From Spirochaetota bacterium (GTDB lineage: Bacteria; Spirochaetota; Spirochaetia; Treponematales; UBA12059): a stretch of 64,000 nt of DNA. Position numbers and translations under genes: made by a program. Numbering within the stretch: the first letter of the stretch is position 1; the number at the start of each line of letters is the position of its first letter. The notes beneath the pieces are model-generated. The model saw only the letters and a program-made list of their open reading frames with translations. It was not told the origin of the DNA and searched no databases. This document shows, in pieces, positions 1 through 64,000 of this stretch. The stretch covers positions 1-64,000 of the forward strand of contig JAKPPT010000070.1 of the NCBI GenBank assembly GCA_029547205.1. Direction: 5' to 3'.

Positions 1-65
1 CACCGAGAACTGCTCTCTTTATTGATTCCAAGCCGGAGCCCAATTGGGCATACTTTCTGACCCAC
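1..65 (-). CDS. rpsC: 30S ribosomal protein S3, N-terminal part
   Basis: The gene starts with GTG one base after the rplV stop and runs off the left edge. The visible residues read MGQKVCPIGLRLGINK, the conserved start of S3. S3 is an RNA-binding protein of the small subunit head at the mRNA entry channel. Its position directly after L22 matches the universal S10 operon order. Only about 21 residues are inside the window. Confidence 0.93.
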   Translation of the reverse strand, partial: MGQKVCPIGLRLGINKESSSR

Positions 66-66
66 G

Positions 67-429
67 TTATGCCTCCACCTTCTTAACTTCATCGACTACT
101 GCGCTGATATGACACATGCGCTTAAGCTGCATATCAGCACGGCCGCGTGCTCTAAACCAGATTCTTCGTAAACGAGGACCATCCTCAATACGCAGTTCTT
201 TAACGAACAACATATCTTCACCAAGTTTCTTATTGTTTGCCAGTGCATTAGCAGCTGCCGACATTACGACTTTGCGAATCAATCTGGCACCTTTATGTGG
301 AAGATTTTCAAGTATCGCAATTGCTTCCATATATGGTTTGTTTCGCACCAGATCTGCTACTGGCCGAACTTTATACGGTGAGGCTACAAGATACTTTGCA
401 GTTGCTCTATATCCTTCTTTCTGTTTCAT
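67..429 (-). CDS. rplV: 50S ribosomal protein L22
   Basis: This 120-residue protein of the large subunit lines the exit tunnel. The family core is visible: YLVASPYKVRPVADLVRNK near the N-terminus, and the beta-hairpin and basic C-terminal part RIWFRARGRADMQLKR. The length is normal for the family. It lies between rpsS and rpsC with gaps of 9 bases or less, so it is co-transcribed from the promoter in front of rpsJ. Nothing is unusual in the sequence. Confidence 0.97.
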   Translation of the reverse strand: MKQKEGYRATAKYLVASPYKVRPVADLVRNKPYMEAIAILENLPHKGARLIRKVVMSAAANALANNKKLGEDMLFVKELRIEDGPRLRRIWFRARGRADMQLKRMCHISAVVDEVKKVEA

Positions 430-438
430 ATATACCGC

Positions 439-720
439 CTATTTCTTTTCAGCCTTTTTATCAGAACCTGCATGCCCTCGGAATGTTCTTGTAGGTGCAA
501 ATTCGCCCAGCTTATGACCAACAAGATTCTCTGTTACATAAACAGGAACCCACTTTCTACCATCATGTACTGAAATGGTAAGACCTACCATTTCCGGCAT
601 TATTGTTGAACAACGTGAATATGTCTTAATGGCTTTTTTATCAGTTGTTCGTGATGCTTCTAGCACCTTTTTATACAGACTCTTTTCTACAAAAGGTCCT
701 TTTTTCACTGATCTTGACAC
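439..720 (-). CDS. rpsS: 30S ribosomal protein S19
   Basis: S19 is a 93-residue small-subunit head protein that contacts S13 and the tRNA-bridging region. The start [15 protein letters not shown] and the segment [17 protein letters not shown] are diagnostic. The lysine-rich tail (DKKAEKK) is typical. It follows rplB after 17 bases in the S10 operon. Confidence 0.97.
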
Positions 721-737
721 AGCTCTCTCCTACACTA

Positions 738-1565
738 TCACTTGCGCCGCTTTACAATAAAGCTGCTTGAGGGTTTATGAGGATCACGAGTCTTATAACC
801 CTTACAGGGCTGACCCCACGGAGTAACAGGCTGTTTATAGCCCTTACCACGGCCCTCACCACCACCATGCGGGTGATCAACAGGATTCATGGCAACACCG
901 CGCACGCGAGGACGTTTGCCAAGCCAACGAATTCTTCCAGCCTTACCAAAACGCTCATTCATGTGGTCTTCGTTACCAACGGAACCAATTGTTGCCATAC
1001 ATTTTTTATAAACCATGCGAAGCTCATTTGAAGGCATGCGAAGAATAACATAGTCACCATCGGTACCGACAATCATTGCACCCGCACCAGCAGAACGAAC
1101 GAGCTGTCCGCCCTTGCCCAGATTGAGCTCAACATTGTGAACAGTAAAACCGACCGGAATGTTTTCCAGAAGCATCGCATTACCTACTTCAAGAGGAGCT
1201 TTCTCTCCGCTGATAACCTGCTGTCCTACCTTGAGCCCTTTTGGAGCTACGATATACCGCTTTTCACCATCAACATAATTGATGAGTGCGATATTTGCAG
1301 AGCGATTAGGATCATATTCAATAGTTGCTACTTTACCAGGAATGTTAAACTTATCTCTGCGCCAGTCGATTACGCGGAGCTTGCGCTTGTGTCCGCCACC
1401 CTTGCGCCGTGATGAAATACGGCCATTTGATGCACGACCAGCAGTCTGTTTCTTACCCTTTGTCAGAGAACGCTCGGGATTATTCCCGGTTGTAATCTCT
1501 TCGTTTATAACCTGAATCCGGTGCCGCTGACCGGGAGTTATCGGCTTAAATGTTCTAATTGCCAT
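738..1565 (-). CDS. rplB: 50S ribosomal protein L2
   Basis: L2 is the 275-residue protein needed for subunit association and peptidyl transfer. Visible hallmarks are the N-terminal [10 protein letters not shown] region, the SH3-like fold with [14 protein letters not shown]-type sequence, and the C-terminal loop [19 protein letters not shown] that reaches the peptidyl transferase centre. The length is standard. The TPG in KPITPGQR is a native L2 motif, not a copy of the dispersed TPGT element: there is no GGTACC in the DNA there. Confidence 0.98.
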
Positions 1566-1577
1566 AGCTCTTTCCCC

Positions 1578-1862
1578 TTACACACCTTCAAATACCGATA
1601 TGGACTCGCCAGGTGCCAGCCTTACTACAGCTTTTTTCCATGAAGAAGTCCGTCCCGGACGGCCACGCAAGCGTTTGGGCTTGCTCTTAACATTGATCAT
1701 ATTGCAGGAAACCGGATGCACATTAAATAATGCCGCAACAGCTTTCTTAACCTGAATTTTTGTAGCCCGAGCATCAACACGGAATACATACTGTCCTGCC
1801 TCACGCATCGCATTTGATTTTTCAGTAAGAACCGGCTCTATGATAATTTCATTGTTTTCCAT
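1578..1862 (-). CDS. rplW: 50S ribosomal protein L23
   Basis: L23 is a 94-residue protein at the tunnel exit and is the docking point for trigger factor and SRP. It contains the family core EPVLTEKSNAMRE and VKKAVAALFNVHPVSCNMINVKSK, followed by the basic loop RLRGRPGRTSSWKKAVV. It is co-directional with its neighbours at 12-13 base spacing in the S10 operon. Confidence 0.96.
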   Translation of the reverse strand: MENNEIIIEPVLTEKSNAMREAGQYVFRVDARATKIQVKKAVAALFNVHPVSCNMINVKSKPKRLRGRPGRTSSWKKAVVRLAPGESISVFEGV

Positions 1863-1874
1863 ATTCCGTCTTCC

Positions 1875-2519
1875 TTATTTATCATCTTTGCCATAAAACT
1901 CATTAAGAGCTTTTGCAGCAGATTCCATGACAATCACATTTCTTCCATAGAAGAGCTCATGTGCACTCAATCTGTTATAGGAAAGGAAATGCAGCCAGGG
2001 AATATTCCGGCCTGCTCTCTTAATCACCTCATCATCGTTTCCAAGAACGATAACTGTACGCTGACCCTCTTTTTCCTGCGGGATAAGATTCTTGAGCAAT
2101 GCTGCGAGATCTTTTGTCTTGCCAGACTGAACGTTGAAATCCTCAACAATAGTCATAACTTTATTCTGAGCCTTGAGGCTAAGAATACTCTTCATAGCAA
2201 GACGCTTTGCTTTTTTGGGCATTGCATACGAATAATCCCTGGGATGTGGGCCAAACACAATACCGCCACCGACAAAAATCGGGCTCTTGTAGTCACCCTG
2301 GCGGGCTCGACCAGTACCCTTTTTTGCGTACGGTTTTCTATTTGTTCCATGAACTTCTGAACGCGTTCTTGTATCTGCTGTTCCAACACGTCTGTTAGCA
2401 AGCTCATTATTAATTGCGTAATAAATAACATCCTCATTGATCGGCAGACCAAACACGGAATCAGCCAGCTCTACAGAACGAATCTCTTTTCCCTGAATTG
2501 AAAGTACTTTGTATTGCAT
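1875..2519 (-). CDS. rplD: 50S ribosomal protein L4
   Basis: L4 is 214 residues long. Its extended loop reaches the exit tunnel, and in some bacteria it represses its own operon. The tunnel-loop signature is visible around residues 60-95 (GTNRKPYAKKGTGRARQGD, then GGGIVFGPHPRDYSY). The C-terminal globular part ends in NVIVMESAAKALNEFYG. It sits in normal order between rplC and rplW. Confidence 0.97.
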   Translation of the reverse strand: MQYKVLSIQGKEIRSVELADSVFGLPINEDVIYYAINNELANRRVGTADTRTRSEVHGTNRKPYAKKGTGRARQGDYKSPIFVGGGIVFGPHPRDYSYAMPKKAKRLAMKSILSLKAQNKVMTIVEDFNVQSGKTKDLAALLKNLIPQEKEGQRTVIVLGNDDEVIKRAGRNIPWLHFLSYNRLSAHELFYGRNVIVMESAAKALNEFYGKDDK

Positions 2520-2531
2520 ACCAGCCTATCC

Positions 2532-3158
2532 TTATTTCGACTTCTTTATAGCGGTTCGTACCATAACCGTGCAGTTTCTTGGACCAGGAACTGCACCACG
2601 AATCAGCATATAACCATTTTCGCTGTCGATCCTGACGAGCTTCAAATTCTGAACAGTTACTCGCTCTCTACCCATGCGGCCAGGCATCTTGCGATTTTTG
2701 AATGTTTTATGCGGATAGGTGCGCTGACCAGTTGAACCAGGTTCTCTATGAAACTTTGAACCATGAGTTGAACGTCCACCGCCAAAATTCCAGCGCTTCA
2801 TAACACCCTGGAAACCTTTACCCTTGCTCGTTGCTATAACATCAACAAAGCGAGTTTTTTCAAACAGTGACACATCGAGGCTTGTGCCAACTTCAGCCGT
2901 TCCCGTAAAATCGCGAACTTCTCGCAAAATCACAGCCGGATCCATACCCTCTGGAAACTGACCAGCGTAGGGTTTTGTAATGTGACTCTTTTTCTTGGTC
3001 CCAACACCAAGCACAACCGCGTTATAGCCATCTTTTTCAGCTGTTTTTACTTTAACAACCTTATTCGGCTCAACTGCGATTACAGTTACCGGCACCAGAA
3101 CGCCCTGATCATCAAAAACCTGGGTCATGCCGATTTTTTTGCCAATTAACGCTACCAT
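2532..3158 (-). CDS. rplC: 50S ribosomal protein L3
   Basis: L3 is a 208-residue early-assembly protein of the large subunit. The start MVALIGKKIGMTQVFDDQG and the central loop GVMKRWNFGGGRSTHGSKFHR, with the GRMGRERVTVQNL stretch, are diagnostic. The gene is preceded by a good ribosome binding site (AGGAGAAAGT) and is separated from rpsJ by 40 bases. Confidence 0.97.
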   Translation of the reverse strand: MVALIGKKIGMTQVFDDQGVLVPVTVIAVEPNKVVKVKTAEKDGYNAVVLGVGTKKKSHITKPYAGQFPEGMDPAVILREVRDFTGTAEVGTSLDVSLFEKTRFVDVIATSKGKGFQGVMKRWNFGGGRSTHGSKFHREPGSTGQRTYPHKTFKNRKMPGRMGRERVTVQNLKLVRIDSENGYMLIRGAVPGPRNCTVMVRTAIKKSK

Positions 3159-3198
3159 ACTTTCTCCTGCGTTGAACGATACAGTACGAAACTGTTCG

Positions 3199-3504
3199 TT
3201 ACTGCTTAATCTCTACATCCACACCTGCTGGAAGCTCAAGCTTCATCAGCGCATCCATGACATCAGCTGTGGGACTGATGATATCAATGAGTCGCTTATG
3301 CGTCCTCATTTCAAACTGCTCTCTTGACTTTTTGTGCACGTGCGGCGAACGAAGCACCGTATACTTGTTTATCCGTGTGGGCAATGGAATAGGACCCGCC
3401 ACTTTTGCACCGGCTTTCTGAACAGTCTGAACAATAGCGTGAGCGCTATCATCAACAAGACGCACATCGAAGCCCCTGAGTCTGACTCGGATTCTGTCTT
3501 TCAT
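3199..3504 (-). CDS. rpsJ: 30S ribosomal protein S10
   Basis: S10 is a 101-residue small-subunit protein that also acts in Nus-factor antitermination. The start chosen is the ATG giving [19 protein letters not shown], because GGAGG lies 6 bases upstream. The open frame continues 53 codons further upstream but without S10-like sequence. The conserved [35 protein letters not shown] block is split across the normal positions. It is the first gene of the operon. A tuf gene, often upstream of rpsJ, is absent here. Confidence 0.97.
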
Positions 3505-3659
3505 AAGTCCTCCAAAGATCACTTGCGAAGGCATCACCGTACCGTACCCTGGCGAGCGTGTACAGTAACCCAGCGCCCGGAGTCGTGGAACTCCGCTTTG
3601 CAAAAGCTCACACAGAACTTTCGCAGCTATCAGAAAATACCTGTCCTGATTGTTACGAG

Positions 3660-3688
3660 ACAATACAGCAAATGCAAAAAAGTGTCAA
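3660..3688 (-). promoter_or_regulatory. Sigma-70 type promoter of the S10 operon
   Basis: On the minus strand TTGACA (3688-3683) is followed after 17 bases by TATTGT (3665-3660). This gives a leader of about 145 bases before rpsJ. The near-consensus boxes, ideal spacing and position make this the likely main promoter of the ribosomal protein operon. Confidence 0.8.
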
Positions 3689-3708
3689 GCGGAGGTTAGT
3701 GCGATAAA

Positions 3709-3912
3709 TTGCTTTTGAAAATTACATTGCAGGAAGATAAAGATCAATTATTGTCATATTTTAATAAAACTGACGATTATTATTATTTATCTTATTATTC
3801 TGGAGATTATACGAAAAATCTTTATGAAGTGGTTACTCCGCTATTTAATAAATATGGAATTCAAATAATTGATTATATTCTTTGTTTTACTCACAATTTG
3901 GTAAAAAAATAA
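3709..3912 (+). CDS. Possible small hypothetical protein
   Basis: An AT-rich open frame of 67 codons with a TTG start and no clear ribosome binding site. The product is rich in Tyr (DDYYYLSYYSGDY) and Leu and has no family that I recognise. Its composition is unlike the neighbouring ribosomal genes. It may be a remnant of a longer acquired gene rather than a working gene. Confidence 0.25.
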   Translation: MLLKITLQEDKDQLLSYFNKTDDYYYLSYYSGDYTKNLYEVVTPLFNKYGIQIIDYILCFTHNLVKK

Positions 3913-4324
3913 TTCAGTAAAATATGTATAAATCTTGTTTTATTGAGACACAACCGTTCTGAAGCTGATGACAAGCTCTTGCATGAAGGTAGATACGATT
4001 CGCCTCTAGCTGATGCTGACATTCATAGTCCAAACTCAAGCACACGTTCTTGCGGGCAAGTCATTTCCGATGTATAATCGCTGTGATTACTTAAAAAATT
4101 ACAGAGGTCTACCCTGATTATTGACTGTGTTTACTGCAATTATACGATTATTATGAGTATCAACTGCTTAAACCTGACAATTCCTATTGTCACACTTTTT
4201 GCGGTCGAGCCCAGCTAAGATTGGGAACGCTCGTCACAAACTGCGACAACCCCCTTCGAGCTGGAATTGCAGTTATAGCAAATGTTAGCTAGGTAAAGAA
4301 ATTGCTTTTATGGAGACTAAACAT
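3913..4324. other. Intergenic stretch left of the defence gene pair
   Basis: No convincing gene is visible. The last part holds short dyads and ends with GTTAGCT (4281-4287). This is the reverse complement of AGCTAAC found just after the gene pair at 10943, so it might mark the left border of a mobile cassette. Confidence 0.3.
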
Positions 4325-7300
4325 ATGACCAATACTGATTTAACCTTTATCACAAACGAAGAACAGAAGAACCTCAAATCAAGGTTTCAAGCTCTTATCA
4401 AGGATACCAGACTCTTTGACTGCTTAGTTGGTTACTTCTACACAAGCGGTTTTCACGCCATTTATAAGTCGCTGGAAAATACTGAGAAAATCAGAATTTT
4501 AATTGGCATAAGCACCAGCAGACAGACCTATGAACTGTTGACCAAAGCCAAAAATAGTCAGCAACAAGCGCTGCAATTTTCCCATGCCGAAACAAAGCAA
4601 GCATACGAAGAACTGGTTGAACAGGAGATGGAGGATTCGGAGGATAAACGGGAAGTCGAAGAAGGCGTTGCTAAATTCATCGAATGGATTAAAAACAATA
4701 AGCTGGAAATAAAAGCCTATCCGTCGCAGAATATCCACGCCAAGCTTTACATCATGACTTTTGTGGAGGGTGACCGTGATGTCGGGAGGGTGATTACAGG
4801 TTCAAGCAATTTTACCTACTCAGGCTTAGTGGAAAATCTTGAGTTCAATGTTGAGTTGAAAAATCGCGCTGATTATGAATTCGCCAAAGAAAGATTTGAT
4901 GAGCTTTGGAAAGATGCAGTCGACATAAGCGAAAAATACATTCAGACAATTCAGGAAAAAACCTGGCTAAACCCAAATGTAACACCCTATGAGCTATACC
5001 TAAAATTTCTGTACGAATACTTTAAAGACGAGTTAAGCCAGACCGAAGAATTGCTTTTTAGATACATGCCCCAGGATTTCAAGAAACTTGAATATCAGGA
5101 GCAGGCGGTTTTAAACGCCAAAAAAATCCTCGAGGAATACGGTGGTGTATTCATTTCGGACGTCGTGGGCTTAGGAAAGACTTACATCTCAGCCATGCTT
5201 GCTGGTCAACTTGACGGCAGAACGCTGGTCATCGCTCCGCCGGTTCTGCTTGATAAAACAAATCCCGGCTCATGGCCAAATGTGTTTTCCGATTTTCGTA
5301 TTCCAGCAGACTTTGAATCCGTTGGAAAATTAGACGTGATACTTCGCGGAGGAACAGAAAAATACAAGAACATTATTATAGATGAGGCCCATCGCTTCCG
5401 CACAGAAACCAACATAACCTACGAAAAATTAGCCGAAATCTGTCGAGGCAAGCGAGTGATTCTGGTCACGGCCACGCCGTACAACAATTCACCAAAAGAC
5501 ATCTTGAGTCAGATAAAGCTGTTCCAAAAGGCAAGGAGAAGCACGATCCCCAATTTGCCCAATCTGGAAGGTTTCTTTAATGGATTGGACAGGAAGCTCA
5601 AAAAGCTGGACAGGAAAAGCGATTACTCTGAATACATCAGAATCGTTAAAGAGAATGCCAAAGAAATCCGCGAGAAGGTTCTTAAGTATTTGATGGTGCG
5701 TCGCACCAGAACCGAAATCTCAAAATACTTTGCCGATGATTTGGCTAAGCAAAATCTCAAGTTTCCGGATATCGATGACCCAAAGCCGCTTTTTTACCAG
5801 CTTGACGAAACAGAAAACAAAATATTCAACGAAACTATTGAGCTGATTTCCAATAAATTCACATACGCTCGTTACACGCCACTTCTGCCAAAGTACTATA
5901 AAGGTTCAATCGACCAGCTTGAGGAACAATCTCAGAGGAACATGGGCAAGTTTATGAAAATTCTTTTGGTGAAACGGCTTGAGAGCAGCTTCTTTGCTTT
6001 CAAGAAATCGATTGACCGCTTTATCTCCTCTTATGAGATGTTTATCAAAGAGTTCAAAAAGGGACATGTTTATACCAGCAAGGATTACGCAAACAAGATT
6101 TTTGAATATCTAGAAAATGACGATGATGAAGCCATCCAGAGTTTGATCGATGAGGGTAAAGCCGAAAGATACGACAGCAAGGATTTTACTGAAGACTTTA
6201 TCAAAGATCTGGAAAGCGATCTCAATATATTGAAATATATCTTATCTAAGTGGGAAAATATTAAACGGGATCCCAAACTACTCACTTTTCTGGATGAACT
6301 TTCAACAAACGAAATACTCAAAAACAAGATTATCTTGTTTACCGAATCAAAAGAAACCGCCGAATATCTCGCAACAAATATCAATAAGAAGTTTGGAAAC
6401 ATAACGCTTTGTTTTACCGGCGGATCAGGAGAAGCAACGCGCGATAAAGTGATCGAAAATTTTGATGCAAAAGTGCGCCATCCCAAAGACGATTATCACA
6501 TCCTGGTTTCGACCGAGGTCTTGTCAGAAGGCGTCAACCTGCATCGCTCCAATGTGGTCATAAATTATGACATTCCCTGGAATCCAACCCGCATGATGCA
6601 AAGGGTTGGACGAATCAACCGGGTCGATACAAAGTTTGACAAAATCTATACGTTTAATTTTTTCCCAACCGAACAATCGAACGACCAGATCAAACTCAAA
6701 GAAGCGGCAGAGGCTAAAATCAATGCATTCCTTACATTACTCGGCGGCGATGCAGCGCTGTTAACCGAAGGCGAACCAGTCGGTTCACATGAGCTTTTCA
6801 ATCGGTTAATCTCCAAAAAGACCCTGAGTGGCGAAGACGAAACCGAAGAAAGCGAGCTTAAATATTTGCAGATGATTAAAGATATTCGGGACAAAAAACC
6901 TGAACTATTTGAAAAAATCAAGCGTTTGCCCAAGAAAGCCAGGGCAGCAAAAAACGATATTGAACACCAAAATTCACTGGTGACCTATTTAAGACGCGGT
7001 AAGTTACAGAAATTTTTTATAGCCGATGAAAAAAGCCCGATTGCCAGGGAACTTGATTTTATGAGCGCTGCAACAATCTTCGAAAGTACCAGTGATGATA
7101 AAAACCAAAAAATACCGGAAAAGTTTTTTGACCTTCTGGATAAAAATAAAGAAGCTTTTGTTCTTGCCACTACCGAAGAGATGGTAGAACCCATAAAAAG
7201 ACGTGGTCAGGACAGCGCCGCACAATTGCTCAAAATTCTCAAAGCCACGCTAAAGAATACACAACAGTTCACGGACGAGCAGGAGCAGTATCTTAAACAG

Positions 7301-7525
7301 GTCCTCGTCCAGTTGGAGGAAGGCGGTATACCCAAGCAAACAGCTAAAGAAACTCTCAAGGCGTTAAACGCACTCAAACAGGATTTAATTAACCCGTTAA
7401 AAGTGCTGGCTACACTGCAAAGCCACATCTCAGAGCGATTTTTACAACAGCACTATGCTGAGCAGAATCCGCGTTCGTCCGGCAAACGGGAAGTGATTCT
7501 ATCAATGTATTTAACAGGAGAATAA
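4325..7525 (+). CDS. PLD-nuclease/SNF2-type helicase fusion
   Basis: A predicted DNA-translocating defence protein of 1066 residues. The ATG at 4325 is preferred because GGAGA lies 8 bases before it; an ATG five codons earlier lacks such a site. Residues ~20-200 form a phospholipase-D-like domain with one HKD-type motif (HAKLYIM ~137, then GSSNFT ~158). A superfamily 2 helicase follows: Walker A DVVGLGKT ~280, Walker B IIIDEAHRF ~350, motif III LVTATPYNN, then LSEGVNLH and QRVGRINR as motifs V and VI. The stop is one base before the methyltransferase gene, so the two are co-translated. This suggests the restriction or translocation subunit of a two-gene system. Its closest analogues by architecture are HsdR-like or DISARM-like helicases, but it matches none of the named systems fully. 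Confidence 0.8.
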   Translation: MTNTDLTFITNEEQKNLKSRFQALIKDTRLFDCLVGYFYTSGFHAIYKSLENTEKIRILIGISTSRQTYELLTKAKNSQQQALQFSHAETKQAYEELVEQEMEDSEDKREVEEGVAKFIEWIKNNKLEIKAYPSQNIHAKLYIMTFVEGDRDVGRVITGSSNFTYSGLVENLEFNVELKNRADYEFAKERFDELWKDAVDISEKYIQTIQEKTWLNPNVTPYELYLKFLYEYFKDELSQTEELLFRYMPQDFKKLEYQEQAVLNAKKILEEYGGVFISDVVGLGKTYISAMLAGQLDGRTLVIAPPVLLDKTNPGSWPNVFSDFRIPADFESVGKLDVILRGGTEKYKNIIIDEAHRFRTETNITYEKLAEICRGKRVILVTATPYNNSPKDILSQIKLFQKARRSTIPNLPNLEGFFNGLDRKLKKLDRKSDYSEYIRIVKENAKEIREKVLKYLMVRRTRTEISKYFADDLAKQNLKFPDIDDPKPLFYQLDETENKIFNETIELISNKFTYARYTPLLPKYYKGSIDQLEEQSQRNMGKFMKILLVKRLESSFFAFKKSIDRFISSYEMFIKEFKKGHVYTSKDYANKIFEYLENDDDEAIQSLIDEGKAERYDSKDFTEDFIKDLESDLNILKYILSKWENIKRDPKLLTFLDELSTNEILKNKIILFTESKETAEYLATNINKKFGNITLCFTGGSGEATRDKVIENFDAKVRHPKDDYHILVSTEVLSEGVNLHRSNVVINYDIPWNPTRMMQRVGRINRVDTKFDKIYTFNFFPTEQSNDQIKLKEAAEAKINAFLTLLGGDAALLTEGEPVGSHELFNRLISKKTLSGEDETEESELKYLQMIKDIRDKKPELFEKIKRLPKKARAAKNDIEHQNSLVTYLRRGKLQKFFIADEKSPIARELDFMSAATIFESTSDDKNQKIPEKFFDLLDKNKEAFVLATTEEMVEPIKRRGQDSAAQLLKILKATLKNTQQFTDEQEQYLKQVLVQLEEGGIPKQTAKETLKALNALKQDLINPLKVLATLQSHISERFLQQHYAEQNPRSSGKREVILSMYLTGE

Positions 7526-7526
7526 T

Positions 7527-10500
7527 ATGGACAGACAACAAGCTCAAAAGCTGATTAAAGAAACTTTTGAAAAACCTTTTGCTAAACTCAATTTTGCCAG
7601 TTTTATAAAAAATCTCCTTAACCAGGTTGAAGACGCCCCCTTCACTTACGAGGGTAATTATATCCCCGATGCTTACAAACCTTACATTTCATCGTTGGAG
7701 CGTCTTTACAAATATTCAGATGGCGAGCATGAGATTGACATACTTGTGGTTCAACTGAAAAAACAAACTTCGTTGGAACGTGCCCGCACCATGCAGCGCA
7801 ATTTCATCGCCTGGTACTTAAACGGCAGCCGTGGCGGTAAGATGAAAGATGCCGCGCTGGTTGCCTTTGTTTCTCCCGATGAAGCGGACTGGCGTTTTTC
7901 GCTGGTTAAAATGGACTACCGCTTTGAAGAAACAAAAGACGGAAAAGTAAAAGTTAAAGAAGATTTTACCCCGGCAAGACGCTGGTCATTTCTGGTGGGC
8001 AGTAACGAAGCCAGCCACACTGCCCAGAGCCGTCTGATGAATATCCTTGCCGATGATGAGCATAATCCCACCCTAAAGCAACTGGAAGAAGCTTTTAACA
8101 TAGAAACCGTTACCAAAGAGTTCTTCCTTAAATACCGCGAGCTATTTATCCGTACCAAGGAAGCGTTGGATAAAGTGGTGAAGCATAATGCCAGAGTCAA
8201 AGCCGATTTCGATGCCAAAGGCGTTGATACGGTAAACTTTGCCAAAAAGCTGCTTGGCCAAATCGTCTTTCTTTATTTTCTGCAGAAGAAAGGCTGGTTT
8301 GGCGTTGAGCGGGATGCAGAATGGGGCACGGGCTCCAAACATTTTTTACGAGAACTTTTCGAAGGCAAACATGGCAAATATACCAACTTTTTTAACGATA
8401 TTCTCGAACCCCTCTTTTATAAGGCGCTGCGCATCGATCGCAGTCACGACGACCATTATTACAGCCGCTTCAATTGCAAGATTCCATTTCTGAACGGCGG
8501 ACTGTTCGATCCTATCGGCAATTACGACTGGGTGCACATGGACATCAATATACCGAACGAGCTTTTTTCCAATACAGTAAAAACCAAAGAAGGCGATATT
8601 GGTAACGGCATCCTCGATATCTTCGACCGCTATAATTTTACGGTTAAGGAAGACGAGCCTTTGGAAAAAGAGGTCGCCATCGATCCGGAACTTTTGGGTA
8701 AGGCGTACGAAAAATTCAATGCCATCCGTCCCGATAATTTTGAAGAATACAAGGCTGCTTTAAAAAGCGGGCAAAAGGACGCTGAAAACAAGTTCAACAA
8801 GACATTTGGTGTTTACTACACCCCGCGCGAAATCGTGCATTACATGTGCAAGCAGAGCCTGATCAATTATCTCTTTACCCGGGCGGAGGAAGTCGGGCTT
8901 TCTAATGATATTAAAAAGCAAGACATCGAAGACCTGATTGAAGTCGGCGAGATGATTACCGAACACGAGGCAACCGCTCTTATCAAACAGGAAAAGATAA
9001 AAAACGGCATCCAGAAATCCACGGAATACGTGGGGCTTTTGTCCGACAGTATCCGGGAAAATGCCGCAACCATAGATAACTGGCTGGCTGACATTACCGT
9101 GTGCGATCCGGCAGTGGGTTCGGGCGCCTTTCCGGTGGGCATGATGCACGAGATTGTCAAAGCTCGTAATCTCCTTTCCATATATATTAAAGGCCCCAAC
9201 CGCAACATTTATACCTTCAAACGCGAATGCATCGAAAAATCGCTCTATGGTGTAGATATCGACCCCGGTGCGGTGGAGATCGCCAAATTGCGGCTCTGGC
9301 TGTCGCTGGTGGTGGATGAGGACGACATCCGTCAGATCAAGCCCCTGCCCAATTTGGATTATAAAATTGTGTGCGGGAATTCATTGCTGGGTGTGGAGAA
9401 GAATTTGTTTAACAATGAATTGTTTGTTAAACTGGAGCAGTTGAAACCGCATTACTTCAACGAAACCAATCCCACCAAAAAGCAGGAATACAAAAAGCAG
9501 ATTGATAACTTGATTAGACAAATTACCAGCGAACATACGGAATTTGATTTTGAGGTCTATTTTTCCGAGGTGTTTCATAAGAAGGGCGGGTTTGATGTGG
9601 TGATTGCCAATCCACCGTACATCCAGCTTCAAAAAGCGATTGATGATAAGCAAAAATATGCTGATCTCTACAAAAATGCATGCTACGAGACTTTTGACAG
9701 GTGCGGAGATATCTACTGCCTGTTTTATGAACAGGGCATACGTATCCTTCGACCCAATGGCGTTTTGTGTTTTATCACCAGCAATAAATGGATGCGGGCA
9801 GGCTACGGTAAATCTCTGCGGACATTTTTCCTCAAACATAATCCCAGGCTTTTGATTGATTTAGGCCCTGGCATTTTTGAAAGCGCGACCGTGGATACCA
9901 ATATTCTCATAATGCAAAAAAACGGGACAAAACCCGCCCAGCTGTGCCTCGATGCAGTTACCTTAACAGAAGAGGCAAAAGAAGCGGACATTGCTTTGTA
10001 TATTAAGAAAAACAGAACATGCTTGACGGCTCTGAGCGAGAATGCCTGGTTTATTGGCAGCTCTGCTGAACAACAACTTAAAGAGAAAATAGAACGCATA
10101 GGCAAACCACTGAAAGATTGGGATGTGAATATTTATTACGGTATAAAAACCGGCCTAAACGAAGCCTTTATCATCACCACCGAAAAGCGCAATGAGATTT
10201 TGTCGCGTTGCAAGGACGATGCCGAACGCCAACGCACCGAAGCCATCATCAAACCTATTTTACGAGGCAGAGACATCAAGCGATATTATTACGAATGGGC
10301 GGGGCTGTGGGTGATAGTAATTCCAGCCAGCTGGACAAATGTAAATAAAGGTGAAGTCACCGCAGAAAAATTTATAAACATGAAGTTTCCTACATTAATG
10401 CAGTATTTAAAAATATATGAAGAAAAAGCCAAAAAACGCGATGATCAAGGTGATTATTGGTGGGAATTACGCCATTGTGCCTACTACCCCGAATTTGAGA

Positions 10501-10922
10501 AGGAGAAGGTGGTGTATTCTGAAATTGTCAGGCAACCTCAATTTTATTTTGACACAGAGAATTTTTATGTAGAAGCCACATCATTTTTAATGACGGGCAA
10601 AAATATAAAGTATATTTGTGGGCTATTAAATTCTAATCCTGTTACATACTTCTTTAAACAATGGTATGCTGGTGGTGGATTAGGAGAAAAAGGCTATAGA
10701 TATAAAAAGGCATTTCTTGAAAATATTCCTATACCCTCTATCACTGTAACCAACCAACCTATTGTTCAACAAATAGAGGCTTTGGTAGATAAAATTCTTT
10801 TTGCTAAAAAACAAAACCCGCATGCAGACACCAAAGAATACGAACGCCAGATTGACCAGCTGGTCTACCAACTCTACGGCCTGACCGATGAAGAGATTCG
10901 GATAGTGGAGGGGAAACAATGA
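7527..10922 (+). CDS. Eco57I-type adenine DNA methyltransferase, possibly with nuclease domain
   Basis: A large (1131 residues) N6-adenine methyltransferase of the gamma class. Motif I CDPAVGSGAF is near residue 527, the acidic motif LYGVDIDPGAVEIAKLRLW near 570, and the catalytic motif IV NPPY near 694. The C-terminal ~300 residues resemble the TaqI/Eco57I target recognition domain (YYGIKTGLNEAF, GRDIKRYYYEW). The first 150 residues contain GEHEIDILVVQLKK, which could be a degenerate PD-(D/E)xK nuclease core; this is only an inference. AGGAGA precedes the ATG. It probably gives self-protection and specificity for the helicase/nuclease encoded one base upstream. Both genes differ in base use from the AT-rich sequence around them, which suggests transfer. 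Confidence 0.85.
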   Translation: MDRQQAQKLIKETFEKPFAKLNFASFIKNLLNQVEDAPFTYEGNYIPDAYKPYISSLERLYKYSDGEHEIDILVVQLKKQTSLERARTMQRNFIAWYLNGSRGGKMKDAALVAFVSPDEADWRFSLVKMDYRFEETKDGKVKVKEDFTPARRWSFLVGSNEASHTAQSRLMNILADDEHNPTLKQLEEAFNIETVTKEFFLKYRELFIRTKEALDKVVKHNARVKADFDAKGVDTVNFAKKLLGQIVFLYFLQKKGWFGVERDAEWGTGSKHFLRELFEGKHGKYTNFFNDILEPLFYKALRIDRSHDDHYYSRFNCKIPFLNGGLFDPIGNYDWVHMDINIPNELFSNTVKTKEGDIGNGILDIFDRYNFTVKEDEPLEKEVAIDPELLGKAYEKFNAIRPDNFEEYKAALKSGQKDAENKFNKTFGVYYTPREIVHYMCKQSLINYLFTRAEEVGLSNDIKKQDIEDLIEVGEMITEHEATALIKQEKIKNGIQKSTEYVGLLSDSIRENAATIDNWLADITVCDPAVGSGAFPVGMMHEIVKARNLLSIYIKGPNRNIYTFKRECIEKSLYGVDIDPGAVEIAKLRLWLSLVVDEDDIRQIKPLPNLDYKIVCGNSLLGVEKNLFNNELFVKLEQLKPHYFNETNPTKKQEYKKQIDNLIRQITSEHTEFDFEVYFSEVFHKKGGFDVVIANPPYIQLQKAIDDKQKYADLYKNACYETFDRCGDIYCLFYEQGIRILRPNGVLCFITSNKWMRAGYGKSLRTFFLKHNPRLLIDLGPGIFESATVDTNILIMQKNGTKPAQLCLDAVTLTEEAKEADIALYIKKNRTCLTALSENAWFIGSSAEQQLKEKIERIGKPLKDWDVNIYYGIKTGLNEAFIITTEKRNEILSRCKDDAERQRTEAIIKPILRGRDIKRYYYEWAGLWVIVIPASWTNVNKGEVTAEKFINMKFPTLMQYLKIYEEKAKKRDDQGDYWWELRHCAYYPEFEKEKVVYSEIVRQPQFYFDTENFYVEATSFLMTGKNIKYICGLLNSNPVTYFFKQWYAGGGLGEKGYRYKKAFLENIPIPSITVTNQPIVQQIEALVDKILFAKKQNPHADTKEYERQIDQLVYQLYGLTDEEIRIVEGKQ

Positions 10923-10942
10923 TTGTGGGGTCGGAGCTTGCA

Positions 10943-11010
10943 AGAAGCTAACAAGCGTTTTCACCCGACAGGCTTCGCCTCGATGTTCTCATCTCGCTTT
11001 CGGGTGATGC
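10943..11010 (+). repeat. attC-like imperfect palindrome after the defence pair
   Basis: AGCTAAC is followed by GCG and CACCCGA, a loop, then TCGGGTG and GCGCAAAC. The arms pair with small bulges, as in integron cassette recombination sites (attC). A GTTAGCT box is expected at the right end but is not found there; one occurs at 4281, left of the gene pair. The structure is visible, but assignment as attC is inference. Confidence 0.3.
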
Positions 11011-11083
11011 GCAAACCTTTATATGGACAACTTCATCGCACATAGTGTTTAGAAATAGATTTTTCACGCTTAATGACTGACAG

Positions 11084-11356
11084 ATGAATACTGAGAATGT
11101 AAAAGCAGTTATAAAAGAAGGAGATTGCAAAAGACTAAAGTTCATCTTAAATATTTATAAAAATAATAGTGTTGAATGGTTTCCGGAAATAGTTACTTAT
11201 TGTAAAAATAAGGAAACAAATTTCATCCAGTTTGAATGGATCGAAGGTTGTGTAATTGATTATAAAAATATTAAAAGAGCATTTTATGATTTAGGTAAAT
11301 TTCATAATAAAAATAAAGTAAGTAATAAAAAATATGGATTCATAACTCTGTGTTAA
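11084..11356 (+). pseudogene. Truncated phosphotransferase-like (APH/choline kinase type) fragment
   Basis: An AT-rich 90-codon frame with sequence like the N-terminal lobe of aminoglycoside or choline phosphotransferases: FIQFEWIEGCVIDYKNIKRAFYDLGKFH follows the hinge pattern in which F-W-EG is followed by LG-FH. The catalytic HGD and DxD motifs of the C-terminal lobe are missing, because the frame ends and transposon debris starts. It is therefore called a broken gene. Confidence 0.4.
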
Positions 11357-11451
11357 ATAGTGTTCAGTCTTGTTCGCAATTTTAAGTAAAGTAAATCATT
11401 AGATTTCCATTTTGTCATAATGCCATATTTAATAACGCTTGTTGTTTGGCA

Positions 11452-12235
11452 AGCTATTCTGCCTTTATATACCTCCTACCGGTCTGCCAAGTATTCTTCA
11501 TATTCCATGAGATACGAGCAGATCAATCGCATATATGAATTAACACTTGCGAATATTTTAACTACTCTCGAACGTCTCCTTATTTCTTTGTTCAACCGTT
11601 CAAGGGTATTCGTCGAAGCAATCTTCCGTGCATCGATTTCCTGAAAACCATAAAACTGCAGTGAGTTCTCTAACCCATCTTCAAGAATTGCAATTGCCTC
11701 CGGAAGAGTATCGCCATACTGCTCGATAATTTCATGGCAATATGCAATTGCGGTTTCTCGGTCAGGCTTTAGCTATATCTGCTTAAACCTTTTTGCAAAC
11801 GCTTCTTTGTCTTTGTGCGAAACTTTAGCGAGGATGTTTCGCATGAAATGAACCTTACACCGCTCTATAGGACACACCGAGGAATTCCTTCTGAATTGCG
11901 TTCTGAAGACCCCTATGTGCATCAGAACCGCACAACACCATCAATGTTCAGAATGCCGTCCAGTTCTTGAATAGTGTCACGAAAATTGTGAAAATGCTTA
12001 TTCTGTCTACTGTCCCATTTGGTTTTTGCGGAAAATATCAAATATATTGTGATGATTATAAATATGTCTACTAAACATTGTAGAAAGAATTTTATTCACA
12101 AGTTTCATGACACTAAGCAGTTCTTGAGCCTGGATAACGGTTACATAACAAAGCGCTGCGAGGACATTCGTTTGCCTGGTACATATATTCCTACCCCCTC
12201 CTTAACTATTTCCATTCAGCTCTAGCAACAATGTG
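11452..12235 (-). pseudogene. IS256 (Mutator-type) transposase remnant
   Basis: Minus-strand translation gives clear Mutator-family pieces: CKVHFMRNILAKVSHKDKEAF, then EDGLENSLQFYG, ASTNTLERLNKEIRRRS and VNSYMRLICSYLMEYEEYL. The frame carries in-frame stops, for example TAG in the RFKQ-I-stop-LKPD region and before EVYKGRI, and at least one frameshift near 11870. A 147 bp MITE (11971-12117) splits the gene in its middle. The 5' part right of the MITE is badly decayed. Confidence 0.75.
11971..12117. mobile_element. MITE copy A, inside the IS256 remnant
   Basis: A 147 bp non-coding element with inverted ends: TAGTGTCACGAAAATTGTGA at the left and TCACAAGTTTCATGACACTA at the right. A perfect 10-base direct repeat, CAGTTCTTGA, flanks it at 11961-11970 and 12118-12127, as expected for a target duplication. 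Three related copies lie at 13998, 18237 and 42432. The target size is near the 8-9 bp made by IS256-family transposases, so such an enzyme may mobilise it. Confidence 0.8.
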
Positions 12236-12259
12236 ATGAATTATGCTTGACAATATTTT

Positions 12260-12273
12260 GGTATTATAGTACC
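12260..12273. promoter_or_regulatory. Near-palindromic operator candidate before the DUF438 gene
   Basis: The sequence GGTATTATAGTACC is a 14-base dyad with 12 of 14 symmetric positions. It lies 45 bases upstream of the DUF438-hemerythrin gene and overlaps a TTGACA-containing AT-rich region (TTGACA at 12247). It could be a regulator site; no regulator is identified. Confidence 0.3.
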
Positions 12274-12317
12274 TTTATATTGTTTTAGTAAACCAAAGCT
12301 GAACCAGGGAGGTCAGT

Positions 12318-13580
12318 ATGAGTGAATATCTAACAGACGGAGAAGAAAAAACAAAACGACTCAAGGCAGTCATTGATGCTCTGGCTGCAGGAACTTCTCC
12401 TGATAAAGTAAAGAAGGAATTTCACGAACTCATCAAAGGAGCAAGCGCTACAGAAGTTGCAGCGATGGAGCAATCGCTTATTGCTGGTGGCATGCCGGTT
12501 GAAGAAGTCATGAAACTTTGCGAAATCCACGCAGATGTTTTCAGGGAAGGTCTTGAAAAGGCTAAACCGGGTAAGACGCTTCCCGGGCATCCTGTTCACA
12601 CATTCCTCGCAGAAAACAAAGAAGCAAGGAAACACGTACGAGCTTTGCTCACTCGAGCATGGTTTGGCGACAGTGAAAAACTTAAGGAAGCGGTAGATGC
12701 GCTCCGACCTATCATCATCCACTACGAACGCAAGGAAAACCAGCTTTTCCCATTTTTGGAGCAGCGCGGTTTTACCGGTCCATCGAAAGTGATGTGGGGA
12801 AAACATGATGAAATTCGCGAGAAATTCCGGGAGATTGACACAGCATTCTCTTTGGGTTCATTGAAAACAGCCAGATCGCTCGCAAAAGATCTCGCTCGCC
12901 GGATACGTATGATGATTTTTATGGAAGAAAAAATTCTCTTCCCCAATGCACTTAAAAAACTCACGAACCGCGATTGGGTGCAAATCCGGAATGGCGAATC
13001 CGCTATCGGTTATGCATGGGTGAAACCTGGGGCTGAATGGGATGCCGGGCTTGTGAGCAATATGCCGGATCAGCAAGACCAAAATCGAGTGCCTGCGGAA
13101 ACACATTCAACATCCGCCAGCAAAACCAATGAGGAGAACCTGGCCATGGACAATAGAACTCCGCTCGCTCCAGAAACACCCATTCCTCTCTCGGTGGGAA
13201 GTCTGCCGCTATCGTACCTTGATGGCATCCTGAAGATGCTACCCTTCGATATTTCTTTCGTAGATGCTAACGATAAAGTCATGTACTACTCAGACTCTCC
13301 ACACCGGGTATTCCCTCGAAGTCCCGCCATTATTGGAAGAGCTGTCCAAAACTGCCATCCGCCTAAAAGCGTTGCAACAGTAGAAAAAATACTTGAAGCA
13401 TTCCGGAAAAAAGAAAAAGACAAAGCTGAGTTCTGGATTGAGATGAACGGCAAATTCATCTACATTGCATACAAGCCGCTCTATGATGCTTCCGGTACCT
13501 ATCTTGGGACACTGGAAATGAGCATGGATGCAACAGAACTGCGAGCCCTTAGAGGTCAGCGTAGACTCCTCGATTGGTAG
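12318..13580 (+). CDS. DUF438-hemerythrin-PAS domain protein
   Basis: A 420-residue predicted cytosolic sensor. Residues ~10-85 match the DUF438 pattern (FHELIKGASATEVAAMEQSL, VMKLCEIHADVF). Residues ~90-225 form a hemerythrin-like HHE bundle with spaced His/Glu ligands (GHPVHTF, IIHYERKENQLFPFLE, MWGKHDEIR, FMEEKILFP), which probably holds a di-iron centre that binds O2 or NO. Residues ~300-415 are a PAS domain (LPFDISFVDANDKVMYYSD, GRAVQNCHPP). AGGGAGG precedes the start. A cupin gene follows after about 75 bases and is probably in the same operon. Proteins of this architecture occur in anaerobes and are linked to oxidative or nitrosative stress. The direct partner is unknown. Confidence 0.88.
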   Translation: MSEYLTDGEEKTKRLKAVIDALAAGTSPDKVKKEFHELIKGASATEVAAMEQSLIAGGMPVEEVMKLCEIHADVFREGLEKAKPGKTLPGHPVHTFLAENKEARKHVRALLTRAWFGDSEKLKEAVDALRPIIIHYERKENQLFPFLEQRGFTGPSKVMWGKHDEIREKFREIDTAFSLGSLKTARSLAKDLARRIRMMIFMEEKILFPNALKKLTNRDWVQIRNGESAIGYAWVKPGAEWDAGLVSNMPDQQDQNRVPAETHSTSASKTNEENLAMDNRTPLAPETPIPLSVGSLPLSYLDGILKMLPFDISFVDANDKVMYYSDSPHRVFPRSPAIIGRAVQNCHPPKSVATVEKILEAFRKKEKDKAEFWIEMNGKFIYIAYKPLYDASGTYLGTLEMSMDATELRALRGQRRLLDW

Positions 13581-13656
13581 CTGGCTATTGTGCGGGTATG
13601 CTTTCCATACCGGTAATACAGGCAAATCGAAAGAATCACAATTGGAGGACAATGCA

Positions 13657-13971
13657 ATGGAGAAACAAGTATATTCGTATACAAAGACCGATCATAAAAT
13701 CATCGAAAAAATAGTGGCGGACGAACATGTTCAGATAAACCATGTCGTTCTAAGCCAGGGTGAATCTCTACCGGTGCACAATGCAAACGCCTTCGTGTAC
13801 CAGATAATATCGCGGGGCATAATGAAGATTGCAATCGAAGACCGTGAGCCTGAGCTTCATGAGGCAGGGACCATACTCGCGATATCCAGAGGAACCAAAA
13901 TGGCAATCGAAAATGGCGGAACCGAAAGCTTAGAGTTTTTTATTCTGAAGGCTCCCCCTCCTGATGCGTGA
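13657..13971 (+). CDS. Small cupin-domain protein
   Basis: A 104-residue single-domain cupin. The start at 13657 is chosen because GGAGGA lies 7 bases upstream; the frame extends further upstream without relevant sequence. The beta-barrel pattern is visible (VVLSQGESLPVHNANAFVYQIISRG, then HEAGTILAISRGTKMAIEN). Only one of the usual metal-binding His residues (LPVHNANA) is clear. It lies directly behind the DUF438-hemerythrin gene, so it probably works in the same redox or stress response. Confidence 0.75.
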   Translation: MEKQVYSYTKTDHKIIEKIVADEHVQINHVVLSQGESLPVHNANAFVYQIISRGIMKIAIEDREPELHEAGTILAISRGTKMAIENGGTESLEFFILKAPPPDA

Positions 13972-13997
13972 GAGAATCAGCATCCATATAGATCTAA

Positions 13998-14145
13998 TAG
14001 TGTCACAAAAATTGTAAAAAAGCCATTTGGGTTACTACTTGTTTGATGGTATAGGGCAAGTATCAAATATAATGTATGTATGTATGTATAGATATGCATA
14101 CTATGTAGTGTTGAAAAACTTTTATGTACAAGGTTCATGACACCA
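13998..14145. mobile_element. MITE copy B
   Basis: Related to the copy at 11971, with left end TAGTGTCACAAAAATTGT and right end GTTCATGACACCA, and 148 bp long. The centre has diverged and contains a short tandem run of TATG (about 14070-14090). No target duplication can be seen, so this is probably an old copy. It fills most of the gap between the cupin gene and the binding-protein gene. Confidence 0.65.
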
Positions 14146-14206
14146 ATCACTCAATAACTTTGAATGTTGATCCCCAAGGTCATGCGTTATATGCAAACAC
14201 CAGGCA

Positions 14207-14944
14207 TTAATACTTGATCCCATACTTTTTTAGTATGCCAGCATAAACCCCATTACGTTTGATTATAGCAAGACCCTTATTAAACTGATCGAGCAGCGCC
14301 CTGGAATCGGGATACTGCTTGGAAACAATAAGGTGCAACGTACTCACGTTTGCAGGTTTTGTAACCATTTTTAATTTTCCAATTTCATTGCCTAAAATTC
14401 TCTCTGCAATCATCTTGCAGACTAATTCATCTTCAATAAAATATTGAATGCGACCAGATTTTAGCATGAGAATAGCCTGTTCCGTCGTCGCTATCGAATC
14501 ATATTTAATACCCAGCTTCTTCAATTCATCACGGTACCAGTATCCCTGGAGCCCTCCCCAGCGAACATTACCAAAATCTTTTAGTGACAGCCAATCTATA
14601 TCGCTTCCTCTACCTTCCCAATAAAAAATTCCACCGCGAGACGTTATGAGTACATCGGGAAAATAGTATTTAACCGATCGCTCTTCCGTAATTCTATAAG
14701 GAAACGCAGCAAAAGCCATGCCATTTTGAACATTTTGCTCACAACGTTCCCAGGGGAAAAACCTTAAATCGAACGCTATGTTGCCTGCCGAACATGCTGC
14801 CATGATAATCTCAGTTACAACAGCTTTCCCACCAGGTTTTGCCGTAGTATACGGTTCCCATTCACTCGTATTAAAAATCACGCTCTGAGCATGTAACAAC
14901 GCTATTGAGAAAATTAGCATTATTATTACTGTTCTATGTTTCAT
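14207..14944 (-). CDS. Periplasmic amino-acid-type solute-binding protein
   Basis: A 245-residue secreted protein of the extracellular solute-binding family 3 (ABC amino-acid receptors). The ATG at 14944 gives a good signal peptide (MKHRTVIIMLIFSIALLHAQS); a TTG fifteen codons earlier is less likely. The start of the mature protein (FNTSEWEPYTTAKPGGKAVVTEIIMAA) and the later lobe (GGLQGYWYRDELKKLGIKYD) fit the two-lobed fold. No ABC permease or ATPase gene is next to it, so it may be an orphan receptor or a sensor. Confidence 0.72.
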   Translation of the reverse strand: MKHRTVIIMLIFSIALLHAQSVIFNTSEWEPYTTAKPGGKAVVTEIIMAACSAGNIAFDLRFFPWERCEQNVQNGMAFAAFPYRITEERSVKYYFPDVLITSRGGIFYWEGRGSDIDWLSLKDFGNVRWGGLQGYWYRDELKKLGIKYDSIATTEQAILMLKSGRIQYFIEDELVCKMIAERILGNEIGKLKMVTKPANVSTLHLIVSKQYPDSRALLDQFNKGLAIIKRNGVYAGILKKYGIKY

Positions 14945-15168
14945 TGAATTTCTTATTGTAAATATAATACGGGGAAGTAGTCTTTTCAATTACAAACTGT
15001 ATCATTACAGAGATACAACAATAAGATTGCTGTATTAGTAACATTTTATGATAATGATATTGAATAGTATAATAAAGTAATGACATTTTGAAAATGAGTA
15101 TAACGATATTATATTAGCAGCGTACAGATAGCAATATAAATTAATTTTAACTGACAATAAGAAAGTAC

Positions 15169-15198
15169 TTGACAAAGTTAACCATTATATGTTATAAT
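15169..15198 (+). promoter_or_regulatory. Promoter of the AAA/unknown gene pair
   Basis: TTGACA (15169-15174), an 18-base spacer and TATAAT (15193-15198). This is close to the vegetative consensus. Transcription should start near 15205, nearly 290 bases before the first long gene, so the transcript has an unusually long leader. Confidence 0.75.
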
Positions 15199-15204
15199 AT
15201 TTAT

Positions 15205-15489
15205 ACAATACAAAAGGCCCGATTTATTTCCTTACTTGCGGGGCCTGTTAGTTATGACAAACCTGCTGCATAGCGCATGCAGGACTATAGCTAAAGGGGG
15301 TTAACATGCTATTCTTTTTAACAATCCAATCAACACAATTCGTATTTTTCAGCAGTTTGTAATAATACCATCAATCACGCAGTCATTGTTTACATAGGCA
15401 AAATTTGTATTCGTGGAACTGTCTCACAGCAGCAAGTGTTACTATTTATTCTCTTCTAACGCATAATAAAACCAATAAGGAAGAAACCT
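15205..15489 (+). other. Structured leader region upstream of the AAA gene
   Basis: This leader holds two stem candidates: GGCCC...GGGCC around 15215-15245 and CCTGC...GCAGG around 15262-15283. They are followed by a strong ribosome binding site (AAAGGGGG) in front of an 18-codon frame. No terminator run follows the first stem. It could be a regulatory leader or a small RNA. I do not recognise a known riboswitch. Confidence 0.35.
15306..15362 (+). CDS. Possible 18-residue leader peptide
   Basis: ATG sits 5 bases after AAAGGGGG and opens a short hydrophobic peptide (MLFFLTIQSTQFVFFSSL). The strong initiation site within a promoter-driven leader is the only support. It could be a leader peptide, a small membrane toxin, or chance. 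Confidence 0.25.
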   Translation: MLFFLTIQSTQFVFFSSL

Positions 15490-16194
15490 ATGGCATATGC
15501 ATCAGATGCCTTATCAATAAATACCGATTTTAACTCAAACGAAACAGATTCTCCAGATTATGGATTCTATAGTAACGATACTTGTAACGAAACACTTTTT
15601 TATTCTCTAAACGCTGCAGAATTACAATACTCAAGTGAACTGCGCGTAAACACATTTTTGTTAGAATCATACGCTTACAAAAATTTTACTAAAAAAATTA
15701 TTTTCAAACGCAATACTACCAATGCAAAAAATATTGCTAAAATGTTCCATGCAAACAATCCAAACGATACTATACTACACATCGACGAAATAGACAGTTT
15801 TTTATTTAAGCGAAAAAATGTGCATCAATCATGGGAAATTTCTAAAGTAAACGAATTTTTTTCTCAGATGGACCAATATCAGAGTATATTCATTGCTACC
15901 ACTAATAATTACAGTCTCTTTGACGAAGCTGTTATTCGAAGGTTCCAACAAAAAATAGAATTTTTAGCATTAACTACAGAGGGTGTGTTATCGCTCTTAA
16001 AAATTTATTTTCCTGCTATCAAATTTTCACAATCAAATCTATTATCACTATTAAACAATGGTCCTGTCTATCCGTCAGATTTTCAAACGGTAGCAAAGAA
16101 TATTTCTGTTATGGGTGGCATCAAATGTAATAAAACCACAATAATCACCATGCTGCTCAAAGAATCAAAACTAAGGAATTATAACATGGAGTAA
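15490..16194 (+). CDS. AAA+ ATPase-like protein lacking a P-loop
   Basis: A 234-residue product. The second half of an AAA+ module is clear: Walker B TILHIDEIDSFLF near residue 96, sensor 1 FIATTNN near 135, and the AVIRRF arginine-finger region near 150, with a C-terminal lid-like part. No GxxxxGK[ST] Walker A motif occurs in the preceding ~95 residues, which are rich in Asn, Thr and Tyr. It is either a 5'-truncated ATPase or a non-hydrolysing relative. AAGGAAG stands 7 bases before the ATG. The next gene follows after 40 bases with its own good site, so the two form an operon. Confidence 0.6.
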   Translation: MAYASDALSINTDFNSNETDSPDYGFYSNDTCNETLFYSLNAAELQYSSELRVNTFLLESYAYKNFTKKIIFKRNTTNAKNIAKMFHANNPNDTILHIDEIDSFLFKRKNVHQSWEISKVNEFFSQMDQYQSIFIATTNNYSLFDEAVIRRFQQKIEFLALTTEGVLSLLKIYFPAIKFSQSNLLSLLNNGPVYPSDFQTVAKNISVMGGIKCNKTTIITMLLKESKLRNYNME

Positions 16195-16234
16195 GCTATC
16201 AGCTTTCTCCCATAACTTTTAATGGAGGTTAACT

Positions 16235-17086
16235 ATGAAACAGAACTACAGATTGCAAAAATCAATGTTCATGGCATTTTTTGGACCTTCTGATGAGGAA
16301 ATCAGAAATCGTGCAAGCGACCAATCACCTGCTCTCTTTTATCCAGGATCAGGACAGGACTACGGTCCAATGTGGTATTTTTATCACAATTATGGCATTA
16401 AAAAATTTATCCACGTTGATTATATTTATAATTATATAGAGCCTCCGGAAGAAAATTTGGAACCGTACAAAATCGCCGAAAAGAAAATCGATAAAAATAA
16501 ATTACTTAGTTATAACGATCCCCATTTTTATGTTGTCAACCCAGTTGTATTGCTTCAAGAAAATTTTCCAGATCATTCTATAGAATCATGCAAAGAAATA
16601 TTCCCTCCATATTTTGGTGTTTACAGTTGGGATTATTTTTGGGACCCGGAATGCCCGGAATCAAATCGATGTCCATCCTACGGAATAAAAATTGTATTGA
16701 CGAGCGCTAACGATACAATCGAATTCTACTATTTAAAAACCGATGCTATTGGGACATATAATTTATTGGTAAAATTGGGCTGGAACATACAGGTAATGGT
16801 AATTCAGGAACATGGCTTTGGCTGTTTATGGACTGGTTTTGCAGGGAAAAGCAAATTATATGAAATAGCTAAGCATTATAATAAATTTCCTAAATATCTT
16901 TTTGTAGCAGAATCACAGAAAACCTGGCCAGGATATAAACAAACCCGGGATGCAGTTCTCATTAAAAGAGGTCAGATGCATGACATCTACCGTGCTGTAT
17001 GCGAATATACACCCGAAGTAAAAACCAGTAAACAAGTTGTAAGAATAGTGCAGGAAAGCAAGGAAAGTGAAATAGTATTGGAATAA
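16235..17086 (+). CDS. Unknown protein, partner of the AAA-like gene
   Basis: A 283-residue protein of no family that I can name with confidence. It is rich in aromatic residues and reads as a compact soluble protein without signal peptide or membrane segment. Notable pieces are ALFYPGSGQDYGPMWYF near residue 30, an acidic WDPECPESNRCPSYG with two Cys near 145, and VIQEHGFGCLWTGFAG near 190. The start is preceded by GGAGG. It is probably co-transcribed with the AAA-like gene and ends before a terminator-like hairpin. The pair has an AT-rich composition and transposon debris on both sides, so it could be acquired. Confidence 0.6.
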   Translation: MKQNYRLQKSMFMAFFGPSDEEIRNRASDQSPALFYPGSGQDYGPMWYFYHNYGIKKFIHVDYIYNYIEPPEENLEPYKIAEKKIDKNKLLSYNDPHFYVVNPVVLLQENFPDHSIESCKEIFPPYFGVYSWDYFWDPECPESNRCPSYGIKIVLTSANDTIEFYYLKTDAIGTYNLLVKLGWNIQVMVIQEHGFGCLWTGFAGKSKLYEIAKHYNKFPKYLFVAESQKTWPGYKQTRDAVLIKRGQMHDIYRAVCEYTPEVKTSKQVVRIVQESKESEIVLE

Positions 17087-17093
17087 ATCGGAA

Positions 17094-17139
17094 CGGAGCT
17101 AGAGAATTCCTGACAACTATTCTGTAGCTCCGGATTCTT
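17094..17139 (+). terminator. Terminator-like hairpin after the AAA operon
   Basis: GGAGCTA pairs with TAGCTCC across a loop of about 23 bases, followed by GGATTCTTTT. The large loop makes it weak, but the position directly after the stop fits a terminator. Confidence 0.45.
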
Positions 17140-17151
17140 TTCTGCATTAAA

Positions 17152-17283
17152 TCATTTTACCCACTTTTTCACAGTTTTGGTTGTAGTCTTGAATTCACGT
17201 GCGGTAGGCTTTATGCCATACTTCAAAGCATACTCCACTGACATAACCCTATACTGTACAGGGTCTTTTCTGTTACGATAAAG
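17152..17283 (-). pseudogene. Transposase N-terminal helix-turn-helix fragment
   Basis: The minus-strand reading gives NRKDPVQYRVMSVEYALKYG followed by PTAREFKTTTKTVKKWVK and a stop. This matches the DNA-binding start of integrase-type transposases. No catalytic domain follows, and the upstream sequence (17284-17420) is without a readable frame, so this is a leftover. Confidence 0.5.
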
Positions 17284-17422
17284 TTCATATTAATTAAATT
17301 CAAACACAGCCAGCTACTTAGGTTGTTTTCCACTTTTAATGTTACCTGATTTCATCAACTTCAGGTAGCGCCTTTTGGGATAACCATCTCCCTTCGCAGT
17401 TCAATCCCACGTCCCTTGTTTC

Positions 17423-17452
17423 TTGACATTACTCCCGGCTCTGTGCTACATT
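17423..17452 (+). promoter_or_regulatory. Promoter of tRNA-Pro
   Basis: TTGACA (17423-17428), an 18-base spacer and TACATT (17447-17452) stand 25 bases before the tRNA. The spacing and distance are typical of stable RNA promoters. Confidence 0.75.
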
Positions 17453-17477
17453 TTTTCTACAAATTTTATTTCGATTT

Positions 17478-17551
17478 CGGGCAATAGCGCAGGTGGTTAG
17501 CGTACAAGTCTGGGGGACTTGGGGTCCCCGGTTCAAGTCCGGGTTGCCCGA
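17478..17551 (+). tRNA. tRNA-Pro (anticodon GGG)
   Basis: A complete cloverleaf: acceptor CGGGCAA/TTGCCCG with discriminator A, D arm GCGC/GCGT, anticodon stem CAAGT/ACTTG with loop CTGGGGG, and T arm CCCGG-TTCAAGT-CCGGG. CCA is not encoded. A T-run after the gene (ATTTTTTTAT) may end transcription. Confidence 0.93.
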
Positions 17552-17673
17552 TTTTTTTATTTCATGCTGCTTCGTATAAAAAGTATCAAACCAGCTATAG
17601 AGCAAAGTCATTTATCTCTATCATACACATCATAGAATGTAAACTCATAAGGCCAGCTTACTGACACTTATTC

Positions 17674-18472
17674 AGACACCTGGTACGCGGTACGCAAATG
17701 TCAGGCTACGCGGTGATATCCCTTGCGGTGCCCCCTGGTATTCGGCCGCCAGGTCTCGTGCCAATCCCAAATCCAAACCCTATATTGACACCTGGTACGC
17801 GGTACGCAAATGTCAGGCTACGCGGTAGGCCTCCCTCACGGTGCCCCCTGACATGCAGCAGCCGAGCCACGTGCCAATCCCAAATCCACCCCCCCCATAT
17901 TGACACCTGGTACGCGATACGCGAAGGTCAGGCTACACGGTGGCCGGTACGCAGTAGCATGTGGCAGCTGCATAGCAGCATATCGATTTAATGCCCGAAC
18001 CGCTATCCTCATAACTCACTTTTGCCATTTAGCTGCACAGAACTGCAGCCCCCTTATGAAGAGACTATATTGACACCTGGTACGCGGTACGCAAATTTCA
18101 GGCTACGCGGTAGGCCTCCCTCGCGGTGCCCCCTGACATGCAGCAGCCGGGCCGCGTTCCAATCCCAAATCCACCCCCCCCCCCATATTGACACCTGGTA
18201 CACAGCAGGCGAATTTCAATCTACGTAGTAACTCAATAGTATCACGAAAATTGTGAAAATGCTCATTTTGTCCATTATTAATTTGATTTTTGCATAAACT
18301 ATCAAATATATTGTGATGATTATCGATATGGCTACTAAATATTGTGGTGATAACTTTATTCACAAGCTTTGTGACACTAAGCAGTGCCCCCTGGTATTCA
18401 GCTGCCAGGCTGCGTGCCAATCCCAAATCCACCCCCCCCCATATTGACACCTGGTACGCGGTGGCCTAATCT
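17674..18472. repeat. Tandem ~115 bp repeats starting with the ACACCTGGTAC element
   Basis: Five or six units begin at about 17674, 17787, 17901, 18069, 18187 and 18442. Each starts with ATTGACACCTGGTACGCGG and full units continue with AGGCTACGCGG, GGTGCCCCCTG and CCAATCCCAAATCCACCCCC. The third unit is short. The fifth is split by MITE copy C at 18237-18379. The C-tracts vary from four to nine. Open frames in this stretch are by-products of the repeats. Confidence 0.85.
18237..18379. mobile_element. MITE copy C, nested in the tandem repeats
   Basis: Left end TAGTATCACGAAAATTGTGA and right end TTCACAAGCTTTGTGACACTA, with a centre nearly the same as copy A (CAAATATATTGTGATGATTA in both). The repeat unit continues on its right side with GCAGTGCCCCCTGG, so the element inserted into an existing unit and is younger than the array. 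No target duplication can be seen in these flanks. Confidence 0.75.
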
Positions 18473-18506
18473 AGTTTGAGTTGCACTGCAAAGGAGAGAT
18501 GCTTTT

Positions 18507-19757
18507 ATGAATTCAACTAATCAGAATGGATCTAACGGAGTTAAAGAAAAAATTTACAACCGCAGTACTGCAATGTTTTTTCTTATTTTGACCGGTATTA
18601 TCAGTCTTTTTGGAGACATGAACTACGAAGGCGGAAGGAGCGTCGTAGGACAGTACCTCAATATTCTTGGCACAAGCGCTTTCGCACTTGGTCTTGCAGC
18701 TGGACTTGGTGAGTTCATCGGATATGCATTTAGATTGATTTCCGGTACCCTCGTCGACAGAACCAAAAAATACTGGCTCTTTATTTTTATTGGTTTTATT
18801 ATCCAGCTCTGTTCGCTGCCTTCAATGGCATTTGTATCGGGATGGAAACTGGCTGTAGCATTTTTATTTTTTGAACGGCTTGGCAAAGCTATCAAAAAAC
18901 CTGCTTATGATGCACTCATTTCATTCGCTGCAAAACAAACCGGCAGTGGATTTGGATTCGGACTTCACGAAGCTATGGATCAGATTGGAGCCTTCTTAGG
19001 TCCTGCACTTTTTTCATTATTACTGATGCTCGGACCGAATAAGACCGATCTTGCAGGATACCGTACAGGACTCCTGCTCCTGTTCGTGCCAGCAGGTCTT
19101 GCAGTAATAACCATAATCATCACCCGATTTGTGTTCCCGCATCCACAACGATTTGAAATTCCCAGCAAAACACCGGAAGTATCCTTTGCAGGTTTTTCAC
19201 GGCTATACTGGCTCATTACCATTGCAGCAGCACTGCTTGCAATGGGTATTACTGATTTTCCGCTCGTGGGACTCCATCTGTCTAAATCGGGGAACTTCCC
19301 TGAAAGCGCTCTTCCGCTCCTCTACGCTGGGGCAATGGCTATAGACGCATTTGCTGCAATATTTATCGGTTTGCTCTATGATCGGCTCGGACTCAAAACG
19401 CTCTGGGTACTTTTCTTTGTTGAGATTTTCACTGCACCGCTCCTCTTTCTCACAAAATTTGTGGGTGTCATAATCGGTGCTGTCGTCTGGGGTATCAGCG
19501 TTGGCACACAGGAATCAATACTTAAAGCGTTTATCGGCGATATTGTACCTCAAGAAAAACGCGGCAGGGCTTTTGGTCTTTTCCATACTTTGTTCGGCGC
19601 ATCCTGGTTTATCGGCAGCGCAATTATCGGCGCACTGTATGACAAGTGGGGATCGATACCACTTGTCGTTTTCTCGGTTCTGGTACAGGTTGCTGCATTT
19701 ATTGTATTCGGGGCTGCTGCAAAAGAGCATACAAATTTCAAAAACCTTGATCAGTGA
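18507..19757 (+). CDS. Major facilitator superfamily transporter
   Basis: A 416-residue inner-membrane protein with about 12 hydrophobic segments in two halves. The loop after helix 2 has the MFS signature region (RLISGTLVDRTKKYW), and the matching loop of the second half is GLLYDRLGLKTLW. The helix containing GFGLHEAMDQIGAFLGP fits the drug or small-molecule antiporter type. The substrate cannot be told. AAGGAGAG precedes the start. It stands alone between the repeat tract and a 590-base gap before mrp. Confidence 0.85.
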   Translation: MNSTNQNGSNGVKEKIYNRSTAMFFLILTGIISLFGDMNYEGGRSVVGQYLNILGTSAFALGLAAGLGEFIGYAFRLISGTLVDRTKKYWLFIFIGFIIQLCSLPSMAFVSGWKLAVAFLFFERLGKAIKKPAYDALISFAAKQTGSGFGFGLHEAMDQIGAFLGPALFSLLLMLGPNKTDLAGYRTGLLLLFVPAGLAVITIIITRFVFPHPQRFEIPSKTPEVSFAGFSRLYWLITIAAALLAMGITDFPLVGLHLSKSGNFPESALPLLYAGAMAIDAFAAIFIGLLYDRLGLKTLWVLFFVEIFTAPLLFLTKFVGVIIGAVVWGISVGTQESILKAFIGDIVPQEKRGRAFGLFHTLFGASWFIGSAIIGALYDKWGSIPLVVFSVLVQVAAFIVFGAAAKEHTNFKNLDQ

Positions 19758-20233
19758 TTGTGCAATGGTTGATGCAGTAATATAAAATGATAGCGTTAGA
19801 AAAACTACTTCTCACGGAAAACAAAAAGCACTGTTAAGATATAATTATTTAACAGGAGCGATGAGGCCAATTTGCAGGGATATAACCACACAATCACTGC
19901 TTATCGAGCTGCGGAGAAGACATATCAAGGAGCCTTGCCAGTGTAAGACAAATCAAGGATTAATAAAAAAATAGTCAGTGATTCAAGGGAAACCGTGCCA
20001 CCGGTCACTTTCTCTGTAGTGCTACACAATAAGTGATAACCAGAACAGTATTGCAGGGAAGGCTGTGCCCTTAGTCGCATTATCGGTAATTTCACACAAT
20101 AAGTAAGGGTCTGTCCCTTTATTTCCTTTACCTGTATTTCCTTTATTTACTTTCTAGAAGCTCAACCCAAGCTACTGCATGTATTGTACTCATGACTTCT
20201 GTCAAAGAACAGACATACCCTAAATACGTTAGC
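19758..20233. other. Intergenic stretch with two related ~50 base segments
   Basis: No convincing gene. Two related segments are visible: GGGAAACCGTGCCACCGGTC...CACACAATAAGT near 19988-20034, and GGGAAGGCTGTGCCC...TTCACACAATAAGT near 20055-20105. A 38-codon frame at 19861 has a ribosome binding site too close to its ATG and no coding character. Confidence 0.45.
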
Positions 20234-20262
20234 TTGACGTGTAATCCCATACTGGCTATTAT
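20234..20262 (+). promoter_or_regulatory. Promoter of the mrp gene
   Basis: TTGACG (20234-20239), a 17-base spacer and TATTAT (20257-20262), about 85 bases before the gene. Box quality and spacing are good. Confidence 0.7.
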
Positions 20263-20349
20263 GAGCATATGTCCATAACAAAGACACAAATTACCTATCT
20301 ACATCGTTCCTGATGAACAGATAGGACACATTCACCTTGAGGAGCACGT

Positions 20350-21144
20350 ATGGAATTACCAGAAAAGAAGTATCTTCCAAACATCAAGCAGGTTATCGGG
20401 GTCATAAGTGGAAAAGGTGGCGTCGGAAAATCGACAATAGCTGTTCTTTTGGCTCAAGCCCTCGCTAATGATGGAAAAAACGTCGGCATTCTTGACGCGG
20501 ATATCACCGGTCCGAGCATCCCCAGGCTTTTGGGTATTGAAACTATGAAAGCAGAATCGGACGGGAATCGGCTTTTCCCGATTCTCAACGAAGACGGTAT
20601 AGCCATACTATCCATCAATCTGTTCAATGAAGCTGAAGACAGCCCCGTCATCTGGAGAGGACCGCTCCTCGGAAAAGCAATAGAACAATTCTGGGGAGAT
20701 GCGGAATGGGGCAGCCTCGATTATCTAATCATCGACTTTCCCCCAGGCACTTCCGATATTTCACTCACAGCATTTCAGACAATCCCACTATCGGGTGTAG
20801 TTGTCGTAACCACGCCACAGGAATATGTTTCCATGATTGTGAGAAAATCCATCAATATGGCAGGGTTACTCAATACACCGGTGCTTGGTGTTGTTGAAAA
20901 CATGAAGAGCTTAGTGTGCCCCAGGTGTGGCGAGATCATTAGCCTGTTTGACGACCACGGCGATAGCGCAGATAAGCGACTTGGTGTTCCCGTCCTGGCA
21001 AGTCTGCCATGGCATAAAGAAGTAGTAACCGCAAAATCAATTCACTGGAACGCACTTCCTGAAACTATAAGAAAAGATGCACTTCGCATGGCAAAGGAAA
21101 CGGAATTAGCACTTGCATCTGTACAAAAGGCAAACAAGGCTTAG
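20350..21144 (+). CDS. Mrp/NBP35-type P-loop ATPase (Fe-S carrier)
   Basis: A 264-residue cytosolic protein of the Mrp/ApbC family, which carries and transfers Fe-S clusters. The deviant Walker A GVISGKGGVGKSTIA is at residue ~17, followed by LDADITGPSIPRLLG and the switch LDYLIIDFPPGTSD. The CxxC pair VCPRCG near residue 195 holds the bridging cluster at the dimer interface. The N-terminal DUF59 domain of some Mrp proteins is missing, which is normal for the short type. GAGGAG precedes the ATG. The gene is monocistronic and ends before tRNA-Val on the other strand. Confidence 0.92.
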   Translation: MELPEKKYLPNIKQVIGVISGKGGVGKSTIAVLLAQALANDGKNVGILDADITGPSIPRLLGIETMKAESDGNRLFPILNEDGIAILSINLFNEAEDSPVIWRGPLLGKAIEQFWGDAEWGSLDYLIIDFPPGTSDISLTAFQTIPLSGVVVVTTPQEYVSMIVRKSINMAGLLNTPVLGVVENMKSLVCPRCGEIISLFDDHGDSADKRLGVPVLASLPWHKEVVTAKSIHWNALPETIRKDALRMAKETELALASVQKANKA

Positions 21145-21194
21145 ATTGAAGGATGATGAAGCGAGGGGCATACTCTCTGTCCGGACGTAAGATT

Positions 21195-21230
21195 AAAAAA
21201 AAATCCTGCACCCCAATGGGGAGCAGGATT
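21195..21230 (-). terminator. Rho-independent terminator of tRNA-Val
   Basis: On the minus strand AATCCTGCTCCCC pairs with GGGGTGCAGGATT and is followed by eight T. It starts right after the tRNA 3' end. The stem is strong, about 12 pairs with one mismatch. Confidence 0.9.
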
Positions 21231-21304
21231 TGGGCGATACTGGACTCGAACCAGTGACCCCCAGCGTGTCATGCTGGTGCTCTAACCAACTGAGCTAACC
21301 GCCC
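21231..21304 (-). tRNA. tRNA-Val (anticodon GAC)
   Basis: Acceptor GGGCGGT/ATCGCCC with discriminator A, D arm GCTC-AGTTGGTTA-GAGC, anticodon stem CCAGC/GCTGG with loop ATGACAC, and T arm ACTGG-TTCGAGT-CCAGT. CCA is not encoded. Confidence 0.95.
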
Positions 21305-21318
21305 TCGTTGTGAGAGTA

Positions 21319-21348
21319 GTTGTATCAAAATAGCTCAGTACTTGTCAA
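21319..21348 (-). promoter_or_regulatory. Promoter of tRNA-Val
   Basis: On the minus strand TTGACA (21348-21343) is followed after 18 bases by TACAAC (21324-21319), about 15 bases before the tRNA. The -35 box is perfect; the -10 box is weak. Confidence 0.6.
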
Positions 21349-21442
21349 TATCATTCTACTGACTATCCACTTTTTCGCAAAGCCGTGTAGACGAAATTTT
21401 CTAAGCGCACTCATATGGTTAAAAAGATTTTCAGACAATTAT

Positions 21443-22213
21443 TTATATCTCTATTACCAGTCCATCATAGGCAGGACCAGCGTAAAATGGTAGGTTTTGC
21501 TCCTGACAAAATGCTTCAATTTCGGTGTGCAAAAGATCATGACAGAGATGCGTGATAAAGCAACGTTCCGGCTTGAGAATTTTGGCAATTGAAAGCGCTT
21601 GCTCAATTGTAAAATGTGTCGGATGCGGCCGATGCCTCAAACCATCGAGCACAAGAACATTCGCTCCTCTGCAGAGCGCTTGCGTTGACTCTGGAATCTC
21701 TGAACAGTCGGTAATGTAAACAAAATCGTTAAGCCTAAAACCCAGTATCGGTCTTAATCCATGCAGTACCGGTAGCGGTGTTATTGTCACTGTACCTACT
21801 GCAACTGGCGCAGTAATGATTTCTGGCTTAAGTTTTGGTAAGCCGCCTCCCTGCTGATGGTAGTTAAATACATAATCAAACTTTTGCATAAGCTCTCGAT
21901 ATTCATGCTTGCTGATAAAGAGTGGAAGCGGTTTTTCCCGTGTGAATGGTCTCACATCATCAAGGCCATGCACATGATCAGCATGTACATGCGTAATGCA
22001 CACAGCATCGAGACCGGTAATGTGAGCCTTAAGCGCTTGCAGTCTAAATTCTGGACCGGCATCGATGAGTATCCGTTCGCCATTATCTCCAATAATAAAA
22101 ACTGACGACCGATTGCGAAAGTCTTTTGGATCAGGAGATGTACATACTTTACATGAACAACCCAGCCTTGGCACACCAAAGCTGGTACCAGTACCTAAAA
22201 ATGTGATTTTCAT
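21443..22213 (-). CDS. MBL-fold metallo-hydrolase, PhnP-like
   Basis: A 256-residue metallo-beta-lactamase-fold protein. The start is the ATG of MKITFLGTGTSFGVPRLGCSC, the usual family beginning; the frame runs 21 codons further upstream without matching sequence. The zinc motif THVHADHVHGLDDVRPF (HxHxDH) lies near residue 75. Further ligands are in YITDCSE and THLCHD, and the early pair CSCKVC resembles the structural zinc site of PhnP. It is probably a phosphodiesterase acting on small nucleotides or cyclic phosphates. A solo gene. Confidence 0.85.
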   Translation of the reverse strand: MKITFLGTGTSFGVPRLGCSCKVCTSPDPKDFRNRSSVFIIGDNGERILIDAGPEFRLQALKAHITGLDAVCITHVHADHVHGLDDVRPFTREKPLPLFISKHEYRELMQKFDYVFNYHQQGGGLPKLKPEIITAPVAVGTVTITPLPVLHGLRPILGFRLNDFVYITDCSEIPESTQALCRGANVLVLDGLRHRPHPTHFTIEQALSIAKILKPERCFITHLCHDLLHTEIEAFCQEQNLPFYAGPAYDGLVIEI

Positions 22214-22343
22214 TGCTGCGCTGTTAGCATAACAACACACAGGGAATAATGCAACCCAAAATAATTGATACTTCAAAATCCCAGCATCTATTACGCAATA
22301 TCTATAAGTCTACAACTTCTCACCTTTGTTATGATTACCAGCT

Positions 22344-22455
22344 ACACTCAGTTCCCAACCATCAATTCTCAGGAGCTGCTGGCCACCAATGATTAACGAT
22401 CACACTCAGTTCCCAACCATCAATTCTCAGGAGCTGCTGGCCACCAATCATTAAC
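22344..22455. repeat. Two tandem copies of a 54 bp sequence
   Basis: The segment beginning ACACTCAGTTCCCAACC and ending GGCCACCAAT plus ATTAAC occurs at 22344-22397 and again at 22402-22455 with one or two differences. It holds no gene. Confidence 0.85.
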
Positions 22456-22531
22456 ACGTGAGGAATACTTAATAAAAAATAAAGAAATCTCCAACAGTTC
22501 TAAAAAAACCCTGGCCCCCTATCATTAAAGC

Positions 22532-22745
22532 TCGTGAATCCTCGGCACTCTTCATTCTCAAATCGTCTCGGAAATCTTCAGCGCACGACATTTACGCCGA
22601 GGGAATTTTTGACGCCTAACATTTACGCCGCGGGAATCCCCGACACACCCCGTCATTCACGCCGCGGGAATCCCCCGAGCCTGACCATTCATACAACCAT
22701 TCTCACCTCGGGAATCTTCGGCGCTCGACATTCATACATTCATTC
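22532..22745. repeat. Degenerate 32-43 bp repeats around GCGGGAATCCCCGA
   Basis: Six units with cores at about 22532, 22566, 22601, 22633, 22667 and 22710. Each has GGGAAT plus CTTCGGCGC or CCCCGACAC, then CATTYAYRCC. They are too degenerate and too short-spaced for CRISPR. The tract runs directly into the ACACCTGGTACC copies at 22746. Confidence 0.7.
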
Positions 22746-23215
22746 ACACCTGGTACCGTTTTAGTTAATGCATCTACTGATTTACTTTTTACATCTGTAG
22801 CCCTTTGCGATACATTCTGTATACACTCTTATAAAACCCCACCCCTAATAACGACACCTGGTACCGTAAACCCTTGTAATTCCCAGAAACTATCCACAAG
22901 CCAACCGCGCTCAGTATCGATAGGCTACAACGACGACACCTGGTACCGTAAACCTTCCAGAAACTATCCAAAGCCAACCGCGCTCAGTATCGATAGGCTA
23001 CAACGACGACACCTGGTACCGTAAACCTTCCAGAAACTTGCTACCAACCATCTGGCTATCAGTATCGATACTCTGAAACGACACCTGGTACAGAATAGTT
23101 GCCTGGTACAGAATAGTTCTCAGATGAATTCATGCTGCGTTTCTTATCGAGCCACCCTGCGCGTATTTCTCATAACACCCTGCGCGTATTTCTCATAACA
23201 CCTGGTACCGTCTGC
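22746..23215. repeat. Array of units led by the ACACCTGGTACC element
   Basis: Units start at 22853, 22935, 23008 and 23080 (periods 82, 73 and 72). Each begins GACACCTGGTACCGTAAAC and contains CTCAGTATCGATAGGCTACAACGA-like sequence. Further single or partial copies lie at 22746, 23099 and 23199. No gene is present from 22214 to 23288. The array ends about 75 bases before sua5. Confidence 0.85.
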
Positions 23216-23288
23216 CATTATGTTTCGTGCTCGTGCATCTTGATAGACCTTTTTGATTTTATATTTATATGATACTCTCTCATTAACT

Positions 23289-24494
23289 ATGATGATACTT
23301 AAGAACAACCCTCAAGATATCGAAATTGCAGGTGAAGCTTTACGCAATGGTAAGCTGGTGGCTATCCCTACCGAAACAGTATATGGACTTGCAGGTAATA
23401 TCTGGAATGAATCAGCAATAGCTGGTATTTTTAAGGCAAAAGAAAGACCCAGTTTTGATCCTCTTATTGTTCACATTGCCAAACCCGAAGATCTTCCCTT
23501 AATAGCTGCAATTGATTCTGATTCAACACCTGGTACAGTATCATTGACACCTGGTACCGAAATTGGTTCAAATTGCTTATCATCTGAAAACTTGCGTTAT
23601 CTCGAACAGCTTATCGATGCTTTCTGGCCTGGCCCATTAACACTGATTCTCCCCAGGAAATCCTCTATTTCCGATTTAATCACGAGTGGACTCGACACTG
23701 TTGCTGTTCGATGCCCGGCACTCACACTTACCCGGGAAATTATTGCATGCGCTGGTGTTCCGGTAGCAGCACCCAGTGCCAATCTGTTTGGGCGCCTTTC
23801 ACCTACAAGTGCTCAGCATGTCGCCGAACAACTTGGCAACCGGATCGATTTTATCGTAGATGGAGGTCAAACTTCCATTGGAGTTGAAAGCACCATTCTT
23901 GATCTTGCTTCAGAGATCCCTACAATTCTGAGACCTGGAGCACTGCCCATCGAAGCAATAAAAAAGATTATTCCAAAACTCAACATCCACGAACATAAAT
24001 CTTTTGAACTTCCCACAGCACCCGGTCAGCTTCTCAGCCATTACGCACCGCAAAAACCGCTTATTTTTTTAAATGATAACGGTTTGACAAATCGAATCGA
24101 AATTAAAACATGGTTACAACAGATCGATGCCGCATTGCAAAATATTTCCTATCATCCAAATGAATCTGAGAAAACACCTGGTACCATGTGTCAAACTGAT
24201 AAACATGCAAAACATTTGGGCAGCGAACAGAAAACTATCTCTCATTACAAAATTGCACTGACATTTGGATCAGCACGTACGCTGGAGGTACAGGATATCG
24301 GTCTGTTTGAAGCAGTAATTGATCTATCACCAGAACGTTCAGACATCAATGCAGCTGTTAGACTTTTTTCACTTCTACATGAGCTTGAAGCTGGCCCATA
24401 CACCAGTATCTGGACGGAACCACTTCCAAAAAACGGTCTGGGTCTGGCAATTAATGATAGACTCTATAAAGCATCAATAAAACTGATGAAGTAG
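23289..24494 (+). CDS. sua5: L-threonylcarbamoyladenylate synthase, Sua5 type
   Basis: A 401-residue enzyme that makes threonylcarbamoyl-AMP from Thr, bicarbonate and ATP for the t6A37 modification of ANN-decoding tRNAs. The YrdC domain shows IPTETVYGLAGN, FKAKERPSFDPLIVHI (Lys/Arg) and APSANLFGRLSPTSA (the SxN nucleotide site). A Sua5 C-terminal domain follows (QLLSHYAPQKPL, then AINDRLYKAS). The ATG pair at 23289 is chosen; the frame extends 12 codons upstream without family sequence. The DNA carries three in-frame copies of the dispersed palindrome, read as TPGT at residues ~81, ~88 and ~298. The first two sit inside the YrdC domain, in a surface loop after IVHIAKPEDLPLIAAID. The third is in the linker before the C-terminal domain. 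Confidence 0.93.
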   Translation: MMILKNNPQDIEIAGEALRNGKLVAIPTETVYGLAGNIWNESAIAGIFKAKERPSFDPLIVHIAKPEDLPLIAAIDSDSTPGTVSLTPGTEIGSNCLSSENLRYLEQLIDAFWPGPLTLILPRKSSISDLITSGLDTVAVRCPALTLTREIIACAGVPVAAPSANLFGRLSPTSAQHVAEQLGNRIDFIVDGGQTSIGVESTILDLASEIPTILRPGALPIEAIKKIIPKLNIHEHKSFELPTAPGQLLSHYAPQKPLIFLNDNGLTNRIEIKTWLQQIDAALQNISYHPNESEKTPGTMCQTDKHAKHLGSEQKTISHYKIALTFGSARTLEVQDIGLFEAVIDLSPERSDINAAVRLFSLLHELEAGPYTSIWTEPLPKNGLGLAINDRLYKASIKLMK

Positions 24495-24664
24495 CAGTAA
24501 TGCAAAATTATTAAGCTTCGTAACAGTAAAGTTGAACCAAAGTAGTATGCCCCCTATAGCCCCCTATTGCAGATTCTAAAATAATTAACTCACTACTCTT
24601 CAAATTTTTCTAATATTCTAATTATGCACTCCGATAAATAAATCAGGGAAGGAGGCAGAAGGTT

Positions 24665-25045
24665 ATGGAAACAGTAAAAGTCTCAAGTCATGTTCCACTG
24701 GCCTATGCCTATACTCACACCCTCTCTGATCGAATTGCACTGCCTGTACAGCCAGCTCAAGCTATCTATGCGCAGTTTAAGCATGTCAGTGGATTCAGCG
24801 CAGATAGCGTAACTGTATACGGAGTAGATAAGCTCAGTATTCTCAACACCATCATTGAGCACCTGCAAAGCATGAAAAAACCAGTCAATGCTGACATTCG
24901 GCCAGAAACACTTGATGACAAACGCATCAATGCCCTTATCGAGCAATTTAGCAAACAATTACATCAAGCGATCGTACAAAGCTCAACTGCATACCCGCAA
25001 CCACTTGGAATCACACCTGGTACCGTAATTTCGATTGCAGCATGA
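24665..25045 (+). CDS. Conserved-looking hypothetical protein with TPGT tail
   Basis: A 126-residue soluble protein of unknown function with a good GGAGG site before the ATG. It has no signal peptide or membrane segment. An internal stretch, GFSADSVTVYGVDKLSILNTIIEHL, looks like an alpha-beta fold. The last 11 residues contain TPGT, written by a copy of ACACCTGGTACC at 25013 that overlaps the end of the gene. The repeat may have replaced the original C-terminus. Further copies follow directly in the intergenic gap. Confidence 0.6.
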   Translation: METVKVSSHVPLAYAYTHTLSDRIALPVQPAQAIYAQFKHVSGFSADSVTVYGVDKLSILNTIIEHLQSMKKPVNADIRPETLDDKRINALIEQFSKQLHQAIVQSSTAYPQPLGITPGTVISIAA

Positions 25046-25150
25046 TGAAATTCCTCGTTATTTGACACCTGGTACCAAACTCCGATCTCAACACCTGGTA
25101 CAGAAATCTTACTCGATACCTGGTACTGAGCCCCTGGTACTGAGCCCAGG
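25013..25150. repeat. Cluster of four to five palindrome copies
   Basis: Copies of ACACCTGGTACC or close variants start near 25014, 25066, 25091, 25116 and 25131. They fill the space between the end of the 126-residue gene and the 3' end of the transglycosylase gene on the other strand. Confidence 0.85.
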
Positions 25151-25160
25151 TTCAATAACC

Positions 25161-27539
25161 CTAGGGCTGGCCTTTTTCACCGAGGTAATAAGCCAATAGT
25201 GCTCTCCCGTCAGATTTTTCATGAATACCGGCATAGAGCACAGCTGCACGGCCAATATTTTTTCCATACTGGCGAGTCTCTGAAAAAGGAATTGCTTCCA
25301 TAAAAAGATCAAACGGAAGGAATCCAAACTCTTTTTTCCATTGTGTATACCTACCAGGACCAGCATTATATGCCCATACAGCTGGCAGGACCTGACCATT
25401 AAACTGATTTATGAGTCCCTGAAAATAAAATGCTGACATAAACAAATTATCTTCGGGATTTGTTAAATCAAACTGTTCAATTTTCAGGCGATTTGCTACA
25501 TCCTGAGCAGTGGCAGGCATAAATTGACCTAAGCCTATCGCACCTGATTTTGAAACTGCATCAGGTTTAAACAAACTTTCTGAGCGTACGAGTGCATAGT
25601 AAATCCATTTATTTAGATTTCGTGGTGCAAGTGCTTTTTGCATTACCTCATCATAAGCTAGTGGCCAATAAATTTTACGGTCAAAATCGAGCATAAAGTA
25701 ATCACTGCGCCGTAACAACTCTGTGATTACTCTAATTGCTAAATTATACTCACCTTTTCGATACAGATAATCAGCAAGCGCTCGTAAATTTTTAATCGAT
25801 TTTACTTCCTGAAATGGATAATTATCAAGCTCAACAAACAGACGAGCACCCATGCCCCAATAGAGCAGCTTTGAAAAAAATATTGCAAATTGATAATCGT
25901 CAGCCGAACCAATTGTTAGATTGAGAGCCTTATTCTCAGATTCTTCTATTACTGAGAACACTGTATAATTGGTACCAGGTGTTGACCATTGTTCATCTTC
26001 ATTGGTTTTCCATGATTCAGGGAGCAAAGCTGCATCAGTTCTGTAAGCAGCGAGCATTTTAAACCAGAGTTCGCTATTTTGTGTTCTAACCCAATTTAGC
26101 CGTTGTTCGATAAAATTTTTTATAGTAGTTTTTTCAGCAACCGTATCGAGATGTTTTTGTGTGATGATGCCTATCTGTGCAGCTCGTGAGGCAATATACG
26201 CCATCCGTGCTTTCATTGCACCCGCACCATATAAAAATACAACCGAATCAAGACTGGTTAGAAAAGCCCCATTTTTTTCAATCAATGCCTTTCTACTTAA
26301 TCGTTCCAGCACATCAGCAAAATAATCAGGCTTGTTGGTTCGTTTAATTATTGATGTCAATTTTGATAGTGCTTTCCCGGGGTCCCTATCAATCAGCAAA
26401 TCTATCTGATACCACACCGCTTGATTTTCTGTATCCTGACTAAAGATCAGCTGTTCAGCTTTTGCGAACCAGGAAATTGCACCAGAAATATCTTTTTTAT
26501 CTCTTGTAATAAGCCCTGAATAATATGCTGCAAGAAATCGTACCTGCTTACGCTCCGACTGCTCGTACAGCATTGCAAAAAGCCTTAACCCTGCATCGGG
26601 ATCACTATATTGATAAGCCCGGCATAGATCAGCCTGGGTGCTATAGGTAAATTGCTCAAATAGTGTTTTTAGACTTTGTAGTGAAGGCTCCACATTGACA
26701 CCTGGTACCAATGATTCATCTTTTTGTTCAGTTTCGGGTCTTTTTATGGTTCCCTGCTCTAAAGTGAGTGCATAATTTTTAAATAAGGTAACAGCAGTTC
26801 CATAATCGAGCCGACCGACATAAACTCGGAGGAGTATTTGTTGTGATACTAGCGGTGCAGGAGTAAATCCTGTAAATACTAACAATCGTTCCAGAGCCTG
26901 TGTTAATGCAGTGCTCCGAGGCGCATCGAGCAGGTATTCTAAAGTTTCCTGAATTGCATTTTTGTTTATATCTGCATCAATACCTGCGAGAGCTTCCAGT
27001 AATGCTTCCTCTATTTCATACGATGATATATTTGATGGTTTGTTTTTTTTAATTTCTGTCCACAGCTTATACGATTCTGCAAACAGATATAAATCCCGCA
27101 ATGCTCTTGCCCTGAATAGTTTTTCAGTATGAGTTAGCGTATTTCGTGGATCCACATTTTCTTGTATATTTGTTACTGTAAGTATTTCCTGTACGTTATT
27201 TCGTGCATAGTAAAGTTCAACAAGCAGACTTCGTATTCGTCGTATATACAAAATATTTGTTTCAAACTGCAAACCTGCTTCTAAACAGAGCACAGCCGTA
27301 TCTATATCACCCGAATCCAGAGCTTTGAGCGCAACAAATAAGTAAATTCCATCGCCTAATCGAGCTAGAGGTTTGAGTAAATTGATATTTGAGTAATTTG
27401 CTGCTGATAGAGCCACTTTCGAAGCATATTCCAGTGGTTCTTCTATATTAACTGTTTGTACAGTTATTGTATCAGCTGCCAGACAGCTAACAAATATGGC
27501 CAGTACCAGCGTAGTAATTATTATACGTCTTTTCCTGAT
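25161..27539 (-). CDS. slt: Soluble lytic murein transglycosylase with TPR-like N-terminal part
   Basis: A periplasmic enzyme of about 792 residues that cleaves peptidoglycan to 1,6-anhydro products. The C-terminal SLT domain is clear: catalytic Glu in YYALVRSESLF near residue 648, then SKSGAIGLGQFMPATAQDVA and AVWAYNAGPGRYTQW. The long N-terminal part is made of alpha-helical repeats. The true start is probably ATC at 27539: AGGAGG stands 5 bases before it, and the frame then gives a signal peptide (RKRRIIITTLVLAIFVSCLAA). The next start is GTG at 27416, which would lose the signal peptide. Two in-frame palindrome copies occur (TPGT near residue 520, VPGV near 277). The gene follows lysM after 15 bases in one operon. 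Confidence 0.87.
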   Translation of the reverse strand: MRKRRIIITTLVLAIFVSCLAADTITVQTVNIEEPLEYASKVALSAANYSNINLLKPLARLGDGIYLFVALKALDSGDIDTAVLCLEAGLQFETNILYIRRIRSLLVELYYARNNVQEILTVTNIQENVDPRNTLTHTEKLFRARALRDLYLFAESYKLWTEIKKNKPSNISSYEIEEALLEALAGIDADINKNAIQETLEYLLDAPRSTALTQALERLLVFTGFTPAPLVSQQILLRVYVGRLDYGTAVTLFKNYALTLEQGTIKRPETEQKDESLVPGVNVEPSLQSLKTLFEQFTYSTQADLCRAYQYSDPDAGLRLFAMLYEQSERKQVRFLAAYYSGLITRDKKDISGAISWFAKAEQLIFSQDTENQAVWYQIDLLIDRDPGKALSKLTSIIKRTNKPDYFADVLERLSRKALIEKNGAFLTSLDSVVFLYGAGAMKARMAYIASRAAQIGIITQKHLDTVAEKTTIKNFIEQRLNWVRTQNSELWFKMLAAYRTDAALLPESWKTNEDEQWSTPGTNYTVFSVIEESENKALNLTIGSADDYQFAIFFSKLLYWGMGARLFVELDNYPFQEVKSIKNLRALADYLYRKGEYNLAIRVITELLRRSDYFMLDFDRKIYWPLAYDEVMQKALAPRNLNKWIYYALVRSESLFKPDAVSKSGAIGLGQFMPATAQDVANRLKIEQFDLTNPEDNLFMSAFYFQGLINQFNGQVLPAVWAYNAGPGRYTQWKKEFGFLPFDLFMEAIPFSETRQYGKNIGRAAVLYAGIHEKSDGRALLAYYLGEKGQP

Positions 27540-27554
27540 AGAATCCTCCTGGCA

Positions 27555-29342
27555 TCATTTGGGGACATAAATCCATGTACCTGAAATGATTTTGTCAGGA
27601 TGCTTTATCAATTTCCTGTTCGCATTATATATTTTCATATATTTCCATGGTGTTCTATAAAAAGCTATTGAGAGATCCCAGAGGGTGTCTCCCCACCGTA
27701 TTTTATACCAAACACCAGGAGTTTTAGAACCTGGAGCTGGTTTTGGGGGTTTTGTTGAAGTGCTCGGCTTAGTCTGTTGTGTTGTCTGTGCTGGTTGAAC
27801 CTGCGCGGGGGCACTAGTCTGACCTGTCTGTTGACCAGTTTGCTGCCCTTGCTGAACACCTGGTACCGTACTGGTTTCTCCCTGCCCTGAACTGGTTCCA
27901 GAAGCAGTTGTTCCGGTTTCCGCTGTTGTTGCAGCACTTCCCTGATTTGCGGTTTCACCAGAGGATTCAGATTCTTGTTTTTGAGTTGTATCAGGTTTCA
28001 CCAGTGGTTGTTCCAAAACTGGTTTTGAAGATTGTGCAACACCTGCATCACGTTGAGCAGCAGAACATCGTCCTATTAACAGTACAATGACTGTAGCTAA
28101 TAAAATAATTGCAAGCGGAACAAGAATCTTACACCACAGTGGCGCACAGGGCTTTTTTTCATTTCTGTCAGATTCCTCAACAATTTTTTGTGCCTGCTTA
28201 CGATCCTGACGCATTTCTTTTTTGGATACGTCAGTAGCACGTGGCTCTTCAACTGAAAAAACGGTTTCTTCTTCCAGCCCTAACGGTTCAGTTTCCAGGG
28301 CTAATTCCGATGATGAAAAATTTTCTGTTGATTCTTGAGCTTCCTGCAGTTCAAATTCTAATTCTGATGGTATTGTATCTGCAGTTTCAGTAGAAATTTC
28401 TTCTATTTCTTCATCACCTGGTTCTTCTAAATCTGCTTTGGGGAGTTCAACATCAAAACTTATCGTATCTGGACCTAAATATGACGTTTCTTCAGACTCC
28501 TCAAGTATCGATGCGGTTTTTTGTTCCATTGTTTGACTTTCTTCTGATTGAGGAACTTCGAGTGTCAATTCCTCACCCAGATTGAACTCTGCATTGTCCT
28601 CAATTTCTGATGCAGGCAATTCTTCTTCTGACTCTGAAATCTCTTCAAAAGGAGTGAACTCATCCGACAGCTGTATTGTCTGTTCTTCTTGTGGAAACAC
28701 GCTACTATTTTCTATATTAGTGAGTTCATCCAGACTGAGCGTTTCTGATTCAGCAAAACCCTTTAGATCTGATTCCGCTGCTAGTTCACCTGATACTACT
28801 TCTGGTTCGACTTTTGGTTCAGCTTCTGGTTCAGCAAGTTCCATTTCGAGAGCATCTAGTTCAGACTGATCAATAGTAATTGGTTCTTCAATTTCCAATT
28901 CATCAAGTGATGCTTGTACATTTTGATTTTCACTATCAAGTAATGAGTCATCGATGAGCGTTTCGGTTTCTTGAATATCAAACTGTGGTACTTCATGTAT
29001 GTGTTCTGTTGGAAGTTCAGTCAAAGTAATAGAAAATTTAGACTGCCCTCCTGATACTTTATCCTGTGCAAACGCTTCAAGCGTCATATCATCTTTTAAG
29101 GTTACATCTAGCTCGATATCGGGAACACCTTTAGGAGCACGTGCTATATCATTAACGAGCAGAGAACCAATATAACTGGTATCATCAACAGGAAAACCTG
29201 GTTCTCCTCTATAGAGATCAATTTGCACATTAGGCTGGTTGTCATTGACTGTCGTTACAACGAGTTTCTTTTTTGCAGGAGTTGTTTCTTCAAAAATCGG
29301 ATAAAACTCCCCATTTGCCAGTTTAACACCAATATAAGCCAT
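27555..29342 (-). CDS. LysM protein with Hsp70 substrate-domain-like N-terminus
   Basis: A 595-residue bitopic membrane protein. Residues ~25-110 resemble the beta-sandwich substrate-binding domain of Hsp70/DnaK (VQIDLYRGE, then IARAPKGVPDIELDVTL and LEAFAQDKVSGG). A long acidic Glu/Ser-rich region follows (to ~390), then one membrane helix (ILVPLAIILLATVIVLLIG near 410). Next is a Gln/Thr/Pro-rich periplasmic linker, and finally a LysM peptidoglycan-binding module (YKIRWGDTLWDLSIAFY...IISGTWIYVP) at 545-594. One palindrome copy is read as VPGV in the linker. It is encoded 15 bases before slt, so it may tether or guide the transglycosylase at the cell wall. Confidence 0.82.
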   Translation of the reverse strand: MAYIGVKLANGEFYPIFEETTPAKKKLVVTTVNDNQPNVQIDLYRGEPGFPVDDTSYIGSLLVNDIARAPKGVPDIELDVTLKDDMTLEAFAQDKVSGGQSKFSITLTELPTEHIHEVPQFDIQETETLIDDSLLDSENQNVQASLDELEIEEPITIDQSELDALEMELAEPEAEPKVEPEVVSGELAAESDLKGFAESETLSLDELTNIENSSVFPQEEQTIQLSDEFTPFEEISESEEELPASEIEDNAEFNLGEELTLEVPQSEESQTMEQKTASILEESEETSYLGPDTISFDVELPKADLEEPGDEEIEEISTETADTIPSELEFELQEAQESTENFSSSELALETEPLGLEEETVFSVEEPRATDVSKKEMRQDRKQAQKIVEESDRNEKKPCAPLWCKILVPLAIILLATVIVLLIGRCSAAQRDAGVAQSSKPVLEQPLVKPDTTQKQESESSGETANQGSAATTAETGTTASGTSSGQGETSTVPGVQQGQQTGQQTGQTSAPAQVQPAQTTQQTKPSTSTKPPKPAPGSKTPGVWYKIRWGDTLWDLSIAFYRTPWKYMKIYNANRKLIKHPDKIISGTWIYVPK

Positions 29343-29536
29343 TCTAATACCACCTTACCGTGTTAAAAGTTACTGATTTGTCGATTGCTCACGTCACTTT
29401 AACAACATACTTTTACTAAATTAATAACGGCAGGAGCATGACATACCCTTTATGTATTATCGGCCATTTTTATGAATTTTGCAATTACTGTTTCTTGTCA
29501 AAGCAGTTGTTACTAATACAGTTTTAGCACAACAAA

Positions 29537-30328
29537 CTACTTGCGAGCTGCAACAAGTAGCGTTTGAGCCGTATGGTTATATGGTGTAAATGTAAAAGAA
29601 CCATAGCTTTGTACTTCCATAAAACCGATTTCTCGTAATATTCGCTGTAGATCACTAAACGAGTATAACCTGAGCTTCCAGGTGGTATCTGTAGTGTGTC
29701 CGTCCTTACAGACAATCCATCGATTATTCAGATAGTTCCAGCCATCATCAACAGTAAACTGTGTACAAACTAGAGCACCATCTTTTTCAAACCATTCACC
29801 ATCGGTAAAATATTTTGCACAAAGTTCTTTACTCAGCACTTCAAGAAAAAACCATCCACCTGGTTTAAGTGCTCTGTACATGCTAGCGAGCAGCTTTATG
29901 TCATCCTGTTCCGAAGGGAAATACCCGAAACTCGTATAGAGATTGAGTGCAATATCAAATGTGTTTTCTGCATCAAAAGCAAGTATATCAGAACAAAAAG
30001 CAGAAATAGCCAGTTTTTCTATATCAGCTGTCTCCTTAAGTGCATCAATAAAAGGCTGAACAATATCGATTGCAGTAACAGCATGACCTTTACGAGCAAA
30101 TTCCAGAGCAAACCTACCAGGACCACAGCAAGCATCGAGCACTGAATACTTTTCCATAGTTGTTTCAGTTTCACTCTGGTGTGAACGCACGAAGTCGACT
30201 ATCATACCAGCTGCGCTTTCTGCTTCTGCCCAGCGTTTCTCATCAAACAGATATGGCGTATATGTTATCCAGAATGACTCATCACTATACCATCGATTAC
30301 CTATAGTTTCATGTTGTTTTTCTGCCAT
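29537..30328 (-). CDS. SAM-dependent methyltransferase (class I)
   Basis: A 263-residue soluble enzyme with a Rossmann-fold methyltransferase domain. Motif I SVLDACCGPGRFALEFARKG is near residue 65, the acidic end of strand 2 is VTAIDIV, and motif III is ALKPGGWFFLEV. A small C-terminal beta region follows. The substrate is not clear; the architecture is like the Methyltransf_25 group. A 5' region full of palindrome copies precedes it, so its own promoter is not obvious. Confidence 0.83.
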   Translation of the reverse strand: MAEKQHETIGNRWYSDESFWITYTPYLFDEKRWAEAESAAGMIVDFVRSHQSETETTMEKYSVLDACCGPGRFALEFARKGHAVTAIDIVQPFIDALKETADIEKLAISAFCSDILAFDAENTFDIALNLYTSFGYFPSEQDDIKLLASMYRALKPGGWFFLEVLSKELCAKYFTDGEWFEKDGALVCTQFTVDDGWNYLNNRWIVCKDGHTTDTTWKLRLYSFSDLQRILREIGFMEVQSYGSFTFTPYNHTAQTLLVAARK

Positions 30329-30371
30329 GTCGATTTTGTTTCCTCTTCACTATCAAGATATTCACCAGTTC

Positions 30372-30660
30372 GGTACCAGGTGTTGGATTAGCACCATCCC
30401 GACGGTACCAGGTGTCATCCTCCGGGTATCTTAATGCTTTGGTACCAGGTGTTTTAGTACTTCGAGGTGCCACCCTCCTGGTGGTACCGGGTGTTGAAAA
30501 TATTTCGGTACCAGGTGTCGAAATGGTACTCCAGAAAATATTTCGGTACCAGGTGTCGAAAATATTTCGGTACCAGGTGTCGAAATGGTGCCGCAATTGG
30601 AGCGGGTGTCGAAAATATTTCGGTACCAGGTGTCGAAATGGTGCCGCAATTGGAGCGTCT
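30372..30660. repeat. Dense palindrome array upstream of the methyltransferase gene
   Basis: Eight copies of GGTACCAGGTGT start at about 30372, 30403, 30440, 30482 (GGTACCGGGTGT), 30510, 30545, 30569 and 30624. Between the last copies lies GAAAATATTTC, so the unit is about 24 bases. A longer unit adds AAATGGTGCCGCAATTGGAGCG. Frames up to 95 codons arise here only because the element has no stops. Confidence 0.9.
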
Positions 30661-30729
30661 AAATTATGACAAATATAAACAAGTATTGTGCAATGCTATT
30701 CTTGTTTGATTTAAATTGGACAGGTGCAA

Positions 30730-31101
30730 TCAGTTCAGAGCTCCATGTTCGACAACAAGCTGCATGATGTATGTTAGTTCATCAAGTGACATGGTATCTG
30801 CACTTGAATTTACAATTTCTCGGATCTGAACCCAATCTTCATGCGTGAGTGCTCCGTTATTGTAGTCTTGCAATAAAATAGAACCGATTACTATCAGCCA
30901 GCGTAAAGCAGCCTGCACATCATTATTACGAGTACAACGGCTCAGAAACTCTCTAAAAAAATCATCGGCAAGCCCTTTTACTGAGCCTGATAGATTGCGC
31001 AGCCAGATTATTCGTAGTTTATCGTATTCTCGTATACCAATATCTTTGCACGTGTCGTACCACTCTTGCAGTTCATCGGCTAATTTATCGGCTATCCTCA
31101 T
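30730..31101 (-). CDS. Hypothetical protein at the end of the che operon
   Basis: A 123-residue, mostly helical soluble protein of unknown function. It starts one base after the cheY stop, so it is translated with cheY and is probably part of the chemotaxis operon. The sequence (LADELQEWYDTCKDIGIREYDKL, then RWLIVIGSILLQDY) gives no catalytic motif. In other treponemes an uncharacterised gene also follows cheY. I infer it is the same gene. Confidence 0.7.
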   Translation of the reverse strand: MRIADKLADELQEWYDTCKDIGIREYDKLRIIWLRNLSGSVKGLADDFFREFLSRCTRNNDVQAALRWLIVIGSILLQDYNNGALTHEDWVQIREIVNSSADTMSLDELTYIMQLVVEHGALN

Positions 31102-31102
31102 C

Positions 31103-31543
31103 TTATTTGTTCAACACATAAAGAATTCGCTCAAGAACTTTTTTTCGGTCGAGCGGTTTAACTATATAGTTCTTCGCACCGGCTAACAGACATTGTTTTA
31201 CCAGATCCTGTTTTCCCAGTGCACTAATCATCACAACCTTAGCATTTTTGTCGAATTCAATAATTTTTTGTAGTGCAGTTAGCCCGTCCATGTTAGGCAT
31301 TGTAATATCCATAGTTACAAGATCAATATTGGGATACAACTCTTTATATTTTTCTACAGCTTGGAGCCCATCAGCAGCCTGTGCAACAACATTATATCCT
31401 TCTGATGTTAATATCTGGGTAATCTGTTTAGCTACAAACATAGAATCATCAACTACCATGATCCGGTAAGGAGTTCCGTCAGGTTTTATTCCATCAGGCT
31501 TTCTATCATTGATGGCAGGAAATTCATCCTTTGTTTTCATCAA
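31103..31543 (-). CDS. cheY: Chemotaxis response regulator CheY
   Basis: A 146-residue single-domain receiver that, when phosphorylated by CheA, binds the flagellar switch. The acidic pocket VVDDS, the phosphorylation site VTMDITMPNMDG, the switch Ser/Thr in VMISALG, and Lys in YIVKPLDR are all in place. About 27 extra residues at the N-terminus (MKTKDEFPAINDRKPDGIKP) precede the receiver. It is encoded 11 bases after cheX. Confidence 0.95.
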   Translation of the reverse strand: MMKTKDEFPAINDRKPDGIKPDGTPYRIMVVDDSMFVAKQITQILTSEGYNVVAQAADGLQAVEKYKELYPNIDLVTMDITMPNMDGLTALQKIIEFDKNAKVVMISALGKQDLVKQCLLAGAKNYIVKPLDRKKVLERILYVLNK

Positions 31544-31554
31544 TCTCTCCTCTG

Positions 31555-32019
31555 CTAACCGCGCTCGCGGATTGCTACGTTAATTTCTACTTTTCCATAC
31601 GGTGTTTCCATTGGAACAATGAGAGCTTCTACTTCATGATTACTAATTTCCATATTGTCGCCAGTAAAAATTGCAGGTGGTGTTAGATCAAAACGGAAAC
31701 CCAGCTCATGTAATTTCGTTACTGCTTGAGCAGTAATCATATTTGCAAGTTCAGTAATGGTGGCTTTTACCAGGTCATCCATTGCAGTAAGCTCTTCACC
31801 ATTCATCACCGATGCAATTGCAAGTGCTGTGTTTTTTTCCATATCAAACAGAACCCGCCCTTCCACGTCTCCTGCAAGACCAACAATCGCAGCAACACCC
31901 ATAACCGGCATAGATGTTGATTTAAGGTATAATTCCCCACGACGTACATTAGTTTGCAAGACTTCCTTCATCACATTGAAGGCACTCTCAACAAAAGGAT
32001 TAATATATTCAACTCTCAT
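31555..32019 (-). CDS. cheX: CheY-P phosphatase CheX
   Basis: A 154-residue phosphatase that removes the phosphate from CheY-P, used by spirochaetes in place of CheZ. The catalytic-type helix MDDLVKATITELANMITAQA carries the E-x-x-N pair (ELAN). The start is the ATG of MRVEYINPFVESAF, with GGGAG 5-6 bases upstream; a GTG two codons earlier is possible. It lies directly before cheY, as in other treponemes. Confidence 0.93.
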   Translation of the reverse strand: MRVEYINPFVESAFNVMKEVLQTNVRRGELYLKSTSMPVMGVAAIVGLAGDVEGRVLFDMEKNTALAIASVMNGEELTAMDDLVKATITELANMITAQAVTKLHELGFRFDLTPPAIFTGDNMEISNHEVEALIVPMETPYGKVEINVAIRERG

Positions 32020-32057
32020 AATCACTCCCTATATCATAAAGTGTAGTTGTAATACAA

Positions 32058-33395
32058 CTACTCTGATTTAGCATAAAGCACAACTTGATGCGTTGTCATT
32101 TCTTTCCAACCATCGAGCGGCATTCGTTCATGCAAACCTAACATTAAGAAAGCCTGTCGCTTTGTTCTTTCACCAAAATCTACGAGCAAACGCTTCTGCT
32201 CCACCGGAGACAAAAAAGAAACAGTATCTCGTGCAATAATCATATCCAGAGGAGGCAGAGGATTTGAATTAAGCACATCATGAAATTCAAAGAAAATTGA
32301 ATCTCGTATTGACTGAACAAATGTCCAGCCATTTTTCCCTTTTATCATAAACTCTTTATAGATTTCAGGTACATCATCAACCATGAATATCATGTTAGGA
32401 GCCATAGAAATAGCAAGCAAATCAGAATCATTTGCCCAAATCTTTATTCGAGCATCAGGATATCGCTTTTTTAACACACACGCGAATGAATAGGTTTCAT
32501 ATCCTTTACCACAGCCAGGATTCCATACATTGATAATTTTTTGATTTAGATCCGGCAGTGCGTTAATAACAGCTTGAGCATATTCATCAGCCCACAATGC
32601 TGAAGTGTATGGCGAGAAAAATGTTGATAAAAACTCATCTGCTTCGGATGCTTCTTTTAACTGTAAATCCTGATTTTTTTTGATGCTTTTCCATTCTTCA
32701 TAGCGTGCATTAAACCAGGTTTCATTAACAGGTGTTACTGCAAAATGTTTGTATGTGTATAATGTTTCCTTAATAAAATTCGCAACAAGATCCGTTGTAT
32801 TGCTTTCATTAATTACATAATTACTTTGTTCTTTTTCAAGAGCTTGTTCTGATAGTGCTACAGGAGCAATATTCTTTTCTGATTTTATTTCTTCTTCTTT
32901 TGTAAAAAGTTTTTCAATGTTAAGAATTATATACAGTTTGCCATTATTTTCGATTATACCTTTGATATATTTTACATTTATATCACCAAAGATTGGGTGT
33001 GGCGGTTGAATATTGGCAGAAGATACACCAATTACTTTATCGATGCTATCAACAATTACACCAAAAACATTGTCGTCAACTTTTAAGATAATCAAACTTT
33101 CAAGTATGTCTTCTCCTTTTCTTTCAGCAGGAAGATGAAACATAGTTCTCAAATCGATAATAGAAATAATGTCACCGCGAAGGTTATACACGCCACGTAC
33201 AAATGGAGCTGCGTTGGGAACATATGTAAATTTACTTGCCCTTGCGATTTCTTTAACATTCATAATATCAATTCCATATTCTTTACCTGCAAGAGCAAAG
33301 GTGACCATTTTAAAATCTATTTTCTCAGTGTGCTCTTTCTTTTGTTCCACACTTTCATTTACTTTTTGCTGTCCTTCAGTTTTTTCCGGACTCAT
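32058..33395 (-). CDS. cheW: CheW-CheR-like fusion adaptor
   Basis: A 445-residue chemotaxis coupling protein. Residues ~25-170 are a CheW domain (MVTFALAGKEYGIDIMNVKEIA, YNLRGDIISIIDLR). Residues ~220-445 resemble the methyltransferase domain of CheR, with a SAM-binding-like NPGCGKGYETYSFA and a later DMIIARDTVSFLSPVEQ. The ATG at 33395 has GGGGG as a binding site; one four codons earlier is also possible. This fused type of CheW is known from Treponema and is thought to help build its curved receptor arrays. Whether it methylates anything is unknown. The gene follows cheA after about 30 bases. Confidence 0.92.
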   Translation of the reverse strand: MSPEKTEGQQKVNESVEQKKEHTEKIDFKMVTFALAGKEYGIDIMNVKEIARASKFTYVPNAAPFVRGVYNLRGDIISIIDLRTMFHLPAERKGEDILESLIILKVDDNVFGVIVDSIDKVIGVSSANIQPPHPIFGDINVKYIKGIIENNGKLYIILNIEKLFTKEEEIKSEKNIAPVALSEQALEKEQSNYVINESNTTDLVANFIKETLYTYKHFAVTPVNETWFNARYEEWKSIKKNQDLQLKEASEADEFLSTFFSPYTSALWADEYAQAVINALPDLNQKIINVWNPGCGKGYETYSFACVLKKRYPDARIKIWANDSDLLAISMAPNMIFMVDDVPEIYKEFMIKGKNGWTFVQSIRDSIFFEFHDVLNSNPLPPLDMIIARDTVSFLSPVEQKRLLVDFGERTKRQAFLMLGLHERMPLDGWKEMTTHQVVLYAKSE

Positions 33396-33426
33396 GCTGA
33401 CCCCCATAATAAAAGGTTTACATCCA

Positions 33427-35919
33427 CTATCGTATGGTCATTTCCATGCGCTGACGCTCTTCGAGTTCTTTTTTCTGTCCCAACTCTAAGAGCTGACTGA
33501 CATCAATAATAAGACATACCGAACCATCACCGAGTATCGATGCCCCTGCAATACCCGGAGAATTCGTAAAGGAATCCCTGAGCGGTTTAATTACAACATC
33601 CTCTTCGCCAATGAGAGAATCAACCATTAAACCCACTCGCTTTTCATTTGTTCCAACAATTACAACAAAACAGTATTCGCTCTGTTCATTTGTTGGTATT
33701 CTGAACAAGCGGTTTAGTCTGAGCAGTGACACAACATCATTACGGACATTAAACACTTCATAGTTATCAATAAATTTAATATCACTTGGTTTAATGCGAT
33801 GGCTTTCTATTACCGATGTAATCGGAATCGAATAGATTTCTTTTCCCACTTTAACTAAAAGACCCTGAATAATTGCCAGTGTAAGTGGCAATTTGATAAT
33901 AAACCGGGTTCCCTTACCACGCTGACTGGTTACTGTAACCGAACCGTTTAGTTTTTCTATTTGCCGCTTTACCACATCGAGACCTACTCCTCGGCCAGAA
34001 ATGTTGGTGATTTTTTCTGCTGTCGAAAACCCTGGTTCAAAGATTAGATTATACGCTTCCAGTTCTGTAAGAATTTTGTTAGGATGAATGAGTCCACGCT
34101 CCACTGCACGTTTTCTTACTTTTTCAACATCAATACCGGCACCATCATCAGCAATTTCAATAATTATCATATTGCCTTCATTTGAAGCCTTGAGCATAAC
34201 AATACCTTGTTCCGGCTTCCCTGCTCGCAGGCGTTCTTCAGGACTTTCGATACCATGATCCAGAGAATTTCTCACCGAATGCATAAGTGGATCAAGTAAA
34301 TCTTCTATTACTGATTTGTCGAGTTCAGTATCTTCACCTTCAATAACAAGGTTAACTTTTTTATTGAGAGTTTTTGATAAATCACGAACGAGTCTCGGGA
34401 ATCGGCTGAAAATCTGGCTTATGGGGACCATTCTGATTCTCATAACGCCTTCCTGGAGATCGCCTGTAATTCTTCCGAGATTTTGTGCTGTTGAACGGAA
34501 TTTAGCAATATTATTTTTGAAATCTGACTCAAGCGCATCAAACATGTTAAAAAGCGGAAGGTATTTATCATTAAGCTCTTTTTTTATATCTTTAATCTGT
34601 TCCCCGGACTGAATACGCTGAAAATAATCTGGAAGTGTATCAAACATACTCTTAAGCATTTCACGGAATTTAAGCTGAACCGAAGAAAATTTGTTTTGCA
34701 ATTCACCAAATTGGTTACTTATCTGATTAAATGTTGCCTTATTGATAACTGCTTCTGATACCAGATTGAGTAGATTATCGATGCGTCGTGAATCAACACG
34801 CAAAACAGAACCAGCCTGTTGTGCTGTTTTTTTTGTTTCAGTACCTGCATTTTCTTCAGCTAGGACAGATTGAATTTCTTCTTCATTCTGAGCTTGTGGT
34901 ACCGAAGTTTCTGGTTGTGATTCTGCAGGTTTTAGCACAGGAGTTGGCGTAGCATTTGCTTTATTAGCCATTGAAGCCGAAGCTGCACTCGTTGCTTGAG
35001 TAATATGCTCCTCCTCACCAAAAGCCTCTGCTGCAATTTTGGAGATTGTTTCAGGTTCTTGCGGTAACGGAGCTGACGATTCTTTCGTTGTAAACTCGAT
35101 TATAAAATTTCCTTCCTGTGTTAAACTGTATACTACAAGTTCTTTAGTAACATCAGGAATAATAGCCTTTTTCTTAACTTCATCAAGTGATTTAGAAGAA
35201 GCAATAAAATATGTTACAACAGGATGAAAGGTATCTTCATACAGTTTTTCAAAATCTGGAATTGTTTTAAGAATTGTACCCACATCGCGCAGTGCTGCAA
35301 ACGCATGAATTGCACTGACAGTATTCATAACATTATTTTCATCAAAGGTAATTTCAACAGCAAAAACCTTTCTATCTGTTCCTGCAGCTTCTCGAATCTC
35401 CAAAATTTCATATTCAGTAATACCTTCAAGATTGACCGCTGATACAGCCTGTTGTTTTTGTACAGGTTTTTGAACTGCTTGATCCACAGGTTTAGCAGGT
35501 TGAGTTTTCGGTTGTGCAGGCTTTAATCCTATAAACGACGCCAGCAATTCTTTATCTGCATCAATATTCTTTGTATAAACTTTTCCCTCTTTTCTGGAAT
35601 CAAGCATTTCCTTGATAATATCGATACCGCGAAGCAGTGCATCAATTATTGCTTCGGATACTTTTACCTTATCAGAACGGATTGCATCTAACAGATCCTC
35701 AACAACATGAGTAAATAAAGCAAGTTCATTCATAGCAACAGTAGCAGATCCACCTTTGAGAGTATGGGCTGCTCTAAAAATCTCATCAATAGCGTCTTTG
35801 TTTGAAGGATCGTTTTCCAGTACCAGAATGTTCTGTTCAAGAACCTGTACCTGCGCATCAGCCTCTGCAAAAAAGTCTTTGAGAAGCTCTTCATTATTAG
35901 GATCCAGATAGTCACTCAT
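33427..35919 (-). CDS. cheA: Chemotaxis histidine kinase CheA
   Basis: An 830-residue receptor-coupled kinase. The Hpt domain carries the phosphoacceptor His in AAHTLKGGSATVAM near residue 50. Then come a long linker with a CheY-binding-like region, the dimerisation helices, the ATPase domain (N box LMHSVRNSLDHGIE, G1 ADDGAGID, then FEPGFSTAEKITNISGRGVGLDVV), and a C-terminal CheW-like regulatory domain. The start is the ATG of MSDYLDPNNEELLKDFF. It heads the operon cheA-cheW/R-cheX-cheY-unknown. Confidence 0.95.
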   Translation of the reverse strand: MSDYLDPNNEELLKDFFAEADAQVQVLEQNILVLENDPSNKDAIDEIFRAAHTLKGGSATVAMNELALFTHVVEDLLDAIRSDKVKVSEAIIDALLRGIDIIKEMLDSRKEGKVYTKNIDADKELLASFIGLKPAQPKTQPAKPVDQAVQKPVQKQQAVSAVNLEGITEYEILEIREAAGTDRKVFAVEITFDENNVMNTVSAIHAFAALRDVGTILKTIPDFEKLYEDTFHPVVTYFIASSKSLDEVKKKAIIPDVTKELVVYSLTQEGNFIIEFTTKESSAPLPQEPETISKIAAEAFGEEEHITQATSAASASMANKANATPTPVLKPAESQPETSVPQAQNEEEIQSVLAEENAGTETKKTAQQAGSVLRVDSRRIDNLLNLVSEAVINKATFNQISNQFGELQNKFSSVQLKFREMLKSMFDTLPDYFQRIQSGEQIKDIKKELNDKYLPLFNMFDALESDFKNNIAKFRSTAQNLGRITGDLQEGVMRIRMVPISQIFSRFPRLVRDLSKTLNKKVNLVIEGEDTELDKSVIEDLLDPLMHSVRNSLDHGIESPEERLRAGKPEQGIVMLKASNEGNMIIIEIADDGAGIDVEKVRKRAVERGLIHPNKILTELEAYNLIFEPGFSTAEKITNISGRGVGLDVVKRQIEKLNGSVTVTSQRGKGTRFIIKLPLTLAIIQGLLVKVGKEIYSIPITSVIESHRIKPSDIKFIDNYEVFNVRNDVVSLLRLNRLFRIPTNEQSEYCFVVIVGTNEKRVGLMVDSLIGEEDVVIKPLRDSFTNSPGIAGASILGDGSVCLIIDVSQLLELGQKKELEERQRMEMTIR

Positions 35920-36053
35920 ACCATAAAGTTTTATATGAATACCATAAATAGTCAAGTGATTTATAACAATAATCTTGCAAAAACTCAAAACATTGAGTAG
36001 TATTTATAGTGATATCATATCCATGCTGTAATACACATTAAGGAGCTACGATC

Positions 36054-36188
36054 ATGGCTTATAAACTTGATGGGGCAAAATTTCCTACACTAGAAGAACT
36101 AGTTGAAGCGTTGTACCCCATGTATGCAGATAAAATGACCGAAGAAGAGTTTAAAAAATATGCAGAAGCAAATGCTGAAAAAAGCTAA
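36054..36188 (+). CDS. 44-residue small protein before the RsbU gene
   Basis: The ATG follows AAGGAG at a spacing of about 8. It codes for an acidic, helical 44-residue product (MAYKLDGAKFPTLEELVEAL, ending AEANAEKS). The stop is 9 bases before the next gene, so both are in one operon. Coding character is good (balanced codons, amphipathic helices). Its function is unknown; a small regulator or partner of the phosphatase is possible. Confidence 0.7.
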   Translation: MAYKLDGAKFPTLEELVEALYPMYADKMTEEEFKKYAEANAEKS

Positions 36189-36196
36189 CTATACTC

Positions 36197-37822
36197 ATGA
36201 ATATCGATTCAACCACCAAATTCAGACATGACTCTCAGACCTTTCTAAATCATATTCTTGGTTACATTAGTATTATAGAACAGGAACTACCTGAAGAAGC
36301 TACACCCCTGCAGTCCATTGTTAAAGAATTGTACACAGCTGGTACCAGGCTCAAAGAACACTATTTTGCATTCTATGCACTGGTTGAATCAAATGCAGAC
36401 AGTAATAAAATCCAGTACGCTGTGGAAACTATCAATGGTGTTTTTTTTAGTCTGCTTAAAGCTGCACAGCTGGTACGGACAAAAAGCTTTCTCTATCCGG
36501 AAATACAAGACGATACCCAACGCATTCTTGACTCTGCAAACAGATTATATGAGTTAACTACTACTCTGAGTCAAAATCTTGTTTCAGGCAGTACAGTTGC
36601 TGCTCCTTCAAAATTTTTTATTCCTAAAGCAGCTAAAAAAGAAACTCACCATGGCAGATTTCTTATCATTGATGACGACCCCATTAACCTGGAACTGTTA
36701 TCACAACACCTGGAACGACAGGGCCACATAACGTGTCAGGCCCAAAATGCATCAGATGCCTTAAATATTCTGAAAAAAGCTCCATTTGACATAATATTAC
36801 TCGATTTGATGCTCCCTGGATCGATGAACGGGCTGCAATTGCTCGAGTTTTTAAAAACTGATGAGCACCTGAGAGATATTGCGGTGATTGTCATTTCGTC
36901 TTTGGAAGATCCGGAAGTAATTGCAGGAAGCATTGAACTGGGTGCCGATGATTTCATGCCTAGAAATTTTGACCAAAATCTACTCAAAGCCCGCATCAAC
37001 AATATTCTTGAAAAAAAAGAATATAAAAAACAGAGTGACAAAGTTTTAAAACAACTCATGGAAACACAAGCAAAGCTCGCTGCAGAGCTTCGAGATGCAG
37101 CAAGTTATGTTCATTCTATTCTACCAAGACGCAGCACCTGGAAACATGTTCGCGCAGACTGGGTCTTTATCCCTTCACTCAGTTTAGGCGGTGATAGCTT
37201 TTATTACCAACCAATTGATACTGACAATTTTATGCTATTTTTAATAGATGTTTCCGGGCATGGTATCGAAGCTGCTTTATTGTCAATTACTATTATGAAC
37301 ATTCTCCGCAGCCATGCATTGGGAAACGTAAATTTCAAAGAACCTGCAAGCGTCTTATCGTCTCTCAATAGCAGTTTTAGACTTGAAGAACAAAACAATA
37401 TGTTTTTCACAATCTGGTATGGGGTTTATAATGCCAGTACCCGAACATTACAGTATGCTACCGGAGGTTCTCCTCCAGCTATTCTCGTAAAACCTGATAG
37501 TACCCATCAGGAACTGTCAACAGACGGTGTGATCATTGGTGTTGATGAACAAGCTCATTTTAGTGAAAATTCTATCGTTATTGAATCAGGATCAACGCTT
37601 TTTCTTTTTAGTGACGGCATCTATGAAGTACATACACATGATAAAAACTTACTAGAATGGAACGAGTTTATTGATATATTAAAAGAAGAAGCAAATTCTT
37701 GCTGCCTCAATCCTTGTAAAGAATCGCGAGCACGAGAAATTATTACTGCTGTTCGCTCTCGAATGAAAAATTCTACGTTTGATGACGATGTTTCACTCAT
37801 GGAGTTTTCTTTCTATGACTGA
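36197..37822 (+). CDS. Response regulator with PP2C/SpoIIE phosphatase domain (RsbU type)
   Basis: A 541-residue cytosolic signalling protein. The first ~60 residues resemble a histidine-kinase dimerisation helix (FRHDSQTFLNHILGYISII). Residues ~154-275 are a receiver (FLIIDDDP, phosphorylation site LLDLMLPGSMNG, VISSLED). Residues ~310-540 are a PP2C-like Ser/Thr phosphatase of the SpoIIE/RsbU group (WVFIPSLSLGGDSFYYQ, LIDVSGHGIEAALLS, LFLFSDGIYE, DDDVSLM). Such proteins dephosphorylate an anti-sigma-factor antagonist; no such partner is encoded nearby. It lies back to back with cheA, and its last codons overlap the start of pyrC. Confidence 0.9.
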   Translation: MNIDSTTKFRHDSQTFLNHILGYISIIEQELPEEATPLQSIVKELYTAGTRLKEHYFAFYALVESNADSNKIQYAVETINGVFFSLLKAAQLVRTKSFLYPEIQDDTQRILDSANRLYELTTTLSQNLVSGSTVAAPSKFFIPKAAKKETHHGRFLIIDDDPINLELLSQHLERQGHITCQAQNASDALNILKKAPFDIILLDLMLPGSMNGLQLLEFLKTDEHLRDIAVIVISSLEDPEVIAGSIELGADDFMPRNFDQNLLKARINNILEKKEYKKQSDKVLKQLMETQAKLAAELRDAASYVHSILPRRSTWKHVRADWVFIPSLSLGGDSFYYQPIDTDNFMLFLIDVSGHGIEAALLSITIMNILRSHALGNVNFKEPASVLSSLNSSFRLEEQNNMFFTIWYGVYNASTRTLQYATGGSPPAILVKPDSTHQELSTDGVIIGVDEQAHFSENSIVIESGSTLFLFSDGIYEVHTHDKNLLEWNEFIDILKEEANSCCLNPCKESRAREIITAVRSRMKNSTFDDDVSLMEFSFYD

Positions 37823-38825
37823 ATTAACCATAAAGCAACCATCAGATTTCCATGTCCATCTTCGACAGGGAGATGAACTTGAAGCATATACAGTACAAAC
37901 AGCAAAACATTTTGAAAATATCCTTGTCATGCCTAATACAAAACCGCCCATAACAACTGCAGAAAGACTTACTGCATACCACAACGCAATTCAAGCTATT
38001 CTCGTCAAGCATGCTATTGATTGCAGGATTTTTATGGCTTTTAAGCTGGTACCAGGTATGGGGGAGCGAGCTGTACTGGATTGCATCAGGGCGGGAGCGC
38101 TTATCGGTAAATACTATCCCTCAGGTTCAACAACAAATGCTGAGGATGGACCAACTCATCCATCAGATATTAAAGAAGAACTCCGGACACTGGAACAGGC
38201 GCAGGGCATACTCTCAATCCATGCAGAATCCCCTACCAGTCCTGAGTTTTTGAAGGAAAGAGATTTTCTTAGCACTATCGAATATATTCTGGAACGGTAT
38301 CCGAAATTGCGTATTGTTATAGAACATCTTTCGACAGCTGGTACCGTTGATGCAGTTTTGGGATGGCCGGACCGCGTAGCTGGTACCATTACAGCACATC
38401 ATCTAAGATACACAGTTGATGATCTTTTAACTGATGGAATCGACAGTAGTCTATACTGCAAGCCTATTTTAAAAACGGAACATGACCGAAAAGCACTCAT
38501 TAGTGCAGCAATTTCAGGTAATCCGAAGTTTTTCTTTGGTTCCGATAGTGCCCCCCACCCCTTCGAAAAAAAACATATATTTCCTGTTCCTGCAGGAGCC
38601 TATACAGCACCGGTAAGATTATCACTACTGGCTGAAGTTTTTGAAGAAAATGATGCTCTTCACATGCTAGAATACTTTACCAGTACAGCTGGTACCGCTT
38701 GGTATGGAATAAGCAGTTCAAACTCATATATAACATTGATAAAAAAACCCTGGAAAGTTCCAGATTGTATAGACGGAGCATTTCCAGTTGCACATGGAAG
38801 AACTCTTCAATGGCAAATAGTATGA
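37815..38825 (+). CDS. pyrC: Dihydroorotase
   Basis: A 336-residue zinc enzyme of de novo pyrimidine synthesis that closes carbamoyl aspartate to dihydroorotate. It is the short class II type: FHVHLRQGD holds the first metal ligands, KYYPSGSTTN the carboxylated Lys, HAESP and EHLSTAGT the later His ligands, and GSDSAPH the catalytic Asp. The start ATG overlaps the stop of the RsbU gene. GGTACC sites occur within the gene (AGCTGGTACC) but lack the ACACC arm, so they are not clear insertions. Confidence 0.94.
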   Translation: MTELTIKQPSDFHVHLRQGDELEAYTVQTAKHFENILVMPNTKPPITTAERLTAYHNAIQAILVKHAIDCRIFMAFKLVPGMGERAVLDCIRAGALIGKYYPSGSTTNAEDGPTHPSDIKEELRTLEQAQGILSIHAESPTSPEFLKERDFLSTIEYILERYPKLRIVIEHLSTAGTVDAVLGWPDRVAGTITAHHLRYTVDDLLTDGIDSSLYCKPILKTEHDRKALISAAISGNPKFFFGSDSAPHPFEKKHIFPVPAGAYTAPVRLSLLAEVFEENDALHMLEYFTSTAGTAWYGISSSNSYITLIKKPWKVPDCIDGAFPVAHGRTLQWQIV

Positions 38826-39841
38826 TTTTGATTGATACCCAAACACGGACTATCTTCATGTTGCGGGAAAGGTTTTAATTTTCCTTTTGCATAACAATAC
38901 TTACACCCATGCCCGCATGTATAATATGCTCCAATATCAATGCTCTTTACACACAGACAGTTATTTCGTTGGTTTTTATCTTTTTTGATTTTTTCATATA
39001 ACACAGAATCGTTTTTCACCTGGTACAGAGACTCATTTTTTTTATCCCTGCCATTTCTGAACACCTCATATTTGCACACCTGGTACATAGATTTAATAGA
39101 TTCGTGCACAGATTCATTTTTATTCTCAAATCCCTGCTGAAGTCTTACTAGAGCAATCCTGTTGATATCAATACAAGCGCCATGCTGAATCGCCACGTTA
39201 TCTAAATCCAGAAGTTCTGAACAGGTTTGTAAAGTAATACCATATTTTTTTGCTATTGCTGCTAAATTTTCAGAAAAAGAATTTATCTCACACATAGGAA
39301 TATTTTGCAGAGGATCCCATGCATTCAATTTTGGATTGTAAATATCAAAAAAGCTGATGATACATGTATCGACATAACTACTAAGAGCTGAGGCAATTGT
39401 TTCAAAATTATGATAATGCCATTGAAATGAAAAATGATCAGTAATAATAATTGGATCGTAACGCCATACTATGGCGTAGCTCCCTATGCCATAATTATAT
39501 ATTTTTTTTATCGCCGATATTATAAATTCTTTATTTGGCACATTTGGTTCGATATCGTTTCCATATCCAGTTATTGTTATTAAAAAGTAATGTGGGTATT
39601 TTATTATATGATTATAAAAATCAAGTAAAGGTGCAGGATTTTTTGTCCAGAATACAAAGCAAAAAACATCATCTGTTTTCAGGCTCACCAGTTTTTTCTG
39701 ATTTAAATTATAAGGATTTCTGACAATTACAGAACCCTCGGAAAGGCGTTTCTCAAACCAGGATGCAAAAAATGCTGGAATATCTGTCCTTCTGCTAGCG
39801 CTGATAATATTTGGCAAATGATCAGTTTGATCTCTTAACAC
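38807..39841 (-). CDS. DUF1848 protein with C-terminal Cys cluster
   Basis: A 344-residue protein of the DUF1848 family. The start region is typical (IISASRRTDIPAFFASWF), as is FCFVFWTKNPAPLLD. The C-terminal GAYYTCGHGCKYCYAKG offers a CxxxCxxC cluster, with LCVKS just before, which suggests a metal or Fe-S site. A segment of about 50 residues near 250-300 (around SMYQVCKYEVF and ESLYQVKND) is extra. It lies where two palindrome copies are read as YQV on this strand. The gene ends convergently, with a 19-base overlap with pyrC. Confidence 0.82.
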   Translation of the reverse strand: MLRDQTDHLPNIISASRRTDIPAFFASWFEKRLSEGSVIVRNPYNLNQKKLVSLKTDDVFCFVFWTKNPAPLLDFYNHIIKYPHYFLITITGYGNDIEPNVPNKEFIISAIKKIYNYGIGSYAIVWRYDPIIITDHFSFQWHYHNFETIASALSSYVDTCIISFFDIYNPKLNAWDPLQNIPMCEINSFSENLAAIAKKYGITLQTCSELLDLDNVAIQHGACIDINRIALVRLQQGFENKNESVHESIKSMYQVCKYEVFRNGRDKKNESLYQVKNDSVLYEKIKKDKNQRNNCLCVKSIDIGAYYTCGHGCKYCYAKGKLKPFPQHEDSPCLGINQNHTICH

Positions 39842-39986
39842 GAATATAGTGTAACCAAAATAAACGTATTATTGCAATTGGTTCTAAATTTGGTTTACAA
39901 ATTACAACACTATATCAATAAACTGAAAAATCTTTTATTTCCTGATTTGATTATATACTTAAAAATCAAAGTTACTGTTTCAGGAA

Positions 39987-40514
39987 TCAATCAAACTGAT
40001 ATCCACATATATGATACTTTTCATAAATCCTGCGCATTTCTATACTGATATCACTTATAAATAAACTCATTTTTCGTTCATAAAAAGCAATACTGCTCCA
40101 GAACCAATCAATTGGACTTTTTACCAAATTTGCTGTAACTGGATTTTTAGCAATATAACGAAACGTACTCTCAATATCCACCAGTGTCCTAAGTGGCCTT
40201 GAATAATATCTACTTTCCCAAACATGACCACTCTGTTTAAAACGTTTATTAAAACGTTTTGCAAAAGTCATTAAAAGACGATGCATGATGCCTGGTAAAT
40301 CTTTGGCATTTCGAGGTTTTACAATCAAATGGACATGGTTATTCATAATTGTAAAACACTCAATTTTACATTTATAAATAAGTTGCACTTTTTTCATTAC
40401 TTCAATAAACATTCGCTTTGCTTCAGTATTATCAAAATAAAATAACCTATTGTTAATCCGAACCGTAACATGATATGGAACCCCCTCAATAAGCTCTCTC
40501 CTCACCCGACCCAT
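39987..40514 (-). CDS. REP-associated tyrosine transposase (RAYT, Y1 family)
   Basis: A 175-residue single-strand transposase of the HUH type. The histidine pair is in IMNNHVHLIVKP near residue 60, and the catalytic Tyr is in STFRYIAKNPVTANLV near residue 120. The sequence between (GIMHRLLMTFAKRFNKRFKQSGHVWESRYYSR) is the hallmark of RAYT proteins, which cut and move REP palindromes. The gene is intact, single-copy here, and not flanked by IS200-type ends. The dispersed palindrome starts 160 bases upstream of it, so it is a reasonable candidate mobiliser. Confidence 0.88.
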   Translation of the reverse strand: MGRVRRELIEGVPYHVTVRINNRLFYFDNTEAKRMFIEVMKKVQLIYKCKIECFTIMNNHVHLIVKPRNAKDLPGIMHRLLMTFAKRFNKRFKQSGHVWESRYYSRPLRTLVDIESTFRYIAKNPVTANLVKSPIDWFWSSIAFYERKMSLFISDISIEMRRIYEKYHICGYQFD

Positions 40515-40671
40515 TTTCTACCTCCACATGTCTATTGAAAATAGTTTTATTTTTTCTTAATACATCTAACAAGCGAACATGTGTTATTGCATGCAGAAAA
40601 TAAGAATTTTTATCATTAAATCAAATTTTGATTGAAAACATCATTGGTAAGAGCTTTTTAGACACCTTCTC

Positions 40672-41115
40672 AGACACCTGGTACAAAAAATATTCTATTT
40701 ATTGAAATATCATGTATCAAAGCTCCAATTTTTAATTGCTAGACTCAGCCGCGTATATGAATCCATTACACCTGGTACAGAGAAATGATTGACTTTTGAT
40801 TGACTTTCGCGCTTTATCCTTTAATAACACATGAAACTTACATCTTTACAATTAAATCTTTGTAGATACTCATCCGTTAGAACACCTGGTACAAAAAAGC
40901 GCCTGGTACAAAAAAGCGGGTACATAAAAAGCGCATAAATAATCAACTAAACAGACAATCATTCATATTCAAGGGTATTTTTTTCAGATATGGGGCAAGT
41001 AATTTAACAAAAGATAGTTTGAGTGAGCATAATTTTAACACCTGGTACTTATAAATCATGGTACTGGTACTTATAAATCAAGGTACGTACAAATCACGGT
41101 ACCACGGCGTCATAA
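40672..41115. repeat. Palindrome copies between the RAYT and hydrolase genes
   Basis: Copies of ACACCTGGTAC start near 40674, 40769, 40881 and 41038. Partial copies are seen at 40902 (GCGCCTGGTACAAAAAAGCG) and 41060-41100 (TGGTACTTATAAATCA repeated). A short tandem of TTTATTCTTATTTGTATG follows at 41118-41175. No gene lies between 40515 and 41177. Confidence 0.8.
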
Positions 41116-41177
41116 GTATTTATTCTTATTTGTATGTATTTATTCTTATTTGTATATATTTATTTTTATTTGTATGC

Positions 41178-41917
41178 CTACTGAAGACTTTTCAGAAAAT
41201 CAACAGTTGCTTGCGCTGTTTCCATGAATTGTTCTTCTTGGCTTATAAGCGCTGGTTTATCTCCTGGTTGAGAACCATAATCAGCAAACTGTCCATGATT
41301 TCCTCCCTGGATGATGTGAAAAACCGTATCAGCTGGTTGATAACGCTTGTGTTCTTCAATTTTTTTCCCGTTATCAAGGCCTCCATCCTGTGTGCCATAG
41401 ATTGATAACATTTTAATCCCACTTCCTAAGAGTCTATCATCAGCCGGATATGAAGCCCAAAACACAACTGCACGTATTTGTGGATGTTTTGCTGCAAACC
41501 AGGCTGAGGCTACACCACCTAGAGAGTGCCACCCGTAGTCCAGATTTTTATATGAGGATATTCCTCTAGAAATCGAGCACCTGCATCGACATCAAAAAAA
41601 GCAAGATCAAGTTTTACTCGAACAAGTACAACAAAAATGCCTTCTGCAGCAATCCTGTGTAAAATTGGTGCATAAGAACGAAAATCAACATGTCCGCCTG
41701 GATAAAAAATGAAACCTATTTCTGATTTATTTTCAATTGTTTCAAATGTAATGTATTGTTTTGTCTCGACAACATTAACTTTGTCATCCGACTTGAGTGA
41801 ATTCAATGCAACTTCACGTGCCATACTTGGATTTTTCGCCCAAATAAAAAAAATAGAAGTTCCCAGAACTAACAAGCTAAGAATAGCAAATCCGGTAATT
41901 TTAAGAATTTTTTTCAT
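41178..41917 (-). pseudogene. Frameshifted alpha/beta hydrolase
   Basis: Two frames together make one membrane-anchored alpha/beta hydrolase. The 5' part (signal anchor MKKILKITGFAILSLLVLG, then FIFYPGGHVDFRSYAPIL) ends at a stop just after IKIWTTGGT. The 3' part resumes with GGVASAWFAAKHP and carries the acid and His region (LSIYGTQDGG, IQGGNHGQFADYG). One missing base near 41510-41520 breaks the GGHSLGG nucleophile elbow. This is either a recent pseudogene or a sequence error, since no other damage is visible. Confidence 0.8.
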
Positions 41918-41988
41918 ACCATGCTCCGCAAAAAGATCAAATAAAATATATGTAATTTTTAAAGTATAAGCAACGAATTACACGTTTA

Positions 41989-42360
41989 ACATCCGGTACA
42001 CATTTAGCACTACCTTAAGATTACCTTAAGATTGACACCTGGTACGTAAAGATACCCCTCTACCTTAAGATTACCTTAAGATTGACACCTGGTACGTAAA
42101 GATACCCCTGGTACGTAAAGATACCCGTAAAGATACCGGCACACAAAGTGATACCTCAAGACTAAATCAAAACTTCCCACTATATGAAGCTAAACCTAGT
42201 TCATAAAGATATTCCCATCATGGATACTTCTTATAATAACACCTGGTACATATTGGTTTGGTACATATTGGTTTCCATATTGGTTTCTCTGGTACATATT
42301 GGTTTCCTGGTACGCATAGATTTGGTACGCATAGGGTAACCTGGTACGTAAAGGGAACAT
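41989..42360. repeat. Tandem and scattered palindrome copies left of MITE D
   Basis: A ~50 base segment, TACCTTAAGATT twice followed by GACACCTGGTACGTAAAGA, occurs twice in tandem (about 42013-42057 and 42061-42106). Then CCCTGGTACGTAAAGATACC, ACACCTGGTACATATTGG and several shorter CTGGTAC pieces follow up to 42350. No gene is present from 41918 to 42892. Confidence 0.8.
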
Positions 42361-42431
42361 GAAGTAATAAAATGTAAGCCCATTGATGCTTATGAAATGT
42401 CATGCCCATGAGAAAAAATATGACAAGGGTT

Positions 42432-42579
42432 AGTTAGTGTCATGAAAATTGTGAAAATGCTGTTCTGATTACTTCTTAATTTGATTTTTTGAAGAAAATA
42501 CCATATATAGTGCCGAATATTAAAGATAACTACTAAATATTCTGGATATAGTTTTACGCATAAGAATCGTGACACTAAT
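42432..42579. mobile_element. MITE copy D with 8 bp target duplication
   Basis: Left end TAGTGTCATGAAAATTGTGA, right end GAATCGTGACACTA, 148 bp. CAAGGGTT flanks both sides (42424-42431 and 42580-42587), so the insertion borders are exact. The centre resembles copies A and C (AATTTGATTTTT, CTACTAAATATT). Confidence 0.8.
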
Positions 42580-42600
42580 CAAGGGTTGCCCATGAAGCAT

Positions 42601-42792
42601 AAAGCCGGGTCCATTCATGGAAAAATGACGTCTGGCTCATTTGAAATTCCCAGACGTAGGTGCAGCAAAAGGATAAAAACGTGCTGGACGCATGTGAGGT
42701 ACATAGTGTAGCTACCCATATACCATAATCACTTGCAATATAGACGTGCTGGGCGCATGTGAGGTACAAAGCCCGGTCCATTAAAGAAAAAG
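42601..42792. repeat. Two direct repeats downstream of flaB
   Basis: GTGCTGGACGCATGTGAGG and its near copy GTGCTGGGCGCATGTGAGG occur at 42681 and 42746. AAAGCCGGGTCCATT (42601) recurs as AAAGCCCGGTCCATT (42768). The purpose is unknown; no gene is visible. Confidence 0.6.
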
Positions 42793-42850
42793 TGATAAGT
42801 GAAGCTCAAGAAACGCCCTGCTAACCGCGGTAACAGTAAAAATATAAAAA

Positions 42851-42872
42851 AAGGCGCTCGAAAGCGCCTTTT
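42851..42872 (-). terminator. Rho-independent terminator of flaB
   Basis: AAAGGCGCTTTCGAGCGCCTTT on the minus strand forms a tight stem with a TTCG loop and is followed by T residues. It lies about 20 bases after the flaB stop. Confidence 0.92.
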
Positions 42873-42892
42873 GGTTTGTAGGTGATACGTTT

Positions 42893-43753
42893 TTACTGTA
42901 GTAACTGTAAAACCTGTTGTGTTTTTTGATTTGCTTGAGCGAGCATTGCATTGCCTGCCTGAGCAAGAATTCTGTTCTTGGTAAACTCAACCATTTCGCT
43001 TGCCATATCTGAATCACGAATGCGACTCTCTGCTGCCTGCAAGTTCTCTGCACCAACATCGATACCGCGAATAGCATGTTCAAGCCTGTTCTGGTAAGCA
43101 CCAAGGTCTGCACGCTGCTTGTTTACTTTTTTGAGTGCTGCGTCAAGAACACCAATTGAACGGTTTGCATTATCGGGACTTGAAAGTGTAAGAATTGAAT
43201 CATCTCCAACATTCTTTACACCAAGTGCTTTAGATGTCATCGTTCCAATGTACACGCGTTCACGCTGATCCATATTGGCACCAATATGGAACCACATTGA
43301 ACCGGTAATGACATTCTCGCCTGTTTCACGTGCAAATCGTCCTGTAAGCATATTCAAACCATTGAACTGAGCATGGCTTGCAATACGGTCAATTTCATCA
43401 ACAAGCTGTGATACTTCGACCTGGATCTGCATGCGATCTTCTGCTGTATAGATACCGTTCGAAGCCTGGACTGCAAGCTCTCGAAGGCGCTGAATGATAT
43501 CTTGTGTTGACTGGAGGTAACCCTCAGCAGTCTGGATAAACGAGATGCCATCAAGAGCATTTTTGGAAGCCCGCTGCAGACCACGAATCTGGGACCGCAT
43601 CTTTTCCGACACTGCAAGACCGGAAGCATCATCTCCTGCGCGGTTAATGCGCATACCAGAAGATAACTTCTCCATGTTCTTGTCTACATTGAGGTTAGTA
43701 ACTCCCAATGAACGATTTGCAAACATTGCACTCAGGTTGTGATTAATGATCAT
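42893..43753 (-). CDS. flaB: Periplasmic flagellar filament core protein FlaB
   Basis: A 286-residue class B flagellin that forms the core of the spirochaete periplasmic flagellum. The conserved N-terminal D0/D1 region ([17 protein letters not shown], then [20 protein letters not shown]) and the C-terminal helix ([22 protein letters not shown], ending QQVLQLLQ) are complete. There is no variable outer domain, as usual for FlaB, and no signal peptide because export uses the flagellar type III system. AAGGAGA stands before the start. A sigma-28 promoter and a terminator show that it is monocistronic. Confidence 0.97.
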
Positions 43754-43923
43754 ACCTGTCTCCTTTCCTTGAGCTCATAGCGGGTATATATTCCGCCCGG
43801 CATCCTTGCCGATGTAATTCTCTATTGTAAGGCTGGTAATGTAAGTACCACCTAAAACCTATGAGGGATTTCCCCTTTAGAGAACCGCGCGCACCGTCCC
43901 TTAAGGGGTATTCCTCATTACTT

Positions 43924-43950
43924 GTATCGGTAAGCAAAAAGTGGACTTTA
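43924..43950 (-). promoter_or_regulatory. Sigma-28 (FliA) promoter of flaB
   Basis: On the minus strand TAAAGTCC (43950-43943), an 11-base spacer and ACCGATAC (43931-43924). This fits the flagellar consensus TAAAGTTT-N11-GCCGATAA well. It leaves a leader of about 160 bases, which contains a stem with CCCCTTAAGGG and CTAAAGGGG. Confidence 0.85.
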
Positions 43951-43982
43951 GAAAAACAGTTCAATTTTGAAAAAAATTTGTC

Positions 43983-44011
43983 TTGACGCCTTCGACAAAG
44001 CATGGTATGTT
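43983..44011 (+). promoter_or_regulatory. Promoter of tatD
   Basis: TTGACG (43983-43988), a 17-base spacer and TATGTT (44006-44011), about 40 bases upstream of the gene and divergent from the flaB promoter. Confidence 0.7.
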
Positions 44012-44058
44012 AAAAATAACCTATAAAGGCCTACCATCACTCTTTTTGGAAGATAAAT

Positions 44059-44832
44059 ATGAGATTTTTTGATACTCATGCCCATATCGGGCTTATATTT
44101 GATGACCCGATTGAACAACATGTTGTATGTCAGCGTGCTGCACAGGCAGATGTTAAACACATTGTAAGCATCAGCAATAGCATTATTGATTTTTTTACTA
44201 TCTATGAGAACCTTAAAATTGAGAGCAACGTATGCTTTGCAGCAGGAATTTCTCCATCTGAAGTAAACAATCTCCCAAAAGATTGGCAACTCAAGGTTGA
44301 AAATGCACTGAAACTTCCCAATATTGTTGCTCTTGGGGAAATTGGACTGGATTATTTCCATAAATTCGGGGATAAAAATCGTCAGGTTGAACTATTTATC
44401 AGCCAGCTTGACATTGCAATTCATCACAACCTTCCAGTCATCATTCATAATCGCGATGCCGGCAATGATGTTCTCGATGTGCTTCGAGATAGATTACCTG
44501 CCCGTGGTGGTGTGTTACACTGCTATTCTGAAAATGCTGAATATGCTAAAAAGGCTCTTGACCTCAACTTGTATTTCTCGTTTGCTGGTAATCTCACGTA
44601 CCGAAACGCACGAAATCTCCATGAAACCGTTCAAGTTTTGCCGCTTGATAGAATACTTGTAGAATCAGAGGCTCCGTTCATGGTACCAGCTGAGTATCGC
44701 AATCGTAGGAACAAACCTGAATATATTCATTCAACGGTAGAAGCCCTTGCAGAACTAATTGATAAACCATATGAAGAAGTTGCTGAAGCTGTTTATCAAA
44801 ATGCCTGTAAGTTTTTTGGCATTTCAGACTAA
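44059..44832 (+). CDS. tatD: TatD-family metal-dependent deoxyribonuclease
   Basis: A 257-residue hydrolase of the amidohydrolase superfamily. Metal-ligand motifs are all visible: FDTHAHI at the start, GEIGLDYF near residue 95, PVIIHNRDAG near 130, LHCYSE near 155 and LVESEAPFM near 203. The family cuts 3' DNA ends and may act in DNA repair or D-aminoacyl-tRNA editing; the exact role here is unknown. The dus gene follows after about 50 bases on the same strand and is probably co-transcribed. Confidence 0.92.
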   Translation: MRFFDTHAHIGLIFDDPIEQHVVCQRAAQADVKHIVSISNSIIDFFTIYENLKIESNVCFAAGISPSEVNNLPKDWQLKVENALKLPNIVALGEIGLDYFHKFGDKNRQVELFISQLDIAIHHNLPVIIHNRDAGNDVLDVLRDRLPARGGVLHCYSENAEYAKKALDLNLYFSFAGNLTYRNARNLHETVQVLPLDRILVESEAPFMVPAEYRNRRNKPEYIHSTVEALAELIDKPYEEVAEAVYQNACKFFGISD

Positions 44833-44880
44833 CATTCAGTGAACAGCTATAAAATTTGATTTGCGCGTTGAAACAAAGCT

Positions 44881-46002
44881 ATGCTGCATCATCCTGTACA
44901 AATTGGAACTTTCACGGTACCAGGTAACATCTTTATTGCGCCTGTAGCAGGCTATTCTGATGCAGCATACCGCTCTATTTGCCTTGAGCTAGGGGCAGAT
45001 TTCTCATTTACAGAGCTTATCAGTTCGGAAGCACTGGTTCGTAACTCAGAAAAAACAGAAATCCTCCTGAAACGTTTTGATAATGAAACCACCTATGCAA
45101 TCCAGCTCTTTGGAAAAAATCCTCAGGTCATGGCCGCTGCTGCTCGATACGTCTATGAACACTATCATCCTGCAATTATCGATATTAATTGTGGCTGCCC
45201 TGTGCCAAAAGTAGTAAAAACGGGTGCTGGTTCAGCACTCATGAGGACACCTGGTACAGCAGCAGATATTGTCAAAGCAATAAAAGACTCGGTACCGATA
45301 CCGGTTACCGTTAAAATGCGGCTTGGCTGGGATGAAAATTCCATAAATTACCTAAATTTTGCTGAAGCAGTAACGAAAGCTGGAGCTGATGCTCTTACTC
45401 TACATGCTCGTACCCGTGCCCGGGGCTACAGTGGCATTGCAGATCGTAGCGCATTTTTTAAGCTTGCGTACCAGGTGTCGGTTCCAGTAATTGCATCAGG
45501 TGATATGTTCACAATCGAAGATGTTATCGAAGTGCTCGGAAATCCTAATCATGGGAAACCTGTGCAGGGCGTAATGATTGCACGCGGGATGATGGGGCGT
45601 CCCTTTTTCTTTAAAGAAATAACAGATACCCTTAAAACAATAGACAAACTTGAAAGTCAAGAAACTAGCCTTCCAGAAAACAATTCTCCGTACCAGGTGT
45701 CGAATTTCCAGGTGTCTAATTTCCAGGTGCCTAATTCTCTAGATTCCAAGTCTCTGTACCAGGTGTTCAACCATGAAGTGTCTAACCATAGGTCGTCAAA
45801 CCATGACGTCATTGCCGTAGCACAAAAACACCTGCTGCTTATGGTTGAACTATACGGAGAAAAACAAGCATGTGTCGAATTTCGCAAGCATATGTGTGCG
45901 TATCTTAAAGGGACGCCTGGTGGTGCAGCATTACGCCAACAAGCAGTTCACTGCGCTTCTCTGCAGGATTATCAGCACATCTTTTCCTTATGGCTGCGCT
46001 GA
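44881..46002 (+). CDS. dusB: tRNA-dihydrouridine synthase (DusB type)
   Basis: A 373-residue FMN enzyme that reduces uridine in tRNA D loops. The barrel motifs are IAPVAGYSDAAYRSI, the catalytic Cys in DINCGCPVPKV near residue 104, TVKMRLGWDE, LHARTRARGYSG and VIASGDMFTIED. Several palindrome copies are read in frame. One gives TPGT in ALMRTPGTAADI, exactly at the conserved DP site after the catalytic loop. One gives YQVS in FFKLAYQVSVPV. A ~45-residue insert at ~261-306 is made of YQVSNF-, FQVSNF- and YQVFNH-like units. The insert lies between the barrel and the helical tRNA-binding domain. Confidence 0.9.
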   Translation: MLHHPVQIGTFTVPGNIFIAPVAGYSDAAYRSICLELGADFSFTELISSEALVRNSEKTEILLKRFDNETTYAIQLFGKNPQVMAAAARYVYEHYHPAIIDINCGCPVPKVVKTGAGSALMRTPGTAADIVKAIKDSVPIPVTVKMRLGWDENSINYLNFAEAVTKAGADALTLHARTRARGYSGIADRSAFFKLAYQVSVPVIASGDMFTIEDVIEVLGNPNHGKPVQGVMIARGMMGRPFFFKEITDTLKTIDKLESQETSLPENNSPYQVSNFQVSNFQVPNSLDSKSLYQVFNHEVSNHRSSNHDVIAVAQKHLLLMVELYGEKQACVEFRKHMCAYLKGTPGGAALRQQAVHCASLQDYQHIFSLWLR

Positions 46003-46084
46003 TTTTTTTTACAAAAAACCCAACTACATACGGAGCATGATTTTAGCACAGCACATCTTTTCCTTATGGCTGCACTGATTTTTT
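45973..46084. repeat. Duplicated 3' end of dus
   Basis: The 35 bases CAGCACATCTTTTCCTTATG... ending GATTTTTT occur at 45973-46007 (last codons of dus) and again at 46049-46084. The second copy supplies the stop codon of the binding-protein gene on the opposite strand, so its C-terminus (SVQP) may be altered. Confidence 0.75.
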
Positions 46085-47350
46085 CCAGTTTATATATTCC
46101 TGCGTAATGCGACTATTGATATCGAATGGTTCTTCTGCTGTAAACCATTCATATATAATCGGAACTATATATTTTGAGAAAAAGCTATCCCACGATTGAG
46201 AAACACCATTAACCATGGCAATCATTTGCTTAGGAGGAGCTTTCCCAAGTAGTTCCTTATAATAAAGAGGAAATATTTTTTCTGTAATGTCAACTATTGC
46301 AGAAAAACCGTTCGCAATACCAAAATCAATTTCATCCAATCGATATAATCTAAGCTGTTCTAGCAATTTTTTTTGTGTATCAAATTGATAAAACCATTTT
46401 ATAAAAACTTCTGCTGCTTCTTTGGATTTTCCATTAGACAAAATTCCTAAAAAGACAGCACTATTGTCTACTGGAATTTTGTTATCATGAGCAAACCAAT
46501 ACGTTATTAAGCTGCTGCGGCGAGATTCATCTAATGCAAGATATTTTTTAGAAGAAATAACCCAGGCATTAGTTTTTTTCAGTGATAACTGCATATCAGC
46601 TGGTATTTGTTCATATTTCTGTTTAAATGCCATAATATTAGAGAAAGTTATCCTGGAATCATCAAACCATGTTTGTAAATAATATAGAGCGGAAGAAAAA
46701 TTAGCATTATTCCAGTGGAGACCATTTTCTTCAGTAAAGCTAACACCAAATGCTTTAATAAAATAATTTAAGGCTTCATCTGACCATAAGGGGTGAAACC
46801 CCATAGCCAGATATTCATTTTTTTGGTTTACGGTTGATGAATTTGATAATTTTTTTAATTCAGGAAGCTGAAGTACAACACCTGGTTCTGTTATAGACTC
46901 ATCAGTTTTCTTTTGCATTATTACCATGGGTATATTGAATGAAACCGGAAGTAATAATTGCTTGTTTTTCATCATTCCCGACTGTAATAATGATTCATAA
47001 AAATTGCTCCGAGAAATACTAAGGGTTGCAAATAAATAACTAATATCATCAAGCTGAGATAGGATTTTGTCTGTAAGAATATTATTCCCTAATATCAATG
47101 AAGGGAATTTTTTTCTTGAATTACTTTCCTGTAACCTATCAAGATTTTCTTCATATATGCAATGAATCTTATAACGTTTATGTTGAACATTAAACTGTTC
47201 AACATAAAATACTGCTTGCGGTATATTGGTGACCATATAAGTTTCTGTTACCGAGGTTGCTTGCTTAATAATAACGAAAACCGATATCACAATGACAGAA
47301 AACAGTAAAGCAATGAGTATGCTTAAAGAATGTTGTTTAATATCTTTCAT
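46064..47350 (-). CDS. Membrane-anchored solute-binding-like protein
   Basis: A 428-residue protein with one N-terminal membrane helix (ILIALLFSVIVISVFVIIKQ). The rest looks like a family 1 extracellular solute-binding protein: LSDEALNYFIKAFG-like helices, NAWVISSKKYL, and a C-terminal EVFIKWFYQFDTQKK region. There is no lipobox Cys. A GAACACCTGGTT variant of the palindrome is read as TEPGVVLQL near residue 160. No transporter genes adjoin. Its C-terminus overlaps a duplicated piece of dus. Confidence 0.6.
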   Translation of the reverse strand: MKDIKQHSLSILIALLFSVIVISVFVIIKQATSVTETYMVTNIPQAVFYVEQFNVQHKRYKIHCIYEENLDRLQESNSRKKFPSLILGNNILTDKILSQLDDISYLFATLSISRSNFYESLLQSGMMKNKQLLLPVSFNIPMVIMQKKTDESITEPGVVLQLPELKKLSNSSTVNQKNEYLAMGFHPLWSDEALNYFIKAFGVSFTEENGLHWNNANFSSALYYLQTWFDDSRITFSNIMAFKQKYEQIPADMQLSLKKTNAWVISSKKYLALDESRRSSLITYWFAHDNKIPVDNSAVFLGILSNGKSKEAAEVFIKWFYQFDTQKKLLEQLRLYRLDEIDFGIANGFSAIVDITEKIFPLYYKELLGKAPPKQMIAMVNGVSQSWDSFFSKYIVPIIYEWFTAEEPFDINSRITQEYINWKKSVQP

Positions 47351-47418
47351 GAATTACTGTCCTTTTTCAAAGAATCATCTTTCATAAAACAAGTTTTTGC
47401 TGTATACTAACAAACGAA

Positions 47419-47904
47419 ATGCAAGTCAAACATCCCGAAGTCTATTCACTCATCGAGTCAATCTCTCAACATTATAGCAGTAATGTTTCAAATCGATTCA
47501 CTCACTCTGTTCTTTCTCTGCTTCCATTAGATTCTGCCTCGTGGACTCAGATAGAGGAACTTACCGAACGAGCTTCACATTACCGGTATCAAGGATATCA
47601 TTTTGATGAACTCTATTCAATGATACTCGCTATGGCAAAATTTATTTCTTTTGCAAGAAAACAAGGTATTCCACTTCTCAAATCGCATGCAGGCTTACAA
47701 TCGTCTAAACTATCATCGCAGGATAAAATTCTGCTCGATATGGTCATTAATAATTTTATTTCCAATCTTAACATTTTAGCAGATTATCTTAACAAGCTGT
47801 TTGTAAAAGTTGTTGAGCTTGATAAAGCGGAAGCAGTTGGACGGCCTCCAGTACTCTTAAAGTTTCCTGAATTAAAAGACATTGGGAAATACTTGTTGGA
47901 ATAG
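47419..47904 (+). CDS. Hypothetical helical protein
   Basis: A 161-residue soluble protein, almost all alpha helix by composition (HYRYQGYHFDELYSMILAMAKFISFARKQG). No known family is recognised and no clear ribosome binding site is seen. It is divergent from the binding-protein gene and is the last host-like gene before the inserted island. Confidence 0.6.
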   Translation: MQVKHPEVYSLIESISQHYSSNVSNRFTHSVLSLLPLDSASWTQIEELTERASHYRYQGYHFDELYSMILAMAKFISFARKQGIPLLKSHAGLQSSKLSSQDKILLDMVINNFISNLNILADYLNKLFVKVVELDKAEAVGRPPVLLKFPELKDIGKYLLE

Positions 47905-47946
47905 AGCATTACAGCCTATTAATCATGTATCAGAGCATGCTGATAC

Positions 47947-48114
47947 AATCAAATACGATGTGTATTTGAAAAAATCCGAACCGATTTCATTAACGGGCGA
48001 GGCGGGCGAAATTCCCCCCGAACCCTCTTCCCGCCCGCCTCGCCCTGAAGCGGAATCGAAAATGCAAACAGCCAAAGAACCTGAAAAAATTTCGACTCGA
48101 ACTTTATTGTAGCC
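47947..48114 (+). pseudogene. Remnant of a serine recombinase N-terminus with a GC-rich hairpin inside
   Basis: The reading KYDVYLKKSEP resembles the first strand of large serine recombinases (KYxxYxRKSxE). It ends in ESKMQTAKEPEKI, which matches CEAQTAKEPGRKI of the recombinase at 50343-50375. Between the two lies GGGCGAGGCGGGCG...CGCCCGCCTCGCCC, a GC-rich stem unlike the host DNA. This is a short, heavily damaged piece, so the call is tentative. Confidence 0.4.
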
Positions 48115-48201
48115 AGAAGCTGGTTTTTCTTATTTTCCTTGATTGATTTTAATTTATTTGTTATCATTATATTGAAAGAAAGGGTTGTTAATGGTATAAT
48201 A

Positions 48202-48432
48202 ATGCGCTATCAAATTATTGAAAATATGGCAAGAGAAAATAACATTGGAGAAAGCATAAAGAAATACCGAACATAGCAGGGCTTGTCGCAGGAAGATTTT
48301 GCCGGAAAATCCGGCATCAAATATGCCACCTTGATTAAAATTGAAAGCGGAGTTATTAAAAAGCTCTCTGTTCTCGTTATGGCTAAAATTGACAAGGCAT
48401 TAGGTGTAAATATTGAGGAGTTAATTAAATAA
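48202..48432 (+). pseudogene. XRE-family regulator with one in-frame TAG
   Basis: The frame gives a 76-residue helix-turn-helix protein like the controller proteins of restriction-modification systems: NIGESIKKYRT-stop-QGLSQEDFAGKSG, then KYATLIKIESG and ALGVNIEELIK. The only damage is a TAG at codon 25, where a residue just before QGLSQEDFA is expected. It ends 4 bases before the endonuclease gene. A GTG or ATG after the stop would lack the first helices. Confidence 0.75.
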
Positions 48433-48436
48433 AACT

Positions 48437-49318
48437 ATGTCGACACTTTGGAATCAAAATCAAGAAAAAGATTTCTTTATTAAATCGTTGGAGTTTGCAA
48501 CACCAGAACAGCTTTTTTATATCACCAAAGATAAAAAGTATTTGGCTTATTGGCCTAAAAATTATGATGGTACAAAAACAACAATGCAAAGTAGGAACTC
48601 CCTGATTGGTTCTTACACAGAAAAATGGGCTACTGATTTATTTAGTGAAACAGCAAAGATAATCGGTGGATATGCTGTACAAGGAGTAATTGCCGAAGAA
48701 ATAGGATTAACAAACCAATCACCAGCAGATGTTGCCATTTGTAAAACAAAAGATGTTATACAACGACCGGAGAATATCTTAATGATTATTGAAGTTAAAA
48801 TGTCTCTGGTTTGGAATTGGGAATTTACGCCAGCAAATAAAAAGCTAGTCTGCATTGGCGATTATAGGACTCATCAGGGCAACCCCGGATTGTTAAGATC
48901 AGACACAATGTTAAAAGCCATCGGTAAAAGTATTAATATTCGGGTTTCAAGTTTTGCCGCCTCAAAAATTCCGATCATTATCCTTGGCAATACACCTGTT
49001 ACTAAAAGTTATTATGAAAAAGTTGATCACTTAAAAAGAAATGGTATTATACAAGGCTTTTGGTCAATAAATCCAAAACCACTAGACGATAATGGAGAAA
49101 ACATTAAATCAACACCTTTTATAGGCTTTTATAGATTTGATACATATGAAGAATTAAGAAAAAACGCAATTAATCTTTTAAAAGAAGAAAGAGAATTTTT
49201 CTCGAGTATGCAAACGCGAAAAAGACTTGGAGAGATTATTGAGATAGCCAATAAAGAACCTACTTATGAAGCGAAAGCACATAAATTTTTGGAATTGTTA
49301 CGTCAAACAAAAGAATAA
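48437..49318 (+). CDS. Type II restriction endonuclease (PD-(D/E)xK)
   Basis: A 293-residue protein with a PD-(D/E)xK nuclease core: SPADVAICK near residue 97, and MIIEVKMSLVW near residue 118. The spacing of about 20 residues is normal. It lies between a controller-like gene and a DNA methyltransferase gene, 6 bases before the latter. The cut site cannot be read from the sequence. Composition is AT-rich like the rest of the island. Confidence 0.75.
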   Translation: MSTLWNQNQEKDFFIKSLEFATPEQLFYITKDKKYLAYWPKNYDGTKTTMQSRNSLIGSYTEKWATDLFSETAKIIGGYAVQGVIAEEIGLTNQSPADVAICKTKDVIQRPENILMIIEVKMSLVWNWEFTPANKKLVCIGDYRTHQGNPGLLRSDTMLKAIGKSINIRVSSFAASKIPIIILGNTPVTKSYYEKVDHLKRNGIIQGFWSINPKPLDDNGENIKSTPFIGFYRFDTYEELRKNAINLLKEEREFFSSMQTRKRLGEIIEIANKEPTYEAKAHKFLELLRQTKE

Positions 49319-49324
49319 ATCACT

Positions 49325-50272
49325 ATGAGAAGACAAAGTTTTTACAATAAAAGAAGAAATGGGACGCAAACAAGTGCGTTTGGCACACCGGGGCGGATAA
49401 ATCATGATTCGTCCAAATTTTACAACAGTAAACTTTATGAGGGGTTAAATAATGGAAAAGATGTTGAGTACGTGGAAAATCAGATTGACACTCAAAATAT
49501 AAATAAAGTTTTTTGTAAAAATAGTGAAGTTATGTCAGAGTTACCGGATAATAGCGTTCATCTAATGGTTACTTCGCCGCCTTACAATGTTGGCAAAGAA
49601 TATGATGAAAATTTATCTCTTAAAGAATATAGAGAGTTATTAAAACGAGTATTCAAAGAAACATACAGAGTTTTAGTTCCAGGTGGTAGACTATGCATAA
49701 ATGTTGCGAATTTGGGCAGAAAGCCCTATTTACCATTACATAGCTATATTATTGAAGATATGCATGATATTGGCTTTTTAATGAGAGGAGAAATTCTTTG
49801 GGATAAAGGAAGTAGCGCTAGCCCTTCAACTGCTTGGGGGACATACTTAAAAGCCAATAATCCGGTGTTGCGGGATATTCACGAATATATTCTTGTTTTT
49901 TGTAAAGATACATTTACTAGATTAAATCCACACAAGAGAAAAAGCACTATTTCAAAAGAGGAATTTTTAGAATTTACAAAAAGCGTTTGGAAATTCCCTG
50001 CAGAGCGAGCCTCAAAAGTAGGACACCCTGCACCGTTTCCGGTTGAACTACCATATCGGCTGATCCAGCTTTATACTTTTGAAGGGGAAGTTGTTCTCGA
50101 TCCTTTTGTTGGGAGTGGAACTACTTGTATCGCTGCATTAAAAACAAATAGGAAATATGTTGCCTATGATATTGATAAAAATTATTGTGATTTAGCAGAC
50201 AGAAGAATAAAACAGTTTTTGCAAGAGCAAATATCGTTATTCGACAAAAAAGAATTTGCCGCCCAAAAGTAA
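49325..50272 (+). CDS. Beta-class DNA methyltransferase (N4-cytosine or N6-adenine)
   Basis: A 315-residue DNA methyltransferase. Catalytic motif VTSPPYNVGKEY is near residue 82, and the SAM motif VVLDPFVGSGTTCIAAL near 260, so the order is that of the beta class. The SPPY form favours N4-cytosine methylation. The target recognition region is in the middle (WDKGSSASPSTAWGTYLKA). It is the cognate partner of the endonuclease just upstream. Decayed recombinase sequence starts 18 bases after its stop. Confidence 0.88.
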   Translation: MRRQSFYNKRRNGTQTSAFGTPGRINHDSSKFYNSKLYEGLNNGKDVEYVENQIDTQNINKVFCKNSEVMSELPDNSVHLMVTSPPYNVGKEYDENLSLKEYRELLKRVFKETYRVLVPGGRLCINVANLGRKPYLPLHSYIIEDMHDIGFLMRGEILWDKGSSASPSTAWGTYLKANNPVLRDIHEYILVFCKDTFTRLNPHKRKSTISKEEFLEFTKSVWKFPAERASKVGHPAPFPVELPYRLIQLYTFEGEVVLDPFVGSGTTCIAALKTNRKYVAYDIDKNYCDLADRRIKQFLQEQISLFDKKEFAAQK

Positions 50273-50290
50273 AATAAGTTATAATTTTCC

Positions 50291-51640
50291 TTGCAGGCTA
50301 TTGCTCGCGAAAAACTTGAAATCGTCGCATCGCTATGCGAAGCGCAAACTGCCAAAGAACCTGGCCGAAAGATTTTCGGAGAAATGTTAGACCGGATGTG
50401 CGCTGGCAAAGCCAGAGGAATTTTAGCTTGGCATCCGGACAGGTTGGCTCGCAATTCTATTGATGGCGGAAAAATCCTTTATCTGCTGGACACAGGGAAA
50501 TTACTTGATTTAGAATTCCTAACTTTCTGGTTTGAAAATACACCGCAGGGGAAATTTATGCTCTCTATTGCTTTTGGACAAAGCAAATACTATGCGAATA
50601 ATTTAAGTGAGAATATCAAGCGGGGACATCTCCCAAAATTGCGAAAAGGAATTTTGCCAGGCTTTACATCGCAAGGCTATTTTATTAATCACCGGACAAA
50701 AGAAATTGATTTAGATAAATAGAGAGCACCATTTATTAGAAAAGTATTTAAACTTTACGCTACCGTCGACTATACTCTAAAAGCCATAAAGCAGTTTTTG
50801 GCAGATAACGGAATAACAAGCTATCGCAACAAACCGCTTTCTGTTTCCTGTGTCTAGCAAACACTCAAAAATCATTTCTACTATGGAGTGTTTAAGTTCA
50901 ACAACGAAGTTTATCAAGGATCTCATGAGCCAATTATTTCCAAGAAACTTTTTGATTCTGTTCAACAAGCAATGAACAAACGGGGCAAGAAAAAGTGAAA
51001 AAGGAAGCACGAATTTGCTTTTTCCGGCTTTATGCGTTGCGGAAATTGCAGCTGTATGATAACTGCCGACAAACAAAAAGGTCATAACTACTACCGATGC
51101 ACCAAGAAAACGCAAAAATGCGAGGAAAAATATTTGAGGGAAGAAAATCTTGTCGAACAGATAAGAGATTTTATTCAAAAAGTTTCTTTGCCTGACGACT
51201 GGGCGAAAAATATGCTTTTAGAGTTAAACAAAGAAAAAGAGCAGCCCAAAAGAAAAAGCGAAATTATTGTTCAAAATCTCAAAAAGCAAAAAATAGAAAT
51301 TGAGCAAAGAATTGAAAAATTATTGGACATCTATATTGTCGGCGAGGCTTTAACTTTTGAAGAATACCAAACCAAGAAACAAAAACTGCTCAATGAAAAA
51401 TTGGATATTGAGCAAAAAATCAGAGATTTTGAACAAATGGGGAATAATCGGCTCGAACCGATGAAAGGAATAGTTTTTGAGGTGAAACAAGCCAAAATTC
51501 TATTATTGCAGAGCGACAATTATCAAATCCGTGAATTTCTAAAAAATGTCGGCTTGAACTTTATTTTGAAAGACAAAAAATTCAATTTTGCGACTAAAAT
51601 CCGGCGGCCGGCGAGCCCTCGCAGAGGGCGAGCCAGCCTC
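50291..51640 (+). pseudogene. Large serine recombinase, broken by three nonsense codons
   Basis: One continuous frame from 50291 to about 51640 is interrupted only by TAG (50720), TAG (50855) and TGA (50996). The pieces are ILAWHPDRLARNSIDGGKILYLL (resolvase domain helix), HFYYGVFKFNNEVYQGSHEPI (recombinase domain), FSGFMRCGNCSCMITADKQKG (zinc ribbon), and a C-terminal coiled coil (KQKIEIEQRIEKLLDI). The catalytic Ser region at the N-terminus is missing. The sequence type is that of recombinases common in candidate-phyla (CPR) bacteria. The frame runs on into tRNA-Ser, which is not coding. Confidence 0.85.
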
Positions 51641-51654
51641 AAAATTTACCAACT

Positions 51655-51741
<87 letters not shown>

Positions 51742-51755
51742 AAAACTGGCTAAAT

Positions 51756-51786
51756 AAAAGGACGCTTTTTAATGAAGCGTCCTTTT
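51756..51786 (-). terminator. Terminator between tRNA-Arg and tRNA-Ser(CGA)
   Basis: AAAAGGACGCTT pairs with AAGCGTCCTTTT, with T residues on both strands, so it can act in both directions. The stem has 12 pairs. Confidence 0.85.
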
Positions 51787-51799
51787 ATCAAACCGTTAC

Positions 51800-51873
51800 T
51801 GAGGCTAAGAGGATTCGAACCTCCGACCTTCAGATCCGCAATCTGAAGCTCTATCCAGCTGAGCTATAGCCTC
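51800..51873 (-). tRNA. tRNA-Arg (anticodon GCG)
   Basis: A 74-base cloverleaf with acceptor GAGGCTA/TAGCCTC and discriminator A, anticodon stem TCAGA/TCTGA with loop TTGCGGA, and T arm GGAGG-TTCGAAT-CCTCT. The anticodon reads GCG rather than the common ACG (inosine) form that decodes CGN. Confidence 0.93.
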
Positions 51874-51882
51874 ATTTCAGTA

Positions 51883-51970
51883 CGGAGAGGGAGGGATTCG
51901 AACCCTCGGTACCCTTTAGGGGCACAACTCCTTAGCAGGGAGCCCGATTCGGCCACTCTCGCACCTCTCC
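51883..51970 (-). tRNA. tRNA-Ser (anticodon GCT)
   Basis: An 88-base type II tRNA with acceptor GGAGAGG/CCTCTCC, anticodon loop CTGCTAA, a long variable arm (TGCCCCTAAAGGGTACC) and T arm GAGGG-TTCGAAT-CCCTC. It decodes AGC/AGU. Confidence 0.95.
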
Positions 51971-52109
51971 AAATATCGTAACTTTACTTATGACACATAT
52001 ACAAACACTATACAATGTAGTTATATCACATTTGTATCAGCTTGTACATGATAACCTATGCCGAATTTCCCTGCAGCTACGCTACAAATCAGCATCACTA
52101 ATACTGTTT

Positions 52110-52194
52110 CGGAGCAGGGGGGATTCGAACCCCCGGTACCTCGCGGTACAACGGTTTTCAAGACCGCCTCCTTAAACCACTCGGACACCGCTCC
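52110..52194 (-). tRNA. tRNA-Ser (anticodon TGA)
   Basis: An 85-base type II tRNA with acceptor GGAGCGG/CTGCTCC and discriminator G, anticodon loop CTTGAAA, a long variable arm and T arm GGGGG-TTCGAAT-CCCCC. It is the first gene of the cluster, next to the promoter. Confidence 0.95.
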
Positions 52195-52208
52195 TTGAAC
52201 GCCGACAT

Positions 52209-52238
52209 ATATTAAAGAAAATAGCATTGATTTGTCAA
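52209..52238 (-). promoter_or_regulatory. Promoter of the tRNA-Ser/Arg cluster
   Basis: On the minus strand TTGACA (52238-52233), an 18-base spacer and TAATAT (52214-52209), about 15 bases before tRNA-Ser(TGA). It is a strong match. Confidence 0.8.
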
Positions 52239-52323
52239 GCTATGTGACTTTTACCTTTTATGGTGTTAATCAATTTAATTGCGTACTTTATATTGCTATG
52301 ATACAGTTATATAAGAGGTTTTA

Positions 52324-53031
52324 ATGATAAAGTCTAAAATTCTCTGTTTATTGCAATTACTAGCGTTCAGTATTATCGCACTCTTATGTATCATGATGGT
52401 TTTGCTATCATCAACAGAACGGAACACCGCCATTAGCAGCAGTCAATTTGTATTGTTAGTAGCAATTGGAATACCGCTTGCAGTTCTGACAAGTCTTTTT
52501 ATAACTTTTTTTACAATTTCTAGAATATTTGCATATAGATTCACCGGGTATCTTTATATTTTTATTTATCTTTTTTCTGTTTTTTTTGCATGGTATTTTT
52601 TAGCTAGATTGCTCCCTCAATTTTCTCGAATTGATATTATCCAGTCTGGTAAACCTCTCTTTGCAATACTTCCAGAGTATAATCAGTGTATTATTACTCT
52701 ATTTGAACTCACGCAGGTATCATTCTTCAAGGCTCTTTTCAGTATTGCATACAGTTCACTGTTTTTTGCTTCCTTTTGGGGAATAACTCGTATTACACCT
52801 TCACGACATCTCATTGGAGCTTTACTAATGCCAGTAATCTTTCTTGCATCACTGTATTTATATGGATTTATCCATTCACCACTTTTTCTACAGTTCATAA
52901 CCGAAACTATTAAACTTAAAATCGAACCAGAATATTTTTCATATGTTTCAGCTTGTATTATTATACTCACTGCACTGGGATTTGATATGCTATTTTCATA
53001 TAAACCAGTAGGAAAGAAGAAAACCGTATGA
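52324..53031 (+). CDS. Polytopic membrane protein of unknown function
   Basis: A 235-residue protein with six or so membrane helices (for example LLQLLAFSIIALLCIMMVLL at the start and YVSACIIILTALGFDMLF near the end). No motif is recognised. AGAGG precedes the ATG. The stop overlaps the start of the next gene by 4 bases (ATGA), so the two products are probably made together and may form one complex. Confidence 0.75.
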   Translation: MIKSKILCLLQLLAFSIIALLCIMMVLLSSTERNTAISSSQFVLLVAIGIPLAVLTSLFITFFTISRIFAYRFTGYLYIFIYLFSVFFAWYFLARLLPQFSRIDIIQSGKPLFAILPEYNQCIITLFELTQVSFFKALFSIAYSSLFFASFWGITRITPSRHLIGALLMPVIFLASLYLYGFIHSPLFLQFITETIKLKIEPEYFSYVSACIIILTALGFDMLFSYKPVGKKKTV

Positions 53032-54692
53032 ACAAAACATCGCTTTCCGGAATACTGTTTCTCATGCTCTTAGTTTTTTTTATTATTGCTGCAGTATGGC
53101 ATGCTGTTAGTTCTATGATATTTATTCTTCCCCGTTATTTCTTTTCATGGGTCTTACTATCAGGTCTAATAAGCCTCTTTACAGTTACACCTGCAATTCT
53201 CCTTGTCGGATCAGCATTTCATGCAGAAAGCATGCCTACAACGAGCAGCTTTCATGATGTTGTTATTCGAGAATTACTTCCCTCATTTATTTTTGCTCTC
53301 ATACTCACTATAGGATATATTTTTATTCTTCCTCCTGTCGAAAATCGTAAAACCTGGTTTGAACAAACCAGCTCAACTTTTAATAACGCAATTAAAAGTG
53401 CTGAAAATGCTTATAAGAATAAAAATTACAATGAAACGTTGCAATATTTAATCATTGCTCGAAGCATCGATCCTAAGAATCCTCAGTATACAAAACTATA
53501 TGACTCGGTAATAGAAACGGTACAATCAAAAATGCAAGCATACAAACCAGAAGACACAATTATACAAAATACGGATAACTGGCAAAACAGCAACAGCCTG
53601 TACCTCGCTGCACTAAAGGCAAAAGAAGCAGGTAAGCTGCTCGATGCCCACTATCTTGCACGACGAGCACTTACATTAAATCCAAACCGCAAAGAAATTC
53701 AGGCGCTCATTACCGAAACATGGAAGCTTATCAATCAGCAGAAGCAAGATCCTAAAGAAGTTGAAGAAGCAGAACTGTTTAATAAAAAAATTGAAGGCTA
53801 TACATACTATGATTCGGGTCGTTTTCTTGAAGCATATCAGCTGTTTTCTGCACTCGCTAAAAAACATGGTGACGATCCTGATATAAAATTATTTCTTTCC
53901 AGAAGCATGGAGCAGCTTAAAACAATAGCTTTTTTCATTGAAGAAGATGTTTCCGCTTTTTTACGTGCTACAGCTGTTCCTTTTTCAGCAAATTTATCAA
54001 CTGATAATATCGTTCTTCGAGTTGTTGCATCTGCAGCAGTATCTTCGTTCGAAGGAGTCTATTTCCGTGATCTTAAAGTACAAATGGAAAAACCTCAGCT
54101 ATATAGTTTTGAAACTCCATTTGCACGACTCAAAGGAAACATACTGACAATACGTGCTGTTGACAGAGAGAATCCCGTTAACCATTGGGAACCTCTCTGG
54201 AAAATTGGAAAGCAGGATCCTGATGGTGTGATTATGAATTTCCCACTAACCGAAGAGCAAGCGGATATTTTGCTGCTCCTTTTTCAGAAACCTCAAAACA
54301 TTCCAGCTTACAAGCTTTGGGACAGTATAAAAGTAGCTGAACGCTACCGTATCAATACTACTGAAATATACCTTGAAGTCAGCAGAAGACTGGCCTATCC
54401 TTTTACTCTTCTTATGGTCATTATTTTTGGTATTGGCCTGGGACTTAGATTCCGAACAACCCAAAACGATAGCTTTTTGATGCAATTTGTTGGTTCCTGC
54501 ATTTTGGTACCAGGTGTGATGTCACCATTGAATATAATTGCCAAAATTGGGTTTAGTGCTGAACGGCTAATCCATCAGTACACGAAAGAAACAACATTCA
54601 TGCTTGCATGGCTAGCTGTGCTGTTATGTACAACTTTTATAGTTATCTTTATTTCAGCAAAAATATCAGCGTTTTTCGTTCGTCACCGATAA
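53028..54692 (+). CDS. Membrane protein with central TPR region
   Basis: A 554-residue protein with about three N-terminal membrane helices (residues ~5-110), a helical TPR-like domain (TFNNAIKSAENAYKNKNYNETLQYLIIARSIDP is a typical unit; a second is near 245), a beta-rich part, and three C-terminal helices (YPFTLLMVIIFGIGLGLRF onward). The last part recalls the LptF/LptG permease end (RLAYPF...GLGLRFR), so it and its overlapping partner could be a diverged envelope lipid export pair. That is only a suggestion. One palindrome copy is read as LVPGV between helices near residue 496. Confidence 0.65.
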   Translation: MNKTSLSGILFLMLLVFFIIAAVWHAVSSMIFILPRYFFSWVLLSGLISLFTVTPAILLVGSAFHAESMPTTSSFHDVVIRELLPSFIFALILTIGYIFILPPVENRKTWFEQTSSTFNNAIKSAENAYKNKNYNETLQYLIIARSIDPKNPQYTKLYDSVIETVQSKMQAYKPEDTIIQNTDNWQNSNSLYLAALKAKEAGKLLDAHYLARRALTLNPNRKEIQALITETWKLINQQKQDPKEVEEAELFNKKIEGYTYYDSGRFLEAYQLFSALAKKHGDDPDIKLFLSRSMEQLKTIAFFIEEDVSAFLRATAVPFSANLSTDNIVLRVVASAAVSSFEGVYFRDLKVQMEKPQLYSFETPFARLKGNILTIRAVDRENPVNHWEPLWKIGKQDPDGVIMNFPLTEEQADILLLLFQKPQNIPAYKLWDSIKVAERYRINTTEIYLEVSRRLAYPFTLLMVIIFGIGLGLRFRTTQNDSFLMQFVGSCILVPGVMSPLNIIAKIGFSAERLIHQYTKETTFMLAWLAVLLCTTFIVIFISAKISAFFVRHR

Positions 54693-54714
54693 ATGTTGCT
54701 TCTTTCGTATCTAT

Positions 54715-56115
54715 TCAATCCTGCGCACGTTCAATACATGCACCTAATCCTTTTAGTCTTTCGACGATATGTTCGTAGCCTCGTTCTATCTGGTAAACAT
54801 TGCGAATACAGCTGGTACCTTCTGCGCACAGTGCTGCAATCACCATTGCCATTCCGGCTCTCACATCTGGTGATACTAATTCGGTTCCATGCAGACGAGC
54901 TGGTCCTGAAACGACAGCCCTATGTGGATCACAGAGTACAATGCGTGCACCCATACCAATGAGCTTATCTACAAAAAACATGCGTGATTCAAACATTTTT
55001 TCGTGAATCAACACAGTGCCTTCAACCTGAGTTGCCACTACCGTCATGATTGATGTCAAATCAGGCGGGAATCCTGGCCATGGTGCATCATCAATTTTTG
55101 GAATTTGTCCGCCCAAATCCGGTACGACGCGCATTACCTGTCCTGGTTTCATAATGAGGTCGAAACCCGTTTCGACACCTGGTACCGAATTAACATTTCT
55201 AGTTGCATTTTCAGCGCTGACAGCACCGCCACCCGTTTCGACACCTGGTACCGCATAAACGGTTGTGGATGAGACACCTTGAGCAGGAGCAATGGTCCAG
55301 CTTATTCCAAGCTTTCCAAAAGCAAGCTTGATCATTCGTAAATCATCAGGATTAACTCCCTGGATTACCAGATCACTTCTTGTAACAGCTCCGAGTCCAA
55401 TAAAGCTTCCCACTTCCATAAAATCAGGACCAATCGAAAAATCGGTACCATGTAATGCTTGCACACCCTCAATTGTGATGATATTTGAACCAATGCCAGC
55501 TATTTTTGCACCCATACTATTGAGCATTTTACATACATCCTGGACATGGGGCTCACTAGCAGCATTTCTTATAACGGTAGTACCCTCTGCAAGTGCTGCA
55601 GCCATAACCGCGTTCTCAGTAGCGGTTACTGATGCTTCATCAAGAAAAATATCAGTACCTTTAAGCTTATTTGTTGTAAATTCAAAAACGCCATCGATTT
55701 CGACCCGTGCACCTAGTGCTTCAAGTGCAAGCAAATGTGTATCAACCCGTCTTCTTCCTATTACATCTCCTCCAGGAGGAGGCAATACCACACAGCCCTT
55801 TCTGGCCAACACTGAACCTGCAAACAATATTGATGCACGAACTTTTGCTGCAAGATCTGCTGGGATTGTAGTAGTGGTAAATTCGTTTGCATGAATCTTC
55901 CATGCGTTACATCCCAGTGGCTCAACATGAGCACCCAATGCTCTACAAATTGCCAGCATAACTCTGACGTCTTCGATGTCGGGAATATTCCTCAGAACGA
56001 CAGGTTCTGCTGATAACAACGCTGCACTGATACAGGGGAGCGCTGCATTCTTATTGCCGCTTATTTTTATGGTTCCCTTTAAGGGATGTCCACCTTCGAT
56101 AATATATTTGTTCAT
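54715..56115 (-). CDS. murA: UDP-N-acetylglucosamine 1-carboxyvinyltransferase
   Basis: A 466-residue enzyme of the first committed step of peptidoglycan synthesis (enolpyruvyl transfer from PEP). The ATG of [20 protein letters not shown] is chosen. The frame continues 126 codons upstream only because it crosses stop-free palindrome repeats. Conserved parts are [16 protein letters not shown], the active-site loop [15 protein letters not shown], and [13 protein letters not shown]. The usual catalytic Cys of the loop is Asp here (GAT at 55765-55767), as in naturally fosfomycin-resistant MurA. A ~35-residue insert near 288-318 carries two VPGVETG units made by palindrome copies. Confidence 0.94.
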
Positions 56116-56154
56116 AGCTGCATCGTATCGAAGGTAAAAACATACGTCAATGGT

Positions 56155-56495
56155 AGGACACCTGGTACCATGTGCCTCAAGTGCCACAGGCTTATTCGGT
56201 ACGGGCACACCTCGGCACAAGGACACTAGGTACCGGTATATGGACACCTGGTACCAGATAGTACCGGGTCGGTATGTGAACACCTGGTACCGGATGATGC
56301 GATACCTCGGTACGGGGACTAGGGCACCAACACTGACAGCTGACACGAAGACACCTAAGGTAGGACACCTGGTACCGTCCAGACATGAGCTGAACAACCG
56401 CCCCGATATAAATTGCGGTAAATTTTGGTACCAGGTGTGCTGATATGTGCTGAACAAACGCCCCGATATAAATTTCGGTACCAGGTGTGACATGA
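56155..56495. repeat. Palindrome cluster between murA and fhs
   Basis: Copies start near 56158, 56245, 56280, 56365, 56427 and 56479, in both orientations, with intermediate pieces such as GACACTAGGTACCGG. Two units share CAACCGCCCCGATATAAATT before GGTACCAGGTGTG. No gene lies between 56116 and 56560. Confidence 0.85.
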
Positions 56496-56502
56496 ATTGT
56501 AT

Positions 56503-56531
56503 TTGACCAATTAAAAAATTAGCCTTACATT
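56503..56531 (+). promoter_or_regulatory. Promoter of fhs
   Basis: TTGACC (56503-56508), a 17-base spacer and TACATT (56526-56531), 30 bases before the start codon and directly to the right of the last palindrome copy. Confidence 0.7.
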
Positions 56532-56560
56532 AAAAGATGAATTGCGACAAGGAGGGTTCT

Positions 56561-58324
56561 ATGAGCATTGCTAAACAAAAACCAGTTCCAAGTGATATCG
56601 AAATTGCACAAAAAGCAGAAATTAAACCAATTGTCTCTATTGCAGAAAACTATGGAATCTGTGATGACTGTATAGATCATTTTGGTAAGTATAAGGCAAA
56701 AGTACGGCTTGAGTTCCTAAAACAAAACCAGGATGCCCCTAAACGGGCAAAATATATCGATGTAACTGCTATATCACCAACACCACTAGGAGAAGGAAAA
56801 ACTACAACAACAGTCGGTCTGACTCAAGGATTAGGATTGCTGGGATATAAAGCAGCCTGTGCCATCCGACAACCTTCAATGGGACCAACATTTGGCATAA
56901 AAGGTGGCGCAGCCGGCGGCGGTTATAGCCAGATAGTACCAATGGAAGATTTTAACCTGCATCTTACTGGCGATATACATGCAGTCTCCGCAGCACACAA
57001 CCTATGTGCAACCGCACTCGATGCGCGCATTTATCATGAGCTTCGTTGGTCTGATGAGTTTTTTGCAAAACAGGGGATGACAAAACTCAATGTTGATCCG
57101 TATAACGTTTTCTGGCGCAGAGTTGTTGATATGAATGATCGGGCATTACGCAATATCATCCTCGGAATCAATGGAGTAGAAAACGGACCGCTCCGTCAAT
57201 CTGGTTTTGATATTGCCGTGGCAAGTGAAGTAATGGCTATCCTCGCATTAGCAAAAGACCTCAGAGACTTACGAGAACGCATCGGAAAAATAATCCTTGC
57301 CCTCGATAAAAAAGGAAACCCAATAACAACAGAAATGCTAGGAGTTGCTGGAGCAATGACTATTTTACTTAAAGATGCTATCAAGCCTAACATTCTTCAG
57401 ACGCTTGAAGAACAGCTTGCTTTCGTCCATGCCGGACCTTTTGCAAACATCGCTCATGGCAATTCATCGATTATTGCAGATCTCGTAGCAACTAAAGTTG
57501 CTGATTATGTCGTCACTGAAAGCGGTTTTGGTGCTGATATGGGGTTTGAAAAATTTGTTGATATCAAGTGCCGCACAAGCAGAATATTCCCCGATGCTGC
57601 GGTTCTCGTTGTTACCGTACGTGCACTCAAAATGCATGGTGGCGGACCAAAGGTTACTCCAGGAAAACCACTCGCAACAGCATATACCGAGGAAAATCTT
57701 GAGCTTGTCAATAAAGGTCTATCAAACATGCTTGCACACCTCGATATCTTGCGAAAATTTGGAATTCCTACCGTGGTTGCAATCAATGCATTTCCTTCTG
57801 ATACTCAACAAGAGTGGGATATTATCCGCAATGCTGCACTTAAAGCTGGAGCAGTAGATGCTGTTGTATCGTATCATTGGGCAGAAGGAGGAGAAGGTGC
57901 TCTCGAACTTGCCAAGGCAGTTGAAAAGGCTACTCAAATACCCAGTAAAGTTATGCCTTTTTACCCGCTCGACCTTTCAATTAAAGAAAAAATCGAACGA
58001 ATTGCTCATGAAATTTACGGTGCAGACCATGTTTCTTACTCTGTTGAAGCAGAAGAAGCTATCGAGCGTTTTTCAAAACTTGGATTTGACAAATTACCAA
58101 TCTGTATGGCAAAGACTCAATACTCGTTATCACATGATCCTAGTCTCAAAGGTGCTCCGATAGGGTTCATTTTCCCGATCAATGATGTGCGGCTTGCAGC
58201 TGGCGCGGGTTTCATCTATCCGCTCTCTGGCGATATAAACACTATGCCAGGCCTTTCGAGTAAACCTGGATATATGGGCATGGATATTGATCCGGATACA
58301 GGGAAAATATCTGGGCTTTCATAA
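56561..58324 (+). CDS. fhs: Formate-tetrahydrofolate ligase
   Basis: A 587-residue enzyme that makes 10-formyl-THF from formate, ATP and THF. The P-loop-like SPTPLGEGKTTTTVGLTQGL is near residue 75. The family sequence continues without gaps (FGIKGGAAGGGYSQIVPMEDFNLHLTGD, RALKMHGGGPKVTPG). The ATG at 56561 follows AAGGAGGG; one eight codons earlier has no such site. No palindrome copy lies within it. In spirochaetes it may serve folate one-carbon supply or reductive acetogenesis. No other Wood-Ljungdahl gene is in the window, so the second is not shown. Confidence 0.96.
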   Translation: MSIAKQKPVPSDIEIAQKAEIKPIVSIAENYGICDDCIDHFGKYKAKVRLEFLKQNQDAPKRAKYIDVTAISPTPLGEGKTTTTVGLTQGLGLLGYKAACAIRQPSMGPTFGIKGGAAGGGYSQIVPMEDFNLHLTGDIHAVSAAHNLCATALDARIYHELRWSDEFFAKQGMTKLNVDPYNVFWRRVVDMNDRALRNIILGINGVENGPLRQSGFDIAVASEVMAILALAKDLRDLRERIGKIILALDKKGNPITTEMLGVAGAMTILLKDAIKPNILQTLEEQLAFVHAGPFANIAHGNSSIIADLVATKVADYVVTESGFGADMGFEKFVDIKCRTSRIFPDAAVLVVTVRALKMHGGGPKVTPGKPLATAYTEENLELVNKGLSNMLAHLDILRKFGIPTVVAINAFPSDTQQEWDIIRNAALKAGAVDAVVSYHWAEGGEGALELAKAVEKATQIPSKVMPFYPLDLSIKEKIERIAHEIYGADHVSYSVEAEEAIERFSKLGFDKLPICMAKTQYSLSHDPSLKGAPIGFIFPINDVRLAAGAGFIYPLSGDINTMPGLSSKPGYMGMDIDPDTGKISGLS

Positions 58325-58766
58325 CCAGAGTTTCCTTAAAATTAGTACCAGTTTAGACACATTACTTCTTCTCAACATATCACCTGCCAGCGAGTGCATC
58401 GACGCTCTGACGAGGGACACCTGGTACTGAATAGTGTTCCGAGCCGCGTTTCCTACCGAGCACTTCCTACCACATTGACACCTGGTACCAAGAGAATTAC
58501 ATCTGGCACCACAATTAGCTTCGGTGGGGCGATTCGAGCGGTAATAAAGAGGCACACCTGGTACCAAAAGAAGCACTTGTACAGTCAACGGAAGCTGACC
58601 AATTTCCGACCGCCCCGTAATAAAAAGCACACCTGGTACCAGGTGAAGTGTGGTACCAGGTGAAGTTCCCTGAGCAGTACCTGGAGAAAAAGATACAGGT
58701 GGCAGTAGCAGCGACAAAGAGCACCAAAGATGCCATAGCAACTTAACTGTTCCTCTGTTTCAGAAC
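58325..58766. repeat. Palindrome cluster between fhs and the TPR gene
   Basis: Copies start near 58419, 58479, 58555 and 58630. At 58630-58670 two abut (ACACCTGGTACCAGGTGAAG then GGTACCAGGTGAAG), showing the full 18-base palindrome form. No gene is visible between the two stop codons of the flanking convergent genes. Confidence 0.85.
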
Positions 58767-61700
58767 TTATTGCGGGAACTTCATATCTGCTTTGATTGGT
58801 TTATCGAGTATGATATCGATATCACGTTTGGGGTGAAGGACAAAATCAAGATTAAAGAAGCCATAATTTTTTTCGTCGGACCGAATCATTGTTTTTTGAT
58901 CACGGGTCAATGAGTCAAATAAGCGAGCTGACTCGGTGAACTGCACCATTGCATCTGCACGTTTTGAGCTGTCACCCATTACGTTTGCAATACGGAGATA
59001 GGCAGCTCCCAGGTTATTACGAGCTGCAACAAGCAGGCGAACTATTTCTTCATGTGATGGACGCTGTTGAGGATCAGGATTGGGTATTAAATCAAGTTCA
59101 GTCTGAAGCCTGTCGACAAGAGCTTTGTAATAGCTCTGTGCAGCAAAATAGTCTCCTCGCATGTATAGTGTATTTCCAAGAGCCATTAAAAGATAAGGGG
59201 TTGGTTTGCTATTCAAACTAGCCCGATAAAAATATTCTAATGCTGTTTTATAATCATCGAGCGTTTCTTTTTTATAATAAATATATCCACGATGGTAATC
59301 CATCTCTGGTGTAACATATCCATTATCCTCTGCTTTTGCATACAGAGCAACAGCAGCTGTGTAGTTTTCTGGTTCATAAAAATAAACATCTCCAAGCAAT
59401 GCATATGCTTTGCCAAATTCTTTTGACTTAGGAAATCTTAATTCTTCTAGTGATTGTTCATACCGTTTTATGCACTGCTCAAGTTTTTTCATAGCATCCA
59501 GATCTCGTTTACCCTTTAGATATAGTTCACTTAAGCGAATAAGGTCTAACAAATATCGTTTTGTCTGCCTATTATCCAAACCTCTCTCGCCATCAGTTTT
59601 TTCAAAAGTAAAAACTGAATTTTCAAGAGCATTTAATTCTTTATCATACAGCATCGATTTTCTAAACCATCGTGCAATGGCAGAATGAGCTTCTGGCACA
59701 TATGGTTCATTTTTTACCGCTTTTGTGAGTAAGTCCTGCACCTGATCGAGGATTTCATGTTCCATAAGGTATTCTGCAAGTTCAGCAAGTGTTGCGGCAG
59801 AAAATTTGCTTTTTTTGTTACCGAGATAATACTTTGCATACGGTGCGATTTCTTTTACATTATCCTTGCCAGTAACTTTTTCCGAACGAATGAGATATAA
59901 GAGCATGAGTTCAAGATACTGATCAGTTTTACCATATTTTTCCATTAACGTGGCAAGCTGAAGTCTTGCTTTGTTATAGATATTTGCTATCTCTTCTGAT
60001 GCTGGTGGTTTATACTGCTGTTCAAGATAGTATGCCCAATTAAGATAATTTCTCACAAGAAAGAGCAGCGCATTCTTATGAAAATAATTCCATTTTACTA
60101 TGCGCTCCATCACTTCTTTTTCTGCATGTGCAAAATCATACTGCAGTTCTGATTTCATCCGTGCATAATCAAGTGTTCCTTTAATATCTTTAGGCCAGTA
60201 ATCATCGCTCAGCAATGTCCAGTAAATCTTTTCCGCCAATACATACTGCCGCTTTTCAATATACTTTTCTGCATATTTATAAAACCATGGCTTCATTCGC
60301 CACTCATTGGTAGCATCAATAAAGAATTGAAGAGATTCAGGATATTTGTCTTTTATTATTTGATTGTAACCTCGTGTATACAATATTTGCGCATGTATCG
60401 GTCTGTAAATAAAATTATAACCAATAAAGCCAAGGATTCCTAAGCCAATAGCTGCAAGAACAAGTATCTGCAGAACTGGTAATATTGAGTGAATAAAAAT
60501 ATACCTAAAGCTATTTTTTTCTTCTTCAAACGCAGCACCGCGTCTCTTATCGTAACCGCGCGGAACTTCGATTGGCCGGCGCAAGATTTTACTTGCAAGC
60601 TTTGCTGCATCATATGCGCTAGCGCCATCAACGAGCATCTGTATGAGCTCTTTTTGATGGGTCATAGTGCCATGATTGTTTGCAATTATATCTTCTACAC
60701 AGAGCCTTACATTGAGCGGATACGATAGCAGCGTTTCCTGTAGCTCATCAACTTGATCTTCTGTTAACTCAATTGCTACCGGGCTATCATCGACAGGTTT
60801 TTGTATCTCAAGCGGAGCTACAAATGCTGATGTGCCTGGTTTTTCTTGCTTTTTGGGTTCAAAACCTGGAATAGTAAAGGATTCATCCCAACTGCTGTCG
60901 ATTGAAAAGTTTTCAGGCTCGAGTGTCCCTTTTTCAAGTGAAGCAAGCTCTTGATCTAATTCATCGGGTGCGTGAAATGCTTCGGTTCCGATCTCAGGGA
61001 CTTCAATTGATTCTGAACTTGATGATTGTTCCCCAATAGTTGTTTCAGTACTTGAGGTTTCATTTCCAAACGAGAGGCTCTCAAGATCATGAATATCTTC
61101 CATTGAAGGCAAATCAGCAAAATCAGACAATCCTGATGGGGGTTCAACCGTTTCTATGCCCTGCTCGGTACCAGGTGTCGTTTCTGGTGTCGTTTCTTCA
61201 ATATTTGTTGCGGCGGTACCAGGTGTCAAATCCTCCAAATCACCAGAGGTGAAATCTGAAAAATCAGTACCGAACTCAGCAATTGATGATGTATCTGGCG
61301 CAGCTTTTCTATCTGCTCTGTCCACTGGTTTTTGAGATTCCGAAGTAATCCCGTTTTCTTCAGGAAAATCAGATAGAGTTGACATTTCAGACTGGAAATT
61401 AAATCCTTCGAGTTCAGTATCTAAATTGGTACCAGGTTTCGTTTCTTCGATTCCAGCATTCTTCGCTGAACTGACTGTTTCAAAATCTATGCCCAACTCG
61501 GTACCAGGTGTTGGTTCGCTGGGTGTTGTTTCGAAAAATCCTGGTTCCAGTGGTTCAATATCGGTACCAGGTGTCAAATCAGGTGTCAACTCGCCAGGTA
61601 TCATCTCGGATAATGATTCACCGGCTGCTGTACCAGGTGTCGAATCAGGTGCCGCCTCGCTGGTCGTTATATCAGGTATCGCCTCGCTAGTCATTATTTC

Positions 61701-62198
61701 AGGTGTCGTTTCCGTACCTGTCGTTTCCGTACCAGGTGTCGATCCGGGTATCGATCCGATATCGGACATCATTTCTTCTGTACCAGGTGTAGTATCTGAA
61801 ATTAATTCTTCTGTCGCAAAGCTTGCTTCGGGTTCTAAGAGTTTTGCGAGGTCATCGTCAATGCCTTCTGTGGTATCGACAGGTGCACTCAAGGTATCGA
61901 GATTCATGCTTTTGAGAAAGCTGGTATAATCCTCATCGGGCGATGGAGCATCAAGTAAAGACTCAAGTGATGGTTCTTGTTCCTCGATAGGGTTCTCGGT
62001 ACCAGGTGTTTCAGTGCTCTGTGTTGATACTATAAATCTATTCGCATCAAGTGCAGAAGGTTTCCCTTCATCAATTGCTGATGGCGGAGGCAACTCTCTT
62101 ACGTATGGTTGTTCCCCCCATTTTCCGACGGTTTCCTGCTCACCGCCTAATTTGCGAAGATTTTTTTGGAGTTCTGCTAGACGCTTTAATGTTGGCAT
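58767..62198 (-). CDS. Large TPR membrane protein with TPGT-rich N-terminal region
   Basis: An 1143-residue protein. Residues ~30-470 are an acidic, low-complexity region rich in Glu, Thr, Ser and Pro. About a dozen TPGTE/TPGTD/TPGTA units sit in it, each written by a palindrome copy. A folded segment (~490-560) comes next, then one membrane helix (ILVLAAIGLGILGFIGYNF near 580). The rest is TPR-like helical repeats facing the periplasm (QFFIDATNEWRMKPWFYKYAEKY, ALEYFYRASLNSKPTPYLLMALGN). No enzyme motif. Its likely role is scaffolding in the envelope. The copy-rich region lies on the cytosolic side. Confidence 0.8.
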   Translation of the reverse strand: MPTLKRLAELQKNLRKLGGEQETVGKWGEQPYVRELPPPSAIDEGKPSALDANRFIVSTQSTETPGTENPIEEQEPSLESLLDAPSPDEDYTSFLKSMNLDTLSAPVDTTEGIDDDLAKLLEPEASFATEELISDTTPGTEEMMSDIGSIPGSTPGTETTGTETTPEIMTSEAIPDITTSEAAPDSTPGTAAGESLSEMIPGELTPDLTPGTDIEPLEPGFFETTPSEPTPGTELGIDFETVSSAKNAGIEETKPGTNLDTELEGFNFQSEMSTLSDFPEENGITSESQKPVDRADRKAAPDTSSIAEFGTDFSDFTSGDLEDLTPGTAATNIEETTPETTPGTEQGIETVEPPSGLSDFADLPSMEDIHDLESLSFGNETSSTETTIGEQSSSSESIEVPEIGTEAFHAPDELDQELASLEKGTLEPENFSIDSSWDESFTIPGFEPKKQEKPGTSAFVAPLEIQKPVDDSPVAIELTEDQVDELQETLLSYPLNVRLCVEDIIANNHGTMTHQKELIQMLVDGASAYDAAKLASKILRRPIEVPRGYDKRRGAAFEEEKNSFRYIFIHSILPVLQILVLAAIGLGILGFIGYNFIYRPIHAQILYTRGYNQIIKDKYPESLQFFIDATNEWRMKPWFYKYAEKYIEKRQYVLAEKIYWTLLSDDYWPKDIKGTLDYARMKSELQYDFAHAEKEVMERIVKWNYFHKNALLFLVRNYLNWAYYLEQQYKPPASEEIANIYNKARLQLATLMEKYGKTDQYLELMLLYLIRSEKVTGKDNVKEIAPYAKYYLGNKKSKFSAATLAELAEYLMEHEILDQVQDLLTKAVKNEPYVPEAHSAIARWFRKSMLYDKELNALENSVFTFEKTDGERGLDNRQTKRYLLDLIRLSELYLKGKRDLDAMKKLEQCIKRYEQSLEELRFPKSKEFGKAYALLGDVYFYEPENYTAAVALYAKAEDNGYVTPEMDYHRGYIYYKKETLDDYKTALEYFYRASLNSKPTPYLLMALGNTLYMRGDYFAAQSYYKALVDRLQTELDLIPNPDPQQRPSHEEIVRLLVAARNNLGAAYLRIANVMGDSSKRADAMVQFTESARLFDSLTRDQKTMIRSDEKNYGFFNLDFVLHPKRDIDIILDKPIKADMKFPQ

Positions 62199-62424
62199 TC
62201 TTTGAAATTTTCGGCATGTACTATGCCAATCCTTATTGCAAGTATATCAAACTATAGCAACCATATAAATATCAAAAAATTGGTTGTATGAATACTACTA
62301 ATTGTTGATCAATCCAATTCTAATTTTGACATTCTTGTTGACTTTATTGATGAATTAAATAAATCTATCGATTTTATTTATATTGTATTCTATAATGCTT
62401 TATATGATCATTAAGGAGGTTTTT

Positions 62425-62928
62425 ATGAATATTGACATGAAAAAAGTCCCTTTTTATCTAAATTCTAATACTTACGAAGAATCTTGCTGTTATGCATTTA
62501 TTGATGAAGTATTTCATTCATTTACAGAAATGGTGAAATATAAAAATTCATATATTCCTAAAGATTATTTTTTTCTAGGTAGACCTTCCCCATTTGTCTT
62601 TGAAGGATTCTTTTTACATGGTTTTTTTCATTCATTTTTTGAATATAAAACTCATTATGAATATTACGATAAAATGCCTAAAGAATATTCTGTTAAGAAA
62701 GATAATATTGTAGTTTTTCCTTTTTTTACAGACCTTATTGCAGAAAATGAGAGACTTTACTTTTTTTGTGGTATTCCAGTTCGTACTGTAGATTTTGGAG
62801 TTAAACTTTTTAATAAATATTACAATTCTTTAAATAATTACGATGATTGCCTTAAATTTTATAACCAATATTTTTCTAACGATATTATCGATAATAATCT
62901 TTTCTTTGAAGATATATTAAAAATATAA
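62425..62928 (+). CDS. Hypothetical protein, AT-rich
   Basis: A 167-residue soluble protein rich in Phe and Tyr. The ATG at 62425 has AAGGAGG at ideal spacing; upstream codons are less likely. An internal part (FEGFFLHGFFHSFFEYKTHYEYYDKMPKEY) gives no known family. It might be an immunity-type or phage-like protein. It is next to an IS remnant, and a broken reading frame follows it. Confidence 0.5.
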   Translation: MNIDMKKVPFYLNSNTYEESCCYAFIDEVFHSFTEMVKYKNSYIPKDYFFLGRPSPFVFEGFFLHGFFHSFFEYKTHYEYYDKMPKEYSVKKDNIVVFPFFTDLIAENERLYFFCGIPVRTVDFGVKLFNKYYNSLNNYDDCLKFYNQYFSNDIIDNNLFFEDILKI

Positions 62929-62945
62929 TTATAGGAGTGGCCATT

Positions 62946-63012
62946 ATGAATAAACTTTTTAAGAAAAATTTGAAAATAAGTATGATAATGTAATTTTAAA
63001 TGCATTAGAAAT
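62946..63012 (+). pseudogene. Start of a gene cut off by an IS3-type element
   Basis: After TAGGAGTGGCC an ATG opens MNKLFKKN, but a one-base shift in an A-run is needed to continue as KFENKYDNVILNALEIY. The sequence then reaches the IS remnant at about 63012 and ends. It was probably the second gene of an operon with the 167-residue protein. Confidence 0.4.
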
Positions 63013-63014
63013 AT

Positions 63015-63420
63015 ACTGCGCACTTTTGTCAACACTCGTTTTGCAGGTAGTTTAAGGTGTACTACGCCACTGATATAGCCAAGCCAACGGCATGGAATGA
63101 TTCATACATTTCATCTGGAGTTCGATACTCAAGACTTTGATGAAAGCGCTCTTCGTTGTAGAACCTGAAATACTCTGCTATGCCTGCTTTAAGCTCCTTT
63201 ACTGTTTCGTAGTGTTTGATGTAGATGTTCTTATGCTTTAATGACCGCCAAAGCCGTTCAATATAGATGTTATCCAAAGCATGATTTTTGCATTGAAAGC
63301 TTTATCAAAACTCTGTCTCTTGTTCATTGTTTTCACCACCTTTAGTATAGTGGTTTTTCCACCTTATTCCTACTACAAATTGTGTCCAGAATTTTGGGCT
63401 TAGTATATATTTCTATGAAA
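63015..63420 (-). mobile_element. IS3-family transposase C-terminal remnant
   Basis: The minus-strand frame at 63062-63277 gives the end of the DDE integrase domain: LDNIYIERLWRSLKHKNIY contains the last catalytic Glu, then FYNEERFHQSLEYRTPDEMY. The preceding catalytic Asp residues are missing. The rest to 63420 is short non-coding sequence with CTATACTAAAGGTGG-type text. The ends of the element cannot be fixed. Confidence 0.75.
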
Positions 63421-63614
63421 AATATGTATAAATCTTATAACCAAAATTTCAACAACTTATTTAAAACGGTGCATTTTCTGATGGAAATTTTACAGGTGAT
63501 ATGTTAAATACTCATTTTTTTTCTTAATCTTCCGAATTTTAAAAGAGCAATTACTGATAGTTGCTCTGCAAAAAAGCAGCACTTAGTATTGAGATTGATT
63601 TACAGGATTTCCGA
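63421..63614. other. Gap with a small hairpin before the secreted-protein gene
   Basis: AGAGCAA pairs with TTGCTCT at 63544-63568. On the minus strand it is followed by TTTTAAAA, so it might be a weak terminator. Nothing else is recognised. Confidence 0.3.
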
Positions 63615-64000
63615 ATGAAACGCACTATACTTTTTTTGCTTATTGTCATGAGCGCTATACCTCTGCTGTTTTCTTTTGATGTTCCTTCTGTCAGTATGCA
63701 TGTTTATGTTTCGGAATTGCAAACTGCACAGGCACCATCCATTCTGGAAAACCATATCATCTTTTCTGTTAAAGGTGTATATCGTTCAGTCGGTATAGCT
63801 TTTTCGCATGAAAAATGGTCAAAAACGTATTACTTTGAAAAAAACAAATATGGAATTTTTTTCTTTATCTATCCTATCCCTCTGGAAACTGCGAGTCCTT
63901 TACAATATAGATTAGTAATTGATGGTGTTTGGTGTAAAGATAGTTCAAACCCTGAATGCTATAAAGATTTTAATACCGGCATCGAGTTTTCGTTGGTTAA
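63615..64000 (+). CDS. Secreted protein with CBM48/E-set-like domain, 5' part
   Basis: The ATG at 63615 starts a signal peptide (MKRTILFLLIVMSAIPLLFS) and the frame is open to the right edge. About 128 residues are visible. The segment YRLVIDGVWCKDSSNPECY resembles the carbohydrate-binding E-set (CBM48) pattern in which a strand ending in DG-W is followed by D-NP. It is probably a periplasmic or membrane protein; the C-terminal part is outside the window. Confidence 0.65.
   Translation, partial: MKRTILFLLIVMSAIPLLFSFDVPSVSMHVYVSELQTAQAPSILENHIIFSVKGVYRSVGIAFSHEKWSKTYYFEKNKYGIFFFIYPIPLETASPLQYRLVIDGVWCKDSSNPECYKDFNTGIEFSLV

What the first reader, a model, noticed from the sequence alone, without database searches (positions are those of the whole stretch)
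4325..10922. Two-gene PLD-helicase plus Eco57I-like methyltransferase system
A PLD-type nuclease fused to an SNF2 helicase is translationally linked to a 1131-residue methyltransferase with a possible extra nuclease domain. The set fits restriction of foreign DNA but lacks the DUF1998, PglZ or other parts of DISARM and BREX. It looks like a minimal stand-alone system.
Basis: partly seen in the sequence, partly recalled or inferred. Interest (0 to 1): 0.58.

Follow-up and report, generated by a model that had tools for sequence, protein, structure and literature searches.

The report
Two-gene restriction system, motor carries nuclease
This is a widespread pair of bacterial genes that most likely works as a DNA-cutting immune system, in which one protein tags the cell's own DNA and chooses the target while a separate motor protein carries the cutting site.

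Summary
HEL (4325-7525: PLD-type nuclease plus SNF2 motor) and MT (7527-10922: Eco57I-type N6-adenine methyltransferase with target domain) lie 1 nt apart. HEL relatives at 64-93% identity have MT downstream in 75 of 80 loci, over 20 named phyla. The proposed nuclease in MT is not supported: its N-terminal domain lacks PD-(D/E)xK residues in most of 70 relatives, so the HKD site of HEL is the only candidate. That N-terminal domain has no Pfam or PDB match and marks MTases beside HEL (23 of 26 MT loci with it, 4 of 44 without), which suggests an adaptor. Best reading: a two-subunit ATP-dependent restriction-modification system, like a split Type ISP enzyme. A similar lactococcal pair was described in 2018 as putative Type II R-M, and a Prevotella MTase beside a SNF2 gene methylates GGYGAB. 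Some relatives carry a spare inverted target-domain cassette, several beside an invertase; none was found in the window. No function was tested.

The parts
4312..4315 (+). GGAG ribosome-binding-like site before HEL ATG 4325
   Evidence: sequence
4325..7525 (+). HEL: HKD(PLD)-SNF2 translocase-nuclease, 1066 aa (alternative ATG at 4310, 1071 aa)
4736..4843 (+). HKD active site of HEL: H138-x-K140 ... GSSN162 ... E173 (numbering from ATG 4325), invariant in 43 of 43 rows of A2
5159..5182 (+). Walker A DVVGLGKT (279-286)
   Evidence: invariant in A2
5381..5392 (+). DEAH box (353-356); D, E, H invariant
6599..6622 (+). helicase motif VI QRVGRINR (759-766)
7516..7520 (+). AGGAG ribosome-binding-like site of MT inside the end of HEL
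   Evidence: sequence
7527..10922 (+). MT: N6-adenine methyltransferase with built-in specificity domain, 1131 aa
7527..8105 (+). MT N-terminal domain (about residues 1-193): no Pfam or PDB sequence relative; nuclease-like order of elements but no nuclease residues; marks MTases beside HEL
9105..9131 (+). SAM-binding motif DPAVGSGAF (527-535)
   Evidence: A1
9609..9620 (+). catalytic motif NPPY (695-698)
   Evidence: A1
10251..10733 (+). TaqI_C target-recognition domain (residues 909-1069)

Best explanation
A two-subunit, ATP-dependent restriction-modification system. MT methylates N6-adenine at a probably asymmetric site read by its C-terminal target domain and so marks self DNA. When the site is unmodified, MT recruits or activates HEL, with its apparently dead, nuclease-like N-terminal domain as docking or sensing adaptor. 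HEL moves along duplex DNA on its SNF2 motor; because one HKD half-site needs a second one, cleavage follows when two HEL molecules meet, as in Type I/ISP/III enzymes. Shown by sequence: gene pair, motifs, conservation, lack of nuclease residues in MT, exchange of the specificity half. Inferred: complex formation, translocation, meeting of two motors, cleavage, phage defence.
For: MT start downstream of HEL in 75 of 80 loci: 41 within 20 nt (42 printed, one is L017, an artefact), 6 at 21-200 nt, 28 at 201-2500 nt counting L017. All 20 divergent regions that I chose from the hit lists carry both genes on one contig, one of them 9-10 kb apart. HKD residues H, K, N, E and the helicase motifs are invariant in 43 rows; H, K, GSSN, E also in 39 rows, 6 of them at 29-35% identity. 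The HKD profile finds SauUSI, an ATP-dependent restriction enzyme (3e-13), then BfiI (0.005). MT motifs DPAxGSGAF and NPP invariant in 40 rows. MT from residue 194 on folds like BrxX (Z 25.1, rmsd 4.1, 699 aligned), LlaGI (Z 23.5, rmsd 7.5, 564), LlaBIII (Z 22.9, rmsd 7.0, 590). HEL distances track MT N-terminal distances (r 0.57, 0 of 2000 permutations as high) but hardly the C-terminal half (r 0.09, 154 of 2000). N-domain and HEL go together: 23 of 26 against 4 of 44 MT loci near HEL. PMC5608340: Pin17FIII alone in E. coli gives m6A at GGYGAB, with a SNF2/RAD54 gene upstream (passages).
Against: No activity, complex or phage protection was tested. The HKD region is partly low confidence in the HEL model (residues 160-177 pLDDT under 50). 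A4 was built from paired loci, which favours paired hits. Four MT loci near HEL lack a detected N-domain (in G212 it can be aligned by eye, G052 is broken, G305 is a contig edge), and A4 misses the Lactococcus MTs, so the domain is not a strict requirement or diverges fast. In 28 of 75 loci extra sequence of gene size lies between the two, so the full system may hold more parts.
Confidence: 0.7

Rival explanations
1. MT is an ordinary Type IIG enzyme that cuts by itself, and HEL is an accessory motor or a second, independent defence protein.
For: PADLOC calls MT REase_MTase_IIG with 1444 bits; the AF2 model puts helix-strand-strand-strand-helix-strand in residues 20-115, where Type IIG/ISP enzymes keep their nuclease.
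Against: At the expected Q/E-x-K place only 9 of 70 relatives have Q, the rest mainly Y (23), K (17), T (10), H (7); the K is K in 35 and Q in 27 of 70; 19 distant MTs also lack it. HEL keeps its HKD and helicase motifs.
Confidence: 0.12
2. A BREX/DISARM-like system that blocks phage replication without cutting; the HKD domain is regulatory or cuts only replication intermediates.
For: HEL matches DrmD (119 bits PADLOC, 133 bits NCBIfam) and MT folds like BrxX.
Against: PglZ and DUF499 not found in the host genome, the single MZB hit is on another contig; no third gene family in more than 17 of 80 loci.
Confidence: 0.1
3. HEL is a modification-dependent (Type IV, SauUSI-like) nuclease that merely travels with an orphan methyltransferase.
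For: Closest solved sequence to the HKD domain is SauUSI, also a Foldseek match of the HEL model.
Against: Tight pairing with one MTase family, distance correlation of HEL with the MT N-terminus, N-domain/HEL association.
Confidence: 0.08

Closest known systems
orf33-orf34(-orf35) of L. lactis FM03P pLd8, putative Type II R-M (PMC6098607, section 10 read)
   Same: PLD-SNF2 protein next to a 'Type IIG' MTase without restriction domain; the authors already propose that the PLD domain cuts and liken the pair to class I DISARM
   Different: described as one plasmid operon, no family census or name; the FM03P sequence was not fetched here. Lactococcus pairs that I did fetch (L161, L163) match HEL at about 30% and MT at 35-36%, and carry an inverted target-domain cassette plus invertase
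Pin17FIII of Prevotella intermedia 17F (PMC5608340, passages read)
   Same: about 1117-aa MTase with an upstream SNF2/RAD54 gene; m6A at an asymmetric site
   Different: sequence not fetched here; called Type IIG by REBASE; convergent partial gene downstream; no restriction assay in the passages I saw
Type ISP (LlaGI, LlaBIII)
   Same: motor, N6 MTase and target domain in one system; MT half has a similar fold (Z 23.5 and 22.9)
   Different: two proteins here, and HKD in place of the Mrr-type nuclease (the latter recalled)
SauUSI (7clg)
   Same: HKD nuclease fused to an ATP-dependent SF2 motor
   Different: single protein with SRA domain that cuts near modified sites (PMC12707154, passage); no MTase
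CglI / NgoAVII (recalled)
   Same: PLD nuclease working with a helicase in ATP-dependent restriction
   Different: nuclease and helicase are separate proteins, B3 target domain, C5 MTase (recalled)
Type-2 BREX-related systems (PMC12839542, sections 28 and 30 read)
   Same: HKD-Swi2/Snf2 helicase plus N6-MTase
   Different: have DUF499 ATPase and DUF3780; DUF499 not found in the host genome
PADLOC C3a139 'HKD+Snf2' (PDLC01075)
   Same: best PADLOC match of HEL, 150.8 bits over residues 20-806
   Different: model of the motor alone; what the name stands for was not found

Membership tests
Type IIG restriction enzyme | active nuclease in the MTase polypeptide | tested here: not met
   catalytic residues absent in most of 70 relatives and in 19 distant MTs; place of the motif inferred from predicted elements
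Type IIG restriction enzyme | N6 MTase followed by TaqI_C-like target domain | tested here: met
Type ISP | nuclease, motor, MTase and target domain in one polypeptide | tested here: not met
   two genes in the window and in the relatives
Type ISP | MTase-target half with the LlaGI/LlaBIII fold | tested here: met
   Z 23.5 (rmsd 7.5, 564 aligned) and 22.9 (rmsd 7.0, 590 aligned)
Type ISP | ATP-driven translocation and cleavage between head-to-head sites | not testable with these tools
   needs biochemistry
DISARM class 1 | DrmA-like helicase with DUF1998/MZB beside the set | tested here: not met
   one MZB hit in the genome, on contig C48; the window is on C45
DISARM class 1 | DrmB present | not tested
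   -
BREX | PglZ in the genome | tested here: not met
   0 hits in 1 genome; control rings in 2 of 14 genomes
Type-2 BREX-related (BR) | DUF499 ATPase | tested here: not met
   0 hits in 1 genome; control rings in 1 of 14 genomes
Type-2 BREX-related (BR) | DUF3780 | tested here: inconclusive
   0 hits but no control rang
ATP-dependent R-M in general | motor, nuclease, MTase and target domain encoded together | tested here: met
ATP-dependent R-M in general | restriction of unmodified DNA | not testable with these tools

The most novel reading that the evidence does not exclude
A distinct, unnamed class of ATP-dependent restriction-modification in which the nuclease moved from the methyltransferase to an HKD-SNF2 motor, while the old nuclease place became a dead adaptor domain that docks the motor. 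In some branches specificity is switched by inverting target-domain cassettes. That would also explain the three motifs of P. intermedia 17F, which read as three of the four combinations of {GG, CC} with {NYAG, YGAB}.
Probability: 0.4. Interest if true: 0.62.

Novelty: new variant of a known kind. Interest (0 to 1): 0.46.

Why it matters
A family filed as Type IIG seems to keep its cutting site in the neighbouring gene. This would change how such loci are annotated, what must be cloned to see restriction, and why MTases of this kind methylate but may not cut. The N-terminal domain gives a sequence marker for the class, and the inversion cassettes in relatives offer a direct test of switchable specificity in an ATP-dependent system.

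Tried and rejected
Considered and set aside: DISARM, BREX and BR membership (DUF3780 inconclusive). RNA element in the region: no Rfam match. Promoter-like sites 20 against 19.1 expected, uninformative; terminator-like sites 14 against 8.7 (sd 3.0), scattered. Inverted target cassette in the window: none found by self-comparison of about 3000-16000; none on the minus strand of the 80 loci. N-domain relatives: no PDB sequence match of worth (best E 0.34) and no Pfam family for the window's domain; one other member of 41 reached E 0.003 (NrtR_WHD), taken as chance.

Literature: ten searches found the two prior descriptions but no named system for the pair, and no title that I recognised as inversion of Type IIG-like target cassettes. 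They cover open-licence PMC papers only, and most listed papers were not opened. Makarova 2011 on defence islands (recalled as possibly relevant) is not held.

Corrections: the value -5032 belongs to L017 (second helicase hit), so 41 of 75 loci have a gap of 20 nt or less and 28 a gap of 201-2500 nt. Loci without a detected MT start: L021, L029, L038 and L080 end on the contig within 1.2 kb of HEL; L012 keeps only a C-terminal MT fragment. Rows dropped before counts: 8 of 80 HEL rows from the tree and HEL set because the match was incomplete, had a stop or an X; 5 of 75 MT N-termini shorter than 200 residues from the residue counts.

Full report
What is there. It is probably a member of Spirochaetota: G020, which the tool counts to the same phylum, has its HEL at the same contig coordinates (50341-53526) and identity as L017, a record titled Spirochaetia bacterium. 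Divergent from a ribosomal-protein gene cluster on the other strand (identified by eye from the translations), two genes run on the + strand: HEL 4325-7525 and MT 7527-10922, separated by one base, with the ribosome-binding-like AGGAG of MT inside HEL. HEL holds a PLD/HKD domain and an SNF2-type motor; MT holds an Eco57I-type N6-adenine methyltransferase and a TaqI_C target domain. HEL occurs once in the host genome.

The pair is conserved. One scan of 84,980 species genomes confirmed 198 relatives of HEL and kept the best 80. In 75 of these 80 loci the start of an MT relative follows on the same strand within 2.5 kb. Of the other five, four run into the contig end and one (L012) keeps only a C-terminal fragment. 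The 72 HEL rows that went into a FastTree tree carry 20 phylum names (56 rows labelled, 16 unknown); the labels need 28 changes where 19 is the minimum, and the window's nearest row is a Paludibacter MAG at 93%. This fits horizontal transfer, with the caution that most records are metagenome bins.

The pairing is also old. In 392 genomes of the host's phylum HEL matches at E <= 1e-30 in 64 and MT in 64. Twenty divergent regions that I picked from these lists were fetched. All 20 hold both genes, HEL at about 27-33% identity in the main pieces; in L157 they lie 9-10 kb apart and in L155 they are divergent.

Where the nuclease is. HEL keeps H138-x-K140, GSSN162 and E173 in all 43 rows, and the same residues in a 39-row set that includes distant members. 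A profile of this domain finds SauUSI (E 3e-13) and BfiI (E 0.005) among solved chains; the aligned BfiI stretch shows HAK...N...E (that these are the BfiI catalytic residues is recalled). In MT the place for a second nuclease would be the N-terminal 190 residues. The model there has the order helix-strand-strand-strand-helix-strand, and the listed Type IIG/IIL/ISP enzymes align to MT only from about residue 150-200 on, so the place is right for a nuclease. But the residues are not: position 76 is Q in 9 of 70 relatives (Y 23, K 17, T 10, H 7), position 78 is K in 35 and Q in 27, and 19 distant MTs show no D...(E/Q)xK either. Conserved instead are R123, S125, R152 and T165 in all 41 rows of A4, and R87, N92, W122 in at least 90%. 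I read it as a dead nuclease-like domain, without proof of the fold.

What the N-domain may do. It has no Pfam family and no PDB relative. In the 392 genomes a profile of it hits 42 places in 40 genomes, and 38 of 42 have an HKD/HEL gene within 12 kb. The four others are a second copy in G034, a broken copy in G062, and two on contigs of G171 and G059, whose genomes carry an HKD gene on another contig. Among 70 MT loci merged, those with the domain lie near HEL in 23 of 26 cases, those without in 4 of 44 (Fisher p 2e-11, not corrected for relatedness, and the profile was built from paired loci). The HEL distance matrix follows that of MT residues 1-450 (r 0.57) but hardly that of residues 640-1131 (r 0.09) over 41 loci plus the window. 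In L002 HEL and MT residues 1-450 are 93% identical to the window, residues 640-1131 31%. So the specificity half is exchanged while the half that would face HEL is kept.

How it most likely works. MT reads and methylates an asymmetric site. For an MTase of this layout this was measured: Pin17FIII of P. intermedia 17F, expressed alone in E. coli, gives m6A at GGYGAB, and a SNF2/RAD54 gene lies upstream (PMC5608340, passages; its sequence was not compared here). On unmodified DNA, HEL would be loaded through the N-domain and translocate. An HKD active site is built from two motifs (recalled), so cleavage would need two HEL copies; an asymmetric site methylated on one strand leaves one daughter duplex unmarked after replication, the problem that Type III and ISP enzymes solve by demanding two facing sites (recalled). 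This gives a clear test. Everything in this paragraph beyond the reported methylation is inference.

Variation in relatives. Between HEL and MT, 28 of 75 loci hold a gap of gene size (corrected). Clusters with an AlbA_2 representative occur in 17 of 80 loci, with a Bro-N representative in 9; these counts include a few members outside the gap. RhuM, DUF3800 and HepT-like genes were seen in single gaps. Such genes also sit inside Type I operons (recalled). In Lactococcus plasmids (L161 pJM1F, L163 pUCCL629A) and in L141-L145 MT is accompanied by an oppositely oriented partial copy. In four checked in detail (L161, L163, L142, L145) the first 50-100 residues of the copy are 72-100% identical to MT and the rest mostly 10-50%. 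The shared part gives inverted repeats of 231-314 bp in these seven loci, and a serine recombinase or invertase is annotated or found nearby in L161, L163 and L141. P. nigrescens L162 has two more divergent partial genes and an invertase. This looks like a switch of specificity. The three motifs reported for P. intermedia 17F (GGNYAG, CCNYAG, GGYGAB), of which the cloned gene explains one, read as combinations of {GG, CC} with {NYAG, YGAB}, as such a switch would give; this is my inference from the printed motifs. No such cassette was found beside the window's pair.

Known or new. The architecture was noticed in 2018 on a lactococcal plasmid, with the same guess that the PLD domain cuts and the same comparison with DISARM (PMC6098607, section 10). 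PADLOC holds a motor model (C3a139) and files MT as Type IIG. HKD-SF2 fusions with other partners are described in Pbe/CxC systems (PMC10853773, passages) and Type-2 BR systems (PMC12839542, sections 28 and 30). My searches showed no name or census for this pair. I therefore call it a new variant of a known kind, of moderate interest; the added value is the N-domain without nuclease residues, its tie to HEL, and the cassette arrangement in relatives.

Noticed in passing
L161:8592-10059, L163:8460-9936, L142:15080-15958, L145:2409-3281, L141:13557-15203: Oppositely oriented spare target-domain cassettes next to MT relatives, with inverted repeats, and in L161, L163 and L141 a serine invertase/resolvase gene: likely switchable specificity.
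   Followed up: partly
window 11450-12230 (-): Decayed Mutator-type transposase remnant downstream of the pair (Transposase_mut 4e-19 on one fragment, 1e-5 on another).
   Followed up: yes
window 3199-4325: The pair sits directly beside a ribosomal-protein gene cluster on the other strand, and the 610 bases before HEL have low G+C (34% against 40% in the window).
   Followed up: no
L063:1-260 and 11253-11504: 94% identical inverted repeat of 260 bases at both ends of a contig that carries the whole system with an AAA_13 gene; possible element ends or assembly artefact.
   Followed up: no
L003:13194-16593: MT is split into ORFs of 944 and 238 aa inside its target domain although the first 921 residues are 90% identical to the window.
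   Followed up: no
G000:C48:54560-54796: A single MZB/DUF1998-type gene (798-aa frame) elsewhere in the host genome, not near this pair.
   Followed up: no

Follow-up and report, generated by a model that had tools for sequence, protein, structure and literature searches.

The 64,000-nucleotide stretch of DNA analysed here (the window) lies on C45, an 81.9-kb contig of a spirochaete draft genome of 2.65 Mb. At 58767..62198 on the minus strand it carries the gene for the periplasmic flagellar collar protein FlcA (1143 aa; NCBIfam FlcA_CTERM, E = 1.4e-155), orthologues of which were present in 50 of the 59 genomes searched. The FlcA C-terminal domain model passed its NCBIfam cut-off (519 bits vs 300), and the FlcA_NTERM motif model gave a weak match to residues 1 to 40 (21.6 bits vs a cut-off of 28). 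The protein comprises a 39-aa N-terminal motif, an acidic disordered linker, a hydrophobic segment near residues 570 to 595 that is probably transmembrane, and a TPR half. Disorder in the N-terminal region, suggested in the initial annotation of this ORF, is indicated for residues 31 to 470 by the charge-hydropathy rule and by composition.

The N-terminal 470 residues contain all nine [T/K]PGT units of FlcA, eight TPGT and one KPGT (residues 64, 137, 154, 187, 209, 230, 254, 325, and 341), encoded by nine in-frame copies of the DNA word ACACCTGGTAC(C) at 61167..62009 on the minus strand. The codons for TPGT are in-frame ACACCTGGTAC[C/A/G] and those for KPGT are AAACCTGGTACC. The initial annotation had counted about a dozen TPGT units; the units are real, and their number is nine, accompanied by degenerate PGT, PGE, and TGT relics. 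As it had also proposed, each unit matches a DNA copy (nine of nine are spelled with the one word) and some of the intervening text is duplicated, as seen in the 27-bp direct repeats at 61644-61670 and 61671-61697, which are 85% identical.

The conserved unit of the repeat is 11 to 13 bp long, with sharp edges and flanks that are not strongly conserved. The window has 64 copies of its core, CACCTGGTAC, vs 0.03 expected from shuffles. The draft genome, sampled in stretches, has 85 copies, 72 of which are on C45 at 17.7 to 72.6 kb, spanning 55 kb and all within 35 kb of a small domesticated transposase gene on that contig, a RAYT (REP-associated tyrosine transposase) gene. Our first idea, a genome-wide repeat, was dropped because of this concentration of 72/85 copies on a single contig. 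The window portion of the ACACCTGGTACC array (unstranded) extends over 17676..62009 and continues past the window to contig position 72635; relatives have zero to two copies of CACCTGGTACCA each. ORFs of 150 aa or more contain 37 of the 72 array copies. An intergenic word cluster at 58417..58664 (unstranded) includes the only occurrence on the contig of the 16-bp palindrome CACCTGGTACCAGGTG, at 58630 (58630-58645). At 17676-18460, intergenic copies are embedded in longer near-duplicates with poly-C runs (ccccccccatattGACACCTGGTACGcggtacgcaaat) and form a sub-family distinguished by its flanks. Word-rich sequence is also found in an ORF extension at 56116-56493 (an apparent 126-aa N-terminal extension of MurA) and in a small 140-aa ORF at 58319-58741, both of which are probably not translated.

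The single spelling of the FlcA units, the absence of TPGT from the orthologues (0/26), and the presence of the same word throughout nearby intergenic DNA indicate that the units derive from the DNA repeat, as the annotation had surmised. Orthologues with TPGT encoded by other codons were looked for, and TPGT was found in none of the ~26, leaving the idea unrefuted. Being a translated regional DNA repeat, the units do not constitute a new protein domain. The proposal that the N-terminal half of FlcA had been built up from palindrome insertions, on the other hand, was for the most part not supported. The word is a half-site, the full palindrome being present only once, and some words were gained without any change in length. 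Moreover, orthologue linkers are of similar length and make-up, likewise acidic and S/T/P-rich: the region before the conserved anchor measures 309 to 591 aa (mean 405) in ~26 orthologues, two truncated ORFs left out, vs 470 aa in this FlcA, and the distance between two conserved blocks is 327 residues here vs 217 to 271 in seven relatives, an excess of ~80 aa and not ~440. In an alignment that is loose across the linker, the columns without orthologue residues contain none (0/9) of the units. The repeat thus seems to have lengthened an old linker by perhaps 80 residues and not to have created it; the acidic disordered linker itself is, judging from the orthologue sequences, ancestral.

Better examples than FlcA of protein made from the repeat are MurA, NqrC, and the linker of the dihydrouridine synthase Dus. 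MurA (54715..56115, minus strand), encoded by a single-copy gene, carries two VPGVETG units in a 40-aa insert, the words being at 55175 and 55241. In an alignment with seven orthologues the segments beside this insert are ~64 to 78% and 74 to 87% identical, and in a structure model the insert forms a low-confidence loop between two strands (pLDDT ~30). NqrC is 366 aa long vs about 205 to 250 in orthologues and has two TPGT-rich inserts. Dus (44881..46002, plus strand) has TPGT at residue 123 and YQV at residue 196, both in ungapped alignment with nine orthologues, plus two YQV units located in a linker insertion of ~46 aa. Sua5/YrdC (23253..24494, plus strand) has three TPGT units in two segments without counterpart in orthologues. 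The SLT transglycosylase (25161..27416, minus strand) carries one TPGT and one VPGV, both in variable loops, and single VPGV units are present in an Hsp70-like protein (27555..29342, minus strand) and in an LptF/G-like protein (53028..54692, plus strand). The DUF1848 protein adjoining the RAYT gene (38807..39841, minus strand) has two YQV readings in its C-terminal third.

Altogether, C45 has 30 exact copies of the word in nine homologue-supported genes, read as TPGT (21), VPGV (5), or YQV (4), i.e., in three of the six possible readings, and in these nine proteins TPGT has the same DNA spelling every time. Since copies within one gene are not independent, each gene and reading was counted once, and by this count 9 of 11 were Pro-Gly readings (p = 0.0014). 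The word-bearing neighbor genes look mostly essential.

The RAYT gene inside the array (39987..40514, minus strand) encodes a 175-aa protein (Pfam Y1_Tnp, E = 3.1e-16) with the HUH motif HVH and the tyrosine in FRYIAKNPV. The combination of HVH with YIAKNPVTANLV, a variant of the NP(L/V)(R/K)xG-type motif, places it in the RAYT/TnpAREP family. Its best PDB match is E. coli TnpArep (4er8, E = 5.6e-8), and Pfam gives Y1_Tnp only over the 175 aa, with no extra HTH/DnaA_C-type domain. The genome has five full Y1_Tnp genes and a truncated sixth on C61; the other four proteins are 42 to 46% identical to the C45 RAYT. Besides the C45 gene, arrays are borne by RAYTs on C82 (78.3-78.8 kb) and at two sites on C63 (C63a, 167.2-167.7 kb; C63b, 309.0-309.5 kb). 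Three of these four pass the NCBIfam REP_Tyr_transpos cut-off of 80 bits (C45, 94.7; C82, 87.0; C63a, 82.9), and the fourth is just under it (C63b, 79.1).

Each of these four paralogues is paired with a dialect of its own, confined within tens of kilobases. The dialect AAACCTGGCACC surrounds the RAYT at C82:78.5 kb, the C82 word ACCTGGCACC having 64 copies mostly at 60.9 to 87.8 kb. On C63, the median position of GGGACAGACC is 166.8 kb, with a RAYT at 167.4 kb, and that of AGAGTGTCCC is 309.8 kb, with a RAYT at 309.2 kb, so that both medians are ≤0.6 kb from their RAYTs. In the RAYT tree the C45 and C82 proteins are sisters (support 97/91), both with an ACCTGGYACC-type word, and the remaining RAYTs form another clade with GGGACA-type words. 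Inverted flanking copies of the own word are present at the C63a, C63b, and C82 RAYTs; the C45 RAYT has no clear inverted copy downstream. Within the contig, significant centering of an array around its RAYT was seen only for the two C63 arrays, not for C45 (p = 0.32) or C82 (p = 0.07), and the argument rests on confinement within the genome. An array was also predicted around the fifth RAYT (C132:142.9-143.4 kb, 246 aa as called) and was not found, which means that a RAYT gene alone is not sufficient; the truncated copy on C61 was likewise without an array.

A further palindrome, TGCATGCA, was observed ~50 to 130 bp upstream of the start codon in all four array-bearing RAYTs (C45, ~40.6 kb; C82, ~78.9 kb; C63, ~167.7 and ~309.55 kb) and might serve as an operator or belong to the element itself. 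The C63 dialect GGGACAGACC also has 14 copies on C69 at 38 to 118 kb, a region in which no RAYT turned up and which may hold an older or displaced array. Separately, CAATCATTTC/TCATTTCTAAC occur 22 to 23 times within 20 kb at C63:240-260 kb (L072), again with no RAYT there, in a pattern resembling a CRISPR or another tandem array.

Comparable arrays were detected in the family relatives. In a sample of 20 RAYT stretches and 14 control stretches from these genomes, the top overrepresented 10-mer scored higher near RAYTs (Mann-Whitney, p = 0.0004). A GGGACAG-type array, usually GGGACAGAGC, was present in 15/20 RAYT stretches by our own count, two weak cases included, vs 2/14 controls, and one of the two positive controls shares its contig with an array. 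In one genome (G014), 55 of 66 GGGGACAGAGCT words are no more than 30 kb from one of its five RAYTs vs 5.4 expected. A scan of genome contigs for related loci returned a single locus, L161 from Spirochaetes bacterium ADurb.Bin215, and an GGGACAGAGG array was present there. Words in relatives lie mostly within ORFs (18/20 in L169, 21/25 in L161), in all frames. Between G008 and G014, which are 82% identical (L164/L169), 13/14 sites are unchanged one way and 13/18 the other way, compared to 22% of background 10-mers and 71% identity in the word flanks. A second species pair shows the same conservation trend at a few sites, and a third, closer pair was uninformative. The species-specific words are mostly in gap-free alignments, with up to six mismatches. 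Neither the conservation of the words nor their gap-free gain is explained by plain insertion, and this is the strangest part of the data.

A 2010 report on Thauera and three marine gammaproteobacteria described REPs as forming preferentially near the RAYT (PMC2817692), as was also noted in Marinomonas MWYL1 (PMC8266576). As in these REPtrons, the repeat family here belongs to a Y1 HUH transposase and is concentrated near its gene; such regions reach up to ~200 kb (PMC2817692, PMC8266576). Unlike REPtron repeats, which are hairpin REPs (GTAG tagged in the well-studied cases) and overwhelmingly extragenic, the repeat described here is a short, largely intragenic 11- to 13-mer with several dialects per genome. 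By the canonical definition (a GTAG-tagged 20- to 40-bp extragenic hairpin), ACACCTGGTAC(C) is not a REP, as it has no tag and 37/72 copies lie in ORFs. A second likeness is to TIRYTs and their TIRtrons, which are described together with intragenic REPs in PMC3733652, and to TnpAREP subclass 2.1 (PMC6006769), in which a RAYT-like gene has GGGGWSAS-type terminal inverted repeats on both sides and these can give rise to small repeat families. GGGGACAG fits the GGGGWSAS motif, to which the C63 RAYTs and most relatives conform through the C63 words and the relatives' GGGGACAGAGC, whereas the C45 word GGTACCAGGTGTC and the C82 word GGTGCCAGGTTTC lack it. Local intragenic arrays are not mentioned in the accessible portion of the TIRYT descriptions (PMC3733652). 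For subclass 2.1, PMC6006769 reports no REP-like repeats nearby and an HTH/DnaA_C-type extra domain, which the C45 RAYT does not have.

In-frame repeat DNA within functional proteins is also a feature of Rickettsia palindromic elements and other intragenic REPs (Opitutus, R. conorii; PMC3733652). The Rickettsia elements are, however, palindromes of greater length, and no transposase is associated with the related CGTC repeats; the present word has a probable local source gene and was in part acquired without gaps. In-frame REPs are known inside tnpAREP genes of subclass 2.4 (PMC6006769), a similar case of a repeat tolerated in frame within a coding gene, but there the host is the transposase gene itself and here unrelated neighbor genes. 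A literature search that covered few subscription papers returned no report of such arrays in spirochaetes. RAYT-proximal REPs, TIR-type RAYTs, and intragenic REPs are thus known separately; what is new is the mainly intragenic, local, and dialect-specific combination.

On these sequence grounds, the TPGT units are probably the translation of a regional array belonging to the RAYT at 39987-40514, generated by RAYT-driven local copying together with selection on the protein reading. We infer both that the RAYT is the maker of the copies and how it makes them. As an HUH single-strand nuclease, it would repeatedly copy or paste the terminal word cognate to it into single-stranded DNA in the vicinity, in some cases adding a larger insert and in others overwriting ~12 bases, and local duplication would yield further copies. 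Purifying selection, suggested by the frame bias, would then retain chiefly those copies whose translation, TPGT or VPGV, gives a flexible Pro-Gly turn within a loop or linker. In FlcA, the old acidic linker would have offered a tolerant target within reach of the RAYT.

A serious rival, if in our estimation a somewhat unlikely one, is that the word is a selected DNA site bound by the RAYT or a partner near its own gene, for example in local DNA processing or chromosome organization, which arises by mutation and is kept like uptake or matS-type sites, the protein reading being a tolerated by-product. The sharp bounds of the unit at 11 to 13 bp between flanks that are not strongly conserved, the several gains without indels, and the mostly intragenic position of the words in relatives, in all frames, are all in keeping with such a site. 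So is the identity of 13/14 sites between L164 and L169 (flanks, 71%; background, 0.22), which would not be expected of decaying copies and to that extent counts against copying, fitting a selected site equally. Yet some gains require three to six changes in 10 bases next to conserved flanks, MurA, NqrC, Sua5, and Dus have words in true insertions, and local duplications are evident. A mixture of site selection and copying is possible.

Selection at the protein level, with TPGT having a role in FlcA and NqrC (e.g., in a linker or as a site of modification) and multiplying as a peptide repeat, could account for the uniform frame in both proteins (9/9 and 10/10, respectively). We regard it as very improbable given that essentially one of 256 synonymous spellings is used, that the identical word also lies between genes and yields VPGV or YQV in unrelated proteins, and that no orthologue has TPGT. 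Still less probable is an assembly or binning artefact in which C45 would be foreign or chimeric. The near confinement of the word to C45 in a draft of 151 contigs might suggest it, but C45 carries the sole FlcA and MurA of a 99.6% complete genome, both matching family relatives well, has a G+C content of 0.40, equal to that of other contigs, and is paralleled by the other dialects on C82, on C63, and in other genomes. A binning error as the source of C45 was rejected on these grounds.

Local copying by the RAYT under selection on the protein reading hence remains our preferred account. Its generalization is possible, though doubtful enough to be put forward only tentatively: spirochaete RAYTs may write or maintain their cognate word over tens of kilobases, overwriting ~12 coding bases without indels, so that array and transposase would codiverge into regional dialects and neighboring essential proteins would permanently carry the translated word.

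These observations bear on what RAYTs and their repeats do and on why they are so long-lived. With several dialect-distinct RAYT-word pairs and a clear spatial range within one genome, source, range, and specificity can be read from the sequence. Copying and site selection can be tested against each other directly, given the gains without gaps and the almost complete conservation of words between two species, and the words in MurA, NqrC, Sua5, Dus, and FlcA give a direct view of how protein structure filters a mobile or selected DNA word.
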